Below are positions 1-63,784 of a stretch of DNA of 63,784 nucleotides, piece by piece (the first letter of the stretch is position 1; each line of letters starts with the position of its first letter). A program made the translations under genes and the position numbers. Source of the DNA: an uncultured Eubacteriales bacterium (GTDB lineage Bacteria > Bacillota > Clostridia > Lachnospirales > Lachnospiraceae); assembly GCA_949292785.1 (NCBI GenBank), contig CASFBK010000017.1:1-63784 (forward strand), read 5' to 3'. The notes under the pieces were generated by a model. The model saw nothing but the letters and a program-made list of their open reading frames with translations, was not told the origin of the DNA and did no database searches.

Positions 1-25
1 TAAAACATACAAAAGCGAATCATGA

Positions 26-97
26 GGCTCCTTGGTCAAGCGGTTAAGACATCGCCCTTTCACGGCGGTAACACGGGTTCGATTCCCGTAGGAGTCA
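26..97 (+). tRNA. tRNA-Glu (anticodon TTC)
   Basis: This 72-nt cloverleaf has a 7-bp acceptor stem (26-32 with 90-96, including one G-T pair) and discriminator A97. The anticodon loop CTTTCAC gives anticodon TTC, and the T-arm GGTTCGATTCC is canonical. CCA is not encoded. Its own promoter lies off the left edge of the window. Confidence 0.95.
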
Positions 98-121
98 TTT
101 TACTAAATTTACAGAAATGTC

Positions 122-150
122 TTGACGGATGGTTCTGTATTTGTTATAAT
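122..150 (+). promoter_or_regulatory. Sigma-A promoter for tRNA-Cys
   Basis: TTGACG (122-127) and a perfect TATAAT (145-150) are separated by 17 bp and end 12 nt before the mature tRNA-Cys. This is a near-consensus housekeeping promoter, so tRNA-Cys can be transcribed independently of the tRNA-Glu gene upstream. Confidence 0.85.
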
Positions 151-162
151 TGAATAACTTAA

Positions 163-233
<71 letters not shown>

Positions 234-236
234 CTC

Positions 237-271
237 AAAGGTTTCAGAAATTTTTTCTGAAACCTTTTTTT
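237..271 (+). terminator. Rho-independent terminator after tRNA-Cys
   Basis: AAAGGTTTCAGAAA (237-250) is complementary to TTTCTGAAACCTTT (254-267), and the stem runs into a T-run to 271. It closes the tRNA transcription unit before the SDR gene. Confidence 0.9.
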
Positions 272-324
272 AGATAAAATATATAATTTATTAAGGAAAT
301 ATAAGTGTATAAATGGAGAAAATA

Positions 325-1074
325 ATGAAATACGTGTTGATTACCGGTGGGACGAGTGGAATTGGATATGCCTTAGCTGAGAAGTTTGCAAAAGAAGGCT
401 ATAATATTGTGATTGCGGCATCTAATAAAGAACGATTAAAAGAAACAAAAGAGAAATTGCAGAAAAAGTACGCTGTTTCAGTGTATGTATATCAGCAGGA
501 CTTAGCAAAGCTTGGTGGTGCAAAAGAGCTTTATCATAACATAAAGAGGGATAACATAGAAATAGACATTTTGGTAAATAATGCAGGATATGGGCAGATT
601 GGTGCCACCGAGGAAGTGGATTTCCAAAAGGACCAGGGATTAATGATATTAAATATGATAAGCCTTACGGAATTGTGTAAACTGTTTTTGCAGGACATGT
701 ATCGGCGAAAAAGAGGAAAAATCCTAAATGTTGCCTCAACCGGAGCTTTTCAACCGGGACCATATACCGCAACGTATTATGCAAGTAAATCCTATGTGTT
801 AAGCTATAGCAGAGCAATTCGCCAGGAGGCAAAGAGAAAAGGAGTACAGGTATGTACACTATGCCCTGGAACCACAGACACAGAATTTTTCCATAAGACC
901 GGAAGAGAGACACCAAGGGGAGCCATGTCTCCGGAAAAAACAGCAGAGTATGCTTATAGAAAATTAATGAAAAATAAAGAGGTGGCAGTTCCGGGAATTT
1001 TGAATCAATTTTTTCGTATTTTTCCGGTAAAAATCAAGATTTTTTGTGTGGAATTGATAAAAAAGAAAAAATAA
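325..1074 (+). CDS. Short-chain dehydrogenase/reductase (SDR family)
   Basis: This is a classical SDR of about 249 residues, predicted to be a cytosolic NAD(P)-dependent oxidoreductase of unknown substrate. Visible signatures are the nucleotide-binding motif TGGTSGIG (residues 7-14), NNAG (85-88), catalytic Ser138 and the Tyr151-x3-Lys155 pair. The motif PGTTDTEF follows the catalytic block, as in the DltE/YciK-like 'classical' subgroup. An in-frame ATG exists at 313, but GGAG sits 6 nt before the ATG at 325, so I chose 325. The C-terminus is hydrophobic with a Lys-rich tail, hinting at membrane association. It is followed by lrgA-like and lrgB-like genes with no clear functional link. The family is certain; the substrate is not. 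Confidence 0.9.
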   Translation: MKYVLITGGTSGIGYALAEKFAKEGYNIVIAASNKERLKETKEKLQKKYAVSVYVYQQDLAKLGGAKELYHNIKRDNIEIDILVNNAGYGQIGATEEVDFQKDQGLMILNMISLTELCKLFLQDMYRRKRGKILNVASTGAFQPGPYTATYYASKSYVLSYSRAIRQEAKRKGVQVCTLCPGTTDTEFFHKTGRETPRGAMSPEKTAEYAYRKLMKNKEVAVPGILNQFFRIFPVKIKIFCVELIKKKK

Positions 1075-1150
1075 TGCATAAAATCACGTACATGGTTTGA
1101 CGAATGGAGAAAAAAGGTATAGCATAAAGAAATTGAAAGGAAGTAGGACA

Positions 1151-1513
1151 ATGAAGTATTTAAGACAATTTTTTATTATTATGCTAATATCGTTTTTGGG
1201 TGAAGTTTTAAAATGGCTGATTCCGTTACCGATTCCGGCAAGTATTTATGGATTGGTATTAATGCTCGTGGCATTATGCACGGGAATTATTACAGTAGAA
1301 AAGGTAGAAGAGGCAAGCACCTTTTTCATAGAAATTATGCCGGTAATGTTTATTCCGGCATCTGTGGGATTACTGGACAGCTGGGGAGAATTAAAAAGCA
1401 TTATTCTTCCAATCGGTATTATTATTATCGTCAGTACCATTGTAGTTATGGGGGTAACAGGGATGATAACGCAGGGAATAATAAAATTAGAAAAGAGGAA
1501 AAAAAATGAATAA
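1151..1513 (+). CDS. lrgA: LrgA/CidA-family membrane protein
   Basis: A predicted 120-residue integral membrane protein with about four hydrophobic segments. It has the LrgA/CidA hallmark near the N-terminus, where a PLPIPASIYGLVLM-like segment follows the first helix. LrgA and LrgB homologues were first described as holin/antiholin-like proteins affecting autolysis; in bacilli related pairs transport pyruvate. A TTG codon at 1097 could extend the frame, but the ATG at 1151 has AAAGGAAG upstream and starts directly in the conserved first helix. It overlaps the lrgB-like gene by 8 nt, so the two are translationally coupled. Whether this pair acts in lysis control or small-acid transport cannot be told from the sequence. 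Confidence 0.88.
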   Translation: MKYLRQFFIIMLISFLGEVLKWLIPLPIPASIYGLVLMLVALCTGIITVEKVEEASTFFIEIMPVMFIPASVGLLDSWGELKSIILPIGIIIIVSTIVVMGVTGMITQGIIKLEKRKKNE

Positions 1514-2198
1514 TTTGATGCAGGAATCCATATTTTTTGGTATGGCAATCAGCCTTTTTTCATACGAAATCGGTCTGTTGGTGAAAAGAAAATTAAAGAA
1601 AGCGATTTTTAATCCTCTTTTGATATCGGTGGCGGTAGTAATCATATTTTTGCTAGTATTTCATATAGATTACGAAACCTATAACAGCGGTGCAAAGTAT
1701 TTAAGTTATTTGCTGACACCTGCCACAGTCTGCCTGGCAGTTCCGTTATATCAGCAGCTTCATTTATTAAAGCAGAATGCGAAGGCAGTAATTTTGGGAA
1801 TATTAAGTGGAGTAATTACCAGTCTTACCTGTGTATTTCTGTTAAGTAAATTATTTGGATTGAATCACCAGCAATATGTAACTATGCTGCCGAAATCTAT
1901 TACAACAGCAATCGGCATGGGCGCAGCAGAGGAAATGGGCGGAATCGTTACAATTACAGTATCCTCCATTATTATTACCGGAATTCTTGGAAATGTGATG
2001 GCGGAGCTTATCTGTAAACTGTTTCGCATTACAGACCCGGTGGCAAAGGGAATCGCAATCGGAACATCAGCCCATGCAGTGGGAACAGCAAAGGCTTTGG
2101 AAATGGGAGAGGTGGAAGGTGCTATGAGCAGCCTGGCAATCGCAGTTGCAGGTCTTTTGACAGTCATTATGGCATCTTTTTATGCAAATCTTATGTAA
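1506..2198 (+). CDS. lrgB: LrgB/CidB-family membrane protein
   Basis: A 230-residue, mostly hydrophobic protein matching the LrgB family in length and order after LrgA. Family-like segments include LLTPATVCLAVPLYQQ in the middle, LPKSITTAIGMGAAEEMGG around residues 127-145, and AIGTSAHAVGTAKALEMGE near residues 185-203. Many transmembrane helices are predicted. It forms the partner of the preceding LrgA-like protein, with overlapping reading frames. No LytSR-type regulator gene lies in the window. The family is secure. The physiological role, whether modulation of murein hydrolases or pyruvate-type transport, is inferred from family knowledge only. Confidence 0.9.
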   Translation: MNNLMQESIFFGMAISLFSYEIGLLVKRKLKKAIFNPLLISVAVVIIFLLVFHIDYETYNSGAKYLSYLLTPATVCLAVPLYQQLHLLKQNAKAVILGILSGVITSLTCVFLLSKLFGLNHQQYVTMLPKSITTAIGMGAAEEMGGIVTITVSSIIITGILGNVMAELICKLFRITDPVAKGIAIGTSAHAVGTAKALEMGEVEGAMSSLAIAVAGLLTVIMASFYANLM

Positions 2199-2266
2199 AA
2201 TATAATTTGCAATCTTTTAGGGCAGTGATATAATAAAAATAAGAAAAACAGACAGGAGTGGGGAAC

Positions 2267-2848
2267 ATGATTATTACGATTGGAAGAGAGTTTGGGAGCT
2301 GTGGACATATTATTGGGAAAAAACTTGCGCAGAGGCTGGGAATTAAGTATTACGATAAAGAATCTATGGCAGCGGAAGCCAAAAAATCCGACAAATATGA
2401 AGAGTTGAAGGCTTTTTATGAAGAGGAACCTGTAAACAGTCTTTTGTATGTAATTGCACTTGACAGTGGTTCCGGAAAACATGGCGAGGTGCCATTTGAA
2501 TTTATTCGCCAGCTTGCCGCAAAGGAAGACTGCGTTATTGTAGGAAGATGTGGAAACTATATTTTGAGAGATAATCCTGACATGACAAGTGTATTCGTAC
2601 ATGCGCCGCAGGAATATCGTATTCAAAAGACTGCAGAGGACCGTAATATCAGTATGACGAAGGCACAAAGACTGGTAGAAAAGGAAGATAAGGCAAGAGC
2701 AGGATTCCACAAATACTATGCCGATGAAATTTGGAATTGTACGGATGGTTATCATCTTACCATTGACAGTAGTGTAGTGGGGATTGATGGAGCAGTAGAT
2801 TTAATCATGGATTTTGTAGATAGAAAAGAAACTATGAGAAGAAAATAG
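2267..2848 (+). CDS. Cytidylate kinase-like family protein
   Basis: A protein of about 193 residues beginning MIITIGREFGSCGHIIGKKLA. This pattern is typical of the cytidylate-kinase-like (PF13189) proteins common in Clostridia. The segment GREFGSCGHIIGKK occupies the P-loop position, and VIVGRCGNYIL lies in the middle. The usual strict GxxGxGK[ST] P-loop is replaced, as in this family. The usual role (nucleoside-monophosphate phosphorylation) is unproven for the group. A GTG at 2258 is in frame, but AGGAG (2254-2258) is ideally placed for the ATG at 2267, so I chose the ATG. It appears monocistronic, with a GC-rich hairpin shortly after the stop codon. Confidence 0.85.
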   Translation: MIITIGREFGSCGHIIGKKLAQRLGIKYYDKESMAAEAKKSDKYEELKAFYEEEPVNSLLYVIALDSGSGKHGEVPFEFIRQLAAKEDCVIVGRCGNYILRDNPDMTSVFVHAPQEYRIQKTAEDRNISMTKAQRLVEKEDKARAGFHKYYADEIWNCTDGYHLTIDSSVVGIDGAVDLIMDFVDRKETMRRK

Positions 2849-2865
2849 AATCCGGTATAAAGTTT

Positions 2866-2900
2866 TACAGCCGCTGACGGGGGTAACGCCAGCGGCTGTA
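2866..2900 (+). terminator. Strong hairpin after the cytidylate-kinase-like gene (no T-run)
   Basis: TACAGCCGCTG (2866-2876) pairs perfectly with CAGCGGCTGTA (2890-2900) around a G-rich loop. No T-tract follows, so it may act as an mRNA 3' barrier or weak terminator rather than a textbook terminator. The rest of the gap to 3108 is AT-rich. It holds a TATAAA (3056-3061) that may be the -10 box of the amylase gene; I found no convincing -35. Confidence 0.5.
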
Positions 2901-3108
2901 AGCATGTAAAGGGAGATAATTATAAAAAACAGAAATAAAAAATTTCCATAACTATCATAACTTTATATTGCAAAAATTTGAATATAAAATTTCTTGGAAA
3001 CATGTTGTAAATTTGAGAACTCCATTTTTGTGTATTGTGAGAGCCCTTTTTCAAGTATAAAATAAGTTTTAGATGTAAAGGAGATGGAAAAAGGAGGATT
3101 TTTTTACT

Positions 3109-6100
3109 ATGAAATGGAAACATCAAGGCGTGAGGAGAGCAATAGGACTGTTAACAGCAGCAGTAATGTTGTTCTCCTTCGTGCTGTCAAATGATACACT
3201 TATGACAGCAAAAGCAAACAATGGGGAATATAACGGACCGACAGTAAGTGCAAGTGGCGTTACTTTTTACTATCATGATGATACAAATTCACTTACAAAC
3301 GTTTATATGAAGGGAAGCTGGGATGGAAGCTGGGGAGCGCATATTCCATTAACAAATAATGGAAATGGCGACTGGAGCGTAACAGTACCATTCAGTGGCA
3401 GCGGAGTAACAGGCGTAGAAGCGTTTTATGGTGATGGAACACCAGGAGGTATAAGTGGTACTACAAGTGTTGCTTTTGACAGAGGGACAAGCTATGAATA
3501 TGGATTTGAAGATAATATAGGGGGAAATTGGCTAAGCTCAGATGGTGTAAATAATCCTATTAGCAGCGGTGGCAATTCTAAAATCGTAGGAAGTCCGGAA
3601 GTATCCGCAGACAGTATAAAGCTGTATTATTATCCGGAACATGGAACATACCCAAACATGACTGTAAAATATCGTGTACAGGGAAGTTCTACCGATTGGG
3701 CAAATGCAGATTCTGTAGCAATGAGCTTAGATAGCACTTATACCGCTATTTTATCTGCAACTATTAATACATCTTCATTATCTCAGGGAACCTATGAGTA
3801 TAAGCTGTATAATGGAGCTTCAGAAGTAACGGATAATCTGGTTGAGACTCAGACATTCCAAGTTGGAAATGTTCCGGCAGAAGACCCGACCGTAAAGAGC
3901 CCGGTAGTAAATGGAAATGAAGTAACCTTTAATATTTATGCACCAACAGCAAAGACAGTAACCGTAAAAGGTGAAATGACCGGAACTACCTGGCCGGAAA
4001 AGGCATTAACGAAAAATGATGCTACCGGTTATTGGAGTCTTACTATGACTGATGTTCCAAAGGGAACCTATGAGTATGGATTTATGGTAGACAATGCCTG
4101 GACAGCAGATAAGTTGAACCCGGAAAAGGCTGCTAATGGAAATAATACATTTACTATAACCACAGAATTGGTGACTTCTGTAAAGAGTCCGGTTGTAAAT
4201 GCCTGGGGAACTACGTTCAATTACTATGCACCAAGTGCAGACAGCGTACAGCTCGCGGGAGATATGACAAGCTGGCAGACAGGCGCCCTCGATATGATTA
4301 AGGATTCCAATGGTTATTGGACAATCACGATTCCAAATCAGGCAGCAGGAGAATATGGATATAAATTTATCGTAGATGGAAGTGATTGGAAGGCAGACCC
4401 ATTAAATTCAGAAGTGGCTGCAGGCAGTGATAACAGCAAATTAACAATAACTGGAACAGAATCCGGTATCAGCCCTGTTGTTAATGGTACAAGTGTAACC
4501 TTTGTATATCCGGAAAATCCAAAAACTTCTGATAAGGTAACACTTGCAGGAGATTTGACTACACCTCAATGGGGAGACAGTCAAGAAGAACTAACTTACG
4601 ATAACACTGCAAAACAGTGGAAATATACCAAGACGGTTACTCCGGGAAGCTATGCATATAAGTTTATCAAAAATGCAGGTGAATGGATTAATGACCCGTC
4701 AAATAATGAAACTACTGCAGATGGAAACAACAAACTGTTGATAGCAGGACTTGCAAATGCAGCTCTTCAGGCAGAAAAAGGTGTTGCAACAGCTCTTCCG
4801 GAAACCGTAAAATACTATGCTGGTGACGGAACAGAGCATCAGGTAGAAGTAGAATACAGTGTTCCGGCAGGAACTGACGGAGTTACCATTACAGATGGTA
4901 AGATTACCGTAGCAAAGTCAGTTACCGCAACAAGCATTGCAGTGAAAATGACAGCAGGCACCTACGAAGCAACATTAACAGTAACACCGGTAGATGCTAT
5001 CTATAACTATACGATTTACTATTTTGACAAGAATCATCAGTCTGCAGATGAGGCAGATTTATGGATGTGGGAAAATAATGGAGCACCAGGTGCAGCATTT
5101 GATTTCGCAGGAACGGAAGTATTATCCGATGGAAGAACATGGTTAAAAGCTAATATATCTGTATCTTATACGGATTTAGGAATTATTGCACGTTCCAGAG
5201 GAGAATGGAGCTGGCAGGGACCGGATGTATATTACACTAATACCAATAAAGATAAAAATGTAACATTATATCTGGTGGCAGATGATACAACTGCATATAC
5301 AGAACTGCCAAAGATTGTAGAAACAAAAGACCGCTATGCAATGATTGAATATGTACGTTCCGCCGGAGATTATGACAACTGGTATCTGTACACATGGAAT
5401 AGTGGATTCGGAAGTGAAGTAGATGTTCCGTTGACCGAAATCAATGGAAAGCAGTACTTTGTAGTACCAATTAAGAAAACAACCAAGAGCCTTTCCTTTG
5501 TTGTTCATAGAGTGGATGGAGACAATACATGGGCAGAAAAGGATGGTGGAGATAACAGTCTTTCTACACCATTAGACCAGACCGTAATAAAAGCAATCTA
5601 TACCCAGGGAGAAGGTATTACCTACACGTATCCGGCAAACATGGGATATAAGTTAGACACTAAAAATAACAGAGTAGGATTCTTCTACCGTGATGATGAT
5701 TTGGTATTAGACGGAAGCCTTAATACACTGGCAGGAAAAGTCCAGGTAGAAGTTGACGGTAATTTGTTTGACATGACCTATGATGTAGATACTGACCGGT
5801 TCGTATATTATTATGAGAGCCTGACAGAGGGTGACCACTATTATCGTTACTATGTAAACGGAGAGTGGAAGCTGGATGCATACAATGAAAGAGTAGAAGA
5901 AAGATTGCCGTTCGTCAAAGGTGCAGATAATGACCTTACAGATAGCACCAAGGGCGCAAATGGTGATTTGGTAGAATACTCTGTTTATACCTACAAGAAG
6001 TATGCTGCTTCTGCAACCGCAGAATTTTCACAGAAGACAGTAGATTATACACAGAACTCTGTATTAAAGGTTACAGTACCACAGGTAGATGACATGGAGG

Positions 6101-7857
6101 TTTCTGCAGTTACAGCAGATATCTCTGCATTAGGCGGAAGCAGTGAATTTGTCATTGACCCACAGTTAATGGCAGGAACTGTTGCAGTAAATGAAAATGT
6201 TAAGGTTGGAACTTATACGATTCCAATTATTGTAAAAGACCAGTTTGAAAATGAATATGCTGCATCAGCAGATATTACAGTAACAGAAAAGACAGGAAAT
6301 GATTTTGACTGGGATGAAGCAATTATTTACTTTATGGTAACAGACCGTTTTAATGATGGAAATACCTCTAATAATGCAGGAGTAGAAAAAGATAATCCAT
6401 CCGGTTACCATGGAGGAGATTTTGCAGGAGTAACACAAAAACTGGATTATTTAAAAGATTTGGGCATCAATACCATTTGGATTACACCGATTGTAGATAA
6501 CATTGATGATGCGCTTACGACAGATGTAGCAGGTATTACTTCTCATGGATATCATGGCTACTGGGCAAAAGACTTTACAACCTTAGACCCGACACTGGGA
6601 ACAGAAGAAGAATTTAAGACCTTAATCAATGAAGCACACAGCCGCGGCATTAAGATTATGGTAGACGTAGTACTGAATCATGCAGGTTACAACACAGAAG
6701 ATGTCTTTGGAGATATGATTCGCAGCAATGCAGATACCGTATCCGGAGATGACCAGTTAGCACCGCTTTCCGGACTTCCTGACTTTGCAACAGAAAAGGC
6801 AGAAGTAAGAAATCAGCTGGTAGCATGGCAGACTGCATGGATGACAAATTATGATATTGATTACTTCCGTGTAGATACTGTAAAACACGTAGAAGATACA
6901 ACATGGAAGGCATTTAAGAATTCTTTGACAGAAGCAAATCCGGAATTCAAGATGATTGGAGAATACTCTGGTGCAGGATATACCTTTGATGGAGGACAGC
7001 TTGGAACCGGACAGATGGATTCCATTCTGGACTTTGACTTCAATGACTTTGGACAGCAGTTCGTAACCGGAAGCTTAAGCAAAATAGAAAACAGCTTAGA
7101 GCAGAGAAATGCAACAATTAATAATACTGCAACATTAGGAAGCTTCTTAAGCAGCCATGATGAAGATAGCCTTGTTTATAAACTGATTAACGAAAATGGT
7201 TTGACTGAGGAAGAAGCATTGAAAAAAGCAATGGTAGCAGCGTCCTTACAGATTACAGCAAAAGGACAGCCGGTTATCTATTACGGAGAAGAAATCGGAC
7301 TGTATGGAGCAAACAATTATCCATATCAGACCAACCGTTACGACTTTGACTGGAGCAAGGTGACAGCAGATAATACGATACTGAATCACTATAAGGCTCT
7401 TCTTGCGGCAAGAAATGCTTACACAGATACCTTTGCAAAGGGAACCAGAACCAGTCTGAAGGTGAGCGACGAAGAAGGATATTTAGTATTTGATCGCGTA
7501 TATAACGGACAGCATGTGGTAACAGCACTGAATATTACAGATGAGGCAAAGAACATTACCTTTGAGTTAAGCAACACAGCAATAGACGGTGTATATAACA
7601 ATGTTATCACTGCAGGATATGGTGACGGAAGCAAGATTACAGGAACAACAGTAACGCTTACCATTCCACCAGCATCTAAGGGTGGTACCTACATGTTTGC
7701 ATATGCAGATTCTAAAGAAGCAGCAGTACAGGCTCCAAGTTCTTCCGAGGGAACTGTAAAAACAGGAGATGCTACGCAGACAGCAGGATTCATTCTGATT
7801 GTTTTATCTGCAGCAGCAGTAATGGCTGAGGTAAAACGGAGAAAAAGATACTGCTAG
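3109..7857 (+). CDS. Large modular extracellular alpha-amylase/amylopullulanase (GH13), surface-anchored
   Basis: A 1582-residue starch-degrading surface enzyme. A signal peptide ends near AKA36. A CBM26-like starch-binding region (about 43-150) comes next, then three E-set/CBM48-like repeats starting near 263, 359 and 454, each opening with SPVVN. A Big-like stretch and two pullulanase-type CBM41 (PUD) modules (about 630-735 and 744-845) follow, then another beta-sandwich (850-960). The GH13 barrel covers about 1065-1470. Catalytic residues are nucleophile D1256 (in YFRVDT), acid/base E1285 (in IGEYSG) and D1351 (in SSHDED). The C-terminus has KTGD (1551-1554), a hydrophobic helix and a basic tail, a wall-sorting-like end. 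AGGAGG precedes the ATG. It likely feeds maltodextrins to the importer downstream. Alpha-1,4 versus alpha-1,6 specificity is not resolved. Confidence 0.9.
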   Translation: MKWKHQGVRRAIGLLTAAVMLFSFVLSNDTLMTAKANNGEYNGPTVSASGVTFYYHDDTNSLTNVYMKGSWDGSWGAHIPLTNNGNGDWSVTVPFSGSGVTGVEAFYGDGTPGGISGTTSVAFDRGTSYEYGFEDNIGGNWLSSDGVNNPISSGGNSKIVGSPEVSADSIKLYYYPEHGTYPNMTVKYRVQGSSTDWANADSVAMSLDSTYTAILSATINTSSLSQGTYEYKLYNGASEVTDNLVETQTFQVGNVPAEDPTVKSPVVNGNEVTFNIYAPTAKTVTVKGEMTGTTWPEKALTKNDATGYWSLTMTDVPKGTYEYGFMVDNAWTADKLNPEKAANGNNTFTITTELVTSVKSPVVNAWGTTFNYYAPSADSVQLAGDMTSWQTGALDMIKDSNGYWTITIPNQAAGEYGYKFIVDGSDWKADPLNSEVAAGSDNSKLTITGTESGISPVVNGTSVTFVYPENPKTSDKVTLAGDLTTPQWGDSQEELTYDNTAKQWKYTKTVTPGSYAYKFIKNAGEWINDPSNNETTADGNNKLLIAGLANAALQAEKGVATALPETVKYYAGDGTEHQVEVEYSVPAGTDGVTITDGKITVAKSVTATSIAVKMTAGTYEATLTVTPVDAIYNYTIYYFDKNHQSADEADLWMWENNGAPGAAFDFAGTEVLSDGRTWLKANISVSYTDLGIIARSRGEWSWQGPDVYYTNTNKDKNVTLYLVADDTTAYTELPKIVETKDRYAMIEYVRSAGDYDNWYLYTWNSGFGSEVDVPLTEINGKQYFVVPIKKTTKSLSFVVHRVDGDNTWAEKDGGDNSLSTPLDQTVIKAIYTQGEGITYTYPANMGYKLDTKNNRVGFFYRDDDLVLDGSLNTLAGKVQVEVDGNLFDMTYDVDTDRFVYYYESLTEGDHYYRYYVNGEWKLDAYNERVEERLPFVKGADNDLTDSTKGANGDLVEYSVYTYKKYAASATAEFSQKTVDYTQNSVLKVTVPQVDDMEVSAVTADISALGGSSEFVIDPQLMAGTVAVNENVKVGTYTIPIIVKDQFENEYAASADITVTEKTGNDFDWDEAIIYFMVTDRFNDGNTSNNAGVEKDNPSGYHGGDFAGVTQKLDYLKDLGINTIWITPIVDNIDDALTTDVAGITSHGYHGYWAKDFTTLDPTLGTEEEFKTLINEAHSRGIKIMVDVVLNHAGYNTEDVFGDMIRSNADTVSGDDQLAPLSGLPDFATEKAEVRNQLVAWQTAWMTNYDIDYFRVDTVKHVEDTTWKAFKNSLTEANPEFKMIGEYSGAGYTFDGGQLGTGQMDSILDFDFNDFGQQFVTGSLSKIENSLEQRNATINNTATLGSFLSSHDEDSLVYKLINENGLTEEEALKKAMVAASLQITAKGQPVIYYGEEIGLYGANNYPYQTNRYDFDWSKVTADNTILNHYKALLAARNAYTDTFAKGTRTSLKVSDEEGYLVFDRVYNGQHVVTALNITDEAKNITFELSNTAIDGVYNNVITAGYGDGSKITGTTVTLTIPPASKGGTYMFAYADSKEAAVQAPSSSEGTVKTGDATQTAGFILIVLSAAAVMAEVKRRKRYC

Positions 7858-7947
7858 GAATTTTAGCTAGAATAAAATAAATAATAGATTCGGGTGTCCG
7901 GGGTGTCTCCTGTGGCACCCGAATCTTAAATGTAAGGAGAGAAATAT

Positions 7948-9690
7948 ATGAACTTTGCAGAGATTTACCATAAGACAGAACCACCATATTGTTATCCGCG
8001 CAATGAACGGGAAATGATTGTAAATATTAAGACCGGATATGACGTGGAACGTGTATGGATTTGCTATGGAGACCCATACAGCAACGGTATTGCCGGAGGA
8101 GCAGAGGGCTGGAGTGGAACAGAGGAAGAGATTATTTATAAAAAGGATTTGAAGTATCAGAGATTTTGGACCACTACGGTTATTCCGGAATACAAGAGAC
8201 TGAAATATTATTTTATATTGGAGAGTAATGGTGAACGCTATTACTATTATGAAGATGGTATTATCAATGGAGAACAGCAGAAACTTTCCGCAAAGATGTT
8301 TCAGTATTTCATATTCCCATGGATGAATCCTTCCGATATTGCAAAAACACCGGACTGGGTCAACCATATGGTCTGGTATCAAATTTTTCCAGACCGGTTC
8401 TGCAATGGTAATCCTGCGAGAAATTCCGAACAGGTGAAGCCATGGAAGAAGGGAAAGGTAAGAAATGAAGACTTCTATGGCGGGGACCTGGAAGGGATTA
8501 TTGAAAAGCTGGACTATCTAAAAGATTTAGGTGTAACGGGGATTTATCTGACGCCGATTTTTGAATCTCCGTCTACACACAAGTATGACACAAAGAATTA
8601 TATGGAAATTGACCGTCAGTTTGGGGATAAGGAAGTGTTTGGACGCCTGGTGGAAGAGATGCACCGTCGGGACATGAAGATTATGCTAGATGGCGTGTTC
8701 AACCACTGTGGTACCAGTTTCCCTTTCTGGAAAGATGTTGTAGAAAAGGGACCAAAATCTCCATATTTTGACTGGTTCATGGTGCACAAATGGCCGTTTG
8801 ATACGACGGTATGGGATACAAGAGATGGAAAATATGACTCCTTCGCTTTTGCAGCAGGAATGCCGAAGCTGAACACCAATAATCCGGAAGTAGTTGCTTA
8901 TTTCCGGAAGGTATGCAGTTATTGGGTGGAAAACTTCAATATTGACGGAATACGGTTTGACGTGGGAAATGAGGTTTCCCACCAGTTCTTAAAGACCATA
9001 AGGCAAACTGTGAAAAAGATGAAGCCGGATATTTATTTATTGGGAGAAATCTGGCATGATGCTTCACCGTGGCTGCTGGGTGATGAGTATGATTCTGTTA
9101 TGAATTATCCTTTAACCAGCAGTATCAATGACTTTTGGGTAGACAAGAGTTTGACGAAGGAAGATTTTGAACATACCATTAACCGTTGTTATACTATGTA
9201 TATGCAGCAGAATAACAATGTCTTGTTTAACCTTTTGGATTCTCATGATACGGACCGTTTGTTTTCCAGAACAGGAAATGAGGATGCATTTTATCAGGAA
9301 TTATGCGTACTCTTTACCATGCCGGGAAGTCCATGTATCTTTTATGGAACGGAGATTGCCATGGAAGGCGGTCATGACCCGGATTGCAGACGTTGTATGC
9401 CATGGGACGACATTGAGGCAGGCGTATACCAGGAAAGAATTGATCAGATGAAGAAGCTGATTACATTGCGAAAAGAGGAAGAGACATTTCGCAGCCTTCA
9501 TTTTCATTTTCCGAATGAGATACCTAATCCACGGGTGATTGAATATATTAAACTGGATTGGGAACATAAGCTGTTTGTATATATGAATTGTTCCGACCAG
9601 GCAGAGGAAATACCGGAAAGAGAAATACTGTTTTCCAGAAAATATGAAAATGGAAAACTGTTGCCGGGAGGAGTCCTGATTCAAAAATAA
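7948..9690 (+). CDS. Cytosolic neopullulanase/cyclomaltodextrinase-type GH13 (CBM34-GH13_20)
   Basis: A 580-residue GH13 enzyme with no signal peptide, so it is probably cytosolic. Residues 1-125 form a CBM34-like N-domain, usual for maltogenic amylases, neopullulanases and cyclomaltodextrinases. The barrel opens with YQIFPDRFCNGNP. Catalytic residues are D338 (in GIRFDVGNE), E367 (in LLGEIW) and D434 (in LDSHDTDR). The RFDVGNE sequence is typical of the GH13_20 subgroup. It would cut imported maltodextrins or cyclodextrins to maltose and glucose. It lies 90 nt after the surface amylase and is closed by a rho-independent terminator. The family call is strong; the exact product profile is not visible. 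Confidence 0.92.
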   Translation: MNFAEIYHKTEPPYCYPRNEREMIVNIKTGYDVERVWICYGDPYSNGIAGGAEGWSGTEEEIIYKKDLKYQRFWTTTVIPEYKRLKYYFILESNGERYYYYEDGIINGEQQKLSAKMFQYFIFPWMNPSDIAKTPDWVNHMVWYQIFPDRFCNGNPARNSEQVKPWKKGKVRNEDFYGGDLEGIIEKLDYLKDLGVTGIYLTPIFESPSTHKYDTKNYMEIDRQFGDKEVFGRLVEEMHRRDMKIMLDGVFNHCGTSFPFWKDVVEKGPKSPYFDWFMVHKWPFDTTVWDTRDGKYDSFAFAAGMPKLNTNNPEVVAYFRKVCSYWVENFNIDGIRFDVGNEVSHQFLKTIRQTVKKMKPDIYLLGEIWHDASPWLLGDEYDSVMNYPLTSSINDFWVDKSLTKEDFEHTINRCYTMYMQQNNNVLFNLLDSHDTDRLFSRTGNEDAFYQELCVLFTMPGSPCIFYGTEIAMEGGHDPDCRRCMPWDDIEAGVYQERIDQMKKLITLRKEEETFRSLHFHFPNEIPNPRVIEYIKLDWEHKLFVYMNCSDQAEEIPEREILFSRKYENGKLLPGGVLIQK

Positions 9691-9698
9691 AGTATAAG

Positions 9699-9735
9699 AT
9701 AAGTCCACGTACAAGCGTATGTGGACTTATTTTTA
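9699..9735 (+). terminator. Rho-independent terminator after the neopullulanase gene
   Basis: ATAAGTCCAC (9699-9708) pairs perfectly with GTGGACTTAT (9721-9730) and is followed by TTTTTA. It separates the two-gene amylase unit from the maltodextrin importer operon. Confidence 0.88.
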
Positions 9736-9748
9736 CGAAAAACACAGA

Positions 9749-9806
9749 AATCTGATATGTTTCAAAAAATGCTTATATTTACCTTGAAATGCCTCAAAAG
9801 TATAAT
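9749..9806 (+). promoter_or_regulatory. Promoter and candidate activator site of the maltodextrin importer operon
   Basis: A perfect TATAAT (9801-9806) lies 17 bp after a weak -35 (TTTACC, 9778-9783). AATCTGATAT (9749-9758) sits 52 bp upstream of the -10. This ten-mer also occurs exactly in the GH16 promoter at 26774. A weaker copy, ATGCTTATAT, lies 20 bp downstream (9769-9778). A poor -35 with tandem upstream half-sites suggests activation by an AraC-type DNA-binding domain; the YesN-like regulator at 15193 is the local candidate. This assignment is inference. Confidence 0.6.
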
Positions 9807-9862
9807 TAAATCATCAGATAAGTAGTCTGAGTCAGAAGAAATTATAATAGGAGGAAGTAGTA

Positions 9863-11167
9863 ATGAAAAAGAAACTTGTTACATTATTGTTAGTTTCTGC
9901 TATGGCAATCGGAACATTAGCTGGATGTGGTTCTGATAAAAACGCAGGAACAAATAGCGACAAGAACACAACTGACAACACAGAAGCAGGTGATGAAGGA
10001 GATGACGGAGAAGTAAAGGATGTTACTTTGAAGGTATGGGCTCCTGAAAACCAGATTCAGACCGGAACAATCGAAGCTATGGAAAAATCTTTCCAGGAAG
10101 CTCATCCGGAATGGAATATTACATGGACAACAGAAACTCAGGGTGAAGATACAGCAAAAGATGCTATCTTAAATGACGTAACAACAGCAGCAGATGTTTA
10201 CTTCTTTGCAAATGACCAGTTACCAGCATTAGCTGACGCTGGAGCAATCGCAAAATTAGGTGGAACAACAGAAGAAATGGTTAAAACAACCATGTCTGAA
10301 GCAGTTGTTGATACTGTAACTTATAACGATGCTATCTATGCAATTCCATTTACACATAATACATTCTTTATGTTCTATGATAAGACTTTATTAGATGAAA
10401 ATGATATTACATCTTTAGATGCTATCGTAGCAAAAGAAACAGGAGACGGTGTTTATAACTTCATGTTCGATTCCGCAGGTGGATGGAAATTAGCTGCTTG
10501 GTTCTATGGCGCAGGCAACACCATCTATGGTGAAGACGGAACAGATGCAGCAGCAGGCTGTGACTGGAACAATGAAACAGGTCTTGCAGTTACTAACTAT
10601 TTAATTGACTTAATCAACAATCCTAAGGTTGCATTTGCTGATACCGCACCAGCAGTTGACGAGTTAGCTGGAGAGCATAAGATTGGTGCTTGGTTCGATG
10701 GTTCCTGGAACTATGACTTATACAAAGGCGTTTTAGGTGATGACCTTGGTGTAGCAGTTATTCCTACCTATACTCTGAACGGTGAAGAAGTTCAGCTGAA
10801 AGGTTTCTACGGAAGCAAGTGTATCGGTGTTAATCCACAGTCTGCTAACCCAGAAGTAGCAGTAGCATTCGCAGCTTACTTAGGAAGCGAAGAAATGCAG
10901 TTACAGAGATATCAGGAGACCGCTCAGGTTCCTACCAACAGCGCTCTTGCTGATACAGACGAAATCAAAGCAGATGAAGTTGCATCTGTAATCATTAAAG
11001 AAGCAGATGTTGCATCCGTAGCACAGCCAGTAAGTACTGCATTCGCAAATAACTTCTGGACAAATGTAAGCGGATTTGCTACAGAAATCTCTACTGGAGA
11101 CTTCAACCACGATAATGCTCAGGAGAAGCTTGATACTTTTGTAAGCACTATGGTCGTAGAAGAATAA
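9863..11167 (+). CDS. Maltodextrin-type ABC transporter substrate-binding lipoprotein
   Basis: A 434-residue family 1 extracellular solute-binding protein (MalE/MdxE type). A lipoprotein signal peptide ends at Cys22 in the lipobox LAGC, followed by an acidic, Asn/Thr-rich linker. The mature part begins VTLKVWAPENQ, and the segment KIGAWFDGSWNYDLYKG near residues 272-288 fits the maltose-binding fold. AGGAGG lies before the ATG. It is first in an operon with two permeases and a lipoprotein amylase, within a starch locus, so maltodextrin is the likely ligand. A strong intercistronic hairpin follows, consistent with binding protein being made in excess over permease. Ligand specificity is inferred from context. 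Confidence 0.92.
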   Translation: MKKKLVTLLLVSAMAIGTLAGCGSDKNAGTNSDKNTTDNTEAGDEGDDGEVKDVTLKVWAPENQIQTGTIEAMEKSFQEAHPEWNITWTTETQGEDTAKDAILNDVTTAADVYFFANDQLPALADAGAIAKLGGTTEEMVKTTMSEAVVDTVTYNDAIYAIPFTHNTFFMFYDKTLLDENDITSLDAIVAKETGDGVYNFMFDSAGGWKLAAWFYGAGNTIYGEDGTDAAAGCDWNNETGLAVTNYLIDLINNPKVAFADTAPAVDELAGEHKIGAWFDGSWNYDLYKGVLGDDLGVAVIPTYTLNGEEVQLKGFYGSKCIGVNPQSANPEVAVAFAAYLGSEEMQLQRYQETAQVPTNSALADTDEIKADEVASVIIKEADVASVAQPVSTAFANNFWTNVSGFATEISTGDFNHDNAQEKLDTFVSTMVVEE

Positions 11168-11195
11168 TATCGTAGAAGCAATTATTACTGGTGGA

Positions 11196-11223
11196 TGTCC
11201 CCAAATAAAGTTATTTGGGGACA
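11196..11223 (+). terminator. Intercistronic stem-loop between binding-protein and permease genes
   Basis: GTCCCCAAATAA (11197-11208) pairs perfectly with TTATTTGGGGAC (11211-11222), extended by T11196-A11223, around a 2-nt loop. There is no T-run, so it is better read as an mRNA-stabilising or attenuating element than a full terminator. Comparable stem-loops occupy the same position in the other two importer operons. Confidence 0.7.
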
Positions 11224-11252
11224 CTCGCTTGTATACATAGAAGGAGTAATCG

Positions 11253-12638
11253 ATGGCAAAGAGAAAAGAAAAAGCTCCCAAAATTGTGCTGAAGGATGAA
11301 ATTACCACCAAAAATGCGTGGTTGTATGGAAACTGGCAGACCAGATTATCCCTGATAATTATGGGTTTTGGTAATTTTGTAAATAAGCAGATTATTCAGG
11401 GACTGATTTATTTAGCAATTGAAATTTTATATATTTTCTATATGGTTACCACTGGAATTGGAACCATCAAAGACTTTATTACACTTGGAACAGTAGCTCA
11501 GCAGGAAGTCTTTAATGAAAGCACCCAGATGTATGAGTATATTGTGGGTGACAACTCCATGTTATGTCTTTTGTATGGTGTTGTAACGATATTTATTACT
11601 GTATTTTTTGTAGTGGCAATGTGTACTTCTATGAGAAGCGCATATGAAAGTCAGGTAAAGGTTCAGAATGGAACAAAGCCATTGAACTTTGTGGAGACTT
11701 TAAGAAGTTTGAAGCAGCAGAAGCTTCAGTCATCAATGTTGTCTTTCCCGGTTCTTGGAATTGTGTTATTTAATATACTTCCGACAACATTTATGATTTT
11801 AATTGCATTTACTAACTATGACAAAGATCACCAGACTCCAGGAAATTTATTCCATTGGGTCGGTTTTGAAAATTTCCAGAAAATGTTTGCAAGCGGAGGT
11901 CGTTTGGCACATACTTTCTGGCCGGTATTGAGCTGGACTTTGATTTGGGCAGTGTTTGCAACAGTAACCTCTTTCCTGTTAGGATTAATACTTGCGATTG
12001 TAATTAACAGAAAGGGAACCAGATTTAAGCCGTTCTGGAGATTTATATTTGTATTATCTATTGCGGTACCGCAGTTCGTATCGTTGTTGACTATGAGAAC
12101 CATCTTCCATGCAAGTGGTCCTGTGAATATTCTTTTAAAGAATGCGGGAATTATAACGGATTCTATTCCATTTTGGCAGGATGGAACCCTTGCGAAGGTA
12201 ATGATTATTTTAATAAATATCTGGATTGGTGTTCCTTACACCATGCTTCAGACCACAGGTATTTTGCAGAATATACCCCAGGATCTTTATGAAGCAGCAG
12301 ATGTGGATGGAGCAGGTCCGGTAATAAAATTCTTTAAGATTACGTTGCCATATATCATGTTTGTAATGACACCGTATCTGATTACACAGTTTACTGGAAA
12401 CATTAACAACTTCAATGTAATTTACTTATTAAGCGGTGGTGGTCCGGAACGTTTGGATTACTATTATGCAGGAGAGACGGATTTGCTGATTACCTGGTTG
12501 TATAAGGTTACGATTACCAATAAGGATTTCAATATAGGTGCAGTTATTAGTATTTTAATCTTTATACTTATGGCTATATTTGCATTGGTTACCTACCGTC
12601 ACACCGGTTCATATAAAGATGAGGAGGCGTTCCAGTAA
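11253..12638 (+). CDS. Maltodextrin ABC transporter permease, MalF/MdxF type
   Basis: A 461-residue permease, longer than the usual 290-residue sugar permease because of an N-terminal extension with extra membrane helices. This resembles MalF/MdxF, which have eight helices. The cytoplasmic coupling loop is visible as EAADVDGAGPVIKFFKITLP. It would form the channel with the MalG-type protein downstream and receive maltodextrins from the lipoprotein encoded upstream. GAAGGAG precedes the ATG. The next gene starts one base after its stop. No ATPase gene is nearby, so a shared MsmX-like subunit is presumed. Confidence 0.92.
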   Translation: MAKRKEKAPKIVLKDEITTKNAWLYGNWQTRLSLIIMGFGNFVNKQIIQGLIYLAIEILYIFYMVTTGIGTIKDFITLGTVAQQEVFNESTQMYEYIVGDNSMLCLLYGVVTIFITVFFVVAMCTSMRSAYESQVKVQNGTKPLNFVETLRSLKQQKLQSSMLSFPVLGIVLFNILPTTFMILIAFTNYDKDHQTPGNLFHWVGFENFQKMFASGGRLAHTFWPVLSWTLIWAVFATVTSFLLGLILAIVINRKGTRFKPFWRFIFVLSIAVPQFVSLLTMRTIFHASGPVNILLKNAGIITDSIPFWQDGTLAKVMIILINIWIGVPYTMLQTTGILQNIPQDLYEAADVDGAGPVIKFFKITLPYIMFVMTPYLITQFTGNINNFNVIYLLSGGGPERLDYYYAGETDLLITWLYKVTITNKDFNIGAVISILIFILMAIFALVTYRHTGSYKDEEAFQ

Positions 12639-12639
12639 A

Positions 12640-13491
12640 ATGAAAAAAAAGAGATTTATAACCAACAGTATCGTACATGTGATATTGGCTATTTTAGGAG
12701 CTGTCTGGGTACTGCCTATTTTATATGTTATATTAACATCTTTTAGAAAAGAGGGCGGTACTTATAAGACTTATATTATTCCAAAGGAATTTACTTTGGA
12801 TAATTACAAAGCTCTTTGGGAAGCAGCAGGAACATTGGATTATAAGAAATGGTTCCTGAATACCCTTATCGTTGCGCTGGCAAGCTGTATTATAGCAGCA
12901 TTCCTTACCGTATGCGTTGCTTATGTTATGTCCAGACTTCGTTTTAAGATGAGAAAACCATTTATGAATATAGCAATGGTTTTGGGATTATTCCCGGGAT
13001 TCATGTCCATGATTGCTATCTACTATATTTTAAAAGGCTTCAACCTTTTAGAGACCGGACAGTTAAAACTGTTCGCTCTGGTCCTAGTGTATTCGGGAGG
13101 CGCCGGGCTTGGTTTCCTTGTCGCGAAGGGATTCTTTGATACCATTCCAAAGAGTCTTGACGAAGCAGCATATATTGACGGTGCAACCAAATGGGATGTA
13201 TTTACCAAGATTACAATCCCGTTATCCAAACCAATTATTGTCTACACTGTATTAACTGCATTTATGGGACCATGGGTAGACTACATTTTTGCAAAGGTTA
13301 TCTTAGGTCAGGACAGAGACCATTACACCATTGCAATCGGACTATGGACCATGTTGGAGAAGGAATTTGAGAAATACTATTATACCCAGTTCTTTGCAGG
13401 TTGTGTGGTTATCTCGATACCAATCGCCATCCTTTTCCTTCTGACACAGAAGTGCTATACGGAAACTGTCGGTGGAGCAGTAAAAGGTTAA
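12640..13491 (+). CDS. Maltodextrin ABC transporter permease, MalG/MdxG type
   Basis: A 283-residue permease with about six transmembrane helices and the coupling-loop motif DEAAYIDGATKWDVFTKITI. The C-terminus GGAVKG resembles MalG ends. An upstream in-frame codon at 12580 lies inside the malF-like gene. I chose the ATG at 12640 because the protein then begins MKKKRFITNSIV and GAGGAGG (12621-12627) precedes it. It directly follows the MalF-type gene and is followed after two bases by the lipoprotein amylase gene, so all are one transcript. Confidence 0.93.
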   Translation: MKKKRFITNSIVHVILAILGAVWVLPILYVILTSFRKEGGTYKTYIIPKEFTLDNYKALWEAAGTLDYKKWFLNTLIVALASCIIAAFLTVCVAYVMSRLRFKMRKPFMNIAMVLGLFPGFMSMIAIYYILKGFNLLETGQLKLFALVLVYSGGAGLGFLVAKGFFDTIPKSLDEAAYIDGATKWDVFTKITIPLSKPIIVYTVLTAFMGPWVDYIFAKVILGQDRDHYTIAIGLWTMLEKEFEKYYYTQFFAGCVVISIPIAILFLLTQKCYTETVGGAVKG

Positions 13492-13493
13492 AA

Positions 13494-15101
13494 ATGAAAA
13501 GAAAGAACAAGTGGTTTGTAGTGGTACTTGCCGTGCTTGTAATGATTAGTGGCTGTGGGGAAGATACTTCTTCACAGCCATTAAATGTTATAGATGACAA
13601 TTACCGGAATTATTATGAAATATTTGTGGGTTCCTTTTATGACAGTAATGGCGATGGAGTCGGGGACTTGCAGGGGGTTATTGAAAAATTAGATTATATA
13701 AATGATGGTGATGATGAAACAGACACAGACCTTGGATTTAATGGAATCTGGCTGATGCCGATTATGCCATCGGACAGCTATCATAAGTATGACGTAAAGG
13801 ATTATTACAGTATAGATGAAGCTTATGGTACTATGGAGGACATGGAACAGCTCATAGAGGAATGTCATAAACGAGGAATCAATATAATTATTGATTATGT
13901 ATTTAACCATACTTCTGCAAGCCATCCATGGTTTGAGGAAGCCTGTAATTATCTTGAGGCATTACCGGAGGGAGCAGAACCGGATGCAGCAGAATGTAAA
14001 TATGTCAATTATTACAATTTTGCCCGGGATAAGGAAGGTGTTAGTACCTGGCATCAGGTGGGAAACAGTGAATGGTACTATGAATGTGTATTCTGGGACC
14101 AGATGCCGGATTTAAATCTGGGAGATGGGGAGCTTAGAAAAGACCTGGAAGCTGTTGCAGCATTTTGGCTGGAAAAAGGTGTGGATGGGTTCCGTCTGGA
14201 TGCGGCTAAGGAATATTATTCTGGACAGCCGGATAAAAATGTGGAAGTTCTGTCATGGTTTACAAACTATGTGAAAAGTGTGGATAAAGATGCTTATATT
14301 GTAGGAGAAGTGTGGGAAAATTCAGGAATTATTGCTCAGTACTACGCCAGCGGAGTTACAAGCTTGTTTGATTTCCCCATGTCTCAGTATAATGGAAAGA
14401 TTGTAGAGACGACCAAGGGAATAAAAAGCAGCTCCGAGAAAAATTATACAGAATCATTAGAAAGCATAGACAGTAAGTATCGGGCACAGAACCCGGCGTA
14501 TATTGACGCACCCTTTATCAGTAATCATGATACCACGAGAGTCGGAGCGCAGCTCTATTATAATGAGGACCAGATGAAATATGCAGCAGGTCTTTTACTG
14601 ACACAAAGCGGCAGTCCTTTTGTATACTATGGCGAAGAAATCGGAATGGCAAGCAGCGGAGATAAAGATGAAAACAAACGTCTTGCTATGTATTGGTCTG
14701 ATACGGATACAGAGGGAATTACCAATAATCCATCCGGAGCAGATAAGGTGGAACAGAAATTTGCACCGGTAGATGAGCAGATGGAAGACGAAAATTCGAT
14801 TTATAATTATTACAAGAAGGCAGTACGGATTCGTAATACTTATCCGGAAATTGCAAGAGGAACCATTCATGCAGTATCCGGTATTACACAGGAAAATATT
14901 TCTGCCATGACAAAAACATGGAATGACGAGACCATTGGAATTATTTATAATTCTTCCGCTGAGGAGGCGACAGTGTCTTTGAAAGACATGGAAATGGAGA
15001 ATATGTCTGTTTGTAATTATCTTACTGTGGACGGCAGTGAGGTTACCTCTTCGAAAGAAGAAATAAAAATGCCAGCATATTCTATTGTTTTTTTGAAATA
15101 A
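13494..15101 (+). CDS. Lipoprotein GH13 alpha-amylase/alpha-glucosidase
   Basis: A 535-residue GH13 enzyme tethered to the outer face of the membrane. The signal peptide ends in lipobox MISGC (Cys21). The barrel starts YYEIFVGSFYDSNGDGVGDLQG. Catalytic residues are D236 (in DGFRLDAAK), E272 (in VGEVWE) and D346 (in SNHDTTR). The DSNGDGVGDL-type loop resembles calcium-binding loops of oligo-1,6-glucosidase/alpha-amylase subfamilies. I moved the start from 13401 to 13494, where the lipoprotein signal starts and AAGG precedes it. It lies at the end of the importer operon. The likely role is trimming maltodextrins at the membrane next to the importer. Confidence 0.92.
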   Translation: MKRKNKWFVVVLAVLVMISGCGEDTSSQPLNVIDDNYRNYYEIFVGSFYDSNGDGVGDLQGVIEKLDYINDGDDETDTDLGFNGIWLMPIMPSDSYHKYDVKDYYSIDEAYGTMEDMEQLIEECHKRGINIIIDYVFNHTSASHPWFEEACNYLEALPEGAEPDAAECKYVNYYNFARDKEGVSTWHQVGNSEWYYECVFWDQMPDLNLGDGELRKDLEAVAAFWLEKGVDGFRLDAAKEYYSGQPDKNVEVLSWFTNYVKSVDKDAYIVGEVWENSGIIAQYYASGVTSLFDFPMSQYNGKIVETTKGIKSSSEKNYTESLESIDSKYRAQNPAYIDAPFISNHDTTRVGAQLYYNEDQMKYAAGLLLTQSGSPFVYYGEEIGMASSGDKDENKRLAMYWSDTDTEGITNNPSGADKVEQKFAPVDEQMEDENSIYNYYKKAVRIRNTYPEIARGTIHAVSGITQENISAMTKTWNDETIGIIYNSSAEEATVSLKDMEMENMSVCNYLTVDGSEVTSSKEEIKMPAYSIVFLK

Positions 15102-15130
15102 AGCAATTATAATGATATTATCTATTCTTT

Positions 15131-15155
15131 TGGCGGTGCTATAGTAGTACCGCCA
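15131..15155 (+). terminator. Short hairpin between the lipoprotein amylase and the response regulator
   Basis: TGGCGGT (15131-15137) pairs with ACCGCCA (15149-15155). There is no T-run downstream on the plus strand, so it could be a partial terminator or processing site before the two-component genes. Confidence 0.4.
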
Positions 15156-15192
15156 GTGAGTCGTGTATAAATAACGGAAAGGTGATATCATT

Positions 15193-16761
15193 ATGTATCA
15201 TATCTTAATTGTAGATGATGAAAAAATTGAAAGAAGAGGAATACAATTCCTATTAAAGCAGATTGATGTAGAGTGGGAAATAGAGGAAGCTGCAAATGGG
15301 AGAGATGCGTTAGAACTGTTGAAGCAGAAACGGTTCGATATAATGTTGACCGATATAAAAATGCCTTTTATGGACGGATTGCAATTAATAGAAGAAGCAT
15401 TAAAGCTGGATTCTGAGATGAAATGTGTTATTTTCAGCGGATATGGGGAATTTGAATATGCAAGAAAGGCATTATCTTTTCGTGTAGTAGATTATATGTT
15501 AAAGCCGGTAGAACCGGAAGCATTTGAAAAATTAATAAAGAAAATTATTTCTCAGATGGAAAGCCGGAAGCGTTCCAAGGAGATTACCCAAAAAGGATTA
15601 AGCTATGTAAAGGAACATGCGCTGTATGGACTTTTGAATGGAAAATCCGTAGAAGAGGTAAAAAAAGAATCCGGAGAACTGGTGGATATCGGAGAATTTA
15701 AAGATATAAAGTGTTTATTATTGATGGAGTTTGGAAAAGACTTTTTCAGTAAAACAGAGGTAGGGTTTAAAAAGGAAATTTTACAGGTTGCAGGAGAAGA
15801 CGGAGTTTACTTAAATCTCAATCCACAGCAGTCTGTACTGTTATTGGGGTATGATGAAGCGGGGGATGTAAAAACAATAGCGCAGTCTGTCATAAACTAT
15901 ATTAAGGAAACGTATAACGAAGATTGTTTTATCGCGGTTGTTGGCGTTATTACAGAGGTGGGAAATCTGGAAAAGGCGTATAACGAAGCGGAGCTTTTAA
16001 TGGAATCCCGTTTTTATCAGCCGGAACGCCAGATTTATTTCCCGGATAGTGAAGATGTAATCGGGGATGAATCAGAACATTCGAATGATGATACCTTGAT
16101 GAAACAGATGAAACAGGATATTCGGATGAAGGATATTGCAGGACTCAGAGAGCATTTCGAACGTTTATGCAACAAGTATCGGAATAAGACCGATTTTTCA
16201 CAGATTTATATTAAGTTTGTGTTTTCTAATCTATTAAAGGATATCTACAGCAGTATGTCTAAGATGGATGAAACACAGCTCAACGAGGATATTACCCGGT
16301 TATATAGCGTCACCGATTTTAAGACCATTATGGATATGGTAAATCTAAATATCGACCGTCTGGAAGAGAACTTCGGAACCAGTCCGTCTGTTCTTCATCG
16401 GGAGATTGAAACGGTAAAACAATACATATATGAGCATTACAGTGAAGAGCTTAGTGTAGATGCATTGGCGCAAAGTGTTTATATGGCACCGAGTTATTTA
16501 AGTCATGTGTTTAAAAAAGAAACCGGACAGAATATCAGTAAGTTTATTAAGACGTATCGTATGGAGAAGGCAAGAGAGATGTTGGAAAGTACCCATAACA
16601 AAATTGTAAATATCAGTTATGCGGTCGGATATCCCAATGTATCGTATTTTTGTCAGAGTTTTCGGGAATATTTTGGAATCAGTCCTCAGAAGTACAGAAG
16701 CCAGGGGGAAGTAAATGAAGAAGATATACCGTTGGAGCAAAAATCTGAAATTGCGGAATAA
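15193..16761 (+). CDS. YesN-like response regulator with AraC DNA-binding domain
   Basis: A 522-residue transcriptional regulator. The N-terminal receiver domain (1-125) has the acidic pair D8/D9, phosphoacceptor D54 (in MLTDIKMP) and the conserved Lys in MLKPVEP. A middle region of about 250 residues follows, then an AraC-type double helix-turn-helix (about 410-507) containing APSYLSHVFKKETG and NVSYFCQSFREYFG. This is the YesN class that pairs with YesM kinases and controls sugar genes in Firmicutes. The kinase gene overlaps its end by 47 nt. It is the natural candidate regulator of the starch locus around it. The kinase signal and DNA target are inferred. Confidence 0.93.
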   Translation: MYHILIVDDEKIERRGIQFLLKQIDVEWEIEEAANGRDALELLKQKRFDIMLTDIKMPFMDGLQLIEEALKLDSEMKCVIFSGYGEFEYARKALSFRVVDYMLKPVEPEAFEKLIKKIISQMESRKRSKEITQKGLSYVKEHALYGLLNGKSVEEVKKESGELVDIGEFKDIKCLLLMEFGKDFFSKTEVGFKKEILQVAGEDGVYLNLNPQQSVLLLGYDEAGDVKTIAQSVINYIKETYNEDCFIAVVGVITEVGNLEKAYNEAELLMESRFYQPERQIYFPDSEDVIGDESEHSNDDTLMKQMKQDIRMKDIAGLREHFERLCNKYRNKTDFSQIYIKFVFSNLLKDIYSSMSKMDETQLNEDITRLYSVTDFKTIMDMVNLNIDRLEENFGTSPSVLHREIETVKQYIYEHYSEELSVDALAQSVYMAPSYLSHVFKKETGQNISKFIKTYRMEKAREMLESTHNKIVNISYAVGYPNVSYFCQSFREYFGISPQKYRSQGEVNEEDIPLEQKSEIAE

Positions 16762-18436
16762 AATATATCTCATTTATCTGGCAGCGGGGCTTTTGCCCAT
16801 GCTGGTAGTAGGGATATACTGCTATCATTTTGTAAATCAACTGCTTGTAGAGCGTGAAGTCAAGAATCTGCAAAATAGTCTGAATCAGGCAATGACTGTA
16901 GTAGACAACCAGTTGACCATTTATGAGAATATGTCTGACTACCTTGCCTTTAATCAGGCAATTTTACAGACGGTATCTTATCCTTACGAGGATAATTACT
17001 ATGAAATGTATAATCAGTTTAGTACAGTGTTCGACCCTATGGTAACATCTTTGAAATACCTGCACAGTGATATTAAGCAGGTTACGATTTATGCCCGAAA
17101 TGATATTGAACGACATGATACCACTTTGGCACCTATCACAGATATTGAGGAGGAACCTTGGTTTCAGGAAATATCTTCTAATAATAAAATCTTATGGGTA
17201 ATCAATAAAAATGCAAAAAAAGTATTCTGCGTAAGGAAAATGCCGGAGCTTCAGGGGGAAGCAGGCGTTATTTATGTTGAAGTAGATTATGATAAGCTGT
17301 TTGAGCCATTTACCCAGATTCTGGATGAAAACTACGGCGTATATGTGCAGGAAAAGGATAAAATGGTGTTTTCTTACAATATCTTTGATGAATCCTATAA
17401 TAAGATGGATTTTAGTGAGGAGAATATTACCTCCCTAAAGACTTCCGATGATTCGGAATTTATCTTTGTAGATTGTGATTCGAAGAGTCAGATAGGATTT
17501 CATGTGGGAATGTATCGTCCTGCCTCTCAGATTGAAGCAACCATTCGTCCTATGACCATGGGTATGGTATTGATATGTGTAATAAGTATGATTGCAGCAA
17601 GTCTGTTGTTGAAGCAGTTCACCAGCGTAATTGTAAAAAACATAGAAAAGCTTACCCGGAATATGAAAGAGGTAAAAAAGGGAAACCTGGAAGTAACCGT
17701 AACAAGTGATTCCAAAGATGAAATCGGAGAATTGATACAGGGCTTTGAGGAAATGGTAGAGCGGATTAAGACCTTGATCGAAGAGGTATATGAAGGTAAG
17801 ATTTCCTTGAAGGAATATGAGATGAAAGCGCTTCAGGCACAGATTAATCCGCACTTTTTATATAACAGTCTGTCATTGATTAACTGGAAAGCAATCGAAG
17901 CAGATGAAAAGGATATCAGTAAGATTACATTGGCGCTTTCTAAGTTTTATCGCACTGCGTTAAATAAGGGAAATAGTGTGATGCCTTTGCAGGATGAAAT
18001 CAGTAATGTAAAGTCTTATCTTGATATTCAGTTGATGATGCATGATTATGAATTTGATGTAGAGATAGATATTGATGAAAGCATGTATTATTATGATACG
18101 CCAAATCTTATTTTACAGCCGCTGATTGAAAATGCCATTGACCATGGAATTGACTTAAAGACCGAGGGAAGAGGGAAAATTATAATTCGCGGATGGAGTG
18201 AGGGAGAAACGATGTATCTGTCTGTTGAGGATAATGGGGTAGGCATGGATGAAGAGGTGGCGCAGAATATCTTAACTAAGAAATCTAAGGGATATGGGGT
18301 AAGAAATGTAAATGAACGAATCAAGCTGACCTATGGGGCAGAATATGGTCTTACAATAGAAAGTAAAGAGGGGAAGGGGACTAAGATTATCGTAAAGATT
18401 CCGATTATAATTCGGAAAGGGGGACTAAACCTATGA
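16715..18436 (+). CDS. YesM-like sensor histidine kinase
   Basis: A 573-residue membrane sensor kinase. The first helix is near residues 18-38, an extracellular sensor domain spans about 40-278, and a second helix is near 278-300. A HAMP domain follows, then a His_kinase module with phospho-His H380 (in INPHFLYNSLSLINW). The ATPase domain contains LILQPLIENAIDHGI and DNGVGMDEE. The ATG at 16715 has GGGGGA six bases upstream and overlaps the regulator gene by 47 nt. Its own stop overlaps the next gene, a solute-binding lipoprotein, by 4 nt. It probably senses starch-derived sugar outside the cell, perhaps through that lipoprotein. Confidence 0.93.
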   Translation: MKKIYRWSKNLKLRNKIYLIYLAAGLLPMLVVGIYCYHFVNQLLVEREVKNLQNSLNQAMTVVDNQLTIYENMSDYLAFNQAILQTVSYPYEDNYYEMYNQFSTVFDPMVTSLKYLHSDIKQVTIYARNDIERHDTTLAPITDIEEEPWFQEISSNNKILWVINKNAKKVFCVRKMPELQGEAGVIYVEVDYDKLFEPFTQILDENYGVYVQEKDKMVFSYNIFDESYNKMDFSEENITSLKTSDDSEFIFVDCDSKSQIGFHVGMYRPASQIEATIRPMTMGMVLICVISMIAASLLLKQFTSVIVKNIEKLTRNMKEVKKGNLEVTVTSDSKDEIGELIQGFEEMVERIKTLIEEVYEGKISLKEYEMKALQAQINPHFLYNSLSLINWKAIEADEKDISKITLALSKFYRTALNKGNSVMPLQDEISNVKSYLDIQLMMHDYEFDVEIDIDESMYYYDTPNLILQPLIENAIDHGIDLKTEGRGKIIIRGWSEGETMYLSVEDNGVGMDEEVAQNILTKKSKGYGVRNVNERIKLTYGAEYGLTIESKEGKGTKIIVKIPIIIRKGGLNL

Positions 18437-20115
18437 AAAAAAGAATTGTTAGTGTCCTTCTGGTCGCACTTATGATGACTGGATGTACCTTTTCTGCAAA
18501 GCAAGAAACCCAGGAAAAGGAGAAACAAAATCTGGAAGAAAAGTATGAAGTAGCAAGCACCACACCATTCGGAAAGTATCCGGAAGAAGTGACTTATACA
18601 TTAGGAAAAATGACAAGTACGAATAATTCTAATCTTCCGTCAGGAGATACTTACGAGGATAATGTATATACTCGGTATTTGAATGATATGCTCAATATTC
18701 AGAATATAGATGTTTTTGAGGAAGATAGTGTTACATACTATGATATTGTGGAGATGGCAATCGCAGAGAAAAATCTGCCGGATGTTATGCTGGTACAGGG
18801 GCTGGATAATCTTCAGACACTGGTAGAAAATGATATGATTGAGGATTTGACAGAAGCCTATGAGAACTGTGCCAGTGAACGGATTAAGGATATTTATGGC
18901 AGCTATGATGAGAGTGTTCTGGGGAATGTAACCTTTGACGGAAAGCTGATGGCGCTGCCGGAAACCAAGATTTCCGATGGACCGCAGATGCTATGGCTGC
19001 GAAAAGACTGGATGGATAAGCTGGGGCTGTCAGAACCAAAAACGCTGGAAGATGCGGAATATATCATTGAACAGTTCGTAACGCAGAATCCGGGTGAAGT
19101 GGAAGAGGGAAATATCATTGGACTGGCATGTGAAAATGAGATTTGCGGAGAAATGGGATACAACTACGAATATCACTTAGAGATTTTATTTGCAGCCTAT
19201 GATTCTTATCCTCAACAATGGATGAAGGATGAAGAAGGGAATCTTTATTATGGCGGGGTACAGCCTCAGACGAAGGAAGCGCTTGCTAAGGCGAAAGAAT
19301 GGTACGAGAGAGGAATTATAGATAAGCAGTTTTTAATGCGTACCAATAATAATATTGCAGAGACCATTATAGAAGGAAAGTGTGGAGCATTTTTTGGTCC
19401 GTGGTGGGCGCCCAATAACCCATTGATGGAAGCAATACAGGAGAATCCGGAGGCAGAATGGAAGCCGTATCTTTTGACAAATACAGAAGATGGAAAGACA
19501 AGATATGCCGAGCAAAATGCAAGCACTCAATATGTAGTAGTTCGTAAGGGGTATGAACATCCGGAAGTAATTATGAAGATGGTCAGCGTTCTTTTTGATT
19601 ATGTGCGTTATACGGATATTAATAACGAAGACTTTATTCATTATTATCAGTGGAATGTAGACCCTACGGCGCGGCCGATTTCTATCAATGTTGATTATAG
19701 AGATGCCTTGAATCGCTGTTATAATAACCTGACGTCAGCGTTAAATGGAGAGCGGCAAGTGGATAGTATGGAATTATTGGAACAATCCTATTATCAACAT
19801 TGTGCAAAGTATGAAGAAGACCCGGAAAATGCAACCCCGGATGAGTGGGCGGCATATACGTCCCGTATTACAGCCTGTGAAATATTGAAGGAGGCAGAGG
19901 ACAATATAGAAGAAATAAAAACCTACTATTTTGCGGAAACAGATACCATGCGTTCGATATGGTGGAAGCTGAAAGAAATGCAAAAGCAGGCGTATCTTGA
20001 GATAATTACAGGACAAAAGCCCTTGGACTATTTTGATACCTTTGTAGAACAATGGTATGAGATTGGTGGCAGACAGATTGTAGAAGAAGTAAATGAAAGC
20101 TATAAGGAGAGATAA
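18433..20115 (+). CDS. Large extracellular solute-binding lipoprotein linked to the YesMN pair
   Basis: A 560-residue family 1 solute-binding protein with lipobox MMTGC (Cys18). It is larger than the MalE-type protein at 9863 and similar in size to the LplA-like group. The segment GKCGAFFGPWWAPNNPLMEAI near residues 315-335 fits the ligand-cleft region of these proteins. The start ATG overlaps the kinase stop (ATGA), showing translational coupling. No permease genes follow. It may therefore serve a separate permease, share the maltodextrin permeases, or act as a ligand-presenting partner of the kinase. The fold is well supported; the sensory role is an inference from gene order. Confidence 0.88.
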   Translation: MKKRIVSVLLVALMMTGCTFSAKQETQEKEKQNLEEKYEVASTTPFGKYPEEVTYTLGKMTSTNNSNLPSGDTYEDNVYTRYLNDMLNIQNIDVFEEDSVTYYDIVEMAIAEKNLPDVMLVQGLDNLQTLVENDMIEDLTEAYENCASERIKDIYGSYDESVLGNVTFDGKLMALPETKISDGPQMLWLRKDWMDKLGLSEPKTLEDAEYIIEQFVTQNPGEVEEGNIIGLACENEICGEMGYNYEYHLEILFAAYDSYPQQWMKDEEGNLYYGGVQPQTKEALAKAKEWYERGIIDKQFLMRTNNNIAETIIEGKCGAFFGPWWAPNNPLMEAIQENPEAEWKPYLLTNTEDGKTRYAEQNASTQYVVVRKGYEHPEVIMKMVSVLFDYVRYTDINNEDFIHYYQWNVDPTARPISINVDYRDALNRCYNNLTSALNGERQVDSMELLEQSYYQHCAKYEEDPENATPDEWAAYTSRITACEILKEAEDNIEEIKTYYFAETDTMRSIWWKLKEMQKQAYLEIITGQKPLDYFDTFVEQWYEIGGRQIVEEVNESYKER

Positions 20116-20116
20116 G

Positions 20117-21250
20117 ATGGAAAAGAGAAAAATGGAAAAGCTGGGGGTGGAGACCAGTTTGCTGGGATTTGGCTGTATGCGTTTTCCCACAACAGCAGAA
20201 GGAAAAATTGATGAAGCAAGGGCAGAAAAGATGCTGGATATGGCATACAAAGCAGGGGTAAATTACTTTGATACGGCATATCCATACCATGACGGAGCCA
20301 GTGAACCTTTTGTGGGAAAGGTGTTAAACAAGTATGACAGAGATAGCTATTATCTGGCAACCAAGCTTCCGGTATGGCTGGTAGAAAAGGAAGAAGATGT
20401 AAGAAGAATTTTTGAGGAGCAGTTAGAAAGACTAAAGAAGGATTATGTAGATTTTTATCTGCTTCATGCACTGGATAAGGAACGTTGGGAAAAGATAAAG
20501 AGCCTCAAAATAGTGGAGACTTGTGAGCAGTTACAAAAAGAAGGAAAAATCAAAAACCTTGGATTTTCTTTTCATGATGATTATGAAGTGTTTGAGGAAA
20601 TTTTAACAAGCCGTAACTGGGATTTTTGTCAGATACAGTATAATTATATGGATACGGAAGAACAGGCAGGCGATAAGGGTTATTCATTGACGGAAAAGCT
20701 GGGCGTGCCGTTAGTGATTATGGAGCCCATCCGCGGAGGAAGTCTTGCAGGATTTTCCGAGGATATTAATGCAAAGTTTCAAGCTCTGGATGGGAATAAA
20801 TCTGTGGCATCTTATGCTCTGCGCTGGGTGGCAAGCCATCCCAATGTAAAGGTTGTGCTGAGCGGAATGTCCACGGAGGAACAGGCTGCCGATAACTTAA
20901 AGACATTCAGCGATTTCCAGCCTTTAAATAGGAAGGAGTGGCAGACCATTGAAGAGGTGGTAACGACTTTGCGGGCCAGAGTACAGAATGGATGTACCGG
21001 ATGTGCCTATTGCATGCCTTGTCCGGCGGGTGTAAATATCCCAAGGAATTTCCATCTCTGGAATCAGTATCACATTTACCAGAAATATGGAGTTGTAAAG
21101 TCCGGATGGGAAGGAATGGACGAGAAGGAAAGACCGGTCAACTGTATCAAGTGCGGTAAGTGCGAGAACGTCTGTCCACAGCACCTTTTCATACGAAAGA
21201 ATTTGGAACAGGTGCAGAAAGATTTAGAAGAGGCGCGTGAAAAACAGTAG
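20117..21250 (+). CDS. Aldo/keto reductase with C-terminal 4Fe-4S motifs
   Basis: A 377-residue oxidoreductase. An aldo/keto reductase barrel (about 1-280) shows NYFDTAYPYHDG with the catalytic Asp and Tyr, TKLPVW with the Lys, and FYLLHALD with the His. The C-terminal part carries two ferredoxin-like clusters, CTGCAYCMPCP and CIKCGKCENVCP. This is a common Clostridial arrangement annotated as a predicted iron-sulfur aldo/keto reductase of unknown substrate. The frame opens at 20093, but the ATG at 20117 has AAGGAGA upstream, so I chose it; it starts right after the binding-protein gene stop. It may be the last gene of the starch operon or simply adjacent. Confidence 0.92.
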   Translation: MEKRKMEKLGVETSLLGFGCMRFPTTAEGKIDEARAEKMLDMAYKAGVNYFDTAYPYHDGASEPFVGKVLNKYDRDSYYLATKLPVWLVEKEEDVRRIFEEQLERLKKDYVDFYLLHALDKERWEKIKSLKIVETCEQLQKEGKIKNLGFSFHDDYEVFEEILTSRNWDFCQIQYNYMDTEEQAGDKGYSLTEKLGVPLVIMEPIRGGSLAGFSEDINAKFQALDGNKSVASYALRWVASHPNVKVVLSGMSTEEQAADNLKTFSDFQPLNRKEWQTIEEVVTTLRARVQNGCTGCAYCMPCPAGVNIPRNFHLWNQYHIYQKYGVVKSGWEGMDEKERPVNCIKCGKCENVCPQHLFIRKNLEQVQKDLEEAREKQ

Positions 21251-21254
21251 GACG

Positions 21255-21354
21255 CGTGAGAAGTGAAAGCGTATAGAATGAAATAAAATTCGTGGAGAAG
21301 TGGAAGCGTATAGAATGAAGTAAAATGCGTGGAGACGTGGAAACGTATAATAAT
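21255..21354 (+). repeat. Three imperfect tandem repeats of about 37 bp before the ATPase gene
   Basis: Units begin at 21255, 21291 and 21328. The first two share CGTG(G)AGAAGTG, then GAAGCGTATAGAATGAA and TAAAAT with few changes. The third is shortened and runs into the ribosome site of the next gene. The units lie between the reductase stop and the ATPase start, inside what may be the 5' leader. Confidence 0.75.
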
Positions 21355-21374
21355 AAGGAGAAGTTGGAGAGAAT

Positions 21375-23087
21375 ATGAAACAGGCAGCAGAGTTGAGAGA
21401 ATTGTTAAAGAAAATCGACCACAAAGGATATCCTGCCTATAAAGAAACCCGGGGACAATACCAGTTCCCGGGTTATGTGTTGAATATTGACCATGTACAG
21501 GGCGACCCTTTTGCGGCTCCGTCTAAGGTCAGTGTTCAGGTGAAGGGAGCACAGGCAGGATTCCCACAATATTTGTATGATAAGAAACATAAAAGAATTG
21601 CGCTGCAGGATTATTTACTGCGGCAGTTTGGCAGAGAAGTATCGGCGTTTGCTTTTCAGGCAAAGGGTTCCGGGAAGAGCGGACTGATGTCTGTGAGCCG
21701 CCCGGGGCAGGAGATTCTGGAACGAAGTGCATGCAGTATACAATCGGAACAGGGAGACATTCTGCTCCGATTGGAAATTGGATTTCCGGCAAATGGAAGA
21801 ACCATTAATGCAAGGGAGCTAGAGAAGATACTGTTTCATTTCCTGCCGGAATGTGTGAAAAAGTCCTTATTCTACAAGTTGCTGGATGAGAAAAAAGTGC
21901 AGCAGGTCATGGAGCTGTCAGAAGACCAGCAATATATCAGAGAAGAACTGAAAAAACGAGACTTATGTGCCTTTGTTGCAGACGGCAGTATCTTGCCAAG
22001 AGAGTCGGGCGTTTCTCAAAAGCCCATGAAGGGTGCAGTAAAGTTTCAGGCACCGCCCTCTATGAAGATTACCATGAAGCTTCCCTTTGGCGGAGCAGTA
22101 ACCGGGATGGGAGTACCTCAGGGAATTACTCTGATTGTAGGCGGAGGCTATCATGGAAAGTCTACATTGCTAAAATCATTGGAAATGGGAGTGTATAATC
22201 ACATAGCTGGGGATGGCAGAGAGTACGTGATTACGGATGATTCTGCAATGAAAATTCGTGCAGAGGATGGACGCAGCATTAAAAATACCGATGTTTCTAT
22301 GTTTATCAACAATCTTCCCAATGGAAAAGATACCAAAAGATTTTCTACGGAGGATGCCAGTGGAAGTACGTCTCAGGCAGCAAACGTAATAGAGGCAATG
22401 GAAGCGGATACCCATTTGTTTCTGATTGATGAGGACACCAGTGCAACAAACTTCATGATTCGGGATGAGCTGATGCAGCGGGTAGTGCATCGGGAGTCAG
22501 AACCAATTACGCCATTTATTGACCGGATTCAGGAATTGTATAGAACGTATGGTATTTCTACGATACTGGTGGCAGGCAGCTCCGGGTCTTATTTTCATAA
22601 GGCAGATGTGATTCTTCAAATGGAGCAGTATGTGCCAAAGGATATTACGGAGTTTGCCAAAAAGGAGGCAGAGAGTTTTCCGATTCCGGTGGAGGAAGCA
22701 GAGAAAAGCCGGAAGCCGTCTTTTGAGCGTAAGCTGGTATTTCGGATTGGTGGAAAACGAGGAGATGACCGGGCGAAGATAAAGGTCATGGGAAAAGACG
22801 GATTTTCGTTGAATCATGAGAACGTAGACTTGCGGTATTTAGAGCAGATTGCGGACACGGAGCAGGTGACTGCGCTGGGGTATATCCTGAAGTTTTTAGC
22901 GGCGAATCAAGGAGCGGCAGGTCTGGGAGGAGAGAAACAGACGTTACAGCAGCTTGTGGCAGAGGTAGAACAGATTTTGGAGAAAAAGGGGCTGGCTGGA
23001 ATTTGTGATGGAAATTATCTGCCGGCGGGACTGGCGATGCCGAGAAAGCAGGAAGTGTTTGCGTGCTTGAATCGGTGGAGAGGGTAA
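21375..23087 (+). CDS. PF09818-type ABC-ATPase-like protein
   Basis: A 570-residue predicted cytosolic ATPase of the uncharacterised ABC_ATPase family (PF09818). The P-loop is in GGGYHGKSTLLKSLEMG (about 255-271). A Walker B-like LFLIDEDTSATNFMIRDE (about 350-367) is preceded by the signature-like segment DASGSTSQAAN. There are no membrane helices, and it is not a transporter ATPase of the MsmX type because the usual LSGGQ and domain layout are absent. GGAGAG precedes the ATG. It is probably an independent gene, closed by a terminator at 23111. The biological role of the family is not known to me. Confidence 0.88.
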   Translation: MKQAAELRELLKKIDHKGYPAYKETRGQYQFPGYVLNIDHVQGDPFAAPSKVSVQVKGAQAGFPQYLYDKKHKRIALQDYLLRQFGREVSAFAFQAKGSGKSGLMSVSRPGQEILERSACSIQSEQGDILLRLEIGFPANGRTINARELEKILFHFLPECVKKSLFYKLLDEKKVQQVMELSEDQQYIREELKKRDLCAFVADGSILPRESGVSQKPMKGAVKFQAPPSMKITMKLPFGGAVTGMGVPQGITLIVGGGYHGKSTLLKSLEMGVYNHIAGDGREYVITDDSAMKIRAEDGRSIKNTDVSMFINNLPNGKDTKRFSTEDASGSTSQAANVIEAMEADTHLFLIDEDTSATNFMIRDELMQRVVHRESEPITPFIDRIQELYRTYGISTILVAGSSGSYFHKADVILQMEQYVPKDITEFAKKEAESFPIPVEEAEKSRKPSFERKLVFRIGGKRGDDRAKIKVMGKDGFSLNHENVDLRYLEQIADTEQVTALGYILKFLAANQGAAGLGGEKQTLQQLVAEVEQILEKKGLAGICDGNYLPAGLAMPRKQEVFACLNRWRG

Positions 23088-23110
23088 AAAAGTGTATATC
23101 TTATGTGGTG

Positions 23111-23140
23111 AAGAGATTGGTTTGTACCAGTCTCTTTTAT
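23111..23140 (+). terminator. Terminator after the PF09818 ATPase gene
   Basis: AAGAGATTGGT (23111-23121) pairs with ACCAGTCTCTT (23126-23136), with one G-T pair and a TTGT loop. TTAT and further AT-rich sequence follow. It separates the ATPase gene from the beta-glucan locus. Confidence 0.75.
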
Positions 23141-23166
23141 ATTGTAAAGAATTTTTAGATTGGTAT

Positions 23167-23226
23167 CATGGATATGATATTTTTTTTATTAATTTGATAT
23201 GCAGTTGCCGAAACAGTAAGTAAAAT
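23167..23226 (+). promoter_or_regulatory. Candidate AraC-type operator and promoter of the first GH94 gene
   Basis: The 18-mer CATGGATATGATATTTTT (23167-23184) contains the half-site GATATGATAT (23171-23180). A second half-site, AATTTGATAT (23191-23200), starts 20 bp later. A -10-like TAAAAT begins at 23221, exactly 50 bp after the first half-site. There is no good -35 box, as expected for an activator-dependent promoter. The same layout occurs at 26770 and 32746. Confidence 0.65.
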
Positions 23227-23259
23227 GAAAGACATATTATAGTAAAAGGAGTTTAAAAT

Positions 23260-25986
23260 ATGAATAAAATACGTTTTTTGGACGAGAATGGAACGTTTTT
23301 CCTTAAACATCCGGAACATTACAGTTATCTGTATTTTCCCATTGCAGGAGAAAAAGGAATCAAAAGTTCTTTGACACCTAATTTAGGAGGAGATATAAAG
23401 CTGAACCAGAACGCCTTTCTAATGGAGCCGGTAAGTGTAGAAAATCTGCATAATAATCGTTCCGGAAGAAATTTCTGGTGTCATGTAGAGCATGTGGGAA
23501 GTTGGTCTGTGACAGGAGCATCTGCGGAGGAAGAAAATAAGAAATTTACAAACAGTCAGGATGAGAGTGAACTGATTGCAGGACTTATGTGGCATACTGT
23601 GACTAGAAAGTCGAAAAAGTATCAGTTGGAAGCAAAGGTAACCTCCTTTGTTTCGTTGGAGCACAATGTAGAACTTATGCATGTGGAAATTTGTAATATT
23701 GGGAAAATGGAACAAAGGTTTACTCCTACAGCTGCAATTCCGATTTTCGGAAGAAGTGCAGACAATATTCGAGACCACAGACATGTTACCTCTTTACTGC
23801 ATCGGATAAAAACAATGGATTATGGAATCCGGGTGAAGCCTACGCTGTCTTTTGATGAACGCGGACACCGAAAGAATGATTTGACATATTTCGTGTGTGG
23901 AATTACCGGAAACGGAGAAAAACCAGAGGATTTTTATCCGGTAGTAGAAGAATATATCGGGGAAGGAGGAAGCTTTACCCATCCGCAAAAGGTAGTAAAT
24001 AATGAAAAGGGAGTATCGGCGGGCAGCTATTTTGAGGGAAAGGAAGCAATGGGGGGAATTCATTTCTCCACGCGCGTATTAAAGCCGGAAGAAACCGCAG
24101 CATATACCATTGTAATGGGAATTACGGAACAGGAAGACGAAATAGAAAAGATTCTTTCTGCGTATGGAACAACGGAAAAAGTGGAAAGAGCACAGCAGCA
24201 GGTAAAAGACTATTGGCAGAAAAAGGTAAATGTCAGGTATGAGACAGGAAGTCAGGAATTTAACAATTTTATGCGCTGGGTAAGTTTTCAGCCTATGTTA
24301 AGACGAATCTATGGATGTTCTTTTTTACCGCATCATGATTACGGAAGAGGTGGAAGAGGATGGCGTGATTTGTGGCAGGACTGCTTGTCACTTTTGATTA
24401 TGGAGCCCGGCGAAGTACGTCAGATGATTCTGGACAATTATGCGGGAGTGCGGATGGATGGTACAAATGCCACAATTATTGGAGAACGTCAGGGAGAATT
24501 TATCGCAGATAGAAATGGGATTGCACGTGTATGGATGGATCATGGAGTCTGGCCGTTTATGACGACAAAGCTTTATATTGATCAGACAGGAGATATTGAA
24601 ATATTAAAAGAGGAAACGTTCTATTTCAAGGATGAACAGGCAGCACGAGGAAGCAAGCTGGACGAGCAGTGGGAAACTCAGTATGGAACGTTACAGAAAA
24701 GTAAAAATGATGAGGTGTATAAAGGCAGTATTTTAGAACATTTACTGTTACAGCATTTATGTGCATTTTATGAAGTGGGAGCACACAATCATATCAGACT
24801 CAGAGGAGCAGACTGGAATGACGCACTGGATATGGCACCGGAGCATGGCGAGAGTGTGGCATTTACCTGTGCTTATGCGGGAAATCTTATTCAGCTGTCA
24901 GAATTGCTTATGATTCTGGAAAAGAAATACGGTTGGAAGCAGGTAGAGCTTTTAGAGGAGATAAATATTCTTTTGCAGGATGATAATCAGATGTATGATA
25001 ATATTGCTGCAAAGCAGAATCTTTTAAAAGATTATCTGTCACAGTGTGAGCATAATGTCAGTGGAAAAAAGAGAAAAGTAGAGGTTCGGGAGCTGGCGGA
25101 TAATCTGAAACATAAGGGAGAGTGGCTGCAGAACCATATTCGTAAGACGGAGTGGATTGAAGGAAACGAAGACAACAGGGGAGAAGGATGGTTCAACAGC
25201 TACTATGATAACGATGAAAAACCGGTGGAAGGCTATTTTGAGCAGGGAGTCAGAATGATGCTTACCGGTCAGGTATTTGCAATTATGAGCCAGACAGCAG
25301 AGCATGAACAGGTGGAGAAAATCTGTAAAAGCGCGGACCATTATTTGTACGAAAAAGAGATTGGCGGCTATCGTCTGAATACAGATTTTCATGAGCAGAA
25401 GTTCAATCTGGGAAGAATGTTTGGCTTTGCATATGGGGAAAAAGAAAATGGCGCTGTCTTTTCTCATATGACAGTGATGTATGCAAATGCATTGTACAAA
25501 AGAGGATTTGTGCAGGAAGGCTATAAGGCATTGCAGACCCTTGCCGATACTGCGCTGCGGTTTGAGGTAAGTAAAATCTATCCTGGAATTCCGGAATATT
25601 TTAATGGAGATGGAAGAGGTTTATACCATTATTTGACAGGAGCAGCAAGCTGGTATATGCTCACTGTCATCACAGAAGTATTTGGAGTACATGGAGAAAA
25701 TGGTGATATGGTAATTCAGCCAAAGCTGGTAGGCGAGCAGTTTGATGCAGAAGGAAATGCAGCAGTGGAACTTCGCTTTGCAGAAAAAGACTTCCGCATT
25801 GTTTTTAAAAATCCTCAGAAATTAACTTACGGAGATTATGAAATAAAAAGAGCAGTTTGTGACGGAAAGACAGCGCTGGAATTCCAAGGAAACCATGTAA
25901 TATTTAACAGGGAAAACATTGCTGCGCTGTCGGATATACGTCATAAAATTGAAATAGAGCTGGGAAGTTACCAAGAAGTACGATAA
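23260..25986 (+). CDS. GH94 glycoside phosphorylase, laminaribiose-phosphorylase-like
   Basis: A 908-residue cytosolic GH94 enzyme. The catalytic segment GADWNDALDM holds D518, the position of the general acid in GH94. Family features include an N-terminal beta-sandwich, a helical linker, an (alpha/alpha)6 barrel with YGRGGRGWRDLWQDCL, and a C-terminal cap with GAASWYMLTV. The length of about 900 residues is closer to laminaribiose phosphorylases than to cellobiose or chitobiose phosphorylases (about 800) or cellodextrin phosphorylases (about 980). With a laminarinase-type GH16 in the same locus, phosphorolysis of laminaribiose or short beta-1,3-glucans to glucose 1-phosphate is likely. Its 3' end overlaps the convergent AraC gene by 19 nt. 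The family is certain, the substrate inferred. Confidence 0.88.
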   Translation: MNKIRFLDENGTFFLKHPEHYSYLYFPIAGEKGIKSSLTPNLGGDIKLNQNAFLMEPVSVENLHNNRSGRNFWCHVEHVGSWSVTGASAEEENKKFTNSQDESELIAGLMWHTVTRKSKKYQLEAKVTSFVSLEHNVELMHVEICNIGKMEQRFTPTAAIPIFGRSADNIRDHRHVTSLLHRIKTMDYGIRVKPTLSFDERGHRKNDLTYFVCGITGNGEKPEDFYPVVEEYIGEGGSFTHPQKVVNNEKGVSAGSYFEGKEAMGGIHFSTRVLKPEETAAYTIVMGITEQEDEIEKILSAYGTTEKVERAQQQVKDYWQKKVNVRYETGSQEFNNFMRWVSFQPMLRRIYGCSFLPHHDYGRGGRGWRDLWQDCLSLLIMEPGEVRQMILDNYAGVRMDGTNATIIGERQGEFIADRNGIARVWMDHGVWPFMTTKLYIDQTGDIEILKEETFYFKDEQAARGSKLDEQWETQYGTLQKSKNDEVYKGSILEHLLLQHLCAFYEVGAHNHIRLRGADWNDALDMAPEHGESVAFTCAYAGNLIQLSELLMILEKKYGWKQVELLEEINILLQDDNQMYDNIAAKQNLLKDYLSQCEHNVSGKKRKVEVRELADNLKHKGEWLQNHIRKTEWIEGNEDNRGEGWFNSYYDNDEKPVEGYFEQGVRMMLTGQVFAIMSQTAEHEQVEKICKSADHYLYEKEIGGYRLNTDFHEQKFNLGRMFGFAYGEKENGAVFSHMTVMYANALYKRGFVQEGYKALQTLADTALRFEVSKIYPGIPEYFNGDGRGLYHYLTGAASWYMLTVITEVFGVHGENGDMVIQPKLVGEQFDAEGNAAVELRFAEKDFRIVFKNPQKLTYGDYEIKRAVCDGKTALEFQGNHVIFNRENIAALSDIRHKIEIELGSYQEVR

Positions 25987-26708
25987 TAACGGTCGCGGTA
26001 TTTCTTGGGGGTTAATCCCACAATTTTCTTAAAGATTTGAATAAAGTGACTCTGGGAGGAAAAAGCAAGATAGTTTGCAATTTCAATCAGAGTAAAATCG
26101 GAATATTTTAGTAAGTTTTGGGCTTTCTCTATTTTCTTCTGGCGAATATAGTCACTGATAGAGATACCAAGCTCTTTCTTAAAAAGCCGGGAAAGATAGC
26201 TGGGGGACAGATTCGTATATCCTGCAAGGTCATCAATCGTAATTCGTTCATTTATGTGATTATAAATAAACTCGGAACAAAGAGTAATAGACTTTGAAAT
26301 AATGTTTCTGTTTTTTAACACCAGCATCTTACCGGTAAAATCAAGCGCCATATTGTCGTGGAGTTTAGAAATAGCCTGAATGGATGTACAGGAATCCAAC
26401 TGCAAGATGTAAAAGTCACTGAGGCGGTATGCCTGTTCCAGTTCCATACCTGCATCCACACAGTGTCTTGTTATCATTGCAACGGTAATGACAAAATGAT
26501 ATTTTATGTTAGTTAAGGGATTGGTAGAGAGAATACCCATTCCCTCCGGATTGGTAAAAGCATTTTGGCTGCAATTTTCCCTCACAAAATTCATGTCACC
26601 GGAGCTGACAGCATTGTAAAAGGAATACTCGTCTTCTAAAGGCCGATGTGCCTGAGCTTCTTCACTTTTCTTTAACTCTTGTTGATACCATTCTTTTCGC
26701 AAGTCCAT
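25968..26708 (-). CDS. AraC-family transcriptional regulator of the beta-glucan locus
   Basis: A 246-residue regulator. The N-terminal 140 residues have no cupin pattern that I can see and may bind ligand or mediate dimerisation. The C-terminal 100 residues form an AraC double helix-turn-helix with LSPSYLSRLFKKELG and SSQSHFIQIFKKIVGLTPKKYRD. It is transcribed towards the first GH94 gene (19-nt overlap) and divergently from the GH16 gene. AAAGGAAG precedes the start on the minus strand. Three promoters nearby carry a matching direct-repeat element, so I infer that it activates the GH94, GH16 and importer genes. Confidence 0.92.
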   Translation of the reverse strand: MDLRKEWYQQELKKSEEAQAHRPLEDEYSFYNAVSSGDMNFVRENCSQNAFTNPEGMGILSTNPLTNIKYHFVITVAMITRHCVDAGMELEQAYRLSDFYILQLDSCTSIQAISKLHDNMALDFTGKMLVLKNRNIISKSITLCSEFIYNHINERITIDDLAGYTNLSPSYLSRLFKKELGISISDYIRQKKIEKAQNLLKYSDFTLIEIANYLAFSSQSHFIQIFKKIVGLTPKKYRDRYYRTSW

Positions 26709-26769
26709 ATGGCTCTTCCTTTCGTTTTCCCCTTTAAGATGAATCAGTGATTAAGTAAGAATATTATAG

Positions 26770-26829
26770 CATGAATCTGATATTTTTGTACATGACTTTA
26801 TATATTGAAATGAAATAGAAGCTTATAAT
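26770..26829 (+). promoter_or_regulatory. Candidate AraC-type operator and promoter of the GH16 gene
   Basis: CATGAATCTGATATTTTT (26770-26787) contains half-site AATCTGATAT (26774-26783). A weaker copy, GACTTTATAT, begins 20 bp later (26794). A perfect TATAAT (26824-26829) starts exactly 50 bp after the first half-site. No -35 is visible at the right distance. The 18-mer begins 93 bp before the GH16 start, the same distance as the copy before the first GH94 gene. Confidence 0.7.
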
Positions 26830-26862
26830 AAAGCAACAAAATGATATAAGGAGGAAGCAAAA

Positions 26863-29800
26863 ATGCTGAAAAAAGGTAGAGTAGCAGCTAAGGTGTTTGG
26901 GGTAGTTTTATGTGCAGCACTCGGAACTATGTCAGTATCAGCGGCAGAGATTACGGCGAATGAACCGGAAGTGACGCTGACAACAAGTCAGTCTGAATAT
27001 TCGGGAAGTGAGCAGATTACAGAAACCGTAAAAATTCAGAATACAACGAAGGAAGTGCTGACAGATATTACCATTAAAGGTAATATTCCAGAGGAGTATG
27101 TAACAGAAGCGGGAGTATCAAAACAGTGGGAGTACAGTATATCCGAAGTGGCGGAGGGAGAATTCTCTGAGGTGGCGGTAACTTTTCTGAAAAAAGGGGC
27201 TTTTGAAAATACAGATGGAAATACGAATAATGGAGATGCGGCATCAGAAAATACAACAGAAAGAGGTAAGGCAATACATACGGGAGATTCTTCTCATGTG
27301 GGATTGTGGATTCTCATTTGTGTGATAAGCTTGTTTGCAGTTATTTTATTAGTCAAAAAGAAAAAAGGAAAAAAGGGACTGTCTGTTTTCCTTGCAGCAG
27401 TAATGGCTGGTTCGTTTCTTTGGGGTGAAGCGTTTTCGGCAAATGCGGCGGAGACAGAAGCAACAGCTGAGAATATTATAGAAAAGACAGTAGAAGCGTC
27501 GAAAGATATTGTAGTAGATGGGGAAAAGATAACTTTGGCTGTTCAGGTTACCTACCATGTAGTAGAAGGAACGGACACAGAAGATGTGGATGATGTGTTA
27601 TCCTACGAGGGTTATACCAAGAAGTGGGGAGATGAGTTTGATGGCACAGAACTGAACCGGAATGACTGGAATGTTGAGCTGCATGAACCGGGGTGGGTAA
27701 ATGCAGAATTGCAGAAGTATGTAGATTCTGAAGATAACATTTATCTGGAAGATGGTAAGCTGGTGATTAAGCCGATTCAGACAAAGAATGCAGATGGAAC
27801 ATATTCTTATACATCCGGTCGTGTGAATACTCAGGGGAAGCACGATTTTAAATATGGTCTCTTTGAAGCGCGGGTAAAAGTGCCTGAAGGAAAAGGCTAT
27901 CTTCCGGCATTCTGGCTGATGCCTACCACTGAAAATATATATGGACAGTGGCCAAGATGTGGTGAAATTGACATTATGGAGGTGCACGGAAGCAAAACAG
28001 ACACAGCTTATGGAACCATCCATTACGGCAATCCTCATAAGGAAAATCAGAGTACCTATGTTCTTGAGGACAGCAGCTATGCGGATGAGTATCATACCTT
28101 TGCTGTAGAGTGGGAACCAGGCAAAATCAAGTGGTATGTGGATGGCCGTCTTTATCATGAGACAGATGACTGGTATTCTGCAACGGAAGGACAGGGAGAA
28201 ATTACCTATCCGGCGCCTTTTGACCAGCCATTCTACATGATTTTGAATCTTGCAGTTGGTGGAAGCTGGGTTGGATACCCGGATGAAACAACGGATTTTG
28301 AAAATCAGGCTTATGAAGTTGATTATGTAAGAGTATATCAGAAAGACAGCTATGATGAAAATGTAAATAGACCAGAAAAAGAAGTTGTTCTGAGAGAACC
28401 GGACGCAAATGGAAATTACGTTGTAAATGGAGATTTTGCGGTTGCTGAGAGCTTGACAGATGATAAGGACTGGACGTTCCTTACCGCAAATGGAGGAGAA
28501 GCGACAGCAGAAATTAAGAATAATGCCATTCATATCAATACAACAAAGGAAGGAGATGTAGATTACAGTGTACAGTTAGTGCAACCTAATCTTCCCATGC
28601 AAAAAGGCGCTTATTACAGAGTCAGCTTTGATGCATATGCGGATGCCGCGAGAACCATGGGCGTGAAAATATCCGCGCCGGACAACGGATGGATAGCTTA
28701 TTGGAATGAATCAACGGTAAATTTGTCAACGGAGAAAAAGACTTATACTTATAATTTTAGAATGACTAATGCGGATGATGCAAATGGTCGTCTGGAGTTT
28801 AATATGGGTAATACAGGTTCGGCGGCAGCAATTCATATCAGCAATGTAAAGCTGGAAAAGACCGGTTATGAAGAGATTGCTGAAGATAACACAAAGACAG
28901 TTCTTGCAGATGGTAATTATGTTTATAACGGAGGATTTCAGGAGGGAGATAATCGTTTAGGATATTGGGATATAGACAATAAAGCCGGTGCAGAAATATC
29001 TGTAACAAATGCAGACCCAAGTGACAGACGCTTAAGGATTATAGCGCCGAAAGGAACATCTGAAGAAAATTCGGTTATTATTTCACAGAGCGACCTTGCA
29101 ATGACAGTCGGTGATTATGCATTTAGCTTTGAGGCAGAAGGTGACGCCGGAAAAACAATTACTTTTACAGTAGCAGGCGAAACCGATGCAGCACAGCTTA
29201 CTGGAGGAAGACAAACCGTTAGCAAAAAGTTTGCAATGGGAGAAACAGCAGATAAGAGTGTTCTGTTCAAAATTACAGAGCCGGGAACTTATTATTTGGA
29301 CAATGTCCGTATTGTGGAGGACAGTCTGATTAAGAATGGAAGCTTTTCCGGTGGTTTTGCAGGCTATGAACCTTTTGTTGATGGAAGTGCGAGTGCAAGC
29401 TATGTAGTAGACAGCTTAAATGAGGATAATGCGGCAGACTTTACTATTAATAATACAGGTGACGCCGCTTGGAAGATTCAGCTGAAACAGAATAACATTG
29501 AATTGGAGCAGGGACAATGGTATCGGCTGTCTTTGGACGCAAAGTCCAGTATTGCCAGAAAAATAATGTTTGCAATTCAAAGAGACGGAAGCGTAGATGA
29601 TGACTGGACCCCATATTCCGGAGAGAAAATCATAGAGCTTGGAAATGACTATCAGACGTATGATATTACATTCCAGATGAAAAATGCAACAGACTTAAAG
29701 GCGCTATTAAGTATTTCCATGGGTGCTGTGGATGGTACGCAGATTGCAGAGCAGCATCGAGTATGTATTGATAATATCAAGCTTGAAAAAATAGAGGCAC

Positions 29801-30291
29801 CTGAGATTCCGGAAATTCCGGCAGGTGAGAATTTGTTGCAAAATCCAGATTTTTTAAATGACAGTATGGAACCATGGAGCGAAACGATTGCAAATTGGGA
29901 AGCAGACGACGCCGGGGCTGCCGCAACCAGAACCATTTCGCAGGGAGCTATTGTATATGACGTTACAGACCCGGGAGCAAATGATTGGAATGTGCAGTTA
30001 AAGCAGAGTGGACTTGCTTTGGAAGCAGGTGCGACCTATGAGGTTACCTTTAAAGTGAATTCTACAGCGGCCAGAACAATAAAAACCGGGGTAATGAGCA
30101 CGTCTTATAATTGGTATGGTGGTGCTGACATTCCACTTGAGGCGAATGTAGAGCAGACGGTGACCTATGAATTTGTAATGACGGAAGCTGATTTGGGCGC
30201 AGATTTCTATATTTCTATGGGAAAAATAGAAGGTGAGGATACACCGGCATCCACAATTACTATTTCAGAGATTAAATTAATAAAAAAATAA
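26863..30291 (+). CDS. Secreted GH16 beta-1,3(4)-glucanase (laminarinase type) with four CBM4_9-like modules
   Basis: A 1142-residue surface or secreted enzyme. The signal peptide ends near SAA28, and a beta-rich domain spans about 30-115. An internal HTGD (139-142), a hydrophobic helix (147-164) and KKKKGKKG follow. A second signal-peptide-like segment (173-196, ending ANAA) comes next. The GH16 domain lies at about 245-505 with nucleophile E368, D370 and acid/base E373 in GEIDIMEVHG; the extra Met (ExDxxE) is the laminarinase-type rather than lichenase-type active site. Four CBM4_9-like modules begin near 516, 684, 820 and 986. It probably cuts beta-1,3-glucan or mixed-linkage glucan for the importer and the two GH94 enzymes. 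The internal sorting-like segment is unusual. Confidence 0.9.
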   Translation: MLKKGRVAAKVFGVVLCAALGTMSVSAAEITANEPEVTLTTSQSEYSGSEQITETVKIQNTTKEVLTDITIKGNIPEEYVTEAGVSKQWEYSISEVAEGEFSEVAVTFLKKGAFENTDGNTNNGDAASENTTERGKAIHTGDSSHVGLWILICVISLFAVILLVKKKKGKKGLSVFLAAVMAGSFLWGEAFSANAAETEATAENIIEKTVEASKDIVVDGEKITLAVQVTYHVVEGTDTEDVDDVLSYEGYTKKWGDEFDGTELNRNDWNVELHEPGWVNAELQKYVDSEDNIYLEDGKLVIKPIQTKNADGTYSYTSGRVNTQGKHDFKYGLFEARVKVPEGKGYLPAFWLMPTTENIYGQWPRCGEIDIMEVHGSKTDTAYGTIHYGNPHKENQSTYVLEDSSYADEYHTFAVEWEPGKIKWYVDGRLYHETDDWYSATEGQGEITYPAPFDQPFYMILNLAVGGSWVGYPDETTDFENQAYEVDYVRVYQKDSYDENVNRPEKEVVLREPDANGNYVVNGDFAVAESLTDDKDWTFLTANGGEATAEIKNNAIHINTTKEGDVDYSVQLVQPNLPMQKGAYYRVSFDAYADAARTMGVKISAPDNGWIAYWNESTVNLSTEKKTYTYNFRMTNADDANGRLEFNMGNTGSAAAIHISNVKLEKTGYEEIAEDNTKTVLADGNYVYNGGFQEGDNRLGYWDIDNKAGAEISVTNADPSDRRLRIIAPKGTSEENSVIISQSDLAMTVGDYAFSFEAEGDAGKTITFTVAGETDAAQLTGGRQTVSKKFAMGETADKSVLFKITEPGTYYLDNVRIVEDSLIKNGSFSGGFAGYEPFVDGSASASYVVDSLNEDNAADFTINNTGDAAWKIQLKQNNIELEQGQWYRLSLDAKSSIARKIMFAIQRDGSVDDDWTPYSGEKIIELGNDYQTYDITFQMKNATDLKALLSISMGAVDGTQIAEQHRVCIDNIKLEKIEAPEIPEIPAGENLLQNPDFLNDSMEPWSETIANWEADDAGAAATRTISQGAIVYDVTDPGANDWNVQLKQSGLALEAGATYEVTFKVNSTAARTIKTGVMSTSYNWYGGADIPLEANVEQTVTYEFVMTEADLGADFYISMGKIEGEDTPASTITISEIKLIKK

Positions 30292-30317
30292 ATGGTGTTT
30301 TTCAAAGGAGACAGAAC

Positions 30318-32732
30318 ATGAAATTTGGATATTTTGATGATGATAGAAGGGAATATGTAATTACGAGACCGGATACACCGGCACCTTGGGCGAACTATTT
30401 AGGTTCGCCCGAGTACGGTGCGGTCATTTCCAATAATGCAGGAGGCTATAGCTTTGCAAAATCTGGAGCAAATGGCAGAATTTTACGCTATCTGTTTAAT
30501 GATTTTGACCAGCCGGGCCGTTATATGTATATCCGTGATAATGACAGTAAGGATTACTGGTCTGCATCCTGGCAGCCGGTTGGAAAAGACTTAGCAGTTT
30601 ATAAGAGTGAATGCCGTCATGGAACAGCGTATACAAAAATGCTTGCCGATTACAGTGATATTCATTCTGAGGCGTTATATTATGTTCCTTTAGATGAATC
30701 TTATGAAGTATGGAATCTGAAGCTGACAAATAACTCGGATGTAAAAAGAAGCTTAACAGTTACAGGATATGCAGAATTTACCAATAACAGCAACTATGAA
30801 CAGGACCAGGTCAATTTGCAGTATTCCCAGTTCATTACCAGAACCGTATTCCATGAAAACCGAATCTGTCAGTTGATTCACGGAAATCTGGATGGACTTG
30901 AGGAGGGAAAAGATGTAGATGACAAGATTGTGATAGAACGCTTTTTCGGACTGGAAGGCGCAGAGGTTGATTCCTACTGCGGTGATAAGGAAAAATTCCT
31001 TGGGCGTTATCATGGGTATGAAAATCCGGTAGGAGTAATGACAGGAAGTCTTGGAAACGAACTGAATTATAACGAAAATGGATGTGGAGCCCTTTCTGCC
31101 GTAATCTCATTGGAGCCGGGAGAGTCTAAAAGTGTGGCATTTATTCTGGGAATGAAGTACGATGCGCAAGCAGAAGGTATTTTGAGAAAATATCAGAATC
31201 CGGAAGAAACCTGTAACAGAGAACTGAAGGAACTGATTGCTTACTGGCATGGAAAGCTTTCGCATTTTCAGGTAAAAACCCCAAGTCAGGAATTTAATAC
31301 CATGATTAACACATGGAATGCCTATAACTGTTTTATGACCTTTATCTGGTCCCGTGCAGCGTCATTTATCTATTGCGGTCTCCGTAACGGATATGGGTAT
31401 CGTGATACCGTACAGGATATTCAGGGGGTCATTCATTTAGCACCGGAGATGGCAGTGGAAAAAATCCGTTTTATGCTTTCTGCACAGGTGGATAATGGCG
31501 GCGGTCTGCCCCTTGTAAAGTTCACTCACAATCCGGGACACGAGGATACCCCGGATGACCCTTCCTATGTACAGGAAACCGGGCATCCGGCATATCGGGC
31601 GGATGATGCGCTATGGCTGTTTCCAACGGTCTACAAATATGTTTCGGAATCAGGAAATCTGTCATTTATAGATGAAGTCATTCCTTTTGCCAATAAGGAT
31701 GAAGGTACGGTGTATGAACATTTGAAACGTGCTATTGATTTTTCTATGAATCATCTGGGACCACACGGAATGCCTGCGGGCTTGTATGCGGACTGGAACG
31801 ACTGTCTGAGACTTGGAAAGGATGGAGAGTCCAGCTTCGTAGCGCTTCAGTTCTACCTTGCAATGACAATTTTAAAGAAGTTTGCAGAATATAAAGAGGA
31901 TAAGGAATATATCAAATACCTTGATGAGAGTCAGGAAAAGCTGGGGGCACTTATTCAGGAATTATGCTGGAATGAGGACAGATTTATCCGTGGATTTACG
32001 GAAAAAGGAGAAATCATCGGAAAACGTACCGACCCGGAAGCAAATATGTGGCTTAATCCGCAGAGCTGGGCTGTGATTAGTGGACTTGCCACAGAGGAAC
32101 AGGCAGATGTAGCATTGTATACAGTATACAAGAGATTGAATACAGCGTATGGTGCAATTTTAATGGACCCGCCGTACCATGCACATGCCTTTGATGGAGC
32201 GCTTGCAGTAATTTACAATGCCGGAACCAAAGAAAATGCAGGTATTTTTTCCCAATCTCAGGGCTGGATTATTCTTGCCGAGGCATTGCGTGGGCATGGA
32301 AAACGTGCATTTACCTATTTTATGGAAAATGCACCGGCAGCTCAAAATGACAGGGCAGAAATCCGTAAGCTGGAACCGTATTGCTATGGACAGTTTACGG
32401 AAGGGAAAGCAAGCCCTCATTTTGGCCGCTCTCATGTGCATTGGCTTACCGGAACGGCATCAACGGTCATGGTAGGCTGTGTGGAAGGAATTCTTGGTAT
32501 GCGTCCTGATTTTTACGGACTTAGAATCGCTCCTTCTATTCCAAAAGAATGGGAATCCTTTGAGATTAAAAAAGATTTTAGAGGAAAACATCTGAATATT
32601 ATAGTAAAAAATCCGGGACATGCAGAATCAGGATGCAAGAAACTGATTGTGAATGGAAAGGAAGTAGAAGGAGATTATATTTCTGCGAATTTAATGACGG
32701 AACAGACAGAAATTGAACTTATTATGTCATAA
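30318..32732 (+). CDS. GH94 phosphorylase, cellobiose/chitobiose-phosphorylase-like
   Basis: An 804-residue cytosolic GH94 enzyme. It begins MKFGYFDDDRREYVITRPDT, as do cellobiose and N,N'-diacetylchitobiose phosphorylases. The catalytic Asp is D492 in GLYADWNDCLRLG. Other conserved parts are NGYGYRDTVQDIQG and a C-terminal HWLTGTASTVMV cap. It starts 26 nt after the GH16 gene and shares its transcript, with AAAGGAG upstream. In a beta-glucan locus, cellobiose phosphorylase (yielding glucose 1-phosphate and glucose) is the most sensible role, since mixed-linkage glucans give both beta-1,4 and beta-1,3 disaccharides. Chitobiose cannot be excluded from sequence alone. Confidence 0.88.
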   Translation: MKFGYFDDDRREYVITRPDTPAPWANYLGSPEYGAVISNNAGGYSFAKSGANGRILRYLFNDFDQPGRYMYIRDNDSKDYWSASWQPVGKDLAVYKSECRHGTAYTKMLADYSDIHSEALYYVPLDESYEVWNLKLTNNSDVKRSLTVTGYAEFTNNSNYEQDQVNLQYSQFITRTVFHENRICQLIHGNLDGLEEGKDVDDKIVIERFFGLEGAEVDSYCGDKEKFLGRYHGYENPVGVMTGSLGNELNYNENGCGALSAVISLEPGESKSVAFILGMKYDAQAEGILRKYQNPEETCNRELKELIAYWHGKLSHFQVKTPSQEFNTMINTWNAYNCFMTFIWSRAASFIYCGLRNGYGYRDTVQDIQGVIHLAPEMAVEKIRFMLSAQVDNGGGLPLVKFTHNPGHEDTPDDPSYVQETGHPAYRADDALWLFPTVYKYVSESGNLSFIDEVIPFANKDEGTVYEHLKRAIDFSMNHLGPHGMPAGLYADWNDCLRLGKDGESSFVALQFYLAMTILKKFAEYKEDKEYIKYLDESQEKLGALIQELCWNEDRFIRGFTEKGEIIGKRTDPEANMWLNPQSWAVISGLATEEQADVALYTVYKRLNTAYGAILMDPPYHAHAFDGALAVIYNAGTKENAGIFSQSQGWIILAEALRGHGKRAFTYFMENAPAAQNDRAEIRKLEPYCYGQFTEGKASPHFGRSHVHWLTGTASTVMVGCVEGILGMRPDFYGLRIAPSIPKEWESFEIKKDFRGKHLNIIVKNPGHAESGCKKLIVNGKEVEGDYISANLMTEQTEIELIMS

Positions 32733-32745
32733 AAATATATTACGA

Positions 32746-32805
32746 CATGAATTTGACATTTTTTCAACTAATCTAATATATTACAAGAGAAAATGTCACT
32801 ATAAT
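32746..32805 (+). promoter_or_regulatory. Candidate AraC-type operator and promoter of the beta-glucan importer operon
   Basis: CATGAATTTGACATTTTT (32746-32763) contains half-site AATTTGACAT (32750-32759). The second half-site AATCTAATAT (32770-32779) starts 20 bp later. A perfect TATAAT (32800-32805) starts 50 bp after the first. A TTGACA (32753-32758) lies within the first half-site and could also serve as a -35 for TAATAT (32774-32779), but its spacer is only 15 bp. The geometry matches that of the GH94 and GH16 promoters. Confidence 0.68.
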
Positions 32806-32853
32806 AAGCACATAACAACAAACAAATATAAAAATTGTATGGGAGGAATTACA

Positions 32854-34236
32854 ATGAAGAAAAAAATCGTAAGCGCATTATTATGTCTTAGCATGGCAGC
32901 AACTATGCTGGCCGGATGTGGTTCTGATGGGAAAGAGACCAATACAGAGAAAAAGGACAATACCCAGCAGGAAGCCGGAGCTGACAACGCAGAAAGCGAT
33001 GAAGGAAAAGTATTAAATATTTATGTTTGGAACGAAGAGTTCAAAAGCCGTGTGGCAGCTCACTATCCGGGATATGAGGAAGTTGATGCAACCACAGGAA
33101 AAATCGGAGATGTAACTGTAAAATGGAACATCACACCAACAGATGACAATGCATATCAGAACAATCTGGATGCAGCATTATTAGAACAGGCAGATGCAGC
33201 AGATGATGACAAAATTGATATTTTCTTATTGGAAGCTGATTACGCATTGAAGTATGTAAATACAGATTACACAATGCCAATAAAAGAGCTTGGAATCACA
33301 GAGGAAGATTTAGCAAATCAGTATCCGTATACCAAGGATATTGTTACAGATTCCGAGGGTGAATTAAAGGGACTTTCCTGGCAGGCATGTCCGGGTGCAC
33401 TGTTCTATAACAGAGAGGCTGCAATGGAAATATTTGGAACTTATGAACCGGAAGAGATTCAGAAATATGTAAAGGATTGGGATACCTTTACAGAAACAGC
33501 AAAGACCTTAAAGGATAATGGATATTCCATCGTATCTTCTGCAAACGATACCTATCGTGTATATTCCAACAATGTAACTTCTAAGTGGGTAGAAGATGGT
33601 AAGATTAACATTGATGATAATCTTATGAAATGGGTTGAAGATTCTAAAAAGCTGGTAGAAGCAGGATATGTAGGAACGCATGATATGTGGAGTGATGACT
33701 GGTCAAAAGGATTTTATCCGGATGGAAAAGTATTTGCTTATTTTGGTCCGGCATGGTTGATTAACTTCTGTATGGCAGCAGACACAGAAGGAAGTATTGC
33801 AAATGCAGGTGGATGGGCAGCAACAGAAGGACCACAGGGATTCTACTGGGGCGGTACATGGATTGCAGCAGCAACCGGTACAGATAACCCAACTCTTGTT
33901 AAGGATATTATGCTTACCTTAACTGCAGATGAAGATACCATGATTGATATTGTAAAAGATGATGATGATTTTGTAAACAACAAACCAGCAATGGAAGCAA
34001 TGGCAGAAGACGAGAGCTACCAGAGCGGTGTATTAGGAGGACAGAATCCGTTAGGCATTTTCTGTAAAGGTGTGGATGACCTTGATTTAAGTAATCTTTC
34101 TCCTTATGACGCTGGATGTAACGAAGAATTCCAGGGAGCAATGGCAAACTACTTCAAAGGAAACGCTACATTAGACGAGGCATTAGACCAGTTCTACAAG
34201 GCAGTTGTGGAGAAATATCCGGAATTAACATACTAA
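32854..34236 (+). CDS. ABC transporter substrate-binding lipoprotein of the beta-glucan locus
   Basis: A 460-residue family 1 solute-binding protein. The lipobox MLAGC gives Cys22, then an Asp/Glu/Asn-rich linker. The mature part begins VLNIYVWNEEFKSR. The frame is open from 32713, but GGGAGG (32841-32846) and the lipoprotein signal place the start at 32854. It is followed by two permease genes and lies beside a laminarinase and two GH94 phosphorylases, so beta-gluco-oligosaccharides are the likely ligand. A hairpin separates it from the permeases. Ligand identity is inferred. Confidence 0.9.
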   Translation: MKKKIVSALLCLSMAATMLAGCGSDGKETNTEKKDNTQQEAGADNAESDEGKVLNIYVWNEEFKSRVAAHYPGYEEVDATTGKIGDVTVKWNITPTDDNAYQNNLDAALLEQADAADDDKIDIFLLEADYALKYVNTDYTMPIKELGITEEDLANQYPYTKDIVTDSEGELKGLSWQACPGALFYNREAAMEIFGTYEPEEIQKYVKDWDTFTETAKTLKDNGYSIVSSANDTYRVYSNNVTSKWVEDGKINIDDNLMKWVEDSKKLVEAGYVGTHDMWSDDWSKGFYPDGKVFAYFGPAWLINFCMAADTEGSIANAGGWAATEGPQGFYWGGTWIAAATGTDNPTLVKDIMLTLTADEDTMIDIVKDDDDFVNNKPAMEAMAEDESYQSGVLGGQNPLGIFCKGVDDLDLSNLSPYDAGCNEEFQGAMANYFKGNATLDEALDQFYKAVVEKYPELTY

Positions 34237-34290
34237 GAAGAAATTATTTTTGTGGAGCGTAGGGGTAATAAGGCTGAAAAGAGTTAACAG

Positions 34291-34335
34291 AGGTCATGCC
34301 TGCCTGAGGATAAAAGGCAGGTATGACCTGTTTTG
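34291..34335 (+). terminator. Intercistronic stem-loop, possible leaky terminator, after the beta-glucan binding-protein gene
   Basis: AGGTCATGCCTGCCT (34291-34305) pairs almost fully with AGGCAGGTATGACCT (34315-34329), followed by GTTTTG. It looks like a leaky terminator placed before the permease genes, which would favour expression of the binding protein. Confidence 0.75.
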
Positions 34336-34360
34336 TGTTTAAAGAAAGGGGCTTAGGTCG

Positions 34361-35272
34361 ATGAAAAAGAAAGGGAAAGTAGTCAGATACAATAAATGGG
34401 GCTACATATTCTTGTTACCATTTATGGTGGTTTTCGTTGTATTCCAGCTAATACCACTATTTACAACTATTTATAATAGTTTTTTTGAAAACTACAGATC
34501 TGGATTGATGCAGGTAGGACCAAATTTTGTTGGGCTTGATAATTATAAAAGATTGTTCGTAGAAGGCGACGTCTGGATATATGCAAAGAATACGTTGATT
34601 ATGTGGATTATGTGTTTCGTGCCACAGATTTTACTGTCCTTGTTACTGGGAGCATGGTTTTCTGATGTAAGCCTGAAATTAAGGGGTTCTCGTTTTTTTA
34701 AGACAGTAATTTATTTACCGAACCTGATTATGGCATCTGCGTTTGCGATGTTGTTCTTTACTTTATTTTCTGATGGGGGTCCGGTCAATTCATTATTGAT
34801 GCAGTTAGGAATTATTCATACACCATATCAGTTCCTTTCTCATGTGGGAAGTACCAGAGGCTTAATTGCACTTATGAACTGCTTGATGTGGTTCGGAAAT
34901 ACAACGATTCTTTTGATGGCTGGTATGATGGGAATTGATACTTCATTATTTGAGGCAGCAGAGGTAGATGGGGCGACTTCTACTCAAGTATTTTTCAGGA
35001 TTACATTACCGTTGCTTCGCCCGATTCTGGTATATGTAATGATTACATCTTTAATTGGTGGCTTGCAGTTATTTGATGTTCCGCAGATTTTAACCAACGG
35101 AACAGGAGACCCGGTACGTTCTTCCATGACGCTTATAATGTTCTTAAATAAGCATTTATACAGTAAGAATTATGGTATGTCTGGTGCATTGTCCGTAATA
35201 CTGTTTATCATTACCGGCATATTAAGTCTCATCGTATTTAAAGTAACCGGTAACGATAAGAGAAAGGGGTGA
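34361..35272 (+). CDS. ABC sugar permease, MalF-type, beta-glucan locus
   Basis: A 303-residue permease with about six transmembrane helices. It opens with a basic segment and the helix IFLLPFMVVFVVFQLIPLF, typical of UgpA/LacF-type permeases. The coupling loop reads EAAEVDGATSTQVFFRITLP. It sits between the binding-protein hairpin and the second permease gene and would form the heterodimeric channel. AAAGGGG precedes the ATG, and the ATPase must come from elsewhere. The role as a transporter is strong; the substrate is from context. Confidence 0.92.
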   Translation: MKKKGKVVRYNKWGYIFLLPFMVVFVVFQLIPLFTTIYNSFFENYRSGLMQVGPNFVGLDNYKRLFVEGDVWIYAKNTLIMWIMCFVPQILLSLLLGAWFSDVSLKLRGSRFFKTVIYLPNLIMASAFAMLFFTLFSDGGPVNSLLMQLGIIHTPYQFLSHVGSTRGLIALMNCLMWFGNTTILLMAGMMGIDTSLFEAAEVDGATSTQVFFRITLPLLRPILVYVMITSLIGGLQLFDVPQILTNGTGDPVRSSMTLIMFLNKHLYSKNYGMSGALSVILFIITGILSLIVFKVTGNDKRKG

Positions 35273-35277
35273 ATTTT

Positions 35278-36144
35278 ATGGCAAAAAATGAAAAACAGAA
35301 TGTGAAACAAGGCATGGGAGTTCATGCAAGAAGAGCCATAGCTTACGTTACGCTTATCATTATTTCCTTTTTTTGTTTGTTTTGGTTCTATATATTGATT
35401 ATTAATGCAACAAGATCGAATGGTGAAATGTCATCAGGATTCACAGCGATTCCAAGCACGCATTTGTTGGAAAACTGGAAGAATCTGTTGGCGGGAACGC
35501 TGCCGGTATGGTCTGGTATGCTGAACAGTTTAATTGTAGCTGTCGGAACTGCTGTATTGTGTGTGTATTTCTCAACTATGACGGCATATGCAATTCATGC
35601 GTATGACTTTAAAATAAAAAAATATGTCTATCCGTTTATATTGATGATTATGATGATTCCGACACAGGTAACAGCGCTTGGTTTTGTGCAGTTGATAGGA
35701 AATCTTGGTTTGGAGGATTCCTTTATTCCACTGATTGTTCCAGCCATTGCATCTCCGGTAACGTTCTTTTATATGAAGCAGTCGATGGAAAGTTCATTGC
35801 CGTTGTCATTGATTGAGGCGGCGCGTATTGACGGTTCTGGAGAGTTCCGTACATTTAACCATATTGTATTACCATTGATGAAACCTGCTATTGCAGTACA
35901 AGCAATTTTTTCATTTGTAAGCAGTTGGAACAATTACTTTACCCCTGCATTGATTTTGCATGATAATAAAAAGAAAACCCTTCCAATTTTGATTGCACAG
36001 CTTCGTTCTGCTGACTGGTTGAAGTTTGATATGGGACAGGTATATGTAATGATTGCGTTTTCTATTTTCCCGGTTATCATTGTGTATTTGATTCTTTCTA
36101 AGCATATCGTACAAGGTGTAGCATTGGGAAGTGTAAAAGAGTAA
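35278..36144 (+). CDS. ABC sugar permease, MalG-type, beta-glucan locus
   Basis: A permease of 288 residues with about six helices and the coupling loop EAARIDGSGEFRTFNHIVLP. The C-terminus KHIVQGVALGSVKE is typical of MalG/LacG-type permeases. A GTG at 35269 overlaps the upstream stop, but AAAGGGGTG is best spaced for the ATG at 35278. It completes the beta-glucan importer. The next reading frame, 12 nt downstream, is a broken surface-protein gene that may be cotranscribed. Confidence 0.92.
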   Translation: MAKNEKQNVKQGMGVHARRAIAYVTLIIISFFCLFWFYILIINATRSNGEMSSGFTAIPSTHLLENWKNLLAGTLPVWSGMLNSLIVAVGTAVLCVYFSTMTAYAIHAYDFKIKKYVYPFILMIMMIPTQVTALGFVQLIGNLGLEDSFIPLIVPAIASPVTFFYMKQSMESSLPLSLIEAARIDGSGEFRTFNHIVLPLMKPAIAVQAIFSFVSSWNNYFTPALILHDNKKKTLPILIAQLRSADWLKFDMGQVYVMIAFSIFPVIIVYLILSKHIVQGVALGSVKE

Positions 36145-36156
36145 GGAAGTTGTTTT

Positions 36157-39100
36157 ATGAAAAAAAGAATGATTCCCTGTCTGTCTGCGGTCTTGAGTTT
36201 GGTCTTTGTTTTTTCTATGGCGCTAAATAGAAGTGTATATGCGAATGAGGGGATGACGGAATCGTCCCCCTTAGTGAAGAAGCAGAGATTCTGGATGAGA
36301 CAGATTCAGAAAAATTTGTAAACAATGGAGTCTCCTTGTTTGCGGTAGTGTGGACTTCTGATGAGATTGGAATAAAAGATGTTGCTTCAAATATCGAGAA
36401 CACAAATGTTGTCATCGATGACGGAAAATATGCGATTGTCAGCTCTTATATGATTGAGGGGAACTCTAGCCGAACAAGAGGAACTGCATTGCAGGCGGAA
36501 GTAATGGAAGGCAAGGATGGATACTTAAAAGATAAAGAAGTTTCTATTACCCAGATTGATAGGCGTGAAGGGGAAAATTATGGTGCACAATATGTATATT
36601 CAAATTCGGAGGTGACTGTCTGGACATTTGAATCAACCGGAACACCTGGCGAATATTATGTTTCGGTTGATACAGAAGAGGGAACACGATATTTGAATGT
36701 CAATGGAGATAGTTTGAGTCTGGCTGAGGAAAAACAGGTACTAACGCTGGTTCAGAGCGAAAAAACGAATCTCTATTATTTACGTAATGCTGATGGGTAT
36801 CAGATTAGTTTGAGTGGGGATGCAATGGGAAATGGCTTCCATGCCTGCTACGCAAGGCAGAATCCTAGCGACCATATTATGTTGTGCGCATTAATCGATA
36901 CTCCGGCACCATCACGATATGCGGATAAACTAAGTGTTTCTGATACGGTGGCAGGTGAGCAGTATGTCATCTACACAAAAATTGATGGTGAATTTTATGC
37001 TGTTTCTTCTGAAAATACGTTGGTTAAGGTGTACGATGAAGGAACCAGAATTGGATGGAGAGCAAAAGATGAGAAGTTGAATAATCTGCTTTGGAAATTG
37101 GATTATTATTCTGACCCTGATGAGAAGAATGGTAATCAGTGTTATGCCGGATTGTTAAACGCAGGAGCGAACGGACAGTATTTGACGCCGTTAAGCGAAG
37201 GGGTATATGTACCAAATGATAAAGAGGATGATATCGATGACGGTGTAGTTCTGGAGGGAAAAGACGCTGGGGAATACAGTACCCTCATTCGTGCATGGGA
37301 TTCCTCAGCTAATAATGGAACTGGTGCGGCATTTACACTTGGATATGAGAAAAATGCAGACGGGGATTATATATTAGTAAGTGATTCTCATAATTGGAAT
37401 GATGAAGATAAAAATACACAATTCATGTTTGCCAGATATACGACAAAAAGTGATGATGAGACCACAGAACCTACCGAAGTTGAGACGGTAGACAGCAAAT
37501 CTATGGGCGTAAAAATCACGATGTTTGATTATAAAGATGGAAATGAAATAAATGGCGGGTCTGCTGGTGCAAATGGTCAGAATACACAATGGCGTACAGG
37601 AGAGCAGGCAGCTTTATTGGGAGATATGACAGCCGCTCCATTTGAGCAGGGGATTGTGGAAAGCGTACTTACAAACGGTTATCCTGTAATTACGAACGAA
37701 TATGGAATTGGGAACCTCAATAACGCTCAGTATAATAGAACGTTTGGGGCATCTTTAGACAAGTTATTTTCAGGGGGACAAGAAGCCAATCATCTATTCT
37801 TGAAAAGTGTATATGATGCTACAGGATACATGTCATTTAGTTCTTTTGAGAACTATGCCGTTCTGCAAGAGAGTGGCGATTTCAAGGTTTATGAAGAGCT
37901 GGGCGCACCTGTTCAAATAATCACAGGGCAGGAACAAAAATATATGTTCGCGCTCACGCGCGGTAATTTTATGCCCTACAACGATATTACAACAATTAAC
38001 AAGGATAATTTTGTGAATTACAATCTCCATGATGAGGATGGGAACCCGTTGGCTCCCGACAATCCCAGATTTGGCGAGGTACTTTATGCAATTGGAGAAC
38101 CGAATTATTTGTTCGGTATGAAGATAGAAGCTACTTTTTATCAGACAAGATACGGAACAACGGATGGAACAGAAAATGGAGAGTCTACGGTATATCGTTT
38201 TAACGGTGATGATGACCTGTGGATATTTATTGATGATGCTTTGGTACTGGATGTTGGCGGTATTCATGATGCACATTCGGGAGAAATAAATTTCCAGACA
38301 GGAGCAATTTCCTATGAGGTTGAGCCGGCGGATACCAAAGCTCCGCACACAATTAAAGAAGCATTTGAAAAAGCAGGAATTCTTCCTGATGGAAAACAAA
38401 CAAAATGGCCGGTGGAAGGCGCTGATGCATCAGCATATACCGCCTTATTAGGCTCGGATACTTCTGAAGTATTAACAAAGGAACAAGTTGAGAACATAAT
38501 TGACTATTATTTTAGCGGTGAAACTTTTAGAGATTATTCTGCACATGAGTTTAAGATGTTCTATATGGAGCGTGGTGCTGGAGCATCCAATCTGAAGATG
38601 GAGATGAATATATCTTTTGTTCCTCCTGCTGAGTTCTATGTGGAAAAACAGATTTCCGGTACTGAAATAAAAGATAAATACACAGATAAGGAATAGGCAT
38701 TTAAGGCATACATAAAAGATACTGCTGATATTAATTTTAGAGAAGTGACGAGCAAGGATTATGGTGTGTATACCAAGGGTCAAAGGATTGGAAAGGCAGT
38801 TGAGTTTGGTGAAGATAATATCTTTTACTTAAAGGAAGGAGAGGCAGTAAAATTTGTAGTCTCTAATAATCTGGTTGAATATTATGTAGAGGAAGTAAAG
38901 ATTTCGGAAGCGGATACAGCAGCATTTGATACCTTTTTTAATGGTTATGCGGTTAGCAAAAATGGGATTTATGGAAAAGACGAAGACGGATATTGGCCCG
39001 AGGAATATAAAAGTGAATTGTATAAATGGGGAGAAGATGAGGAAGGAAATCAATTATATGCAGTTCGAAGTATGACATTAGTGGCGGATTCCGGTAAAAC

Positions 39101-39956
39101 GATATCGGCTATAGACGGTGGACAAGTGATTGTTCAAAATCATTTGTTGGTTGATAATGCCCATTGGAATCTGAAAGAGTTGGTAATTGAGAAAAAACTG
39201 AAAGGTAGCTCAGGGAAAGAGGAAGTCCGGTATCCGGATTCAAATTCGCCGACCTATTCTTACCGTGTCAGACTTGGAGACAGGGCGGAGAATATTAAAC
39301 TTTATAGTGATGCTTTCTACCTTGTAAAAGATGGGTATTATTATAAAAAAGTAAATGGTCTGCCGGTAAAGACAGAAATCCGGTATTCAGATAGTAGTTT
39401 TGACATTCCTGTTTACGATAATGTCAGTGATGATGGTATTATCTCCGGTATTCCGGCAGGATTCAGCGTAGTCATCAAGGGAATTGTTCCGGGAACCTAT
39501 TTCACGGTGGAAGAAGTGAATCTGCCGGATGAATCCGAGCATGTTTCGACAGTGATGGATTCTAATTGGAAATGGAATGATGCTGATGAGGAAAACTATA
39601 ATGCTGCTGAAGTGAGCGATGCGCTCAAAGAAGAATATAAAAATCTCGAATACGGTGTTATTGGTCAAATCATCTCAGGGAATGGGAAGAACAATGGCGC
39701 ACACATCACCGTTACCAATGCATGTTACAAGAGTACAGATGGGGACGAGGGACAGGAAAAACCGCAGAACAGCGATGAGAGCCGCAGTGATGATTTGCAG
39801 AATGACAGTGACAATCCGCAGAACAATGGTGACGGCATCTGGAAGCTGCCAATTACCGGAGATGCCGGCGATATCGTATTATGGATTGAAATACTGTTGG
39901 CAAGTGCAGCCCTGATTGTATTTTTGAAAAATACTATTGACAGAAATGCACTTTAA
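36157..39956 (+). pseudogene. Broken LPxTG surface protein with fibro-slime/PA14-like domain (frameshift and in-frame stop)
   Basis: Read as one gene, this would encode about 1266 residues. A signal peptide starts at 36157 (MKKRMIPCLSAVLSLV, cleaved near VYA) after AAGGAAG. That frame ends at 36321. The rest is in another frame; adding one G to GGGG at 36249-36252 joins the two into a continuous acidic sequence. A single TAG at 38694-38696 then interrupts the same frame, which continues to 39956. The middle carries a fibro-slime/PA14-like domain with FNGDDDLWIFIDDALVLDVGG (about 38200-38265). The end is KLPITGDAGD plus a helix, a sortase-type signal with a weak basic tail. It was probably an adhesin or cell-surface protein. 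Sequencing error at either site is possible. Confidence 0.8.
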
Positions 39957-40078
39957 GCATATAATCCATATATAACCTACGGAATAAGTATGAAATAATA
40001 AAAGCCGTAAATTGAAATAAAGAATAACTGCAAAACATTATGACAGAAGCAGTAAGAATAACAGAAAGGATGATGCGG

Positions 40079-40693
40079 ATGAAACAGATACTATGCTTTG
40101 GAGATTCCAACACATACGGATTAATACCCGGCACGAAAGAACGTTACCCATGGGAAGTGCGATGGACCGGAATCCTAGGGGAAAAGATAAAGGAAAAGGG
40201 ATTTCAGGTAGTAGAGGAAGGTCTCTGCGGAAGAACCACAGTGTTTGAGGATGAGCTGCGGGAGAACCGAAGAGGAGTATCCGTTTTGCCGATGCTATTA
40301 GAGTCTCATGCTCCGCTTGAAAAGGTAGTGTTGATGCTTGGAACCAATGATTGTAAAACAACGTATCAGGCATCCGCAGAAGTAATCGGAAAAGGAATAG
40401 AAAAGCTGATTCATCAGATTAAGGCGGCAGATGAAAATCTGGAAATTTTGGTGGTATCTCCCATTTTGCTGGCAGAAGGTGTAGGCGAAGAGGGATTTGA
40501 CCCGGAATTTAATCAGGAGTCAGTAGAGACATCAAAAAGATTAAAACGGGTCTATCAACAGATAGCAGACCGAAATGGATGTAAGTTTTTAGCAGCATCG
40601 GATTATGCAAAACCAAGTGAAGCAGACCGGGAGCATCTGGATGAAACAGGACATAAACAGCTGGCAGAGGCAGTCTATCAGAAAATTGCGTAA
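40079..40693 (+). CDS. SGNH/GDSL hydrolase (arylesterase-like)
   Basis: A 204-residue cytosolic SGNH-fold hydrolase. The nucleophile Ser is in block I, FGDSNTYG (residues 6-13). Block II Gly is in VEEGLCGRT, block III is LGTNDCK, and block V is near REHLDETGHKQLA with the catalytic Asp and His. It resembles the arylesterase/acetylhydrolase branch that begins with ILCFGDSNTYG. The frame opens earlier at 40040, but AAAGGATG precedes the cluster of ATGs and the ATG at 40079 has the best spacing. It may deacetylate sugars, which would fit the surrounding glycan loci, but this is inference. Confidence 0.88.
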   Translation: MKQILCFGDSNTYGLIPGTKERYPWEVRWTGILGEKIKEKGFQVVEEGLCGRTTVFEDELRENRRGVSVLPMLLESHAPLEKVVLMLGTNDCKTTYQASAEVIGKGIEKLIHQIKAADENLEILVVSPILLAEGVGEEGFDPEFNQESVETSKRLKRVYQQIADRNGCKFLAASDYAKPSEADREHLDETGHKQLAEAVYQKIA

Positions 40694-40768
40694 GAGTTTA
40701 GGTTATTTCTTATGGGAAGTATATAATGGAATTTGTCAGTGGAATGTACCAAAGTGGCGAAATGAGCC

Positions 40769-40797
40769 TTGCCATACTCCTTTATAACAGTTAAAAT
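40769..40797 (+). promoter_or_regulatory. Sigma-A promoter of the trpB-like gene
   Basis: TTGCCA (40769-40774) and TAAAAT (40792-40797) are separated by exactly 17 bp, each one base from consensus. They lie 33 nt before the start codon, which has AAAGGAGAAGG upstream. I see no trp leader peptide or T-box structure in the short leader. Confidence 0.75.
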
Positions 40798-40829
40798 AGA
40801 AAAAGAGACTATTATAAAGGAGAAGGAAC

Positions 40830-42044
40830 ATGGACTATAGAACTTATTTAAAGAATTATCCGGATAGAGAGGGGCGTTTTGGACCCTATGGAGGGGCATA
40901 TCTGTCCGAAGAACTGAAGCCGGCATTTGAAGAAATTACAGAGGCGTATCAGACCATCTGTCATTCCTCACAGTTTATTAATGAACTGCGTAGAATCCGG
41001 AAAGAATTTCAGGGAAGACCAACGCCGGTATATCACTGTGAACGTCTTTCGAGAGAACTTGGCAACTGTCAGATTTATCTCAAAAGAGAAGACTTGAACC
41101 ATACCGGAGCACATAAGCTGAATCACTGTATGGGAGAAGGACTCCTTGCAAAATTTATGGGAAAAAAGCGTCTCATTGCGGAAACCGGGGCAGGACAGCA
41201 TGGTGTAGCGCTGGCAACGGCTGCGGCATATTTCGGTTTAGAGTGTGAAATACATATGGGCGAAGTGGACATTGCCAAGCAGGCGCCAAACGTAACAAGA
41301 ATGAAGATTTTAGGAGCCAAGGTAGTGTCTGTTACCCATGGACTTAAGACGTTAAAAGAAGCAGTAGATTCTGCGTTTGAATCTTATGCAAAGAATTATA
41401 AGGATTCTATATACTGTATTGGTTCTGCATTAGGACCACATCCATTCCCTCTTATGGTGCGTGATTTTCAGTCGGTAGTAGGCTATGAGGCAAGAGACCA
41501 GTTTCGTGAGATGACGGGAATGGACCCGGATGTGGTATGTGCCTGTGTAGGCGGTGGAAGCAACTCTATCGGAATGTTTATTCCATTCTTAGATGACCCG
41601 GTGGATATTGTAGGAATAGAACCATTGGGGCGCGGGGAGAAGTTAGGAGACCATGCGGCTTCCATGAAATATGGGGAAAAGGGTGTTATGCATGGCTTTG
41701 AGAGTATCATGTTAAAGGACGAAAAGGGAGAACCGGCACCGGTATATTCCATTGCCAGTGGTCTGGATTATCCGTCCGTAGGACCGGAACATGCCTTTTT
41801 GCATGATTTAGGAAGAGTACAGTATGAAACCGTGGATGATGAACAGGCAATGGAAGCGTTCTTTAAGCTGTCCAGATACGAAGGAATCATTCCGGCAATC
41901 GAAAGCTCCCATGCAGTAGCATATGCAATGCGCAGGGCAAAGGAAATGGGACAGGGTTCCATCCTGGTATGTTTAAGCGGAAGAGGCGATAAAGATATCG
42001 ACTACGTGGTGGAGCATTATGGGTATGGAGAGCAGTTTCTGTAA
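40830..42044 (+). CDS. trpB: Tryptophan synthase beta subunit (orphan)
   Basis: A 404-residue PLP enzyme that converts indole and serine to tryptophan. The PLP-binding Lys is K96 in [10 protein letters not shown] (the usual sequence is HTGAHKINN). E118 in AETGAGQHG and the phosphate-binding [10 protein letters not shown] loop are present. No trpA or other trp genes are in the window, and the gene has its own promoter and terminator. It may therefore salvage indole or belong to a split pathway with trpA elsewhere. The enzyme family is certain. Confidence 0.93.
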
Positions 42045-42079
42045 GTCGGGATAGAAATATAATAAAATAAGAAACACAT

Positions 42080-42122
42080 AAAACAGAAGGTTTTTCCGGA
42101 GAGGGAAATGCCTTCTGTTTTT
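42080..42122 (+). terminator. Rho-independent terminator after trpB
   Basis: AAAACAGAAGG (42080-42090) pairs perfectly with CCTTCTGTTTT (42111-42121), and the stem ends in a T-run. The loop contains TTTTTCCGGAGAGGGAAATG. Confidence 0.88.
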
Positions 42123-42148
42123 CTATGATTGAAAGCAGAAAACAATAA

Positions 42149-42231
42149 ACTTGAAAAGAAAAAATAATAACTTGAAATATTAAACAAAAATAAAGTTATA
42201 TATTGTAAAAGTACTTGAGGCATATTAAAAT
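42149..42231 (+). promoter_or_regulatory. Promoter of the lacI gene with phased ACTTGA elements
   Basis: TTGTAA (42203-42208) and TAAAAT (42226-42231), 17 bp apart, make a plausible promoter. ACTTGAA occurs at 42149 and 42170, and ACTTGAG at 42213, giving intervals of 21 and 43 bp. The same core on the opposite strand (TTCAAGT) occurs twice in the next intergenic region. These may be operator half-sites for the LacI protein or another regulator. Confidence 0.55.
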
Positions 42232-42298
42232 AAAGATATATAGAACAAAGTGATAGAAGTCAAAGATGTATGATAAAGAAACCATTGGAGGAACGAAT

Positions 42299-43339
42299 AT
42301 GAAAGAAAAACGAGTTACAATGTCTGACATTGCAAAGAAACTGGGCTTGTCCATCAATGCAGTCTCACTTGCGCTGAATGGAAAAGTGGGGGTATCAGAG
42401 GAAACGAGAAAAAGAATATTAACAGAGGCAGAGGAGATGGGGTATCTGGATCAGAATGACAAATATACCGTGGCATATTCCAATAAAAATATATGTATTC
42501 TGCTGGAACACAGATTTTTCCGCGATATGTATTTCTATGGAAGGGTAATGCTTGGTGTGGAAAATGCTGCCAAGGAAGCGGGCTATGATATGCTGGTAAA
42601 GTCCTTTGATGAAAGTGTAGAAGTAGTGCCGGATTGCGTAGAAAAGAAAAAAGTATCAGGCATTATTGTAATTGGAAAACTATCAGATGAGTATCTGCGC
42701 CGGTTGAAATCTTATGATCTGCCGATTGTGCTTGTGGATTATATGTCGGTGGAGGAATCTACGGACTGCGTTATGACAGATAATAAGACCGGAGGCTTCA
42801 AGATAACCAGGTATTTAATAGAAAAAGGCTTCACGAAAATCGGTTTCTTTGGAGGAATGGAATATTCTCCCAGTGTAAGGGAACGTTTCTGGGGATATCA
42901 GGAAGGGATTCGAAAACTCTTGAATTTTCCAGATTTTGAGAGCAGCATGAGATATGTAGAGACCTATTCCAGTTTAAATAAAATAGAAGAATATGTGATT
43001 CATAACGATGCGAAAATGATATGGAAGGCATTTTGTGATATCAAAGAAAGACCTCAGGTTCTGGTATGCTCCAATGATAAGTTGGCAATCCTGTTGTGCA
43101 AGGTGTTGGAGGAAAGAGGACTACGGGTGCCGGAAGATGTAAGCGTTGTGGGCTTTGATGACATTGAATTGAGCAAAATGGTATCACCTGGTCTTACTAC
43201 CGTTCATGTTTACAAGGACCGGATGGGGAGAAAGGGCGTAGAACGGCTTATCTACAGAATGGAGCATCCAAAAGAAAGAGTAGGAAAGGTGGTAATGGAT
43301 GTTGATTTGGTGGAACGCAATTCCGCAAAACTTTTTTAA
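42299..43339 (+). CDS. LacI-family transcriptional regulator of the beta-mannoside locus
   Basis: A 346-residue regulator. The N-terminal LacI helix-turn-helix is TMSDIAKKLGLSINAVSLALNG (about residues 7-28), followed by a periplasmic-binding-protein-like sensor domain containing VIVIGKLSDEYL-type core strands and VSVVGFDDIELSKM near the end. The frame is open from 42266, but GGAGGA before the ATG at 42299 and the HTH position set the start. It precedes the DUF1861-importer-GH130 operon and likely represses it until a mannoside ligand binds. The specific effector is unknown. Confidence 0.93.
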   Translation: MKEKRVTMSDIAKKLGLSINAVSLALNGKVGVSEETRKRILTEAEEMGYLDQNDKYTVAYSNKNICILLEHRFFRDMYFYGRVMLGVENAAKEAGYDMLVKSFDESVEVVPDCVEKKKVSGIIVIGKLSDEYLRRLKSYDLPIVLVDYMSVEESTDCVMTDNKTGGFKITRYLIEKGFTKIGFFGGMEYSPSVRERFWGYQEGIRKLLNFPDFESSMRYVETYSSLNKIEEYVIHNDAKMIWKAFCDIKERPQVLVCSNDKLAILLCKVLEERGLRVPEDVSVVGFDDIELSKMVSPGLTTVHVYKDRMGRKGVERLIYRMEHPKERVGKVVMDVDLVERNSAKLF

Positions 43340-43356
43340 ATTATAAAATATAATGA

Positions 43357-43404
43357 AATTCAAGTAAAAATAATATTTAATTCAAGTAAAAACCATGTTA
43401 ATAT
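43357..43404 (+). promoter_or_regulatory. Direct repeats and extended -10 promoter of the mannoside operon
   Basis: The 14-mer AATTCAAGTAAAAA is repeated exactly at 43357-43370 and 43379-43392, 22 bp apart. An extended -10, TGTTAATAT (43396-43404), follows directly, with only a poor -35. The second repeat covers the region just upstream of the -10. The exact repeat points to a regulator site; the core is the reverse complement of the ACTTGAA boxes before the lacI gene. Confidence 0.6.
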
Positions 43405-43477
43405 GACATCAAGATAAGGAAAGACAATAAAAATAATTGTTAAAAAAGAATAAGAAATGGATAGAAAAGGGAAAAAA

Positions 43478-44431
43478 ATGGGTAAAGAATTACAAAACAA
43501 GGAAAAAACTCTAAAATCAGTAGATGAGATGCTACTTGAATTTGAAGGAAAGAACTTTAGAGATAATTCAAGCCTACTTATCTTTAAAGGAATAGAAACA
43601 GGAAAAGATGTTTATAACATTACAGCTCCTTTTGAAGACCAGGGAAAGAGTTACATTGCCGGACGAGTAGAAGCGAGAGACAGCGAACACTCAGAAGTTG
43701 TTTTCTTTCAGCAGGAAGAGGATGGCTGGCAGGCAAGAAAGGAATTGGGAACCTTACAGCTTCAAGACCCCTTTGTAACTCATATTGGCAAGGAATTGGT
43801 TTTAGGCGGTGTAGAAATATTTGAACATGAAGAAAAGCCGGGAACCTTGAACTACAGAACTGTTTTTTATAAAGGAAGCTCTATCAGGACGTTGAAGAGA
43901 TTTACACAGGGACCGGACGGGATGAAAGATATTCGTCTGTGCCAACTGGAAGAAAATAAGATTCTTGTGATGACAAGACCACAGGGTAAAATCGGTGGAC
44001 GAGGAAAAATTGCATATATTATGATTCCTTCCCTGGATGAGTTAAATGTAGAAACAATAGAACAGGCAAAAATACTGGAAAATCAGTTTTTGCCGGAAGA
44101 ATGGGGTGGGTGCAATGAATTGCAGCTTCTGAAAAACGGAAAGGTAGGCGTTCTTTCCCACATTGCAAAATACGACGAAACAGGAAACAGACATTATTAT
44201 TCCACGGTATTTTGTTTTGATCCTGAGAACGGGGAATACTCTCCTATGAAGATTATTGCGATCAGGGATAACTTTAAGGAAGGTCCCAGCAAGCGCGAGG
44301 ATATTCGAGATGTAATCTTCAGTGGCGGGCTGGTTCGAAAGGATGGAACTGCACAATTATATTGTGGTGTTAGTGATGCACAGGGACACAGACTGACAAT
44401 CGATGACCCGTTTGCATCTTTTGAAAAATAA
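43478..44431 (+). CDS. DUF1861 family protein (beta-propeller fold related to glycosidases)
   Basis: A 317-residue cytosolic protein resembling DUF1861 (PF08950), a group I know as neighbours of GH130 and mannan genes. It has repeated beta-strand blocks such as FVTHIGKELVLGGVEIF and GGCNELQLLKNGKVGVLSHIA, consistent with a five-bladed propeller. I chose the ATG at 43478, which has AAAAGGG upstream, over the ATG at 43457. As first gene of the mannoside operon it may be a glycosidase or phosphorylase acting on beta-mannosides, but no catalytic role is demonstrated here. The family is moderately certain, the function open. Confidence 0.75.
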   Translation: MGKELQNKEKTLKSVDEMLLEFEGKNFRDNSSLLIFKGIETGKDVYNITAPFEDQGKSYIAGRVEARDSEHSEVVFFQQEEDGWQARKELGTLQLQDPFVTHIGKELVLGGVEIFEHEEKPGTLNYRTVFYKGSSIRTLKRFTQGPDGMKDIRLCQLEENKILVMTRPQGKIGGRGKIAYIMIPSLDELNVETIEQAKILENQFLPEEWGGCNELQLLKNGKVGVLSHIAKYDETGNRHYYSTVFCFDPENGEYSPMKIIAIRDNFKEGPSKREDIRDVIFSGGLVRKDGTAQLYCGVSDAQGHRLTIDDPFASFEK

Positions 44432-44464
44432 AATCATTTTTACAAATTAAAGGAGGAAGAAACT

Positions 44465-45865
44465 ATGAAAATGAAGAAGTTTACAGCGTTGTTTTTAGCA
44501 GCAGCCATGACCGTTTCTGTGGTAGCCGGCTGTGGCTCCGGAAACGGGGAAAACGGAAGTGGAAGTGGTTCCGGTAGCTCATCAGGAAAAATTACAGTAG
44601 ATTTTTGGACTGCTCCACAACAGGTACAGTATGACCTGTGGGAAAGCAGAGCAAAGGCATTTAATGAAACCAAGACAGAGGTAAATGGAAAAGTGGTTGA
44701 GGTAAAGGTACAGCAAATGCCGGAATCCCCATCCTCAGAAGCTGGTATCCAGAATGCTATTGCAACAGGCACAGCGCCGGCAGTATCTGAAAATATCAAC
44801 AGAGGATTTGCAGCAACATTGGCAGCATCTGATGTAGTGTACGATTTATCCAGTGAAGATTGGTTCAATGATGTAGTTGAAGCAAGACAAATGGGTGATA
44901 CCATGGACAACTGGGCAATTGATGGCAAGCAGTATGTACTTCCTATTTACGTTAATCCAATGGTATGGCAGTGGAATATGAAGGGCTTAAAGGTCTTAGG
45001 ATATGACAAAGCACCGGAAACACTGGCTGAGTTCCAGGAGGTTATGGAGGCATTCGCAGCAAATAAGGACGCATTGGCGGAAGTTGGAATTACTCATTCC
45101 TTCTACAGACCATCCTTAACACGTTCTGACCAGTATTGGGACCGTTGGTTTGACTTCATGATGATTTATGATGGACTTTCCGGCGGAAAGAGCATTGTAG
45201 ATGGCAATAAGCTCACAATGGATAAGGATGACGCGATTGCTGCAATGGAAGTAATCGGAACCTTTGGAAACAGTATTCAGCAGAGTGAATTATCCAGTAT
45301 CTGGATAGAGGAGAATCCTTCTGTACTGGTCAGCATCAATGCACCATGGGAAATTTCCTTATATAGAGAAAATAATTCTGTATACGGTGAAGACTATGTA
45401 TATGGACCGGCTTTAGTAAGAAATGCAGGCGATAAACCTTATAACTATGCGGATTCTAAGGGACTGACTTTCTATAAAGCAGATAATGTTTCAGAAGACC
45501 AGCACCTGGGTGCAGTAGAATTTGTAAAATGGGTATACAGCAAGGAAAATTCAGCACAGTCTGATTTGGAATGGTTAAATGCAACCACAATGTTGCCGGT
45601 TCGTGGTGACTTAAATGACAACGAAGTATTTGCGGATGTTATGAATGAATATCCGGAATTAGCAGCTTTGGCAGAGTGGGTACCATACGCTATTCCTGGA
45701 CTTGCAACAGACAAGGATGCAGATATCTGGACAGCATTTACAGAAAGCTGCAGCGCTCCTTATATGAATGAGGTAAATGCGGCAGAGCCTGGAAATGCAC
45801 CGGATGCAACCTCTTATGTGGAAGCAGGAATGGAAGCAATGAAGCAGGCTGGAGGATTAGAATAA
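44465..45865 (+). CDS. ABC transporter substrate-binding lipoprotein of the mannoside locus
   Basis: A 466-residue family 1 solute-binding protein. The lipobox VVAGC gives Cys23, followed by a Gly/Ser-rich linker and then KITVDFWTAPQQVQYDLWE. The segment SVLVSINAPWEISLYRENN fits the ligand-binding fold. AAAGGAGG precedes the ATG. It is followed by a stem-loop and two permease genes, and the operon contains GH130 and GH2 beta-mannosidase, so manno-oligosaccharides are the likely ligand. Confidence 0.9.
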   Translation: MKMKKFTALFLAAAMTVSVVAGCGSGNGENGSGSGSGSSSGKITVDFWTAPQQVQYDLWESRAKAFNETKTEVNGKVVEVKVQQMPESPSSEAGIQNAIATGTAPAVSENINRGFAATLAASDVVYDLSSEDWFNDVVEARQMGDTMDNWAIDGKQYVLPIYVNPMVWQWNMKGLKVLGYDKAPETLAEFQEVMEAFAANKDALAEVGITHSFYRPSLTRSDQYWDRWFDFMMIYDGLSGGKSIVDGNKLTMDKDDAIAAMEVIGTFGNSIQQSELSSIWIEENPSVLVSINAPWEISLYRENNSVYGEDYVYGPALVRNAGDKPYNYADSKGLTFYKADNVSEDQHLGAVEFVKWVYSKENSAQSDLEWLNATTMLPVRGDLNDNEVFADVMNEYPELAALAEWVPYAIPGLATDKDADIWTAFTESCSAPYMNEVNAAEPGNAPDATSYVEAGMEAMKQAGGLE

Positions 45866-45873
45866 TATAAAGG

Positions 45874-45904
45874 AGGGGCTGTATAGTGTGACTATGCAGC
45901 CCCT
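45874..45904 (+). terminator. Intercistronic stem-loop between mannoside binding-protein and permease genes
   Basis: AGGGGCTGTATAGT (45874-45887) pairs with ACTATGCAGCCCCT (45891-45904), with one G-T pair and a 3-nt loop. No T-run follows. It sits at the same place as the hairpins in the other two importer operons. Confidence 0.75.
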
Positions 45905-45927
45905 ATATAGAAACAGGAGGGTTGAAG

Positions 45928-46827
45928 ATGAAAAAGAAAGTAAAATCAACCAGCAGCAGAAGTAATCTGGTTGGCTGGCTTTTAAATGGCCCCTATCTTA
46001 TTTATTCCGTTATATTCTTTTTGATTCCGCTGGTATGGGCAGCATGGCTGTCACTGATGGACTGGAATCTGATGTCAAAGAATAAGAAATTTGTAGGTCT
46101 TGCTAATTTTAAAGCATTATTTTCGGATGAAAAGGTAAAAGCAGCATTTATCAATTCTTACCGTTATCTTTTGCCAATCGTAGTACTTTGTTTTCTCTGC
46201 GGTCTGGTAATTGCACTTTTGGTATCAAAGCTGCCGGATAAAATAAAAGGCTTTGTAGCAGTATTGTTTTTTATCCCATATTTAACCTCAGGGGTAGCTA
46301 CCTCGGTAGTAGTAAAATATTTCTTTAATTATAACTCAGTTTTTAACACGTTTTTGAGAGAGCATTTTGATTTGAATATTAATTGGCTTACAGATAAACG
46401 ATATGCATTTGCCATTATGGTAGGCATTGTAGTATGGAAGATGTCTGGATATTATGCATTGTTTATATTATCAGGAATAGAAAGTATAGGAACAGATGTA
46501 AATGAGGCATGTGCATTGGATGGTTCAAAGGGATTTCATAAGCTGATACATGTTACACTGCCAATGATTATGCCGACACTGACGACCGTATTGGTTCTGG
46601 CGACGGGACTTGCCTTTGGTATTTATACAGAGCCATTTCTGTTGACCGGCGGAGGTCCGAATTTAAGCACCACCTCATGGCAGTTAGAAATTTATAACAC
46701 TTCCTTTACCAGGTTCCAGTCCGGTTATGGTGCTGCAATGGCAATCGCAAATGCGGTTCAGATATTTGTTACACTTAGAATTATTAATTTCTTTACGGAC
46801 AAGTTAAATCGGAAGTTTGGATATTAA
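45928..46827 (+). CDS. ABC sugar permease, MalF-type, mannoside locus
   Basis: A 299-residue permease with about six helices. It begins with a basic tail and then the helix GPYLIYSVIFFLIPLVWAAWLSL. The coupling loop reads NEACALDGSKGFHKLIHVTLP, where the usual EAA is replaced by EACA. A TTG at 45922 is in frame, but ACAGGAGGG places the start at the ATG at 45928. It forms the channel with the next permease, which follows after a short gap. Confidence 0.92.
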   Translation: MKKKVKSTSSRSNLVGWLLNGPYLIYSVIFFLIPLVWAAWLSLMDWNLMSKNKKFVGLANFKALFSDEKVKAAFINSYRYLLPIVVLCFLCGLVIALLVSKLPDKIKGFVAVLFFIPYLTSGVATSVVVKYFFNYNSVFNTFLREHFDLNINWLTDKRYAFAIMVGIVVWKMSGYYALFILSGIESIGTDVNEACALDGSKGFHKLIHVTLPMIMPTLTTVLVLATGLAFGIYTEPFLLTGGGPNLSTTSWQLEIYNTSFTRFQSGYGAAMAIANAVQIFVTLRIINFFTDKLNRKFGY

Positions 46828-46843
46828 GAAAGGAGGAAGAGTC

Positions 46844-47671
46844 ATGACAAAAAAGAAAATTAGTTTTAAGAGCGTTTCCATAACCACAATCACAATTATT
46901 TTACTGGTAATTTCTCTTTTCCCGTTTTATTACCTGATTGTCCAGTCCTTTACACCGTGGGATAAGGTAGATAAGGTTCTTGCTCCTACGGAATTCACAT
47001 TGAGAAGTTATGAATATTTGATTGGAAAAGGTGGAACCAGCAACTCTACCATGTGGGTGAAAGCATTGTTCAATTCTTTTATTGTAGCATTTCCAACGGC
47101 GATTATATCCGTAGCAGTGGGATTAGCAATCGGTTATTCCGTAAGCAAGCTGAAATTTAAAGGGGAAAAGACAATTATGAATACCCTGTTGTTTCAGATG
47201 TTTTTCCCGGCAATTATTTTGCTGGTACCCCGCTATATGATAGCAAAACCGTTGGCAAACACATATGCAGGTATGATTATACCGATGTGTATTTCCATTT
47301 GGGCGATTTTTATGTATATTAACTATTTTAAAACAATTCCGAATGAAATGTTTGAAGCAGCAAAGATTGATGGAGCCAGTGACCTTAAGATTTTATGGAA
47401 AATCGCACTTCCGATTACAAAATCGGTGACGACAATCGTGTTTCTTTCCATTTTCATGCAGCGCTGGTGTGAGCTGATGTGGGATATGCTGGTTGCTCCC
47501 GATATCAAGATGCAGACGTTGAATGTATTGATATCTACGCAGTTTAAACCGATGGGTTCCTTCCCGGGACCGATGTATGCGGCATCCGTAATATTGACTC
47601 TGCCAATTATTATATTGTTCCTGTGCTTCTCAAAGTATTTTAAAGAAGGAATTAGTTTTATGCTGAAATAA
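46844..47671 (+). CDS. ABC sugar permease, MalG-type, mannoside locus
   Basis: A 275-residue permease with about six helices and the coupling loop EAAKIDGASDLKILWKIALP. The C-terminus KYFKEGISFMLK is usual for these permeases. AAAGGAGG precedes the ATG at 46844; the longer frame from 46817 overlaps the previous gene and lacks a ribosome site. It completes the mannoside importer. The GH130 gene follows after 20 nt. Confidence 0.92.
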   Translation: MTKKKISFKSVSITTITIILLVISLFPFYYLIVQSFTPWDKVDKVLAPTEFTLRSYEYLIGKGGTSNSTMWVKALFNSFIVAFPTAIISVAVGLAIGYSVSKLKFKGEKTIMNTLLFQMFFPAIILLVPRYMIAKPLANTYAGMIIPMCISIWAIFMYINYFKTIPNEMFEAAKIDGASDLKILWKIALPITKSVTTIVFLSIFMQRWCELMWDMLVAPDIKMQTLNVLISTQFKPMGSFPGPMYAASVILTLPIIILFLCFSKYFKEGISFMLK

Positions 47672-47691
47672 AAGAAAGGGAGTTTGCAGCT

Positions 47692-48768
47692 ATGAAGGTA
47701 GAAAGATGTTTAGAGAATCCGTTGCTGGTACCGGCGGATGTAAAGCCAAGCAGGCCTGATTTTAAAGTGGATGGCATTTTTAACTGTGGTGTGGCAAAAT
47801 ACAAGGGAGAAATTATTCTGCTCTGTCGTGTAGCCGAATCTGTCATCTGCGAAAATGAAGATGAAGTAAAAATTCCTGTGGTGATAAAAAAAGACGGGAA
47901 AGATGTACTGGATATTATTACTTATCATAAAAAAGAATGTCCGGAATTGGATTTCTCAGATTCCAGACACGTGGACAGGAAGAGCGGAAAAAAGAGCAAG
48001 GTTGTAAACCTGACTTCCCTATCCCATTTGCGCGTGGCAAGAAGTACAGATGGTGTTCATTTTACAGTAGAGGAATCTCCGTCCATTCTTCCCATTTCGG
48101 AAGAGGAAAGCTGGGGAATGGAAGACCCGAGAATTACACAAATAGGAGACGTATACTATATCAATTATACCTCTGTAACAGAAAATGGTGCCGGAACCTC
48201 TCTTATTAGTACAAAAGATTTTCAGACCTATGAGAGACATGGAATTATTTTTGCACCGGAAAACAAGGATGTTACAATTTTCCCGGAAAAAATAGACGGA
48301 CAATATGTTGCATTTAACCGTCCGGTACCGGGAGGAATCGGAAATCCTGAAATGTGGATTGCCAAGTCACCGGACTTAATTCACTGGGGAGAACAGAAGC
48401 ATTTCTGTGGTTTATCCAATGAAGATGAGAATGGTTGGGATAACGGACGGATTGGCGGTGGAGCCGTTCCGTTCAAGACAGAAAAGGGATGGGTGAAGAT
48501 TTACCATGCCGCAGACAAAAATGACAGATATTGTCTGGGTGCATTCCTGTTAGATGCGGATGACCCATCTAAGGTCTTAGCGAAAACGGCAGAGCCGATT
48601 CTTCAACCGGAGACGGATTATGAGAAAAAAGGATTTTTTGGCAATGTAGTATTTACATGTGGCTGCTTATTAAAAGAAGATACGGTAATCATCTATTATG
48701 GAGCAGCAGACGATAAAATCTGCAGAGTGGATATTCGTCTGGAAGATATTTTTAATGCAATGAAATAA
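47692..48768 (+). CDS. GH130 beta-mannoside phosphorylase
   Basis: A 358-residue cytosolic enzyme of the GH130 five-bladed propeller family, which phosphorolyses beta-mannosides to mannose 1-phosphate. The key block SWGMEDPRITQIGDVYYINYTS holds E144 and catalytic D145. Other family features are NCGVAKYKGEIILLCRV, FNRPVPGGIGNPEMW and GGGAVPFKTEKGWVKIYH. It starts 20 nt after the importer genes, with AAAGGGAG upstream. The subfamily (beta-1,4-mannooligosaccharide versus beta-1,2-mannobiose) cannot be fixed by eye; the GMEDPRI type occurs in proteins acting on either linkage. Mannose 1-phosphate would need a phosphomannomutase that is not in this window. Confidence 0.9.
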   Translation: MKVERCLENPLLVPADVKPSRPDFKVDGIFNCGVAKYKGEIILLCRVAESVICENEDEVKIPVVIKKDGKDVLDIITYHKKECPELDFSDSRHVDRKSGKKSKVVNLTSLSHLRVARSTDGVHFTVEESPSILPISEEESWGMEDPRITQIGDVYYINYTSVTENGAGTSLISTKDFQTYERHGIIFAPENKDVTIFPEKIDGQYVAFNRPVPGGIGNPEMWIAKSPDLIHWGEQKHFCGLSNEDENGWDNGRIGGGAVPFKTEKGWVKIYHAADKNDRYCLGAFLLDADDPSKVLAKTAEPILQPETDYEKKGFFGNVVFTCGCLLKEDTVIIYYGAADDKICRVDIRLEDIFNAMK

Positions 48769-48778
48769 GAATGAATAG

Positions 48779-48812
48779 AAAGCTCCGTTTTAGACATAAA
48801 GCGGGGCTTTTT
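48779..48812 (+). terminator. Internal terminator-like hairpin after the GH130 gene
   Basis: AAAGCTCCGT (48779-48788) pairs with GCGGGGCTTT (48801-48810) through eight standard and two G-T pairs, followed by TT. It would partly end transcripts after GH130 and lower expression of the following GH13, fusion and GH2 genes. Confidence 0.7.
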
Positions 48813-48827
48813 CGAAAGGAGAAGAAA

Positions 48828-50438
48828 ATGCAGCAGTGGTGGAAGAAGACGGTATTTTATCAGATTTATATGCCCAGCTTCTGCGACGGGAATCATGATG
48901 GAATTGGTGATTTTGCAGGAATTACTTCAAAGCTTCCGTATTTGAAGCGTCTTGGCGTTGGTGGTATCTGGCTGACGCCTTTTTATGCATCACCCAAGGT
49001 AGACCAGGGATATGATATATCGGATTATTACAGCATAGATGCGGATTACGGAACCATGGAGGAGTTTGAAGCCTTTATTGAAAAGGCGCATAGTCTGGGA
49101 ATAAAGGTAATTGCGGATATGGTAATTAATCATACCTCAACAGAGCATCCCTGGTTTCAGGAATCCAGAAGTGGGGTATCAAATCCGAAGAGAGACTGGT
49201 ATATATGGAAGAACCCGAAAGAGGGAAAAGAACCAAATAACTGGGAGTCCTTTTTTGGAGAAAAAGCATGGGAATATGACGAGCGGACAGAGATGTATTA
49301 TTACCATTCCTTTGCAAAGGAACAGGTAGATTTGAACTGGGCCAATCCGCAGGTGAAACAGGCAGTTTTTGAAATGCTGGATTTCTGGGTGAAAAAGGGG
49401 ATTGACGGATTCCGGCTGGATGTGATTAATAATCTGAGTTTAACAGATTGTATGAAAGATAACCCATATGATGGGGAGGGAAAACAGATTCATAAGTATG
49501 ATGTGAATCAGGAGGGGATTCACGATTTTATGAAAGAATTGAAACAATATCTGGGAAAAGAAAGAGAACTGTTTCTGGTGGGTGAAATCAGCAGTGATGT
49601 TTTAGAGGTCATACATTCCTATACCGGGGACGGCCAGTTGGATACTACATTTAATTTTAATCTGGGAAGCATGGAACAATTTGAATTTCCGGCATTTTAT
49701 GAACAGATTAGAAAAATGACACAAATGTATACAGGAGATAATTATCCTACTATATTTTTTGGAAGTCATGATATGGCAAGGTTTCCGTCCAGATTTCGGT
49801 TTAATGAGAATCAGACAAAGAATCTGTTTACATTAATGATGGGCTATCGGGGAATTCCGTTTATCTATTTTGGGGATGAAATTGGAATGAAGAACTATGA
49901 ATGCCGGAGCATAGAGGATGCAAGAGATATCCAGGGGGTAATTGCCTATCGTCAGGCATTAGAGGCAGGAGCAACGGAAGCAGAAGCGGTTCAAAGACTG
50001 AACGAGGCTTCCAGAGACCATTCCAGAAATACCATGTATTGGGAAGATTCTGTATATGGTGGATTTTCCGATGTTTTGCCCTGGATTCACTACCGGCAGC
50101 AGCCGGGAAAGAGTGCGGCAGAGCAGATGCAGGATGAAAAATCCTTATTTTCCTATGTGTCTCAATTAAATAAAAACCGTGCTCAAATAGAAGCGCTTAT
50201 GAGTGGAAGCTGTACCGTGGAGGCTCCGGAAGAAGGAGTGATTATTTGTACAAGAAAAAAAGAAAATTCACAAATATGTGCTATTATTAATTTCTCAGGC
50301 AAAGATTATGAGCTGGAGCCGGAAGAAGATATCGGGAATTATCAGATTCTCATAGAGACAAACGAAGCTGCAGCATATAAAAAGCCGGGAAAATTAGTGA
50401 TAAAAGCAGAAAACAGTGTAATGTGGAGGTGCATGTAA
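48828..50438 (+). CDS. GH13 alpha-glucosidase/oligo-1,6-glucosidase-like
   Basis: A 536-residue cytosolic GH13 enzyme. It opens WWKKTVFYQIYMPSFCDGN and has the domain pattern of oligo-1,6-glucosidases and alpha-glucosidases (GH13_31-like). Catalytic residues are D198 (in DGFRLDVINN), E253 (in VGEISSD) and D315 (in GSHDMAR). The Val after the nucleophile, in DVINN, is typical of alpha-1,6-active members. GAAAGGAG precedes the ATG at 48828. It lies inside a beta-mannoside operon, which is unexpected. It could remove alpha-glucose from mixed oligosaccharides or act on another substrate of the same importer. Confidence 0.9.
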   Translation: MQQWWKKTVFYQIYMPSFCDGNHDGIGDFAGITSKLPYLKRLGVGGIWLTPFYASPKVDQGYDISDYYSIDADYGTMEEFEAFIEKAHSLGIKVIADMVINHTSTEHPWFQESRSGVSNPKRDWYIWKNPKEGKEPNNWESFFGEKAWEYDERTEMYYYHSFAKEQVDLNWANPQVKQAVFEMLDFWVKKGIDGFRLDVINNLSLTDCMKDNPYDGEGKQIHKYDVNQEGIHDFMKELKQYLGKERELFLVGEISSDVLEVIHSYTGDGQLDTTFNFNLGSMEQFEFPAFYEQIRKMTQMYTGDNYPTIFFGSHDMARFPSRFRFNENQTKNLFTLMMGYRGIPFIYFGDEIGMKNYECRSIEDARDIQGVIAYRQALEAGATEAEAVQRLNEASRDHSRNTMYWEDSVYGGFSDVLPWIHYRQQPGKSAAEQMQDEKSLFSYVSQLNKNRAQIEALMSGSCTVEAPEEGVIICTRKKENSQICAIINFSGKDYELEPEEDIGNYQILIETNEAAAYKKPGKLVIKAENSVMWRCM

Positions 50439-50439
50439 A

Positions 50440-52287
50440 ATGTTCAAATTAAAACCAAGCTGTAAGGATTATATTTGGGGCGGTCATCGTCTGGTAGAGG
50501 AATTTGGAAAAGAATATGATGGAAATGTTCTGGCGGAAACATGGGAGCTGTCCTGTCATCCGGACGGACCTTCCGTCATTGCAAACGGAGTGTGGGAAGG
50601 AAAGACCTTGCAGCAATATATAGAGGAAGCGGGGGAAGAGGTTCTTGGAACAAACTGTCAGCGTTTTCGGGAGTTTCCTGTTTTGATTAAGTTTATAGAC
50701 GCAAAGGACAATCTATCCATTCAGGTGCACCCGGACAATCGCTATGCGTTGCAGCATGAACAACAGTACGGAAAAACAGAGATGTGGTATGTAGTGGATG
50801 CCAAAGAGGGTGCCTTTTTATATTACGGCTTCAAGCATGAAATCAGCGAAAAAGAATTCCGGGAAAGAATCGAGAATCATACCTTGTTAGAGGTATTAAA
50901 CGCAGTTCCGGTAAAAAAGGGCGATGTACTGTTTATTGAGGCAGGAACTATTCATGCAATCGGAAAGGATATTTTAATTGCAGAAATTCAACAGAACTCG
51001 AATGTTACATATCGTGTATATGATTATGGACGTATTGGAAAAGATGGAAAACCAAGAGAGCTTCATATAGACCAGGCAATCGCGGTTACAAATCGTACAC
51101 TGCCAAAGGCAAATGCAAAAGCCTATCCGCATATCGCAAGCAGTGATTACTTTGTTGTAGATAAATTAACTCTGGATGGAACAAGGACAAAGACGTTGTC
51201 GGGAACTGTTTCAGAAGCGTCCTTTGTAAGTATTCTGTTTCTGGATGGAGCAGGAACCATAGAAAATAGCGGTGAAAAAATGAATTACAAAAAGGGGGAC
51301 AGCTTCTTTTTGCCGGCAGGAAGTGAAGATTATCGGATATCCGGACAGTGCGATGCATTGATAACCACAGTTGGAGAGAAGAAAGACCTGATAAGGATTG
51401 GAATTGATATAGGAGGAACCAGTACAAAAATAGGATTGGCAGATGCGGAAAATAACCTTTTGGCAACAGGAAAGGTAGAGACTGATTATACAAAGAGTCC
51501 AAAAGAATTGATTGGTGAAATTGCAGCAGGCGTTTTGAAGCTTTTGGATGAAAACGATATTGTCATGGATCAGTGCAGCGGAGTGGGAATCGGAGTACCC
51601 GGAACTGTAAACCGCAAAAACGGAGAAGTGCTGTATTCGAATAATCTAAAATGGGAGAATATTAATCTGGCAGAAGAAATGGGCAGATACCTGCCCCTTC
51701 CGATAAGGATTGCCAATGATGCAGATTGTGCAACACTGGGGGAAGCAGCGGCAGGAGCCGGAAAAGGGTATGATAATATGGTAATGCTTACACTTGGAAC
51801 AGGAGTAGGCGGTGGTGTTATAATTAATGGAAAGCTATTCACCGGAAGTCTTCAGGGTGGTTCTGAGCTGGGACATATTGTAATAAAGGATAAGGGAAGA
51901 GCATGTACCTGTGGCAGAAAAGGCTGCTTGGAGGCATATGCTTCTGCAACGGCAATGAGACAATCGGCGGCTGAGGTATATGGAAATCCCATGGAACCTC
52001 TTGATATATTTCAAGCAGCAAAGGACAATGACAAAGAAGCACAGAAAATCGTGGAACAGTATATCGAAGATCTGGGTACCGGAATCATCAATATAGTAAA
52101 TATATTCCGACCGGAAATCTTGCTGTTAGGCGGTGGAATTGCTGCTCAGGGAGAAGTGCTTTTAAAACCAATCCGCGAGAGAATGAAAAAAGAGTGCTTT
52201 GGAGGAAATCATGGTGAAATTCCGGAAATTAGAATTGCTTCTCTGGGAAATGAAGCCGGAATGATAGGGGCAGCAAGTTTAGTATAG
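50440..52287 (+). CDS. Fusion of type I mannose-6-phosphate isomerase and ROK sugar kinase
   Basis: A 615-residue two-domain protein. Residues 1-315 are a type I mannose-6-phosphate isomerase with zinc ligands Q95, H97, E114 and H172 (IQVHPDN, KTEMW, GTIHAIG). Residues 317-615 are a ROK kinase with DIGGTSTKIG from D323 and the zinc-binding CTCGRKGC (C489, C491, C496), plus GIGVPGTVN. Free mannose from the GH2 beta-mannosidase would be phosphorylated by the kinase and isomerised to fructose 6-phosphate on one chain. Each half alone is a full-length enzyme. GGAGGTG lies before the ATG, two bases after the previous stop. The kinase's preference for mannose is inferred. Confidence 0.92.
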   Translation: MFKLKPSCKDYIWGGHRLVEEFGKEYDGNVLAETWELSCHPDGPSVIANGVWEGKTLQQYIEEAGEEVLGTNCQRFREFPVLIKFIDAKDNLSIQVHPDNRYALQHEQQYGKTEMWYVVDAKEGAFLYYGFKHEISEKEFRERIENHTLLEVLNAVPVKKGDVLFIEAGTIHAIGKDILIAEIQQNSNVTYRVYDYGRIGKDGKPRELHIDQAIAVTNRTLPKANAKAYPHIASSDYFVVDKLTLDGTRTKTLSGTVSEASFVSILFLDGAGTIENSGEKMNYKKGDSFFLPAGSEDYRISGQCDALITTVGEKKDLIRIGIDIGGTSTKIGLADAENNLLATGKVETDYTKSPKELIGEIAAGVLKLLDENDIVMDQCSGVGIGVPGTVNRKNGEVLYSNNLKWENINLAEEMGRYLPLPIRIANDADCATLGEAAAGAGKGYDNMVMLTLGTGVGGGVIINGKLFTGSLQGGSELGHIVIKDKGRACTCGRKGCLEAYASATAMRQSAAEVYGNPMEPLDIFQAAKDNDKEAQKIVEQYIEDLGTGIINIVNIFRPEILLLGGGIAAQGEVLLKPIRERMKKECFGGNHGEIPEIRIASLGNEAGMIGAASLV

Positions 52288-52304
52288 TAGCGAGGAGATA
52301 GCGT

Positions 52305-54728
52305 ATGTTGGTAAGAGAAATAACCGCAGGGTGGAAAATGCATACGATGGGGCAGGAAAATTGGCAGGAAGCGGTTGTTCCGGGAACCGTCTACACCGAT
52401 TTAAACCGCAATGGAACGATAGCAGACCCGTATTGGAAAGATAATGCGCAGGAATTGCTTTCCCTGATGGAATTGGATTATGAATATGAAACCGAATTTG
52501 AGTATAACAGTGAGTTGCTGAAATATGACCGAATTTTTCTTCGATTTGAGGGAATTGATACGTTAGCGGATATTTATCTAAATGACTGTCTGATTGGCAG
52601 CGCCTTTAATATGCACCGGACTTGGGAATATTCGGTTAAGGATGTCATACGTCCCGGGAAAAATAAGCTGACGGTCAGGCTGCATTCTCCATTGAAATAT
52701 ATTCGCAGGAGATTTGAAGAATCTCCGGTAAAAGGTGCGCAGGATGCCATGGATGGATTTGTTCATATTAGAAAGGCTCATTACATGTTTGGGTGGGACT
52801 GGGGAGCGCATCTCCCGGACCAGGGGATTTTCAGAAAGGTATTTTTGACGGCAGATAACGGATACCGACTCAGAGAAGTAAGAATTCATCAGAACCACAA
52901 GCAGGGAAACGTAGACCTGAATCTGGAGGTTCTGGCAGAAGGAACTGGGGCGGAATATCGGGTTCTGCTCACAGACCCGCAGGGAGAAAGAAAATGGTAT
53001 GAGGGAAGCCCTAAGAACATTTCGATAGAGCATCCACAGCTTTGGTGGCCCAATGGTTTGGGAGAACAGCCATTATATACCGTCAGAATAGAGCTGTTAC
53101 AAAAAGGTGATGTACAGGACTGCTGGGAAAGAAGAATCGGACTTCGTACCCTTACCATAGTAAGGAATAAGGATGCATGGGGAGAAAGCTTCGCCCACTG
53201 CATCAACGGAAAAGAAGTATTTGCTATGGGAGCAGACTATATTCCGGAGGAGCATTTGCTTGGCCGGACAAGCCCCCAGCGTACCAGAAGATTACTGGAA
53301 GACTGCAAAGCCGCAAATTTCAATGTGATACGAGTATGGGGTGGTGGTTATTACCCTGAGGATTGGTTTTTTGACCTTTGTGATGAACTGGGATTGATGG
53401 TATGGCAGGACTTTATGTTTGCCTGTGGTATTTATGAGCTTACGCCGGAATTTGAAGCCAATATTGTTCAGGAATTTATTGATAATATTATTAGAATCAG
53501 GCATCATGCATGTCTGGCGTTGTGGTGTGGAAATAATGAAATGGAGATGTTTATTGCCCAGGGAGAGTGGGTATCAAAGCCTTCTGAAGTCAGAGATTAT
53601 CTCATTATGTATGAAAGGCTTATTCCCCAAGTGCTCAAGGAATACGATCAGGAGCATTTCTATTGGCCTGCAAGTCCTTCTGCCGGTGGTTCCTTTGATG
53701 AGCCAAACGCCCCGGAACGGGGGGATGTGCATTTCTGGGAGGTATGGCACGGAAACAAGCCTTTTGTGGAATATCGCAAATATTATTTCCGCTATGTTTC
53801 GGAGTTTGGATTTCAGTCTTTTCCATGCTTTAGTACCATTAAAACCTTTACCGATGATGAGGAAGATTGGAACATTTTTTCCTATGTAATGGAACGACAT
53901 CAGAGGAACGGAAGCGGCAACGGAAAAATTATGAATTATATGCAGCAGACCTATAAATATCCATCTTCTTTTGAGCTTGTGCTCTATGCGTCCCAGATGC
54001 TTCAGGCAGATGCCATTCGCTATGGGGTAGAACATTTTCGCAGAAACAGAGGAAGATGTATGGGAGCTATATACTGGCAGTTAAATGACTGCTGGCCGGT
54101 GGTGTCCTGGTCTTCTATTGACTATACAAATAGATGGAAGGCACTGCACTATTTTGCAAAGCGCTTTTTTGCCCCTGTGATGATTTCCTGTGAAGAGGAA
54201 GGATGGCTTACGCAGGAAATCAATATGAACTGGGAGCATTTCAAGGTAGAAAAATCCATTCACTTAAATGTGACGAACGAGACACTTCAGAAAGAAAAAC
54301 TTACCGTTCGTTGGGCAGTCAGGGACAGTAATGGCAGTGTCAAAAGGCAGGAAGAGCAGGCTGTTGTTGTGGAGCCTTTGTCCTGTGTATGGATAGAAAA
54401 GCAGGAGCTGCCACAATTAGATATCTGGAATGAGTATGTGAGCTATGAGGTGTGCCGGGGAGAAGAGGAGGTTTCCTCCGGAACAGTTATTTTCTCTCTT
54501 CCCAAATATTTTAAATACAAGAATCCACAGCTGCGCTATGAAGTGTCGGGAGATGAAATCATAGTAAAAGCATCTGCCTATGCCAGAGGGGTAGAGGTAC
54601 AGAATGAGGATGAAACACTTGTGTTGTCCGACAACTACTTTGATATGAATGTAGGAGAGAAGCGGTTGAAGGTGGTCAGAGGAAGTACAAAGGGATTGCA
54701 CCTTCGCAGTGTCTATGATATTCGATAG
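52305..54728 (+). CDS. GH2 beta-mannosidase
   Basis: An 807-residue cytosolic GH2 enzyme that releases mannose from beta-mannosides. Domains are a sugar-binding-like N-domain (1-180), an Ig-like domain (185-280) and the barrel (about 285-620), then C-terminal sandwich domains. The acid/base is E412 in WCGNNEMEMF and the nucleophile E500 in YVSEFGFQS. The FGWDWGAHLPDQGIF and AIYWQLNDCWPVVSW segments are typical of beta-mannosidases rather than beta-galactosidases. It is last in the mannoside operon and ends 15 nt before the convergent AraC gene. Its product mannose would feed the isomerase-kinase fusion encoded just upstream. Confidence 0.93.
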   Translation: MLVREITAGWKMHTMGQENWQEAVVPGTVYTDLNRNGTIADPYWKDNAQELLSLMELDYEYETEFEYNSELLKYDRIFLRFEGIDTLADIYLNDCLIGSAFNMHRTWEYSVKDVIRPGKNKLTVRLHSPLKYIRRRFEESPVKGAQDAMDGFVHIRKAHYMFGWDWGAHLPDQGIFRKVFLTADNGYRLREVRIHQNHKQGNVDLNLEVLAEGTGAEYRVLLTDPQGERKWYEGSPKNISIEHPQLWWPNGLGEQPLYTVRIELLQKGDVQDCWERRIGLRTLTIVRNKDAWGESFAHCINGKEVFAMGADYIPEEHLLGRTSPQRTRRLLEDCKAANFNVIRVWGGGYYPEDWFFDLCDELGLMVWQDFMFACGIYELTPEFEANIVQEFIDNIIRIRHHACLALWCGNNEMEMFIAQGEWVSKPSEVRDYLIMYERLIPQVLKEYDQEHFYWPASPSAGGSFDEPNAPERGDVHFWEVWHGNKPFVEYRKYYFRYVSEFGFQSFPCFSTIKTFTDDEEDWNIFSYVMERHQRNGSGNGKIMNYMQQTYKYPSSFELVLYASQMLQADAIRYGVEHFRRNRGRCMGAIYWQLNDCWPVVSWSSIDYTNRWKALHYFAKRFFAPVMISCEEEGWLTQEINMNWEHFKVEKSIHLNVTNETLQKEKLTVRWAVRDSNGSVKRQEEQAVVVEPLSCVWIEKQELPQLDIWNEYVSYEVCRGEEEVSSGTVIFSLPKYFKYKNPQLRYEVSGDEIIVKASAYARGVEVQNEDETLVLSDNYFDMNVGEKRLKVVRGSTKGLHLRSVYDIR

Positions 54729-54743
54729 AAATACGGCTTTCCA

Positions 54744-55580
54744 CTATTCCTTCGGGAGAGAGCGGTGTTTCTTGCGATACGTTCTTGCCGACATGCCACA
54801 CTGCTTCAAAAAACACTGAGAAAAGTAGCTTTGGGAGGAAAATCCCGTAAGCCGCGCAATTTCTCCGATACTGTGGTCTGTTCCCGACAACAGTTCGCAC
54901 GCCGCCTGAATCCTTTTTTGCTGCAGATAGCTGATAGGAGAAGTGCCAAAGGCATTGGTAAAGGAATGCACAAAGTAGAACTTGTTCAGATGAGCAAGTT
55001 CTGCAAGCATGTCCAAGGTAAGATTCTCTGCATAATGGGCATCTATGTAATGTTTGATTTTACTGCATTCCCGGTTCAGGCTTTGGGTAGGGACAATATC
55101 ATAAGAAAAGTTATTGTAACGGCTTAACTGTACGATAAGAACCTCTAAAAGCTTTTGGCATACGGCTTCATAGTCTGCCTGTTTTTCCGTAATCTCTTCT
55201 AAGAGAGAAGAAAAATAAAACATTAGATTCTGTTTGTTATTTTTACAGTGAAAAACAGTGTATTCCCTGTGCTGTGGGAAAGAGAAAACAATTCCTTCCA
55301 CGCCTAAAATCACGTATTCTAACGGTTCTGTACTTAAAGAAACCTCTGTATGAAGCACATTGGGATTCACCATAACCAAGTCATCTTTTCCAATCGGAAT
55401 CACTTCATCTTCAATAAGAAACTTTCCTTTTCCATTTTTTACGTAGAAAAATTCAGAAAAGTGATGACTATGTTTTAAACTGGACCAGTCATCCTCGTAT
55501 TTGGAAAAAGTTACATACAAAAGACGGGCAGAATGGCTGTCCGTAGAAGCAGTATGAAACTGGTATCTTGCGTTTCCCAT
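54744..55580 (-). CDS. AraC-family regulator with cupin sensor domain
   Basis: A 278-residue regulator. Residues 1-105 form a cupin-like sugar-sensing domain with HSHHFSEFFYVKNGKGKF and DLVMVNPNVLHTEV. The C-terminal AraC double helix-turn-helix (about 172-270) contains LNKFYFVHSFTNAFGTSPISYLQQ and SSQSYFSQCFLKQCG. It is divergent from the GH112 gene 223 bp away and convergent with GH2, so it probably regulates the GH112 gene. AAAGGGG precedes the start on the minus strand. The inducer is not known. Confidence 0.93.
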   Translation of the reverse strand: MGNARYQFHTASTDSHSARLLYVTFSKYEDDWSSLKHSHHFSEFFYVKNGKGKFLIEDEVIPIGKDDLVMVNPNVLHTEVSLSTEPLEYVILGVEGIVFSFPQHREYTVFHCKNNKQNLMFYFSSLLEEITEKQADYEAVCQKLLEVLIVQLSRYNNFSYDIVPTQSLNRECSKIKHYIDAHYAENLTLDMLAELAHLNKFYFVHSFTNAFGTSPISYLQQKRIQAACELLSGTDHSIGEIARLTGFSSQSYFSQCFLKQCGMSARTYRKKHRSLPKE

Positions 55581-55713
55581 AAAACCCCTTTCCGCACTTT
55601 TGAAAAATGCTTTATTTTAGAAGGGTAAAGCAAATACAAATAATGATATGCTTATATTTTAGCAGGAAAAATAAGAAATAGCAATATTTCTAAAAAATAA
55701 CGCAATATATGAA

Positions 55714-55742
55714 TTGAAAAAAATTATTTTTTCCCGTATTCT
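55714..55742 (+). promoter_or_regulatory. Promoter of the GH112 gene
   Basis: TTGAAA (55714-55719) and TATTCT (55737-55742) are separated by exactly 17 bp, about 61 nt before the start codon. The -10 is imperfect, which fits control by the divergent AraC regulator. I see no strong repeat in the 55581-55713 stretch. Confidence 0.6.
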
Positions 55743-55803
55743 GAACATATCGGAAGAGAAATGTAAGAAGGATAATTTTAGAACAAAACAGGAGGAGATT
55801 ACA

Positions 55804-57960
55804 ATGGGAAAGACAAAGGGACGTGTGACCATACCGACGGATGTAGATGTGATTCCGCAGACACTGGAACTGATGAATCGCTGGGGGGCGGACGCAGTTA
55901 GAGATTGCGACGGAACAGACTTTCCACCGGAATTAAAGAACGTGGAGGGCAAGATTTATTCTACCTATTATACAACGAGAAAAGATAATGACTGGGCAAA
56001 AGCGAACCCGGATGAGGTACAGCAGATGTACTTAATGACACCTTTTTACACCGCAGAAAAGGACAGTCTTTCTATTCATCTGATGAAAGGCTTGTATCCG
56101 GATATGTTAAAGCCCAATAGCCATGACGATATTACCCGTTGGTGGGAGGTCATAGACCGGACGACAGGAGAAGTGGTGCCGGTGGCAGATTGGAGCTATG
56201 ATGAAGCCAAGGGAGATGTTACGATTAAAACACAGCCTTTCCATGATTATACCGTAAGCTTTCTTGCTTATATTATCTGGGACCCGGTGCATATGTATAA
56301 TGCAGTCACCAATGACTGGAAGGATGTAGAGCATCAGATTACCTTTGATGTGCGCCAGCCTAAGACACATGCATTTACTATGAAGCGTCTGCGCAAGTTT
56401 ATCGAAGACCATCCATATGTAAACGTATTGCGGTTCACTACGTTTTTCCATCAGTTCACGTTGGTATTTGATGAGCTGGCAAGGGAAAAATATGTAGACT
56501 GGTATGGCTATTCTGCTTCTGTAAGTCCCTATATTTTAGAACAGTTTGAGCAGGAGGCCGGATATAAATTTCGTCCGGAATATATCATTGACCAGGGGTA
56601 TTACAACGGACAATATCGAATTCCATCGAAGGAATATCGGGATTTTCAGGCATTCCAGCGTAAGGAAGTAGCAAAGATTGCAAAGGAAATGGTAGATATT
56701 ACTCATGAGTGCGGAAAAGAAGCCATGATGTTCTTGGGAGACCACTGGATTGGAACAGAGCCATTTATGGAAGAATTTGCATCGATTGGGTTAGATGCAG
56801 TGGTAGGAAGTGTAGGAAACGGTTCCACCCTGCGACTCATTAGTGATATTGAAGGGGTAAAATACACCGAAGGACGGCTTCTGCCATACTTTTTCCCGGA
56901 CACGTTCTGTGAGGGAGGGGACCCGGTAAAGGAAGCAAAGGTAAACTGGGTAACAGCGCGGCGTGCTATTTTAAGAAAGCCGGTAGACCGTATCGGCTAT
57001 GGCGGATATCTGAAGCTGGCACTGGATTTTCCGGAGTTTGTGGACTATGTAGAGTCCGTGTGCGAAGAGTTCCGCGAGTTATATGACAATGTAAAGGGAT
57101 GTACCCCATACTGTGTAAAGCGTGTGGCAGTGTTGAACTGTTGGGGGAAAATGCGTGCATGGGGTGCACATATGGTACATCATGCCCTTTATCAGAAACA
57201 GAATTATTCTTATGCGGGGATTATCGAGGCGCTTTCCGGTGCACCATTTGATGTGAAGTTTATCAGTTTTGAGGACATTAAGGCAAATCCTGATATGTTA
57301 AAAGAAATTGATGTTATCCTTAATGTAGGTGGGGCAGATACGGCACATACCGGCGGGGCATACTGGTGTGACCCGGTGATTGTATCGGCAATCAAGGAAT
57401 TTGTATATCGTGGCGGTGGAATCATCGGTGTAGGTGAGCCAAGCGCCCATCAGGCGAATGGCCGTTACTTCCAGCTTGCCAATGTATTTGGGGTAGAAGA
57501 GGAGCGGGGATTTACCTTAGGATATGACAAGTACAACTGGGAAAATCATACCCACTTTATTACAGAAGATTGCGAGGGTGACATTGACTTTGGAGAAGGT
57601 CAGAAAAATATCTATGCACTGGAAGGAACCCGGATTCTGGTACAAAAGGAAAAAGAAGTACAGCTTGCAGTAAATTCCTTTGGAGCGGGGCGTGCTGTTT
57701 ATATCAGCGGACTTCCCTATAGCTTTAAAAACAGCAGGCTTTTGTACCGGGCAATTCTTTGGAGCAGTCATGAGGAAGAGAATCTGTATAGGTGGTTCAG
57801 CACGAACTACAATGTAGAAGTACACGCTTATATTAAAAATGGAAAATATTGTGTAGTTAATAATACCTATGAGCCACAGGAGACCGTTATTTACAGGGGA
57901 GACGGAAGCAGCTTTGAATTGAAACTCGAAGCAAATGAGATACGGTGGTATCAGGTATAA
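55804..57960 (+). CDS. GH112 1,3-beta-galactosyl-N-acetylhexosamine phosphorylase (GNB/LNB phosphorylase type)
   Basis: A 718-residue cytosolic phosphorylase that yields galactose 1-phosphate from galacto-N-biose or lacto-N-biose. Alignment by eye with the bifidobacterial enzyme keeps numbering: N166 in DPVHMYNAV and catalytic D313 in MMFLGDHWIGTEPF. The stretches GVKYTEGRLLPYFFPDTF and RAVYISGLPYSFKNSRLL are also conserved. The same family includes galactosyl-rhamnose phosphorylases, so specificity needs care; the N-terminal WGADAVRDCDGT fits LNB/GNB-type enzymes. GGAGGAG precedes the ATG at 55804, so I reject the longer frame from 55714. It has no transporter beside it and points to host mucin or milk-glycan use. 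Confidence 0.9.
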   Translation: MGKTKGRVTIPTDVDVIPQTLELMNRWGADAVRDCDGTDFPPELKNVEGKIYSTYYTTRKDNDWAKANPDEVQQMYLMTPFYTAEKDSLSIHLMKGLYPDMLKPNSHDDITRWWEVIDRTTGEVVPVADWSYDEAKGDVTIKTQPFHDYTVSFLAYIIWDPVHMYNAVTNDWKDVEHQITFDVRQPKTHAFTMKRLRKFIEDHPYVNVLRFTTFFHQFTLVFDELAREKYVDWYGYSASVSPYILEQFEQEAGYKFRPEYIIDQGYYNGQYRIPSKEYRDFQAFQRKEVAKIAKEMVDITHECGKEAMMFLGDHWIGTEPFMEEFASIGLDAVVGSVGNGSTLRLISDIEGVKYTEGRLLPYFFPDTFCEGGDPVKEAKVNWVTARRAILRKPVDRIGYGGYLKLALDFPEFVDYVESVCEEFRELYDNVKGCTPYCVKRVAVLNCWGKMRAWGAHMVHHALYQKQNYSYAGIIEALSGAPFDVKFISFEDIKANPDMLKEIDVILNVGGADTAHTGGAYWCDPVIVSAIKEFVYRGGGIIGVGEPSAHQANGRYFQLANVFGVEEERGFTLGYDKYNWENHTHFITEDCEGDIDFGEGQKNIYALEGTRILVQKEKEVQLAVNSFGAGRAVYISGLPYSFKNSRLLYRAILWSSHEEENLYRWFSTNYNVEVHAYIKNGKYCVVNNTYEPQETVIYRGDGSSFELKLEANEIRWYQV

Positions 57961-57964
57961 GAAG

Positions 57965-58013
57965 AATAATACCAAAACCGGAAAATAAAAATCTGGTTTT
58001 GGTATTATTTTAT
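57965..58013 (+). terminator. Rho-independent terminator after the GH112 gene
   Basis: AATAATACCAAAACC (57965-57979) pairs perfectly with GGTTTTGGTATTATT (57995-58009), followed by a T-rich run. It marks the end of the glycan region and the border to the accessory island. The remaining gap to 58201 is AT-rich with no clear gene. Confidence 0.9.
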
Positions 58014-58201
58014 GTTATAAAATACATGGAAGAAATTGACATAAAATAAGGAAAATGCTATTCTGAATACTGAGAGGGAAGAAAAAGGGTATATCGGCAA
58101 TGTATATTTATTCAAAATACTGTAATTCTACAGATATTATTCTGGTAAAACATCTTTTTAAAATCCCGATTTAAAATTAATACAGACAGAGGAGGAGCAG
58201 A

Positions 58202-58645
58202 ATGCGTCAGACAGAAGCAGAACGCAGGGAGGCAGAACGTCAGGCAATCCGCGCTCAAATAAGAAATTGTGAAAATACCATAGATGAATTAAATGGAGAA
58301 ATTGGAAAATTAAATCAAAAAATAGAGCAGCAGCAGGAAGCGAAAAGACGCTATGACAATATGCGTAATCAGGTAGAAGAAGCAAAGGCAAGGAAGCGAA
58401 GCAGTACGCGCGGCATAGAGCCCTATGTAAGGAATGTAAAGTTCCTGTATGGTTATCAAAGCCGTATGTATGAATTCTTAGATGGACAGAGAGCTGCAAA
58501 TAATCGGGCTTGCATGGAAAGTGTGGCGGAAAGAATGACAAGTGCAATTAATGCCAATGTGCAGAAAAGGGAAGCGTTGAGCAGGCAGATTGCGTCATAT
58601 CATAATAAAATAGCGGAATTAAGCAGAAGACTGGGAGGGATATAG
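58202..58645 (+). CDS. Small coiled-coil protein, YwqH/DUF5082-like
   Basis: A 147-residue hydrophilic protein with a strong heptad coiled coil in the first 70 residues, rich in Glu, Gln and Arg. No signal peptide or membrane helix is seen. Size, helical character and position at the head of a cluster of short helical proteins followed by a large one resemble the ywqH-ywqI-ywqJ order of Bacillus type VII secretion effector loci. A partner or chaperone role for the 502-residue protein downstream is inferred. GAGGAGG precedes the ATG, and the next gene starts directly after its stop. Confidence 0.7.
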   Translation: MRQTEAERREAERQAIRAQIRNCENTIDELNGEIGKLNQKIEQQQEAKRRYDNMRNQVEEAKARKRSSTRGIEPYVRNVKFLYGYQSRMYEFLDGQRAANNRACMESVAERMTSAINANVQKREALSRQIASYHNKIAELSRRLGGI

Positions 58646-58948
58646 ATGGGATGTCCATTAGGAAAAGACATTGTAGTGATTGATGATAATTATACCGGGC
58701 AGGAAAAGCAGAACTATTTGGTGGCAGGTCAGAAGATGAATGAGGTCATAACGGAATATGTCAGCATCTTAAGAAAAGTTGTAGAGGAAGAAGGACTTAG
58801 CGGAAAGACAGCGCAAAAATTATCTAAATTTGCAGATTTGGCGGAGTCTTTACTAAAAGACACCATTTTGAACTGGTCGACCCAGACGGCAGGACAGATG
58901 GAACAATATGTGGCAGAGATAGATAATGCAGACAGGGAAATATATTAA
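58646..58948 (+). CDS. Small helical protein of the toxin-like cluster (WXG100-sized)
   Basis: A 100-residue protein, mostly helical, with a central NEVITEYVSILRKVVEE helix and a second helix ending NWSTQTAGQMEQYVAEI. The size is that of WXG100 proteins of type VII secretion, but the W-x-G turn itself is absent, so I do not name the family. Its ATG abuts the stop of the previous gene, with GGGAGGG upstream. It is likely a partner protein of the larger gene at 59320. Confidence 0.65.
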   Translation: MGCPLGKDIVVIDDNYTGQEKQNYLVAGQKMNEVITEYVSILRKVVEEEGLSGKTAQKLSKFADLAESLLKDTILNWSTQTAGQMEQYVAEIDNADREIY

Positions 58949-59022
58949 GAAAAGAAATATATTTAGGAACAAAAATATATTTAGGAACAAAAAATATATT
59001 TAGGAACGAAAATATATTAGGA
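58939..59022 (+). repeat. AT-rich tandem repeats of about 18-20 bp in the island
   Basis: About four degenerate units of AAATATATTTAGGAAC(A)n run from the end of the 100-residue gene to the ribosome site of the 94-residue gene. The AGGAAC part resembles a repeated ribosome site, and the last unit, AATATATTAGGAAGG, provides the real one. Slippage here could change the spacer length between the genes. Confidence 0.75.
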
Positions 59023-59034
59023 AGGAAGAAAGAA

Positions 59035-59319
59035 ATGTTAGGTACTGTTGGGATAAAAGAAGAAAAAATAGAAGAAGCTGTGCTGGGACTTGTCAGACTG
59101 ATGGAAACGCTGGAGGAAATCAAGGTGTCAGAAGGAAAAGAGGATGGCGGCTGTGGAACTACTTATGAAAAAATGGAAGAAATAGAGACGAAGGTAGAGA
59201 GTGCAAGAAATAATATGAAGAAGCTTATTGATGCTACCGTAACATTTTTAGATGAAACAAAAGAAACCGTACAAAAAGCAGATAAACAAGCAGGAAAACG
59301 GTTAGAGAGGATTGTATAA
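59035..59319 (+). CDS. Small helical protein, YwqI/DUF5344-like
   Basis: A 94-residue, charged helical protein with two long helices separated by a Gly-rich turn (EDGGCGTT). In size and place it resembles YwqI-type (DUF5344) proteins, which sit just before LXG effectors in Bacilli. It ends one base before the 502-residue protein starts. AGGAAGG precedes the ATG. A role as targeting partner for the larger protein is inferred only. Confidence 0.65.
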   Translation: MLGTVGIKEEKIEEAVLGLVRLMETLEEIKVSEGKEDGGCGTTYEKMEEIETKVESARNNMKKLIDATVTFLDETKETVQKADKQAGKRLERIV

Positions 59320-60828
59320 ATGGGAAGAAAAAGGGTATTTACACAAGAAGTATACGAAGCATTGGAGAAGGGAATTTCAACGGAGCCATTTTTGGATTTT
59401 TTTGCGGATATTCCGCTGCATGCGCGAGATGCTTTTGGAGATGTCGGGTTAGAAAATGATTTAAGCAATATCGAGCAGTATATGAGAGATGTTTCTGATC
59501 TGAATGACTATACGGAAGGACAGTTAAAGGAAATCTTTCAAAATGTGGAATCAGTAGACCAGCGGTATGGTAGAATCTTTCAGGCACAGGCAGATACTGT
59601 GCAGGCATTTGATACGGTAGTAAAAAGACTAGCAGAAGAAATTGGGAATAAGAATTTTGTGACAGATTTTGATGACATTGCTTTCTTTGTGTCTGTGGCA
59701 CAGGAAGGAAATATTCTGTTGCAGATGAGGTGGCAGGAGATACTGCAAAAGCCTGCAAACGAGATTACACAGCAGGAATATATGCAGTTAGCAGAACTTT
59801 TGATTCGGAGCGGAGATGCAGAGCTTTTAGAGGATATGCTGAATCTGTGTTATGACTATTCTGACGTAGAGAGTCGGTCCGTAGGAGGAATTACGGTTAC
59901 CGTTGTGTCCTACAATGCAAGTGAGAAGCTGAAAGAGCTTGCAGAGGCGGTAAATATGGCGCTGATGATTTTGGAAGCATCGTGTATGGCGGGACTGGAC
60001 ATAAACGAGGACACACAAAGAAATGCAATCCGCATCAATCAGTTATTGCAGACCTTTCTTCCGTATAGTGGGGCTTTGGATATTGCTACAACACAAAATA
60101 TGCAGGGAGACCAAAAGGTTACGTCCGAAAGACTGATAGAGATTTCCTATACAAGTGACGGATTGCTGCAACTGCAATTTTTCCAATATCCGGGAAAGAA
60201 TCAGGTGTGGATTGAGCAACAGCCTACCGTGATTTCCATATCATCTCCTGTGTCAGGTCAAACCGGAGAAAATAAGGCTAAGGAGGAGGGTTTTCAGTAT
60301 ATGGCGACATATATCGGAAATGATACGGTAGGTCAGGCGGTTTCGCAAGAAATGGTCAATCAGGTGCTTTCTACATTTATAGGAGAGATACCGGGAAGTG
60401 GGATAGCAAGCTCCGTCCAAAGCATTGTTTCGGCAGGCATAGATGCGGCGAAAAATCCTACGCAGGCATGTTGGGAAATAGCACAGGTTGGAGAATTGGC
60501 AGATTTGTTTGATATGTTCTATGTATCTTCAGATATAAACGGAGATGCCAATTTGCATACATATTCGTTCTATCCTGGGCCGGAAACGGCAGATTGGGTA
60601 AAAGCATTTAATGAATATATGCAAAATGGTACTGGGGCAAAAGTGGCATTTGGTTGTGGGTATAGTAAGCTGCCAGGAGGAGAATTGACGGTGGCGTATC
60701 TGGTGACGCATCCAAATGAAGTATGTGCAATATTTGATATGTTGGATGAAAAAGCAAAAGATAATGTTGAGATAAACGGATATAGACAAGACATAGGAGA
60801 TATTTATCAGGAGTTGAAAAATGAGTAG
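59320..60828 (+). CDS. Candidate type VII secretion effector (LXG/YwqJ-like architecture), unknown C-terminal domain
   Basis: A 502-residue protein without signal peptide. Residues 1-115 are helical, including a NDLSNIEQYMRDVSDLNDY-type segment and QADTVQAFDTVVKRLAEEIG; they could be a targeting domain such as LXG, though the motif is not clear. A glycine- and alanine-rich segment near 335-395 (EIPGSGIASSVQS) is followed by a C-terminal part of about 100 residues with NLHTYSFYPGPETADW and GAKVAFGCGYSKLPGG. I do not recognise its fold or catalytic residues. It lies after three short helical proteins and overlaps the next membrane-anchored protein gene by 8 nt, which is the toxin-immunity pattern. 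Function is open. Confidence 0.7.
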   Translation: MGRKRVFTQEVYEALEKGISTEPFLDFFADIPLHARDAFGDVGLENDLSNIEQYMRDVSDLNDYTEGQLKEIFQNVESVDQRYGRIFQAQADTVQAFDTVVKRLAEEIGNKNFVTDFDDIAFFVSVAQEGNILLQMRWQEILQKPANEITQQEYMQLAELLIRSGDAELLEDMLNLCYDYSDVESRSVGGITVTVVSYNASEKLKELAEAVNMALMILEASCMAGLDINEDTQRNAIRINQLLQTFLPYSGALDIATTQNMQGDQKVTSERLIEISYTSDGLLQLQFFQYPGKNQVWIEQQPTVISISSPVSGQTGENKAKEEGFQYMATYIGNDTVGQAVSQEMVNQVLSTFIGEIPGSGIASSVQSIVSAGIDAAKNPTQACWEIAQVGELADLFDMFYVSSDINGDANLHTYSFYPGPETADWVKAFNEYMQNGTGAKVAFGCGYSKLPGGELTVAYLVTHPNEVCAIFDMLDEKAKDNVEINGYRQDIGDIYQELKNE

Positions 60829-61558
60829 ATTAAAAGGAAATAAAATAAAAGTAATAGGATGTATTATAGTTGCAGTTATTATTGTGTGTGGTGGAAACTG
60901 GCTCTACAAAGGGCGAAGAGTACATTTTGAAGATGATATGATGAGGCAGGTCATCTGTTTAGAATTAGGAAAAGATAAGGATTCCAAAGATGTGACCTAT
61001 CGAGATTTGGAGAGTATAGAGGAATTAGAGATAGGACCTGTCGGAACATTTGAAACAATAGAAGATGCTGCAAAATGTAAAAATTTAAAAAAAATATGGG
61101 TAAATTCATCAGTTCCTCGGGGAGAGGTTGGTTTTGAACTGTATGAAATAACAGAAGTAGAAAAAAGGTATTATCCTCCGGTGAGTACGGAAAAAATGGA
61201 GAGAATACAAAAAGATTTGGAGAAAATCCTAAAAAATGCAAAAAAAATAGAGGAGTTTAGTTTTTCGAATGTAAATGATACCTTTAATATATCAGATATT
61301 GAATTCTTAAAGTATGGGAAAAATATAAAGAAAATCCATATTGCCTATGCGAATATAACAGATTTTTCTGTATTAGAGAATTGCAGAAAATTGCGGAGTG
61401 TAGATTTGTGGTATAGCGATATAGATAGTGCAGATGATTTATTAAAATTAAAAAATGTAGAAAAGTTTTGGCTGACAGGAACCCCACTTGCAGAGAATGA
61501 AGAAGAAATTAGCAGACTGGAAAAGGCATTTCCAGAAGCAGAAATAATTGTGGATTAA
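60821..61558 (+). CDS. Membrane-anchored leucine-rich-repeat-like protein, candidate immunity protein (copy 1)
   Basis: A 245-residue protein. An N-terminal helix (about 10-27, VIGCIIVAVIIVCGGNWLY) anchors it, followed by an outward part with leucine-rich-like repeats such as KKIHIAYANITDFSVLENC and LRSVDLWYSDIDSADDL. The ATG overlaps the stop of the large gene (ATGAGTAG), so translation is coupled. A near copy follows at 61574. Small membrane-anchored proteins directly after a secreted effector are often immunity proteins, so that is my inference; no direct evidence exists. Confidence 0.75.
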   Translation: MSRLKGNKIKVIGCIIVAVIIVCGGNWLYKGRRVHFEDDMMRQVICLELGKDKDSKDVTYRDLESIEELEIGPVGTFETIEDAAKCKNLKKIWVNSSVPRGEVGFELYEITEVEKRYYPPVSTEKMERIQKDLEKILKNAKKIEEFSFSNVNDTFNISDIEFLKYGKNIKKIHIAYANITDFSVLENCRKLRSVDLWYSDIDSADDLLKLKNVEKFWLTGTPLAENEEEISRLEKAFPEAEIIVD

Positions 61559-61573
61559 AACAGAGGATAAGAG

Positions 61574-62311
61574 ATGAAAAAGTTAAATCGAAGCAAAATA
61601 AAAATGTTTGCATTTATTGTAATTATAGTAGCAGTAGCATTTTGCGGAAACTGGCTCTTTAAAGGTCGAAGAGTACACTTTGAAGACGATAAGATGCGTC
61701 AGGTCATCTGTCTGGAATTAGGAAAAGATAAGGATTCCAAAGATGTGACCTACAGAGATTTAGAGTCAATAGAAGAATTAGATATAGGACCTATTGGTGA
61801 ATACGAAACCATAATAGATGTCGCAAAATGTAAGAACATGAAGAAGTTGCGGGTAAATGTGGAAATTACACATAGAGATTCATGTTATGAATTGTTTCAA
61901 AAAAACGAGGATGGTTCAATGTACTATCCGCTGATTGAAAAGAAAAAACTTTTTAAAGTACAAGAAGAACTAGAAAAAGTGTCAAAGAAACTTAAAAAAC
62001 TGGAAAGTTTTGTTTTTTCAAATATAAATGAGAGTTGTAATATAAAAGATTTTACATTCCTTGAAAATTTTAAAGGCTTAAAAGAATTGACACTTTGCTT
62101 TGTTAATATATCAGATTATTCTTTTTTAGAAAATTGTATTGAGTTGGAAAAGGTGGATTTAGAGCAGAGTGATATAGACAATGCAGATGTTTTATTAAAA
62201 TTAAAATATATAAACAGGCTGATACTAACAGGTACGCCACTTGCAGAGAATGAAGAAGAAATTAGTAGACTGGAAAAGGCGTTTCCAGAAGCTAAAATAG
62301 TTGTGGATTAA
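61574..62311 (+). CDS. Membrane-anchored leucine-rich-repeat-like protein, candidate immunity protein (copy 2)
   Basis: A 245-residue paralogue of the protein at 60821 with the same length. The membrane helix, the block RRVHFEDDKMRQVICLELG and the end LTGTPLAENEEEISRLEKAF are almost the same in both. The middle (about residues 70-190) differs much more, for example in EITHRDSCYELFQKNED. This mosaic suggests change under selection in the middle or past recombination. It starts 15 nt after copy 1 stops. It is likely a second immunity variant. Confidence 0.75.
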   Translation: MKKLNRSKIKMFAFIVIIVAVAFCGNWLFKGRRVHFEDDKMRQVICLELGKDKDSKDVTYRDLESIEELDIGPIGEYETIIDVAKCKNMKKLRVNVEITHRDSCYELFQKNEDGSMYYPLIEKKKLFKVQEELEKVSKKLKKLESFVFSNINESCNIKDFTFLENFKGLKELTLCFVNISDYSFLENCIELEKVDLEQSDIDNADVLLKLKYINRLILTGTPLAENEEEISRLEKAFPEAKIVVD

Positions 62312-62407
62312 AACAAAGGATAAGAGATGAAGAAGTTAAAACAAAGCAAAATAAAAATGTTTGCATTTATTGTAATTATAGTAGCAGTAGCATTTTGTGG
62401 AAATTGG
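62304..62407 (+). repeat. 104-bp near-identical direct repeat of 61551-61654
   Basis: The segment covering the end of copy 2, the spacer and the first 27 codons of a third copy matches the segment from 61551 to 61654 at the same length with only a few changes. It marks a tandem duplication of the candidate immunity gene and the point at which the third copy was cut off. Confidence 0.85.
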
Positions 62408-62410
62408 TGA
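62327..62410 (+). pseudogene. Truncated third copy of the candidate immunity gene
   Basis: An ATG with GGATAAGAG upstream starts a frame that encodes the anchor helix (MKKLKQSKIKMFAFIVI...CGNW) and then stops at TGA (62408-62410). The homology to copies 1 and 2 ends at the stop, where AbiH leader sequence begins. It is a remnant of 27 residues left by a deletion or insertion between the copies and the AbiH gene. It could still be translated as a short membrane peptide. Confidence 0.8.
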
Positions 62411-62430
62411 ACAACGAAAGAGGAATAGGA

Positions 62431-63648
62431 ATGAAAGTATTAGTCTTAGGAAATGGATTTGATTTGTATCATAAACTGCCTACCAGGTATTTAGATTTAA
62501 TGAATGTAATAAAACGATTGAAGGAATTAGGTGGGGAATATAAGAAATGTAATTATATTGGATTTATGTTTGGAAAAGGCAGTCCGCTATATGCAGAGGA
62601 TGAATTTATACGGGAATGTTATAAATTACATAGTGATGTTATCAAAGGAACCAAAATAAACATGGAAAAGCTAGATGAGATGGTGGAATTGGCGAATAAG
62701 AATATGTGGGTCGCATACTTTGAAAAAATATGCGAAGCGGATATAGGATGGATTGATTTTGAAAAAGAAATTGTTGATGTAATTAGGAGCTTTAAGCGAA
62801 TTTTCGATTATACTCGTACCATAGAAGCGTTTTATGGTGAAATAGAATGGAGTAACGAAAATCAATTATTGTTAGAGGACATTGAACGATTTAATAAGTT
62901 TGGGGGATTTTATGCACAGAATACGGTGATAGACAGCACGTACATTGCTTTTGATGAGATGTATTTAACACCGGAAATAACGAATACAGAAGTCAGAAGG
63001 CTGGATGAAGAAAAAATTATTGCCAAAATGTATCAAGAATTGCGGGATTTTATAAAGATATTAAATATATATATTGAACAATTCGTGGACCAGATAGCAG
63101 TAAATAAAGTTTCCAATAATGATATTTTTGAACAAGCTGATTATGTGGTGAACTTTAACTATACTAATGTATATGAGAAATTATATCAAAGGGAAAAGGA
63201 TATTCCGGTATTTCACATACACGGAATAGCAAAAGAACAAAATATTGTATTGGGCGTAAATGCAGATGCAGATGATGAACTGGAGCAGTTAGATACTCGA
63301 TTTATAAAATTTAAAAAGTATTTTCAACGTTTAGAAGGGGGAACGGATTTAGCGTATGCGCAAATACTTGAAATATATGACCAGATGACAATAATGGGAG
63401 CAGAAAAAGAACTATATTTCGTAGGGCATTCTTTGGATGTAACAGACGAAGATATTATCAAGGAATTGATTGAAAGGTCAGATAGTGTAGAAATATATTA
63501 TCATTCCAAACAGGCTTTGACAGATTATATAACCAATTTGGTAAAATTATTTGGGAAGCGTGAAATGATACAAATGCGTTTAGAGAAAAAGCTGAAGTTA
63601 AAAGAATTGCCCAAATTTCAGTTGAGAAAAGGGATTGTAAAAGAATAA
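62431..63648 (+). CDS. abiH: AbiH-family phage abortive-infection protein
   Basis: A 405-residue protein of the AbiH family (PF14253). The start MKVLVLGNGFDLYHKLPTRYLDL is the family hallmark (a GNGFDL-x-LPT nucleotide-fold signature). The end carries VNFNYTNVYEKLY, FHIHGIAKEQNIVLGVN and YFVGHSLDVTDEDII, also typical. AbiH proteins cause death or arrest of infected cells; the molecular action is unknown. The frame is open from 62395, but AGGAATAGGA and the hallmark place the start at 62431. It lies next to the truncated immunity copy and a candidate effector, in a defence or competition island. Confidence 0.9.
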   Translation: MKVLVLGNGFDLYHKLPTRYLDLMNVIKRLKELGGEYKKCNYIGFMFGKGSPLYAEDEFIRECYKLHSDVIKGTKINMEKLDEMVELANKNMWVAYFEKICEADIGWIDFEKEIVDVIRSFKRIFDYTRTIEAFYGEIEWSNENQLLLEDIERFNKFGGFYAQNTVIDSTYIAFDEMYLTPEITNTEVRRLDEEKIIAKMYQELRDFIKILNIYIEQFVDQIAVNKVSNNDIFEQADYVVNFNYTNVYEKLYQREKDIPVFHIHGIAKEQNIVLGVNADADDELEQLDTRFIKFKKYFQRLEGGTDLAYAQILEIYDQMTIMGAEKELYFVGHSLDVTDEDIIKELIERSDSVEIYYHSKQALTDYITNLVKLFGKREMIQMRLEKKLKLKELPKFQLRKGIVKE

Positions 63649-63723
63649 TTGATTGTGGAAGTGAATTAGTTACAAATGGGCAGAGGAGTGTATGAAAGTT
63701 TTTCTGTAAATAGCTATTAGCAT

Positions 63724-63762
63724 TAGGTCTTCTATGATAAAATCTAAATCATAGGAGGCCTA
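63724..63762 (+). promoter_or_regulatory. Hairpin that covers the ribosome site of the last gene
   Basis: TAGGTCTTCTATGAT (63724-63738) pairs with ATCATAGGAGGCCTA (63748-63762), allowing two G-T pairs, with a 9-nt loop. The right arm contains the AGGAGG ribosome site (63753-63758) of the gene that starts at 63768. Such a fold would block translation, as in some IS200/IS605-type transposase leaders. Nothing else is evident between the AbiH stop and this hairpin. Confidence 0.65.
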
Positions 63763-63767
63763 TTATT

Positions 63768-63784
63768 ATGGCAAGACAAAAGAA
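63768..63784 (+). CDS. Start of a gene cut by the window edge
   Basis: Only the first five codons plus two bases are present (M-A-R-Q-K). The start codon follows AGGAGG with good spacing and lies after a hairpin that hides this site. Mobile-element proteins often begin in this way, but five residues do not allow a family call. Confidence 0.6.

Follow-up and report, generated by a model that had tools for sequence, protein, structure and literature searches.

Three copies of an 18-base sequence in the window, the 63,784-nucleotide stretch of Lachnospiraceae DNA analysed here, are very probably class II operators through which an AraC-type regulator, the product of the gene at 25968-26708, would switch on a three-operon β-glucan regulon. 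The sites, their spacing, the core of the second half-site, the offset of the -10 hexamer, the absence of a -35 and the linkage to the AraC gene all come from sequence comparison. Each putative operator has a strong distal half-site (A) and, 20 bp further downstream where a -35 would be expected, a weaker proximal one (B), followed by a -10 hexamer at +54 (offsets are counted from the C of CATG in A). We suggest that two regulator subunits bind in tandem to A and B from the same face of the DNA, the subunit on B replacing the -35 contact with RNA polymerase as in class II activation, and the trigger would be a β-glucan oligosaccharide sensed by the cell. At the GH16 promoter, from which the AraC gene diverges, the regulator on A would repress its own gene while activating GH16-GH94b.

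Genes of the locus

The genes downstream of the sites, all on the plus strand, are arranged into three operons: GH94a alone, GH16-GH94b (26863-32732) and the binding protein with its permeases (to 36144). GH94a (23260..25986; 908 aa) is laminaribiose phosphorylase-like, matching a solved laminaribiose phosphorylase (6ggy) over nearly its full length (residues 5-902, E 1.2e-301). GH16 (26863..30291; 1142 aa) is an endo-β-glucanase with CBM_4_9 modules and has laminarinase and β-1,3(4)-glucanase matches. The second phosphorylase, GH94b (30318..32732; 804 aa), matches 8bou over its full length (1537 bits), an entry that we take to be the Blautia producta enzyme. The importer comprises a solute-binding protein (32854..34236; 460 aa; 5ixp E 4.3e-11, 8bfy E 3.3e-5) and two ABC permeases (34361..36144; BPD_transp_1). 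A longer reading frame for the binding protein (32713-34236) gave no Pfam match at 0.001.

The bp1313-bp1318 locus of Blautia producta has GH16, GH94, AraC, binding-protein and transporter genes and is induced by barley β-glucan (PMC10318527). On this substrate the RNA of GH16 rises 5.2-fold, that of GH94 3.9-fold and that of the importer 4.5- to 5-fold; araC RNA is printed as 0.76-fold, and a 77-fold value is given for the binding protein (PMC10318527).

The AraC-type regulator

The regulator (25968..26708, minus strand; 246 aa) has the C-terminal domain with two helix-turn-helix motifs that defines the AraC/XylS family (Pfam HTH_18, 1.6e-22), and the AlphaFold2 model of the protein (mean pLDDT 89) is confident for this domain. 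Residues 1-134 are modelled as all-helical, with six helices and without a strand (pLDDT 91.5). The classical arabinose AraC has a cupin-type sugar-binding N-terminal domain, which is not required for membership of the AraC/XylS family; the regulator described here is predicted to be without one. Its N-terminal domain gave no significant Pfam match and no confident structural match in the structure comparison. The score against NCBIfam TIGR04094 (YSIRK-adjacent AraC regulators) is 133.4 bits, below the curated cut-off of 200. The recognition regions, S-SYLSRLFKK and FSSQSHFIQ, are near-invariant in the 38 carriers listed, L126 and L156 being among the exceptions.

Three putative operators in the window

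A search of the window for CATGRATHTGAYATTTTT gave exact matches at 23167, 26770 and 32746, as in the preliminary description, and three further matches, each with three mismatches. Upstream of GH94a, A occupies 23167..23184, B 23187..23204 (core TTTGATAT in the +20 register) and the -10 hexamer TAAAAT 23221..23226. Upstream of GH16 the corresponding positions are 26770..26787, 26790..26807 (core TTTATATA) and 26824..26829 (TATAAT), and upstream of the importer they are 32746..32763, 32766..32783 (core TCTAATATA) and 32800..32805 (TATAAT), all on the plus strand. The hexamers are those named originally, but they had been placed at +50; they start at +54 (23221, 26824 and 32800), which also fits the end point, 32805, that the preliminary description itself gave. 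TADDAT is found at +54 in 27 of 27 sites from the window and the genus.

A second, related ten-mer had been described as starting at exactly +20. This holds for the core of the repeat, since T-N-R-TAT recurs at +20 in all three promoters, but not for the GH16 ten-mer with seven of ten matches, which is CATGACTTTA and starts at +21. By eye, the ten-mers that begin at exactly +20 agree at 6/10 (GH94), 2/10 (GH16) and 5/10 (importer) positions. A direct-repeat search (threshold at least 8) found none in any of the three promoters. An offset of 20 gives the highest mean 16-mer self-identity among offsets 12-59 (8.7/16; mean 4.8, sd 1.2). The A/B repeat is faint in the window alone and stands out only across many sites.

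The distance of 93 bp from site to start codon is correct for GH94 (ATG 23260) and GH16 (ATG 26863); the importer ATG (32854) lies 108 bp from its site. In relatives the distance to the first possible start ranges from approximately 69 to 280 bp (mechanical start calls), so the common 93 bp looks like coincidence.

Conservation and anatomy of the putative operator

The species genomes were scanned with an alignment of the regulator, and the best 80 of 553 relatives were used; three of these loci (L160-L162) appear to repeat genomes already used (G025, G024 and G017) and are not independent. Block A with at most two mismatches and a -10 at +54 was found in 60 of the 80 loci; with 60 shuffled motifs the same test was passed by 0.38 loci on average and by 9 at most. 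Allowing +55 as well raised the number to 65 of the 80, including Streptococcus. Among the 15 loci in which no strict site was found, several are short stretches, whereas L099, L133 and L154 each span a full 20 kb. When the -10 was not required there were 138 A sites in 69 loci, with a -10-like hexamer at +54 in 86, at +55 in 14 and at +31 in 28.

The genes downstream of 110 sites encode the importer binding protein (34), GH94a (24), GH94b (15), GH16 (12) or other products (21), and four are cut off. Sites precede binding-protein genes (40.7-41.4% identical to that of the window) in Streptococcus henryi, S. orisratti, S. equinus (two strains) and S. vicugnae and, in all of these except S. henryi, also GH94a genes (54-56%). 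No site was found in S. porci (L154), nor in any of the five loci of more distant AraC homologues (L051-L055; 37-47% identity). A genome whose AraC is only 46% identical (G292) has a site.

Eighty-nine distinct sites with a -10 at +54 give ATGTCATGAATYTGATATTTTT as the consensus of A. In these sites strong conservation of B is confined to about +26 to +34, a segment in the +20 register of A. T28 and T31 are present in 100%, T33 in 97% and A32 in 90% of them, and B was not used in selecting the sites. Self-identity across the 89 sites peaks at offset 20 (8.70/16; mean 5.06, sd 0.98). In the importer and GH16 promoters of relatives the similarity of B to A is slight: self-identity at offset 20 is 5.8 and 7.5 of 16, respectively, and other offsets score higher. 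The interval from B to the -10 is little conserved, with a weak preference for A at +46 to +48.

Hexamers resembling TTGACA (at least 4/6) are rare at normal spacing: with all 110 sites counted from +54, including 16 whose -10 is at +55, they occur at spacers of 15, 16, 17, 18 and 19 bp in 8, 7, 2, 0 and 0 sites, respectively. At a spacer of 21 bp there are 47, and these are the core of B itself. This rarity suggests a promoter that lacks a -35 and has an activator half-site in its place. Transcription starting approximately 7 nt after the -10, as we infer, would place A at about -66 to -49 and B at about -46 to -29. The arrangement is that of a class II operator: across the sites two direct-repeat half-sites lie about two helical turns apart, weakly so in single window promoters, with the proximal half-site at the -35, a weak -35 and a fixed distance to the -10 (27/27 in the window and genus; 100/138 at +54 or +55). 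The tandem half-sites about two turns apart near the -35, as originally proposed, are thus seen as a core repeated at 20 bp over an unconserved -35 region.

Motif searches in the genome and the genus

Model R2 was built from 59 sites, none from this genome, in loci chosen by AraC homology. When it was run against the 3.65-Mb genome from which the window comes, the three sites ranked 1-3 (importer, E 1.1e-10; GH16, 4.3e-10; GH94a, 1.1e-6). Many unrelated matches with equal block spacing had been named beforehand as evidence against the regulon; with 150 of 5840 candidates scored they were not seen, the fourth match having an E value of 0.018. A sequence-only model, R1, made from 18 sites in genus-mate loci, placed the importer site first (2.6e-4) and the GH16 site fourth (0.05) in the same genome, and the GH94a site was not among the matches listed (150 of 4915 candidates scored). 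When a weight matrix derived from 18 sites in other genomes was applied to all window positions on both strands, the three sites ranked 1, 2 and 3. In 40.08 million positions of random sequence the importer and GH16 scores were never reached and the GH94 score was reached 17 times.

Orthologues of the regulator (54-57% identity) are present in 10 of 28 genus-mates. R1 gave 23 matches below 1e-9 in 29 genus genomes, mostly its own training sites or near copies of them, and all lie within the 10 genus-mates that carry the orthologue. The best match in the 18 genus-mates that lack it is a partial one (8.8e-4, G002). Two matches outside the training set, on other contigs (G022:C10, 2.9e-10; G027:C18, 5.3e-5), precede GH16 orthologues of 62-63% identity. 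In the loci with the orthologue the permeases and binding protein come first, followed by two back-to-back sites, GH94a-GH94b and a convergent AraC gene; the order in the window differs, and the target families are the same.

Linkage of the motif to the AraC gene

Among 299 genomes of the family the motif (E 1e-4) was found in 21, AraC (E 1e-70) in 27 and both in 17 (Fisher 2e-17, relatedness ignored); stricter filters were applied here and 17 candidates were scored per genome. Four genomes have the motif without AraC at the cut-off (G195, G202, G214 and G292). The AraC gene proved to lie beside the site after all in G202, where it is cut by the contig end, in G214, where it is split into two frames, and in G292, where it is 46% identical. 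In G195 there is only an A-type match, without a -10, and no AraC gene in the stretch examined. Conversely, 10 of the 27 AraC-positive genomes have no motif at E 1e-4; six of these were examined (G181, G212, G231 and G251 were left out), and five have weaker sites, found without a shuffle control, and one (G264) has none.

Of the 49 family genomes that have GH94b, 21 have AraC and 16 of these carry the motif, against 2 of the 28 without AraC at the cut-off, namely G202 and G214, whose cut or split AraC gene adjoins the site. On these counts, the motif tracks the AraC gene rather than GH94 alone. The counts are not independent and the P-values are blind to relatedness, because AraC homology was the criterion for choosing the R2 loci and some of the family genomes seem to be duplicate records (G243 and L111 have identical match coordinates). 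The original assignment of the sites to an AraC regulon is supported by the presence of the motif in all 10 genus-mates with the orthologue and by the co-occurrence of motif and AraC in the family.

The predicted promoter of divergent AraC genes

The AraC gene is divergent from the site in 31 of the 110 cases, and in the window it is likewise divergent from the GH16 site. On the minus strand (26792-26763) there is a predicted promoter for the AraC gene, consisting of a -35-like TGTACA (26787..26792), 18 bp and a -10, TATAAT (26763..26768), with TG in front of it; the -10 abuts half-site A. Both elements lie at the same offsets in most of the divergent sites. Of these 31, 28 have ATTATA, which is TATAAT on the AraC strand, beginning at -7, versus 5 of the 79 other sites (Fisher 8e-18), and 22 have the -35-like match at +17, versus 12 of 79; shared descent inflates the divergent-site counts, some promoters being nearly identical, and the P-value ignores relatedness. 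What is new here is that, where AraC is divergent, the -10 predicted for its gene directly adjoins half-site A (28/31). This implies autorepression: since A forms the spacer of the predicted AraC promoter, the regulator bound to A would repress its own gene. The overlap of the promoter may also explain the GTACAT that follows A in the GH16/GH94b class, and GTACAT in turn accounts for the ten-mer seen at +21.

Alternative explanations

It is very unlikely that another protein acts at the sites, either the YesN-type response regulator (15193-16761) or the LacI-type protein (42266-43339). Both genes are in the window and YesN, too, has an AraC-type helix-turn-helix. A LacI-type operator is a short inverted repeat, and the importer promoter contains an imperfect one over A and B (32754-32775 with 32777-32798; 22-nt arms, 77% complementary), but no such repeat was found over A and B at the GH94 or GH16 promoter. 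Moreover, neither protein has a match in 12 genus-mate loci (L039-L050), and in the best 80 of 553 relatives the YesN of the window matches in four loci and the LacI in one, against 80 for AraC, which was the query and for that reason is present in all. Even less probable is that A and B are not protein-binding half-sites and simply form an ordinary σA promoter, A being its -35 and B its -10. Such a promoter could be read at the importer (TTGACA, 18 bp, TATATT; 11/12) and at GH16 (CTGATA, 18 bp, TATATT; 9/12), and its -10 would correspond to the hexamer at +31. However, that hexamer is less common than one at +54 or +55 (28 versus 100 of 138), and the sixth base of such a -10, column +36, is T in 33% of the 89 sites. 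No -35 needs the CATG or the T-run of A, yet both are conserved, and an ordinary promoter is not expected to track one AraC gene.

A third possibility, unlikely though less so than these two, is that the regulator, bound at the sites, chiefly represses the three operons and that β-glucan lifts this repression. The absence of a usable -35 kept at normal spacing argues against this, as does the position of A, upstream of the polymerase site and in fixed phase. The overlap of B with the polymerase site would suit a repressor, but tandem half-sites overlapping that site are a known activator arrangement, as in XylS/Pm (PMC5481539). The induction reported for Blautia producta fits relief of repression equally well (PMC10318527). 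Class II activation by the AraC-type regulator is the reading that we favour.

We also put forward, tentatively and as somewhat less likely true than false, a wider model. One AraC activator with a helical sensor would run a portable β-glucan regulon in Lachnospiraceae, Faecalibacterium-type bacteria and ruminal-type Streptococcus through a rigid 60-bp module. In the divergent form one half-site, within the 18-bp spacer of the regulator promoter, would serve two promoters and set the level of the regulator by autorepression. Some members would also drive a sugar-binding lipoprotein and a chemoreceptor with a carbohydrate-binding module, tying β-glucan taxis to digestion.

Significance and comparison with known systems

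The data provide a candidate operator and regulator for the use of cereal and laminarin-type β-glucans in a large group of gut Firmicutes, and with R2 the members of the regulon, also those away from the locus, can be predicted from sequence. Because the site overlaps the predicted promoter of the regulator gene, a specific self-limiting circuit is expected, and the chemoreceptor members hint that a single switch may govern both taxis and digestion. No paper describing this operator or regulon was found.

In Escherichia coli, AraC binds araI1-I2, where a strong distal and a weak proximal half-site, the latter at the -35, adjoin a divergent, self-repressed regulator gene. The system described here is similar in its strong distal and weak proximal half-sites, the position of the proximal one at the -35 and the divergent, putatively self-repressed regulator gene. 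It differs in having a predicted helical N-terminal domain in place of the sugar-binding cupin, and in that the promoter of the regulator contains the activating half-site itself. XylS also has a sensor domain different from that of the regulator here.

At the Pm promoter, two XylS monomers bind two direct-repeat half-sites in tandem and the activator and RNA polymerase sites overlap (PMC5481539). Direct-repeat half-sites that overlap the polymerase site are common to both systems, and tandem binding of subunits is proposed here as well. In contrast, the repeats at Pm are 15 bp (TGCA-N6-GGTA) and the promoter is of the σ32/σ38 type, whereas here the distal half-site is of the TCATGAATYTGATATTTTT type and the -10 is σA-like.

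The Blautia producta bp1313-bp1318 locus (PMC10318527) resembles the window in its set of gene families; the window differs in its additional GH94, which is laminaribiose phosphorylase-like, and in having three separate operators. Induction data are available for that locus; a word search of the main text found neither "promoter" nor "operon", and to that extent the article contains no promoter analysis (PMC10318527). In another member of the Clostridia, Clostridium thermocellum, the celC operon places β-1,3-glucanases under LacI/GalR control, with laminaribiose named as inducer in a cited title (PMC5171806). Enzymes for β-1,3-glucan are controlled in both cases, but by a LacI/GalR regulator there and by a putative AraC-type activator on tandem sites here (PMC5171806). 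The operator type, that of class II AraC-type activators, is already known, and this regulon would be an added example.

The predicted promoter of the AraC gene (26763-26792) surrounds half-site A, the distal half of the operator upstream of GH16, and the position of its -10 relative to half-site A is conserved in 28 of 31 divergent sites. At the importer promoter (32754-32798), an imperfect inverted repeat with 22-nt arms (77%) runs across half-site A and the proximal half-site B; among the three window promoters, only this one has such a repeat. Downstream of the importer lie genes for a 786-aa protein (36336-38696) and a 403-aa protein (38745-39956). A Pfam search gave no match for either, and NCBIfam matches the 786-aa protein to the fibro-slime domain.

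The match to the AraC gene falls in two pieces in family genome G214 (L200:15217-15965), and both operator sites of this genome are intact despite this.

Predicted regulons are broader in some relatives, with sites upstream of a GH16 gene in locus L126 (10830-16940; 2036 aa, six CBM_4_9 stretches) and a GH3 gene in L136 (7238-9775). Additionally, in 11 of 80 AraC-homologue loci, taken from the best 80 of 553 relatives (L090, L093, L094, L095, L096, L098, L100, L110, L111, L122 and L141) an operator copy is followed by a gene for a sugar-binding lipoprotein and then one for a methyl-accepting chemotaxis protein. Peripla_BP_4 was found in both lipoproteins scanned from these loci and CBM_4_9 in both chemoreceptors scanned (L094 and L111). 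This arrangement suggests that taxis is controlled by the same switch as the β-glucan operons.

Finally, the operator is present in Streptococcus loci L149, L150, L152, L153 and L158 upstream of importer binding-protein genes and, in most of them, also upstream of GH94a. Because operator and target genes recur together, regulator, targets and operators may have been transferred jointly between orders.
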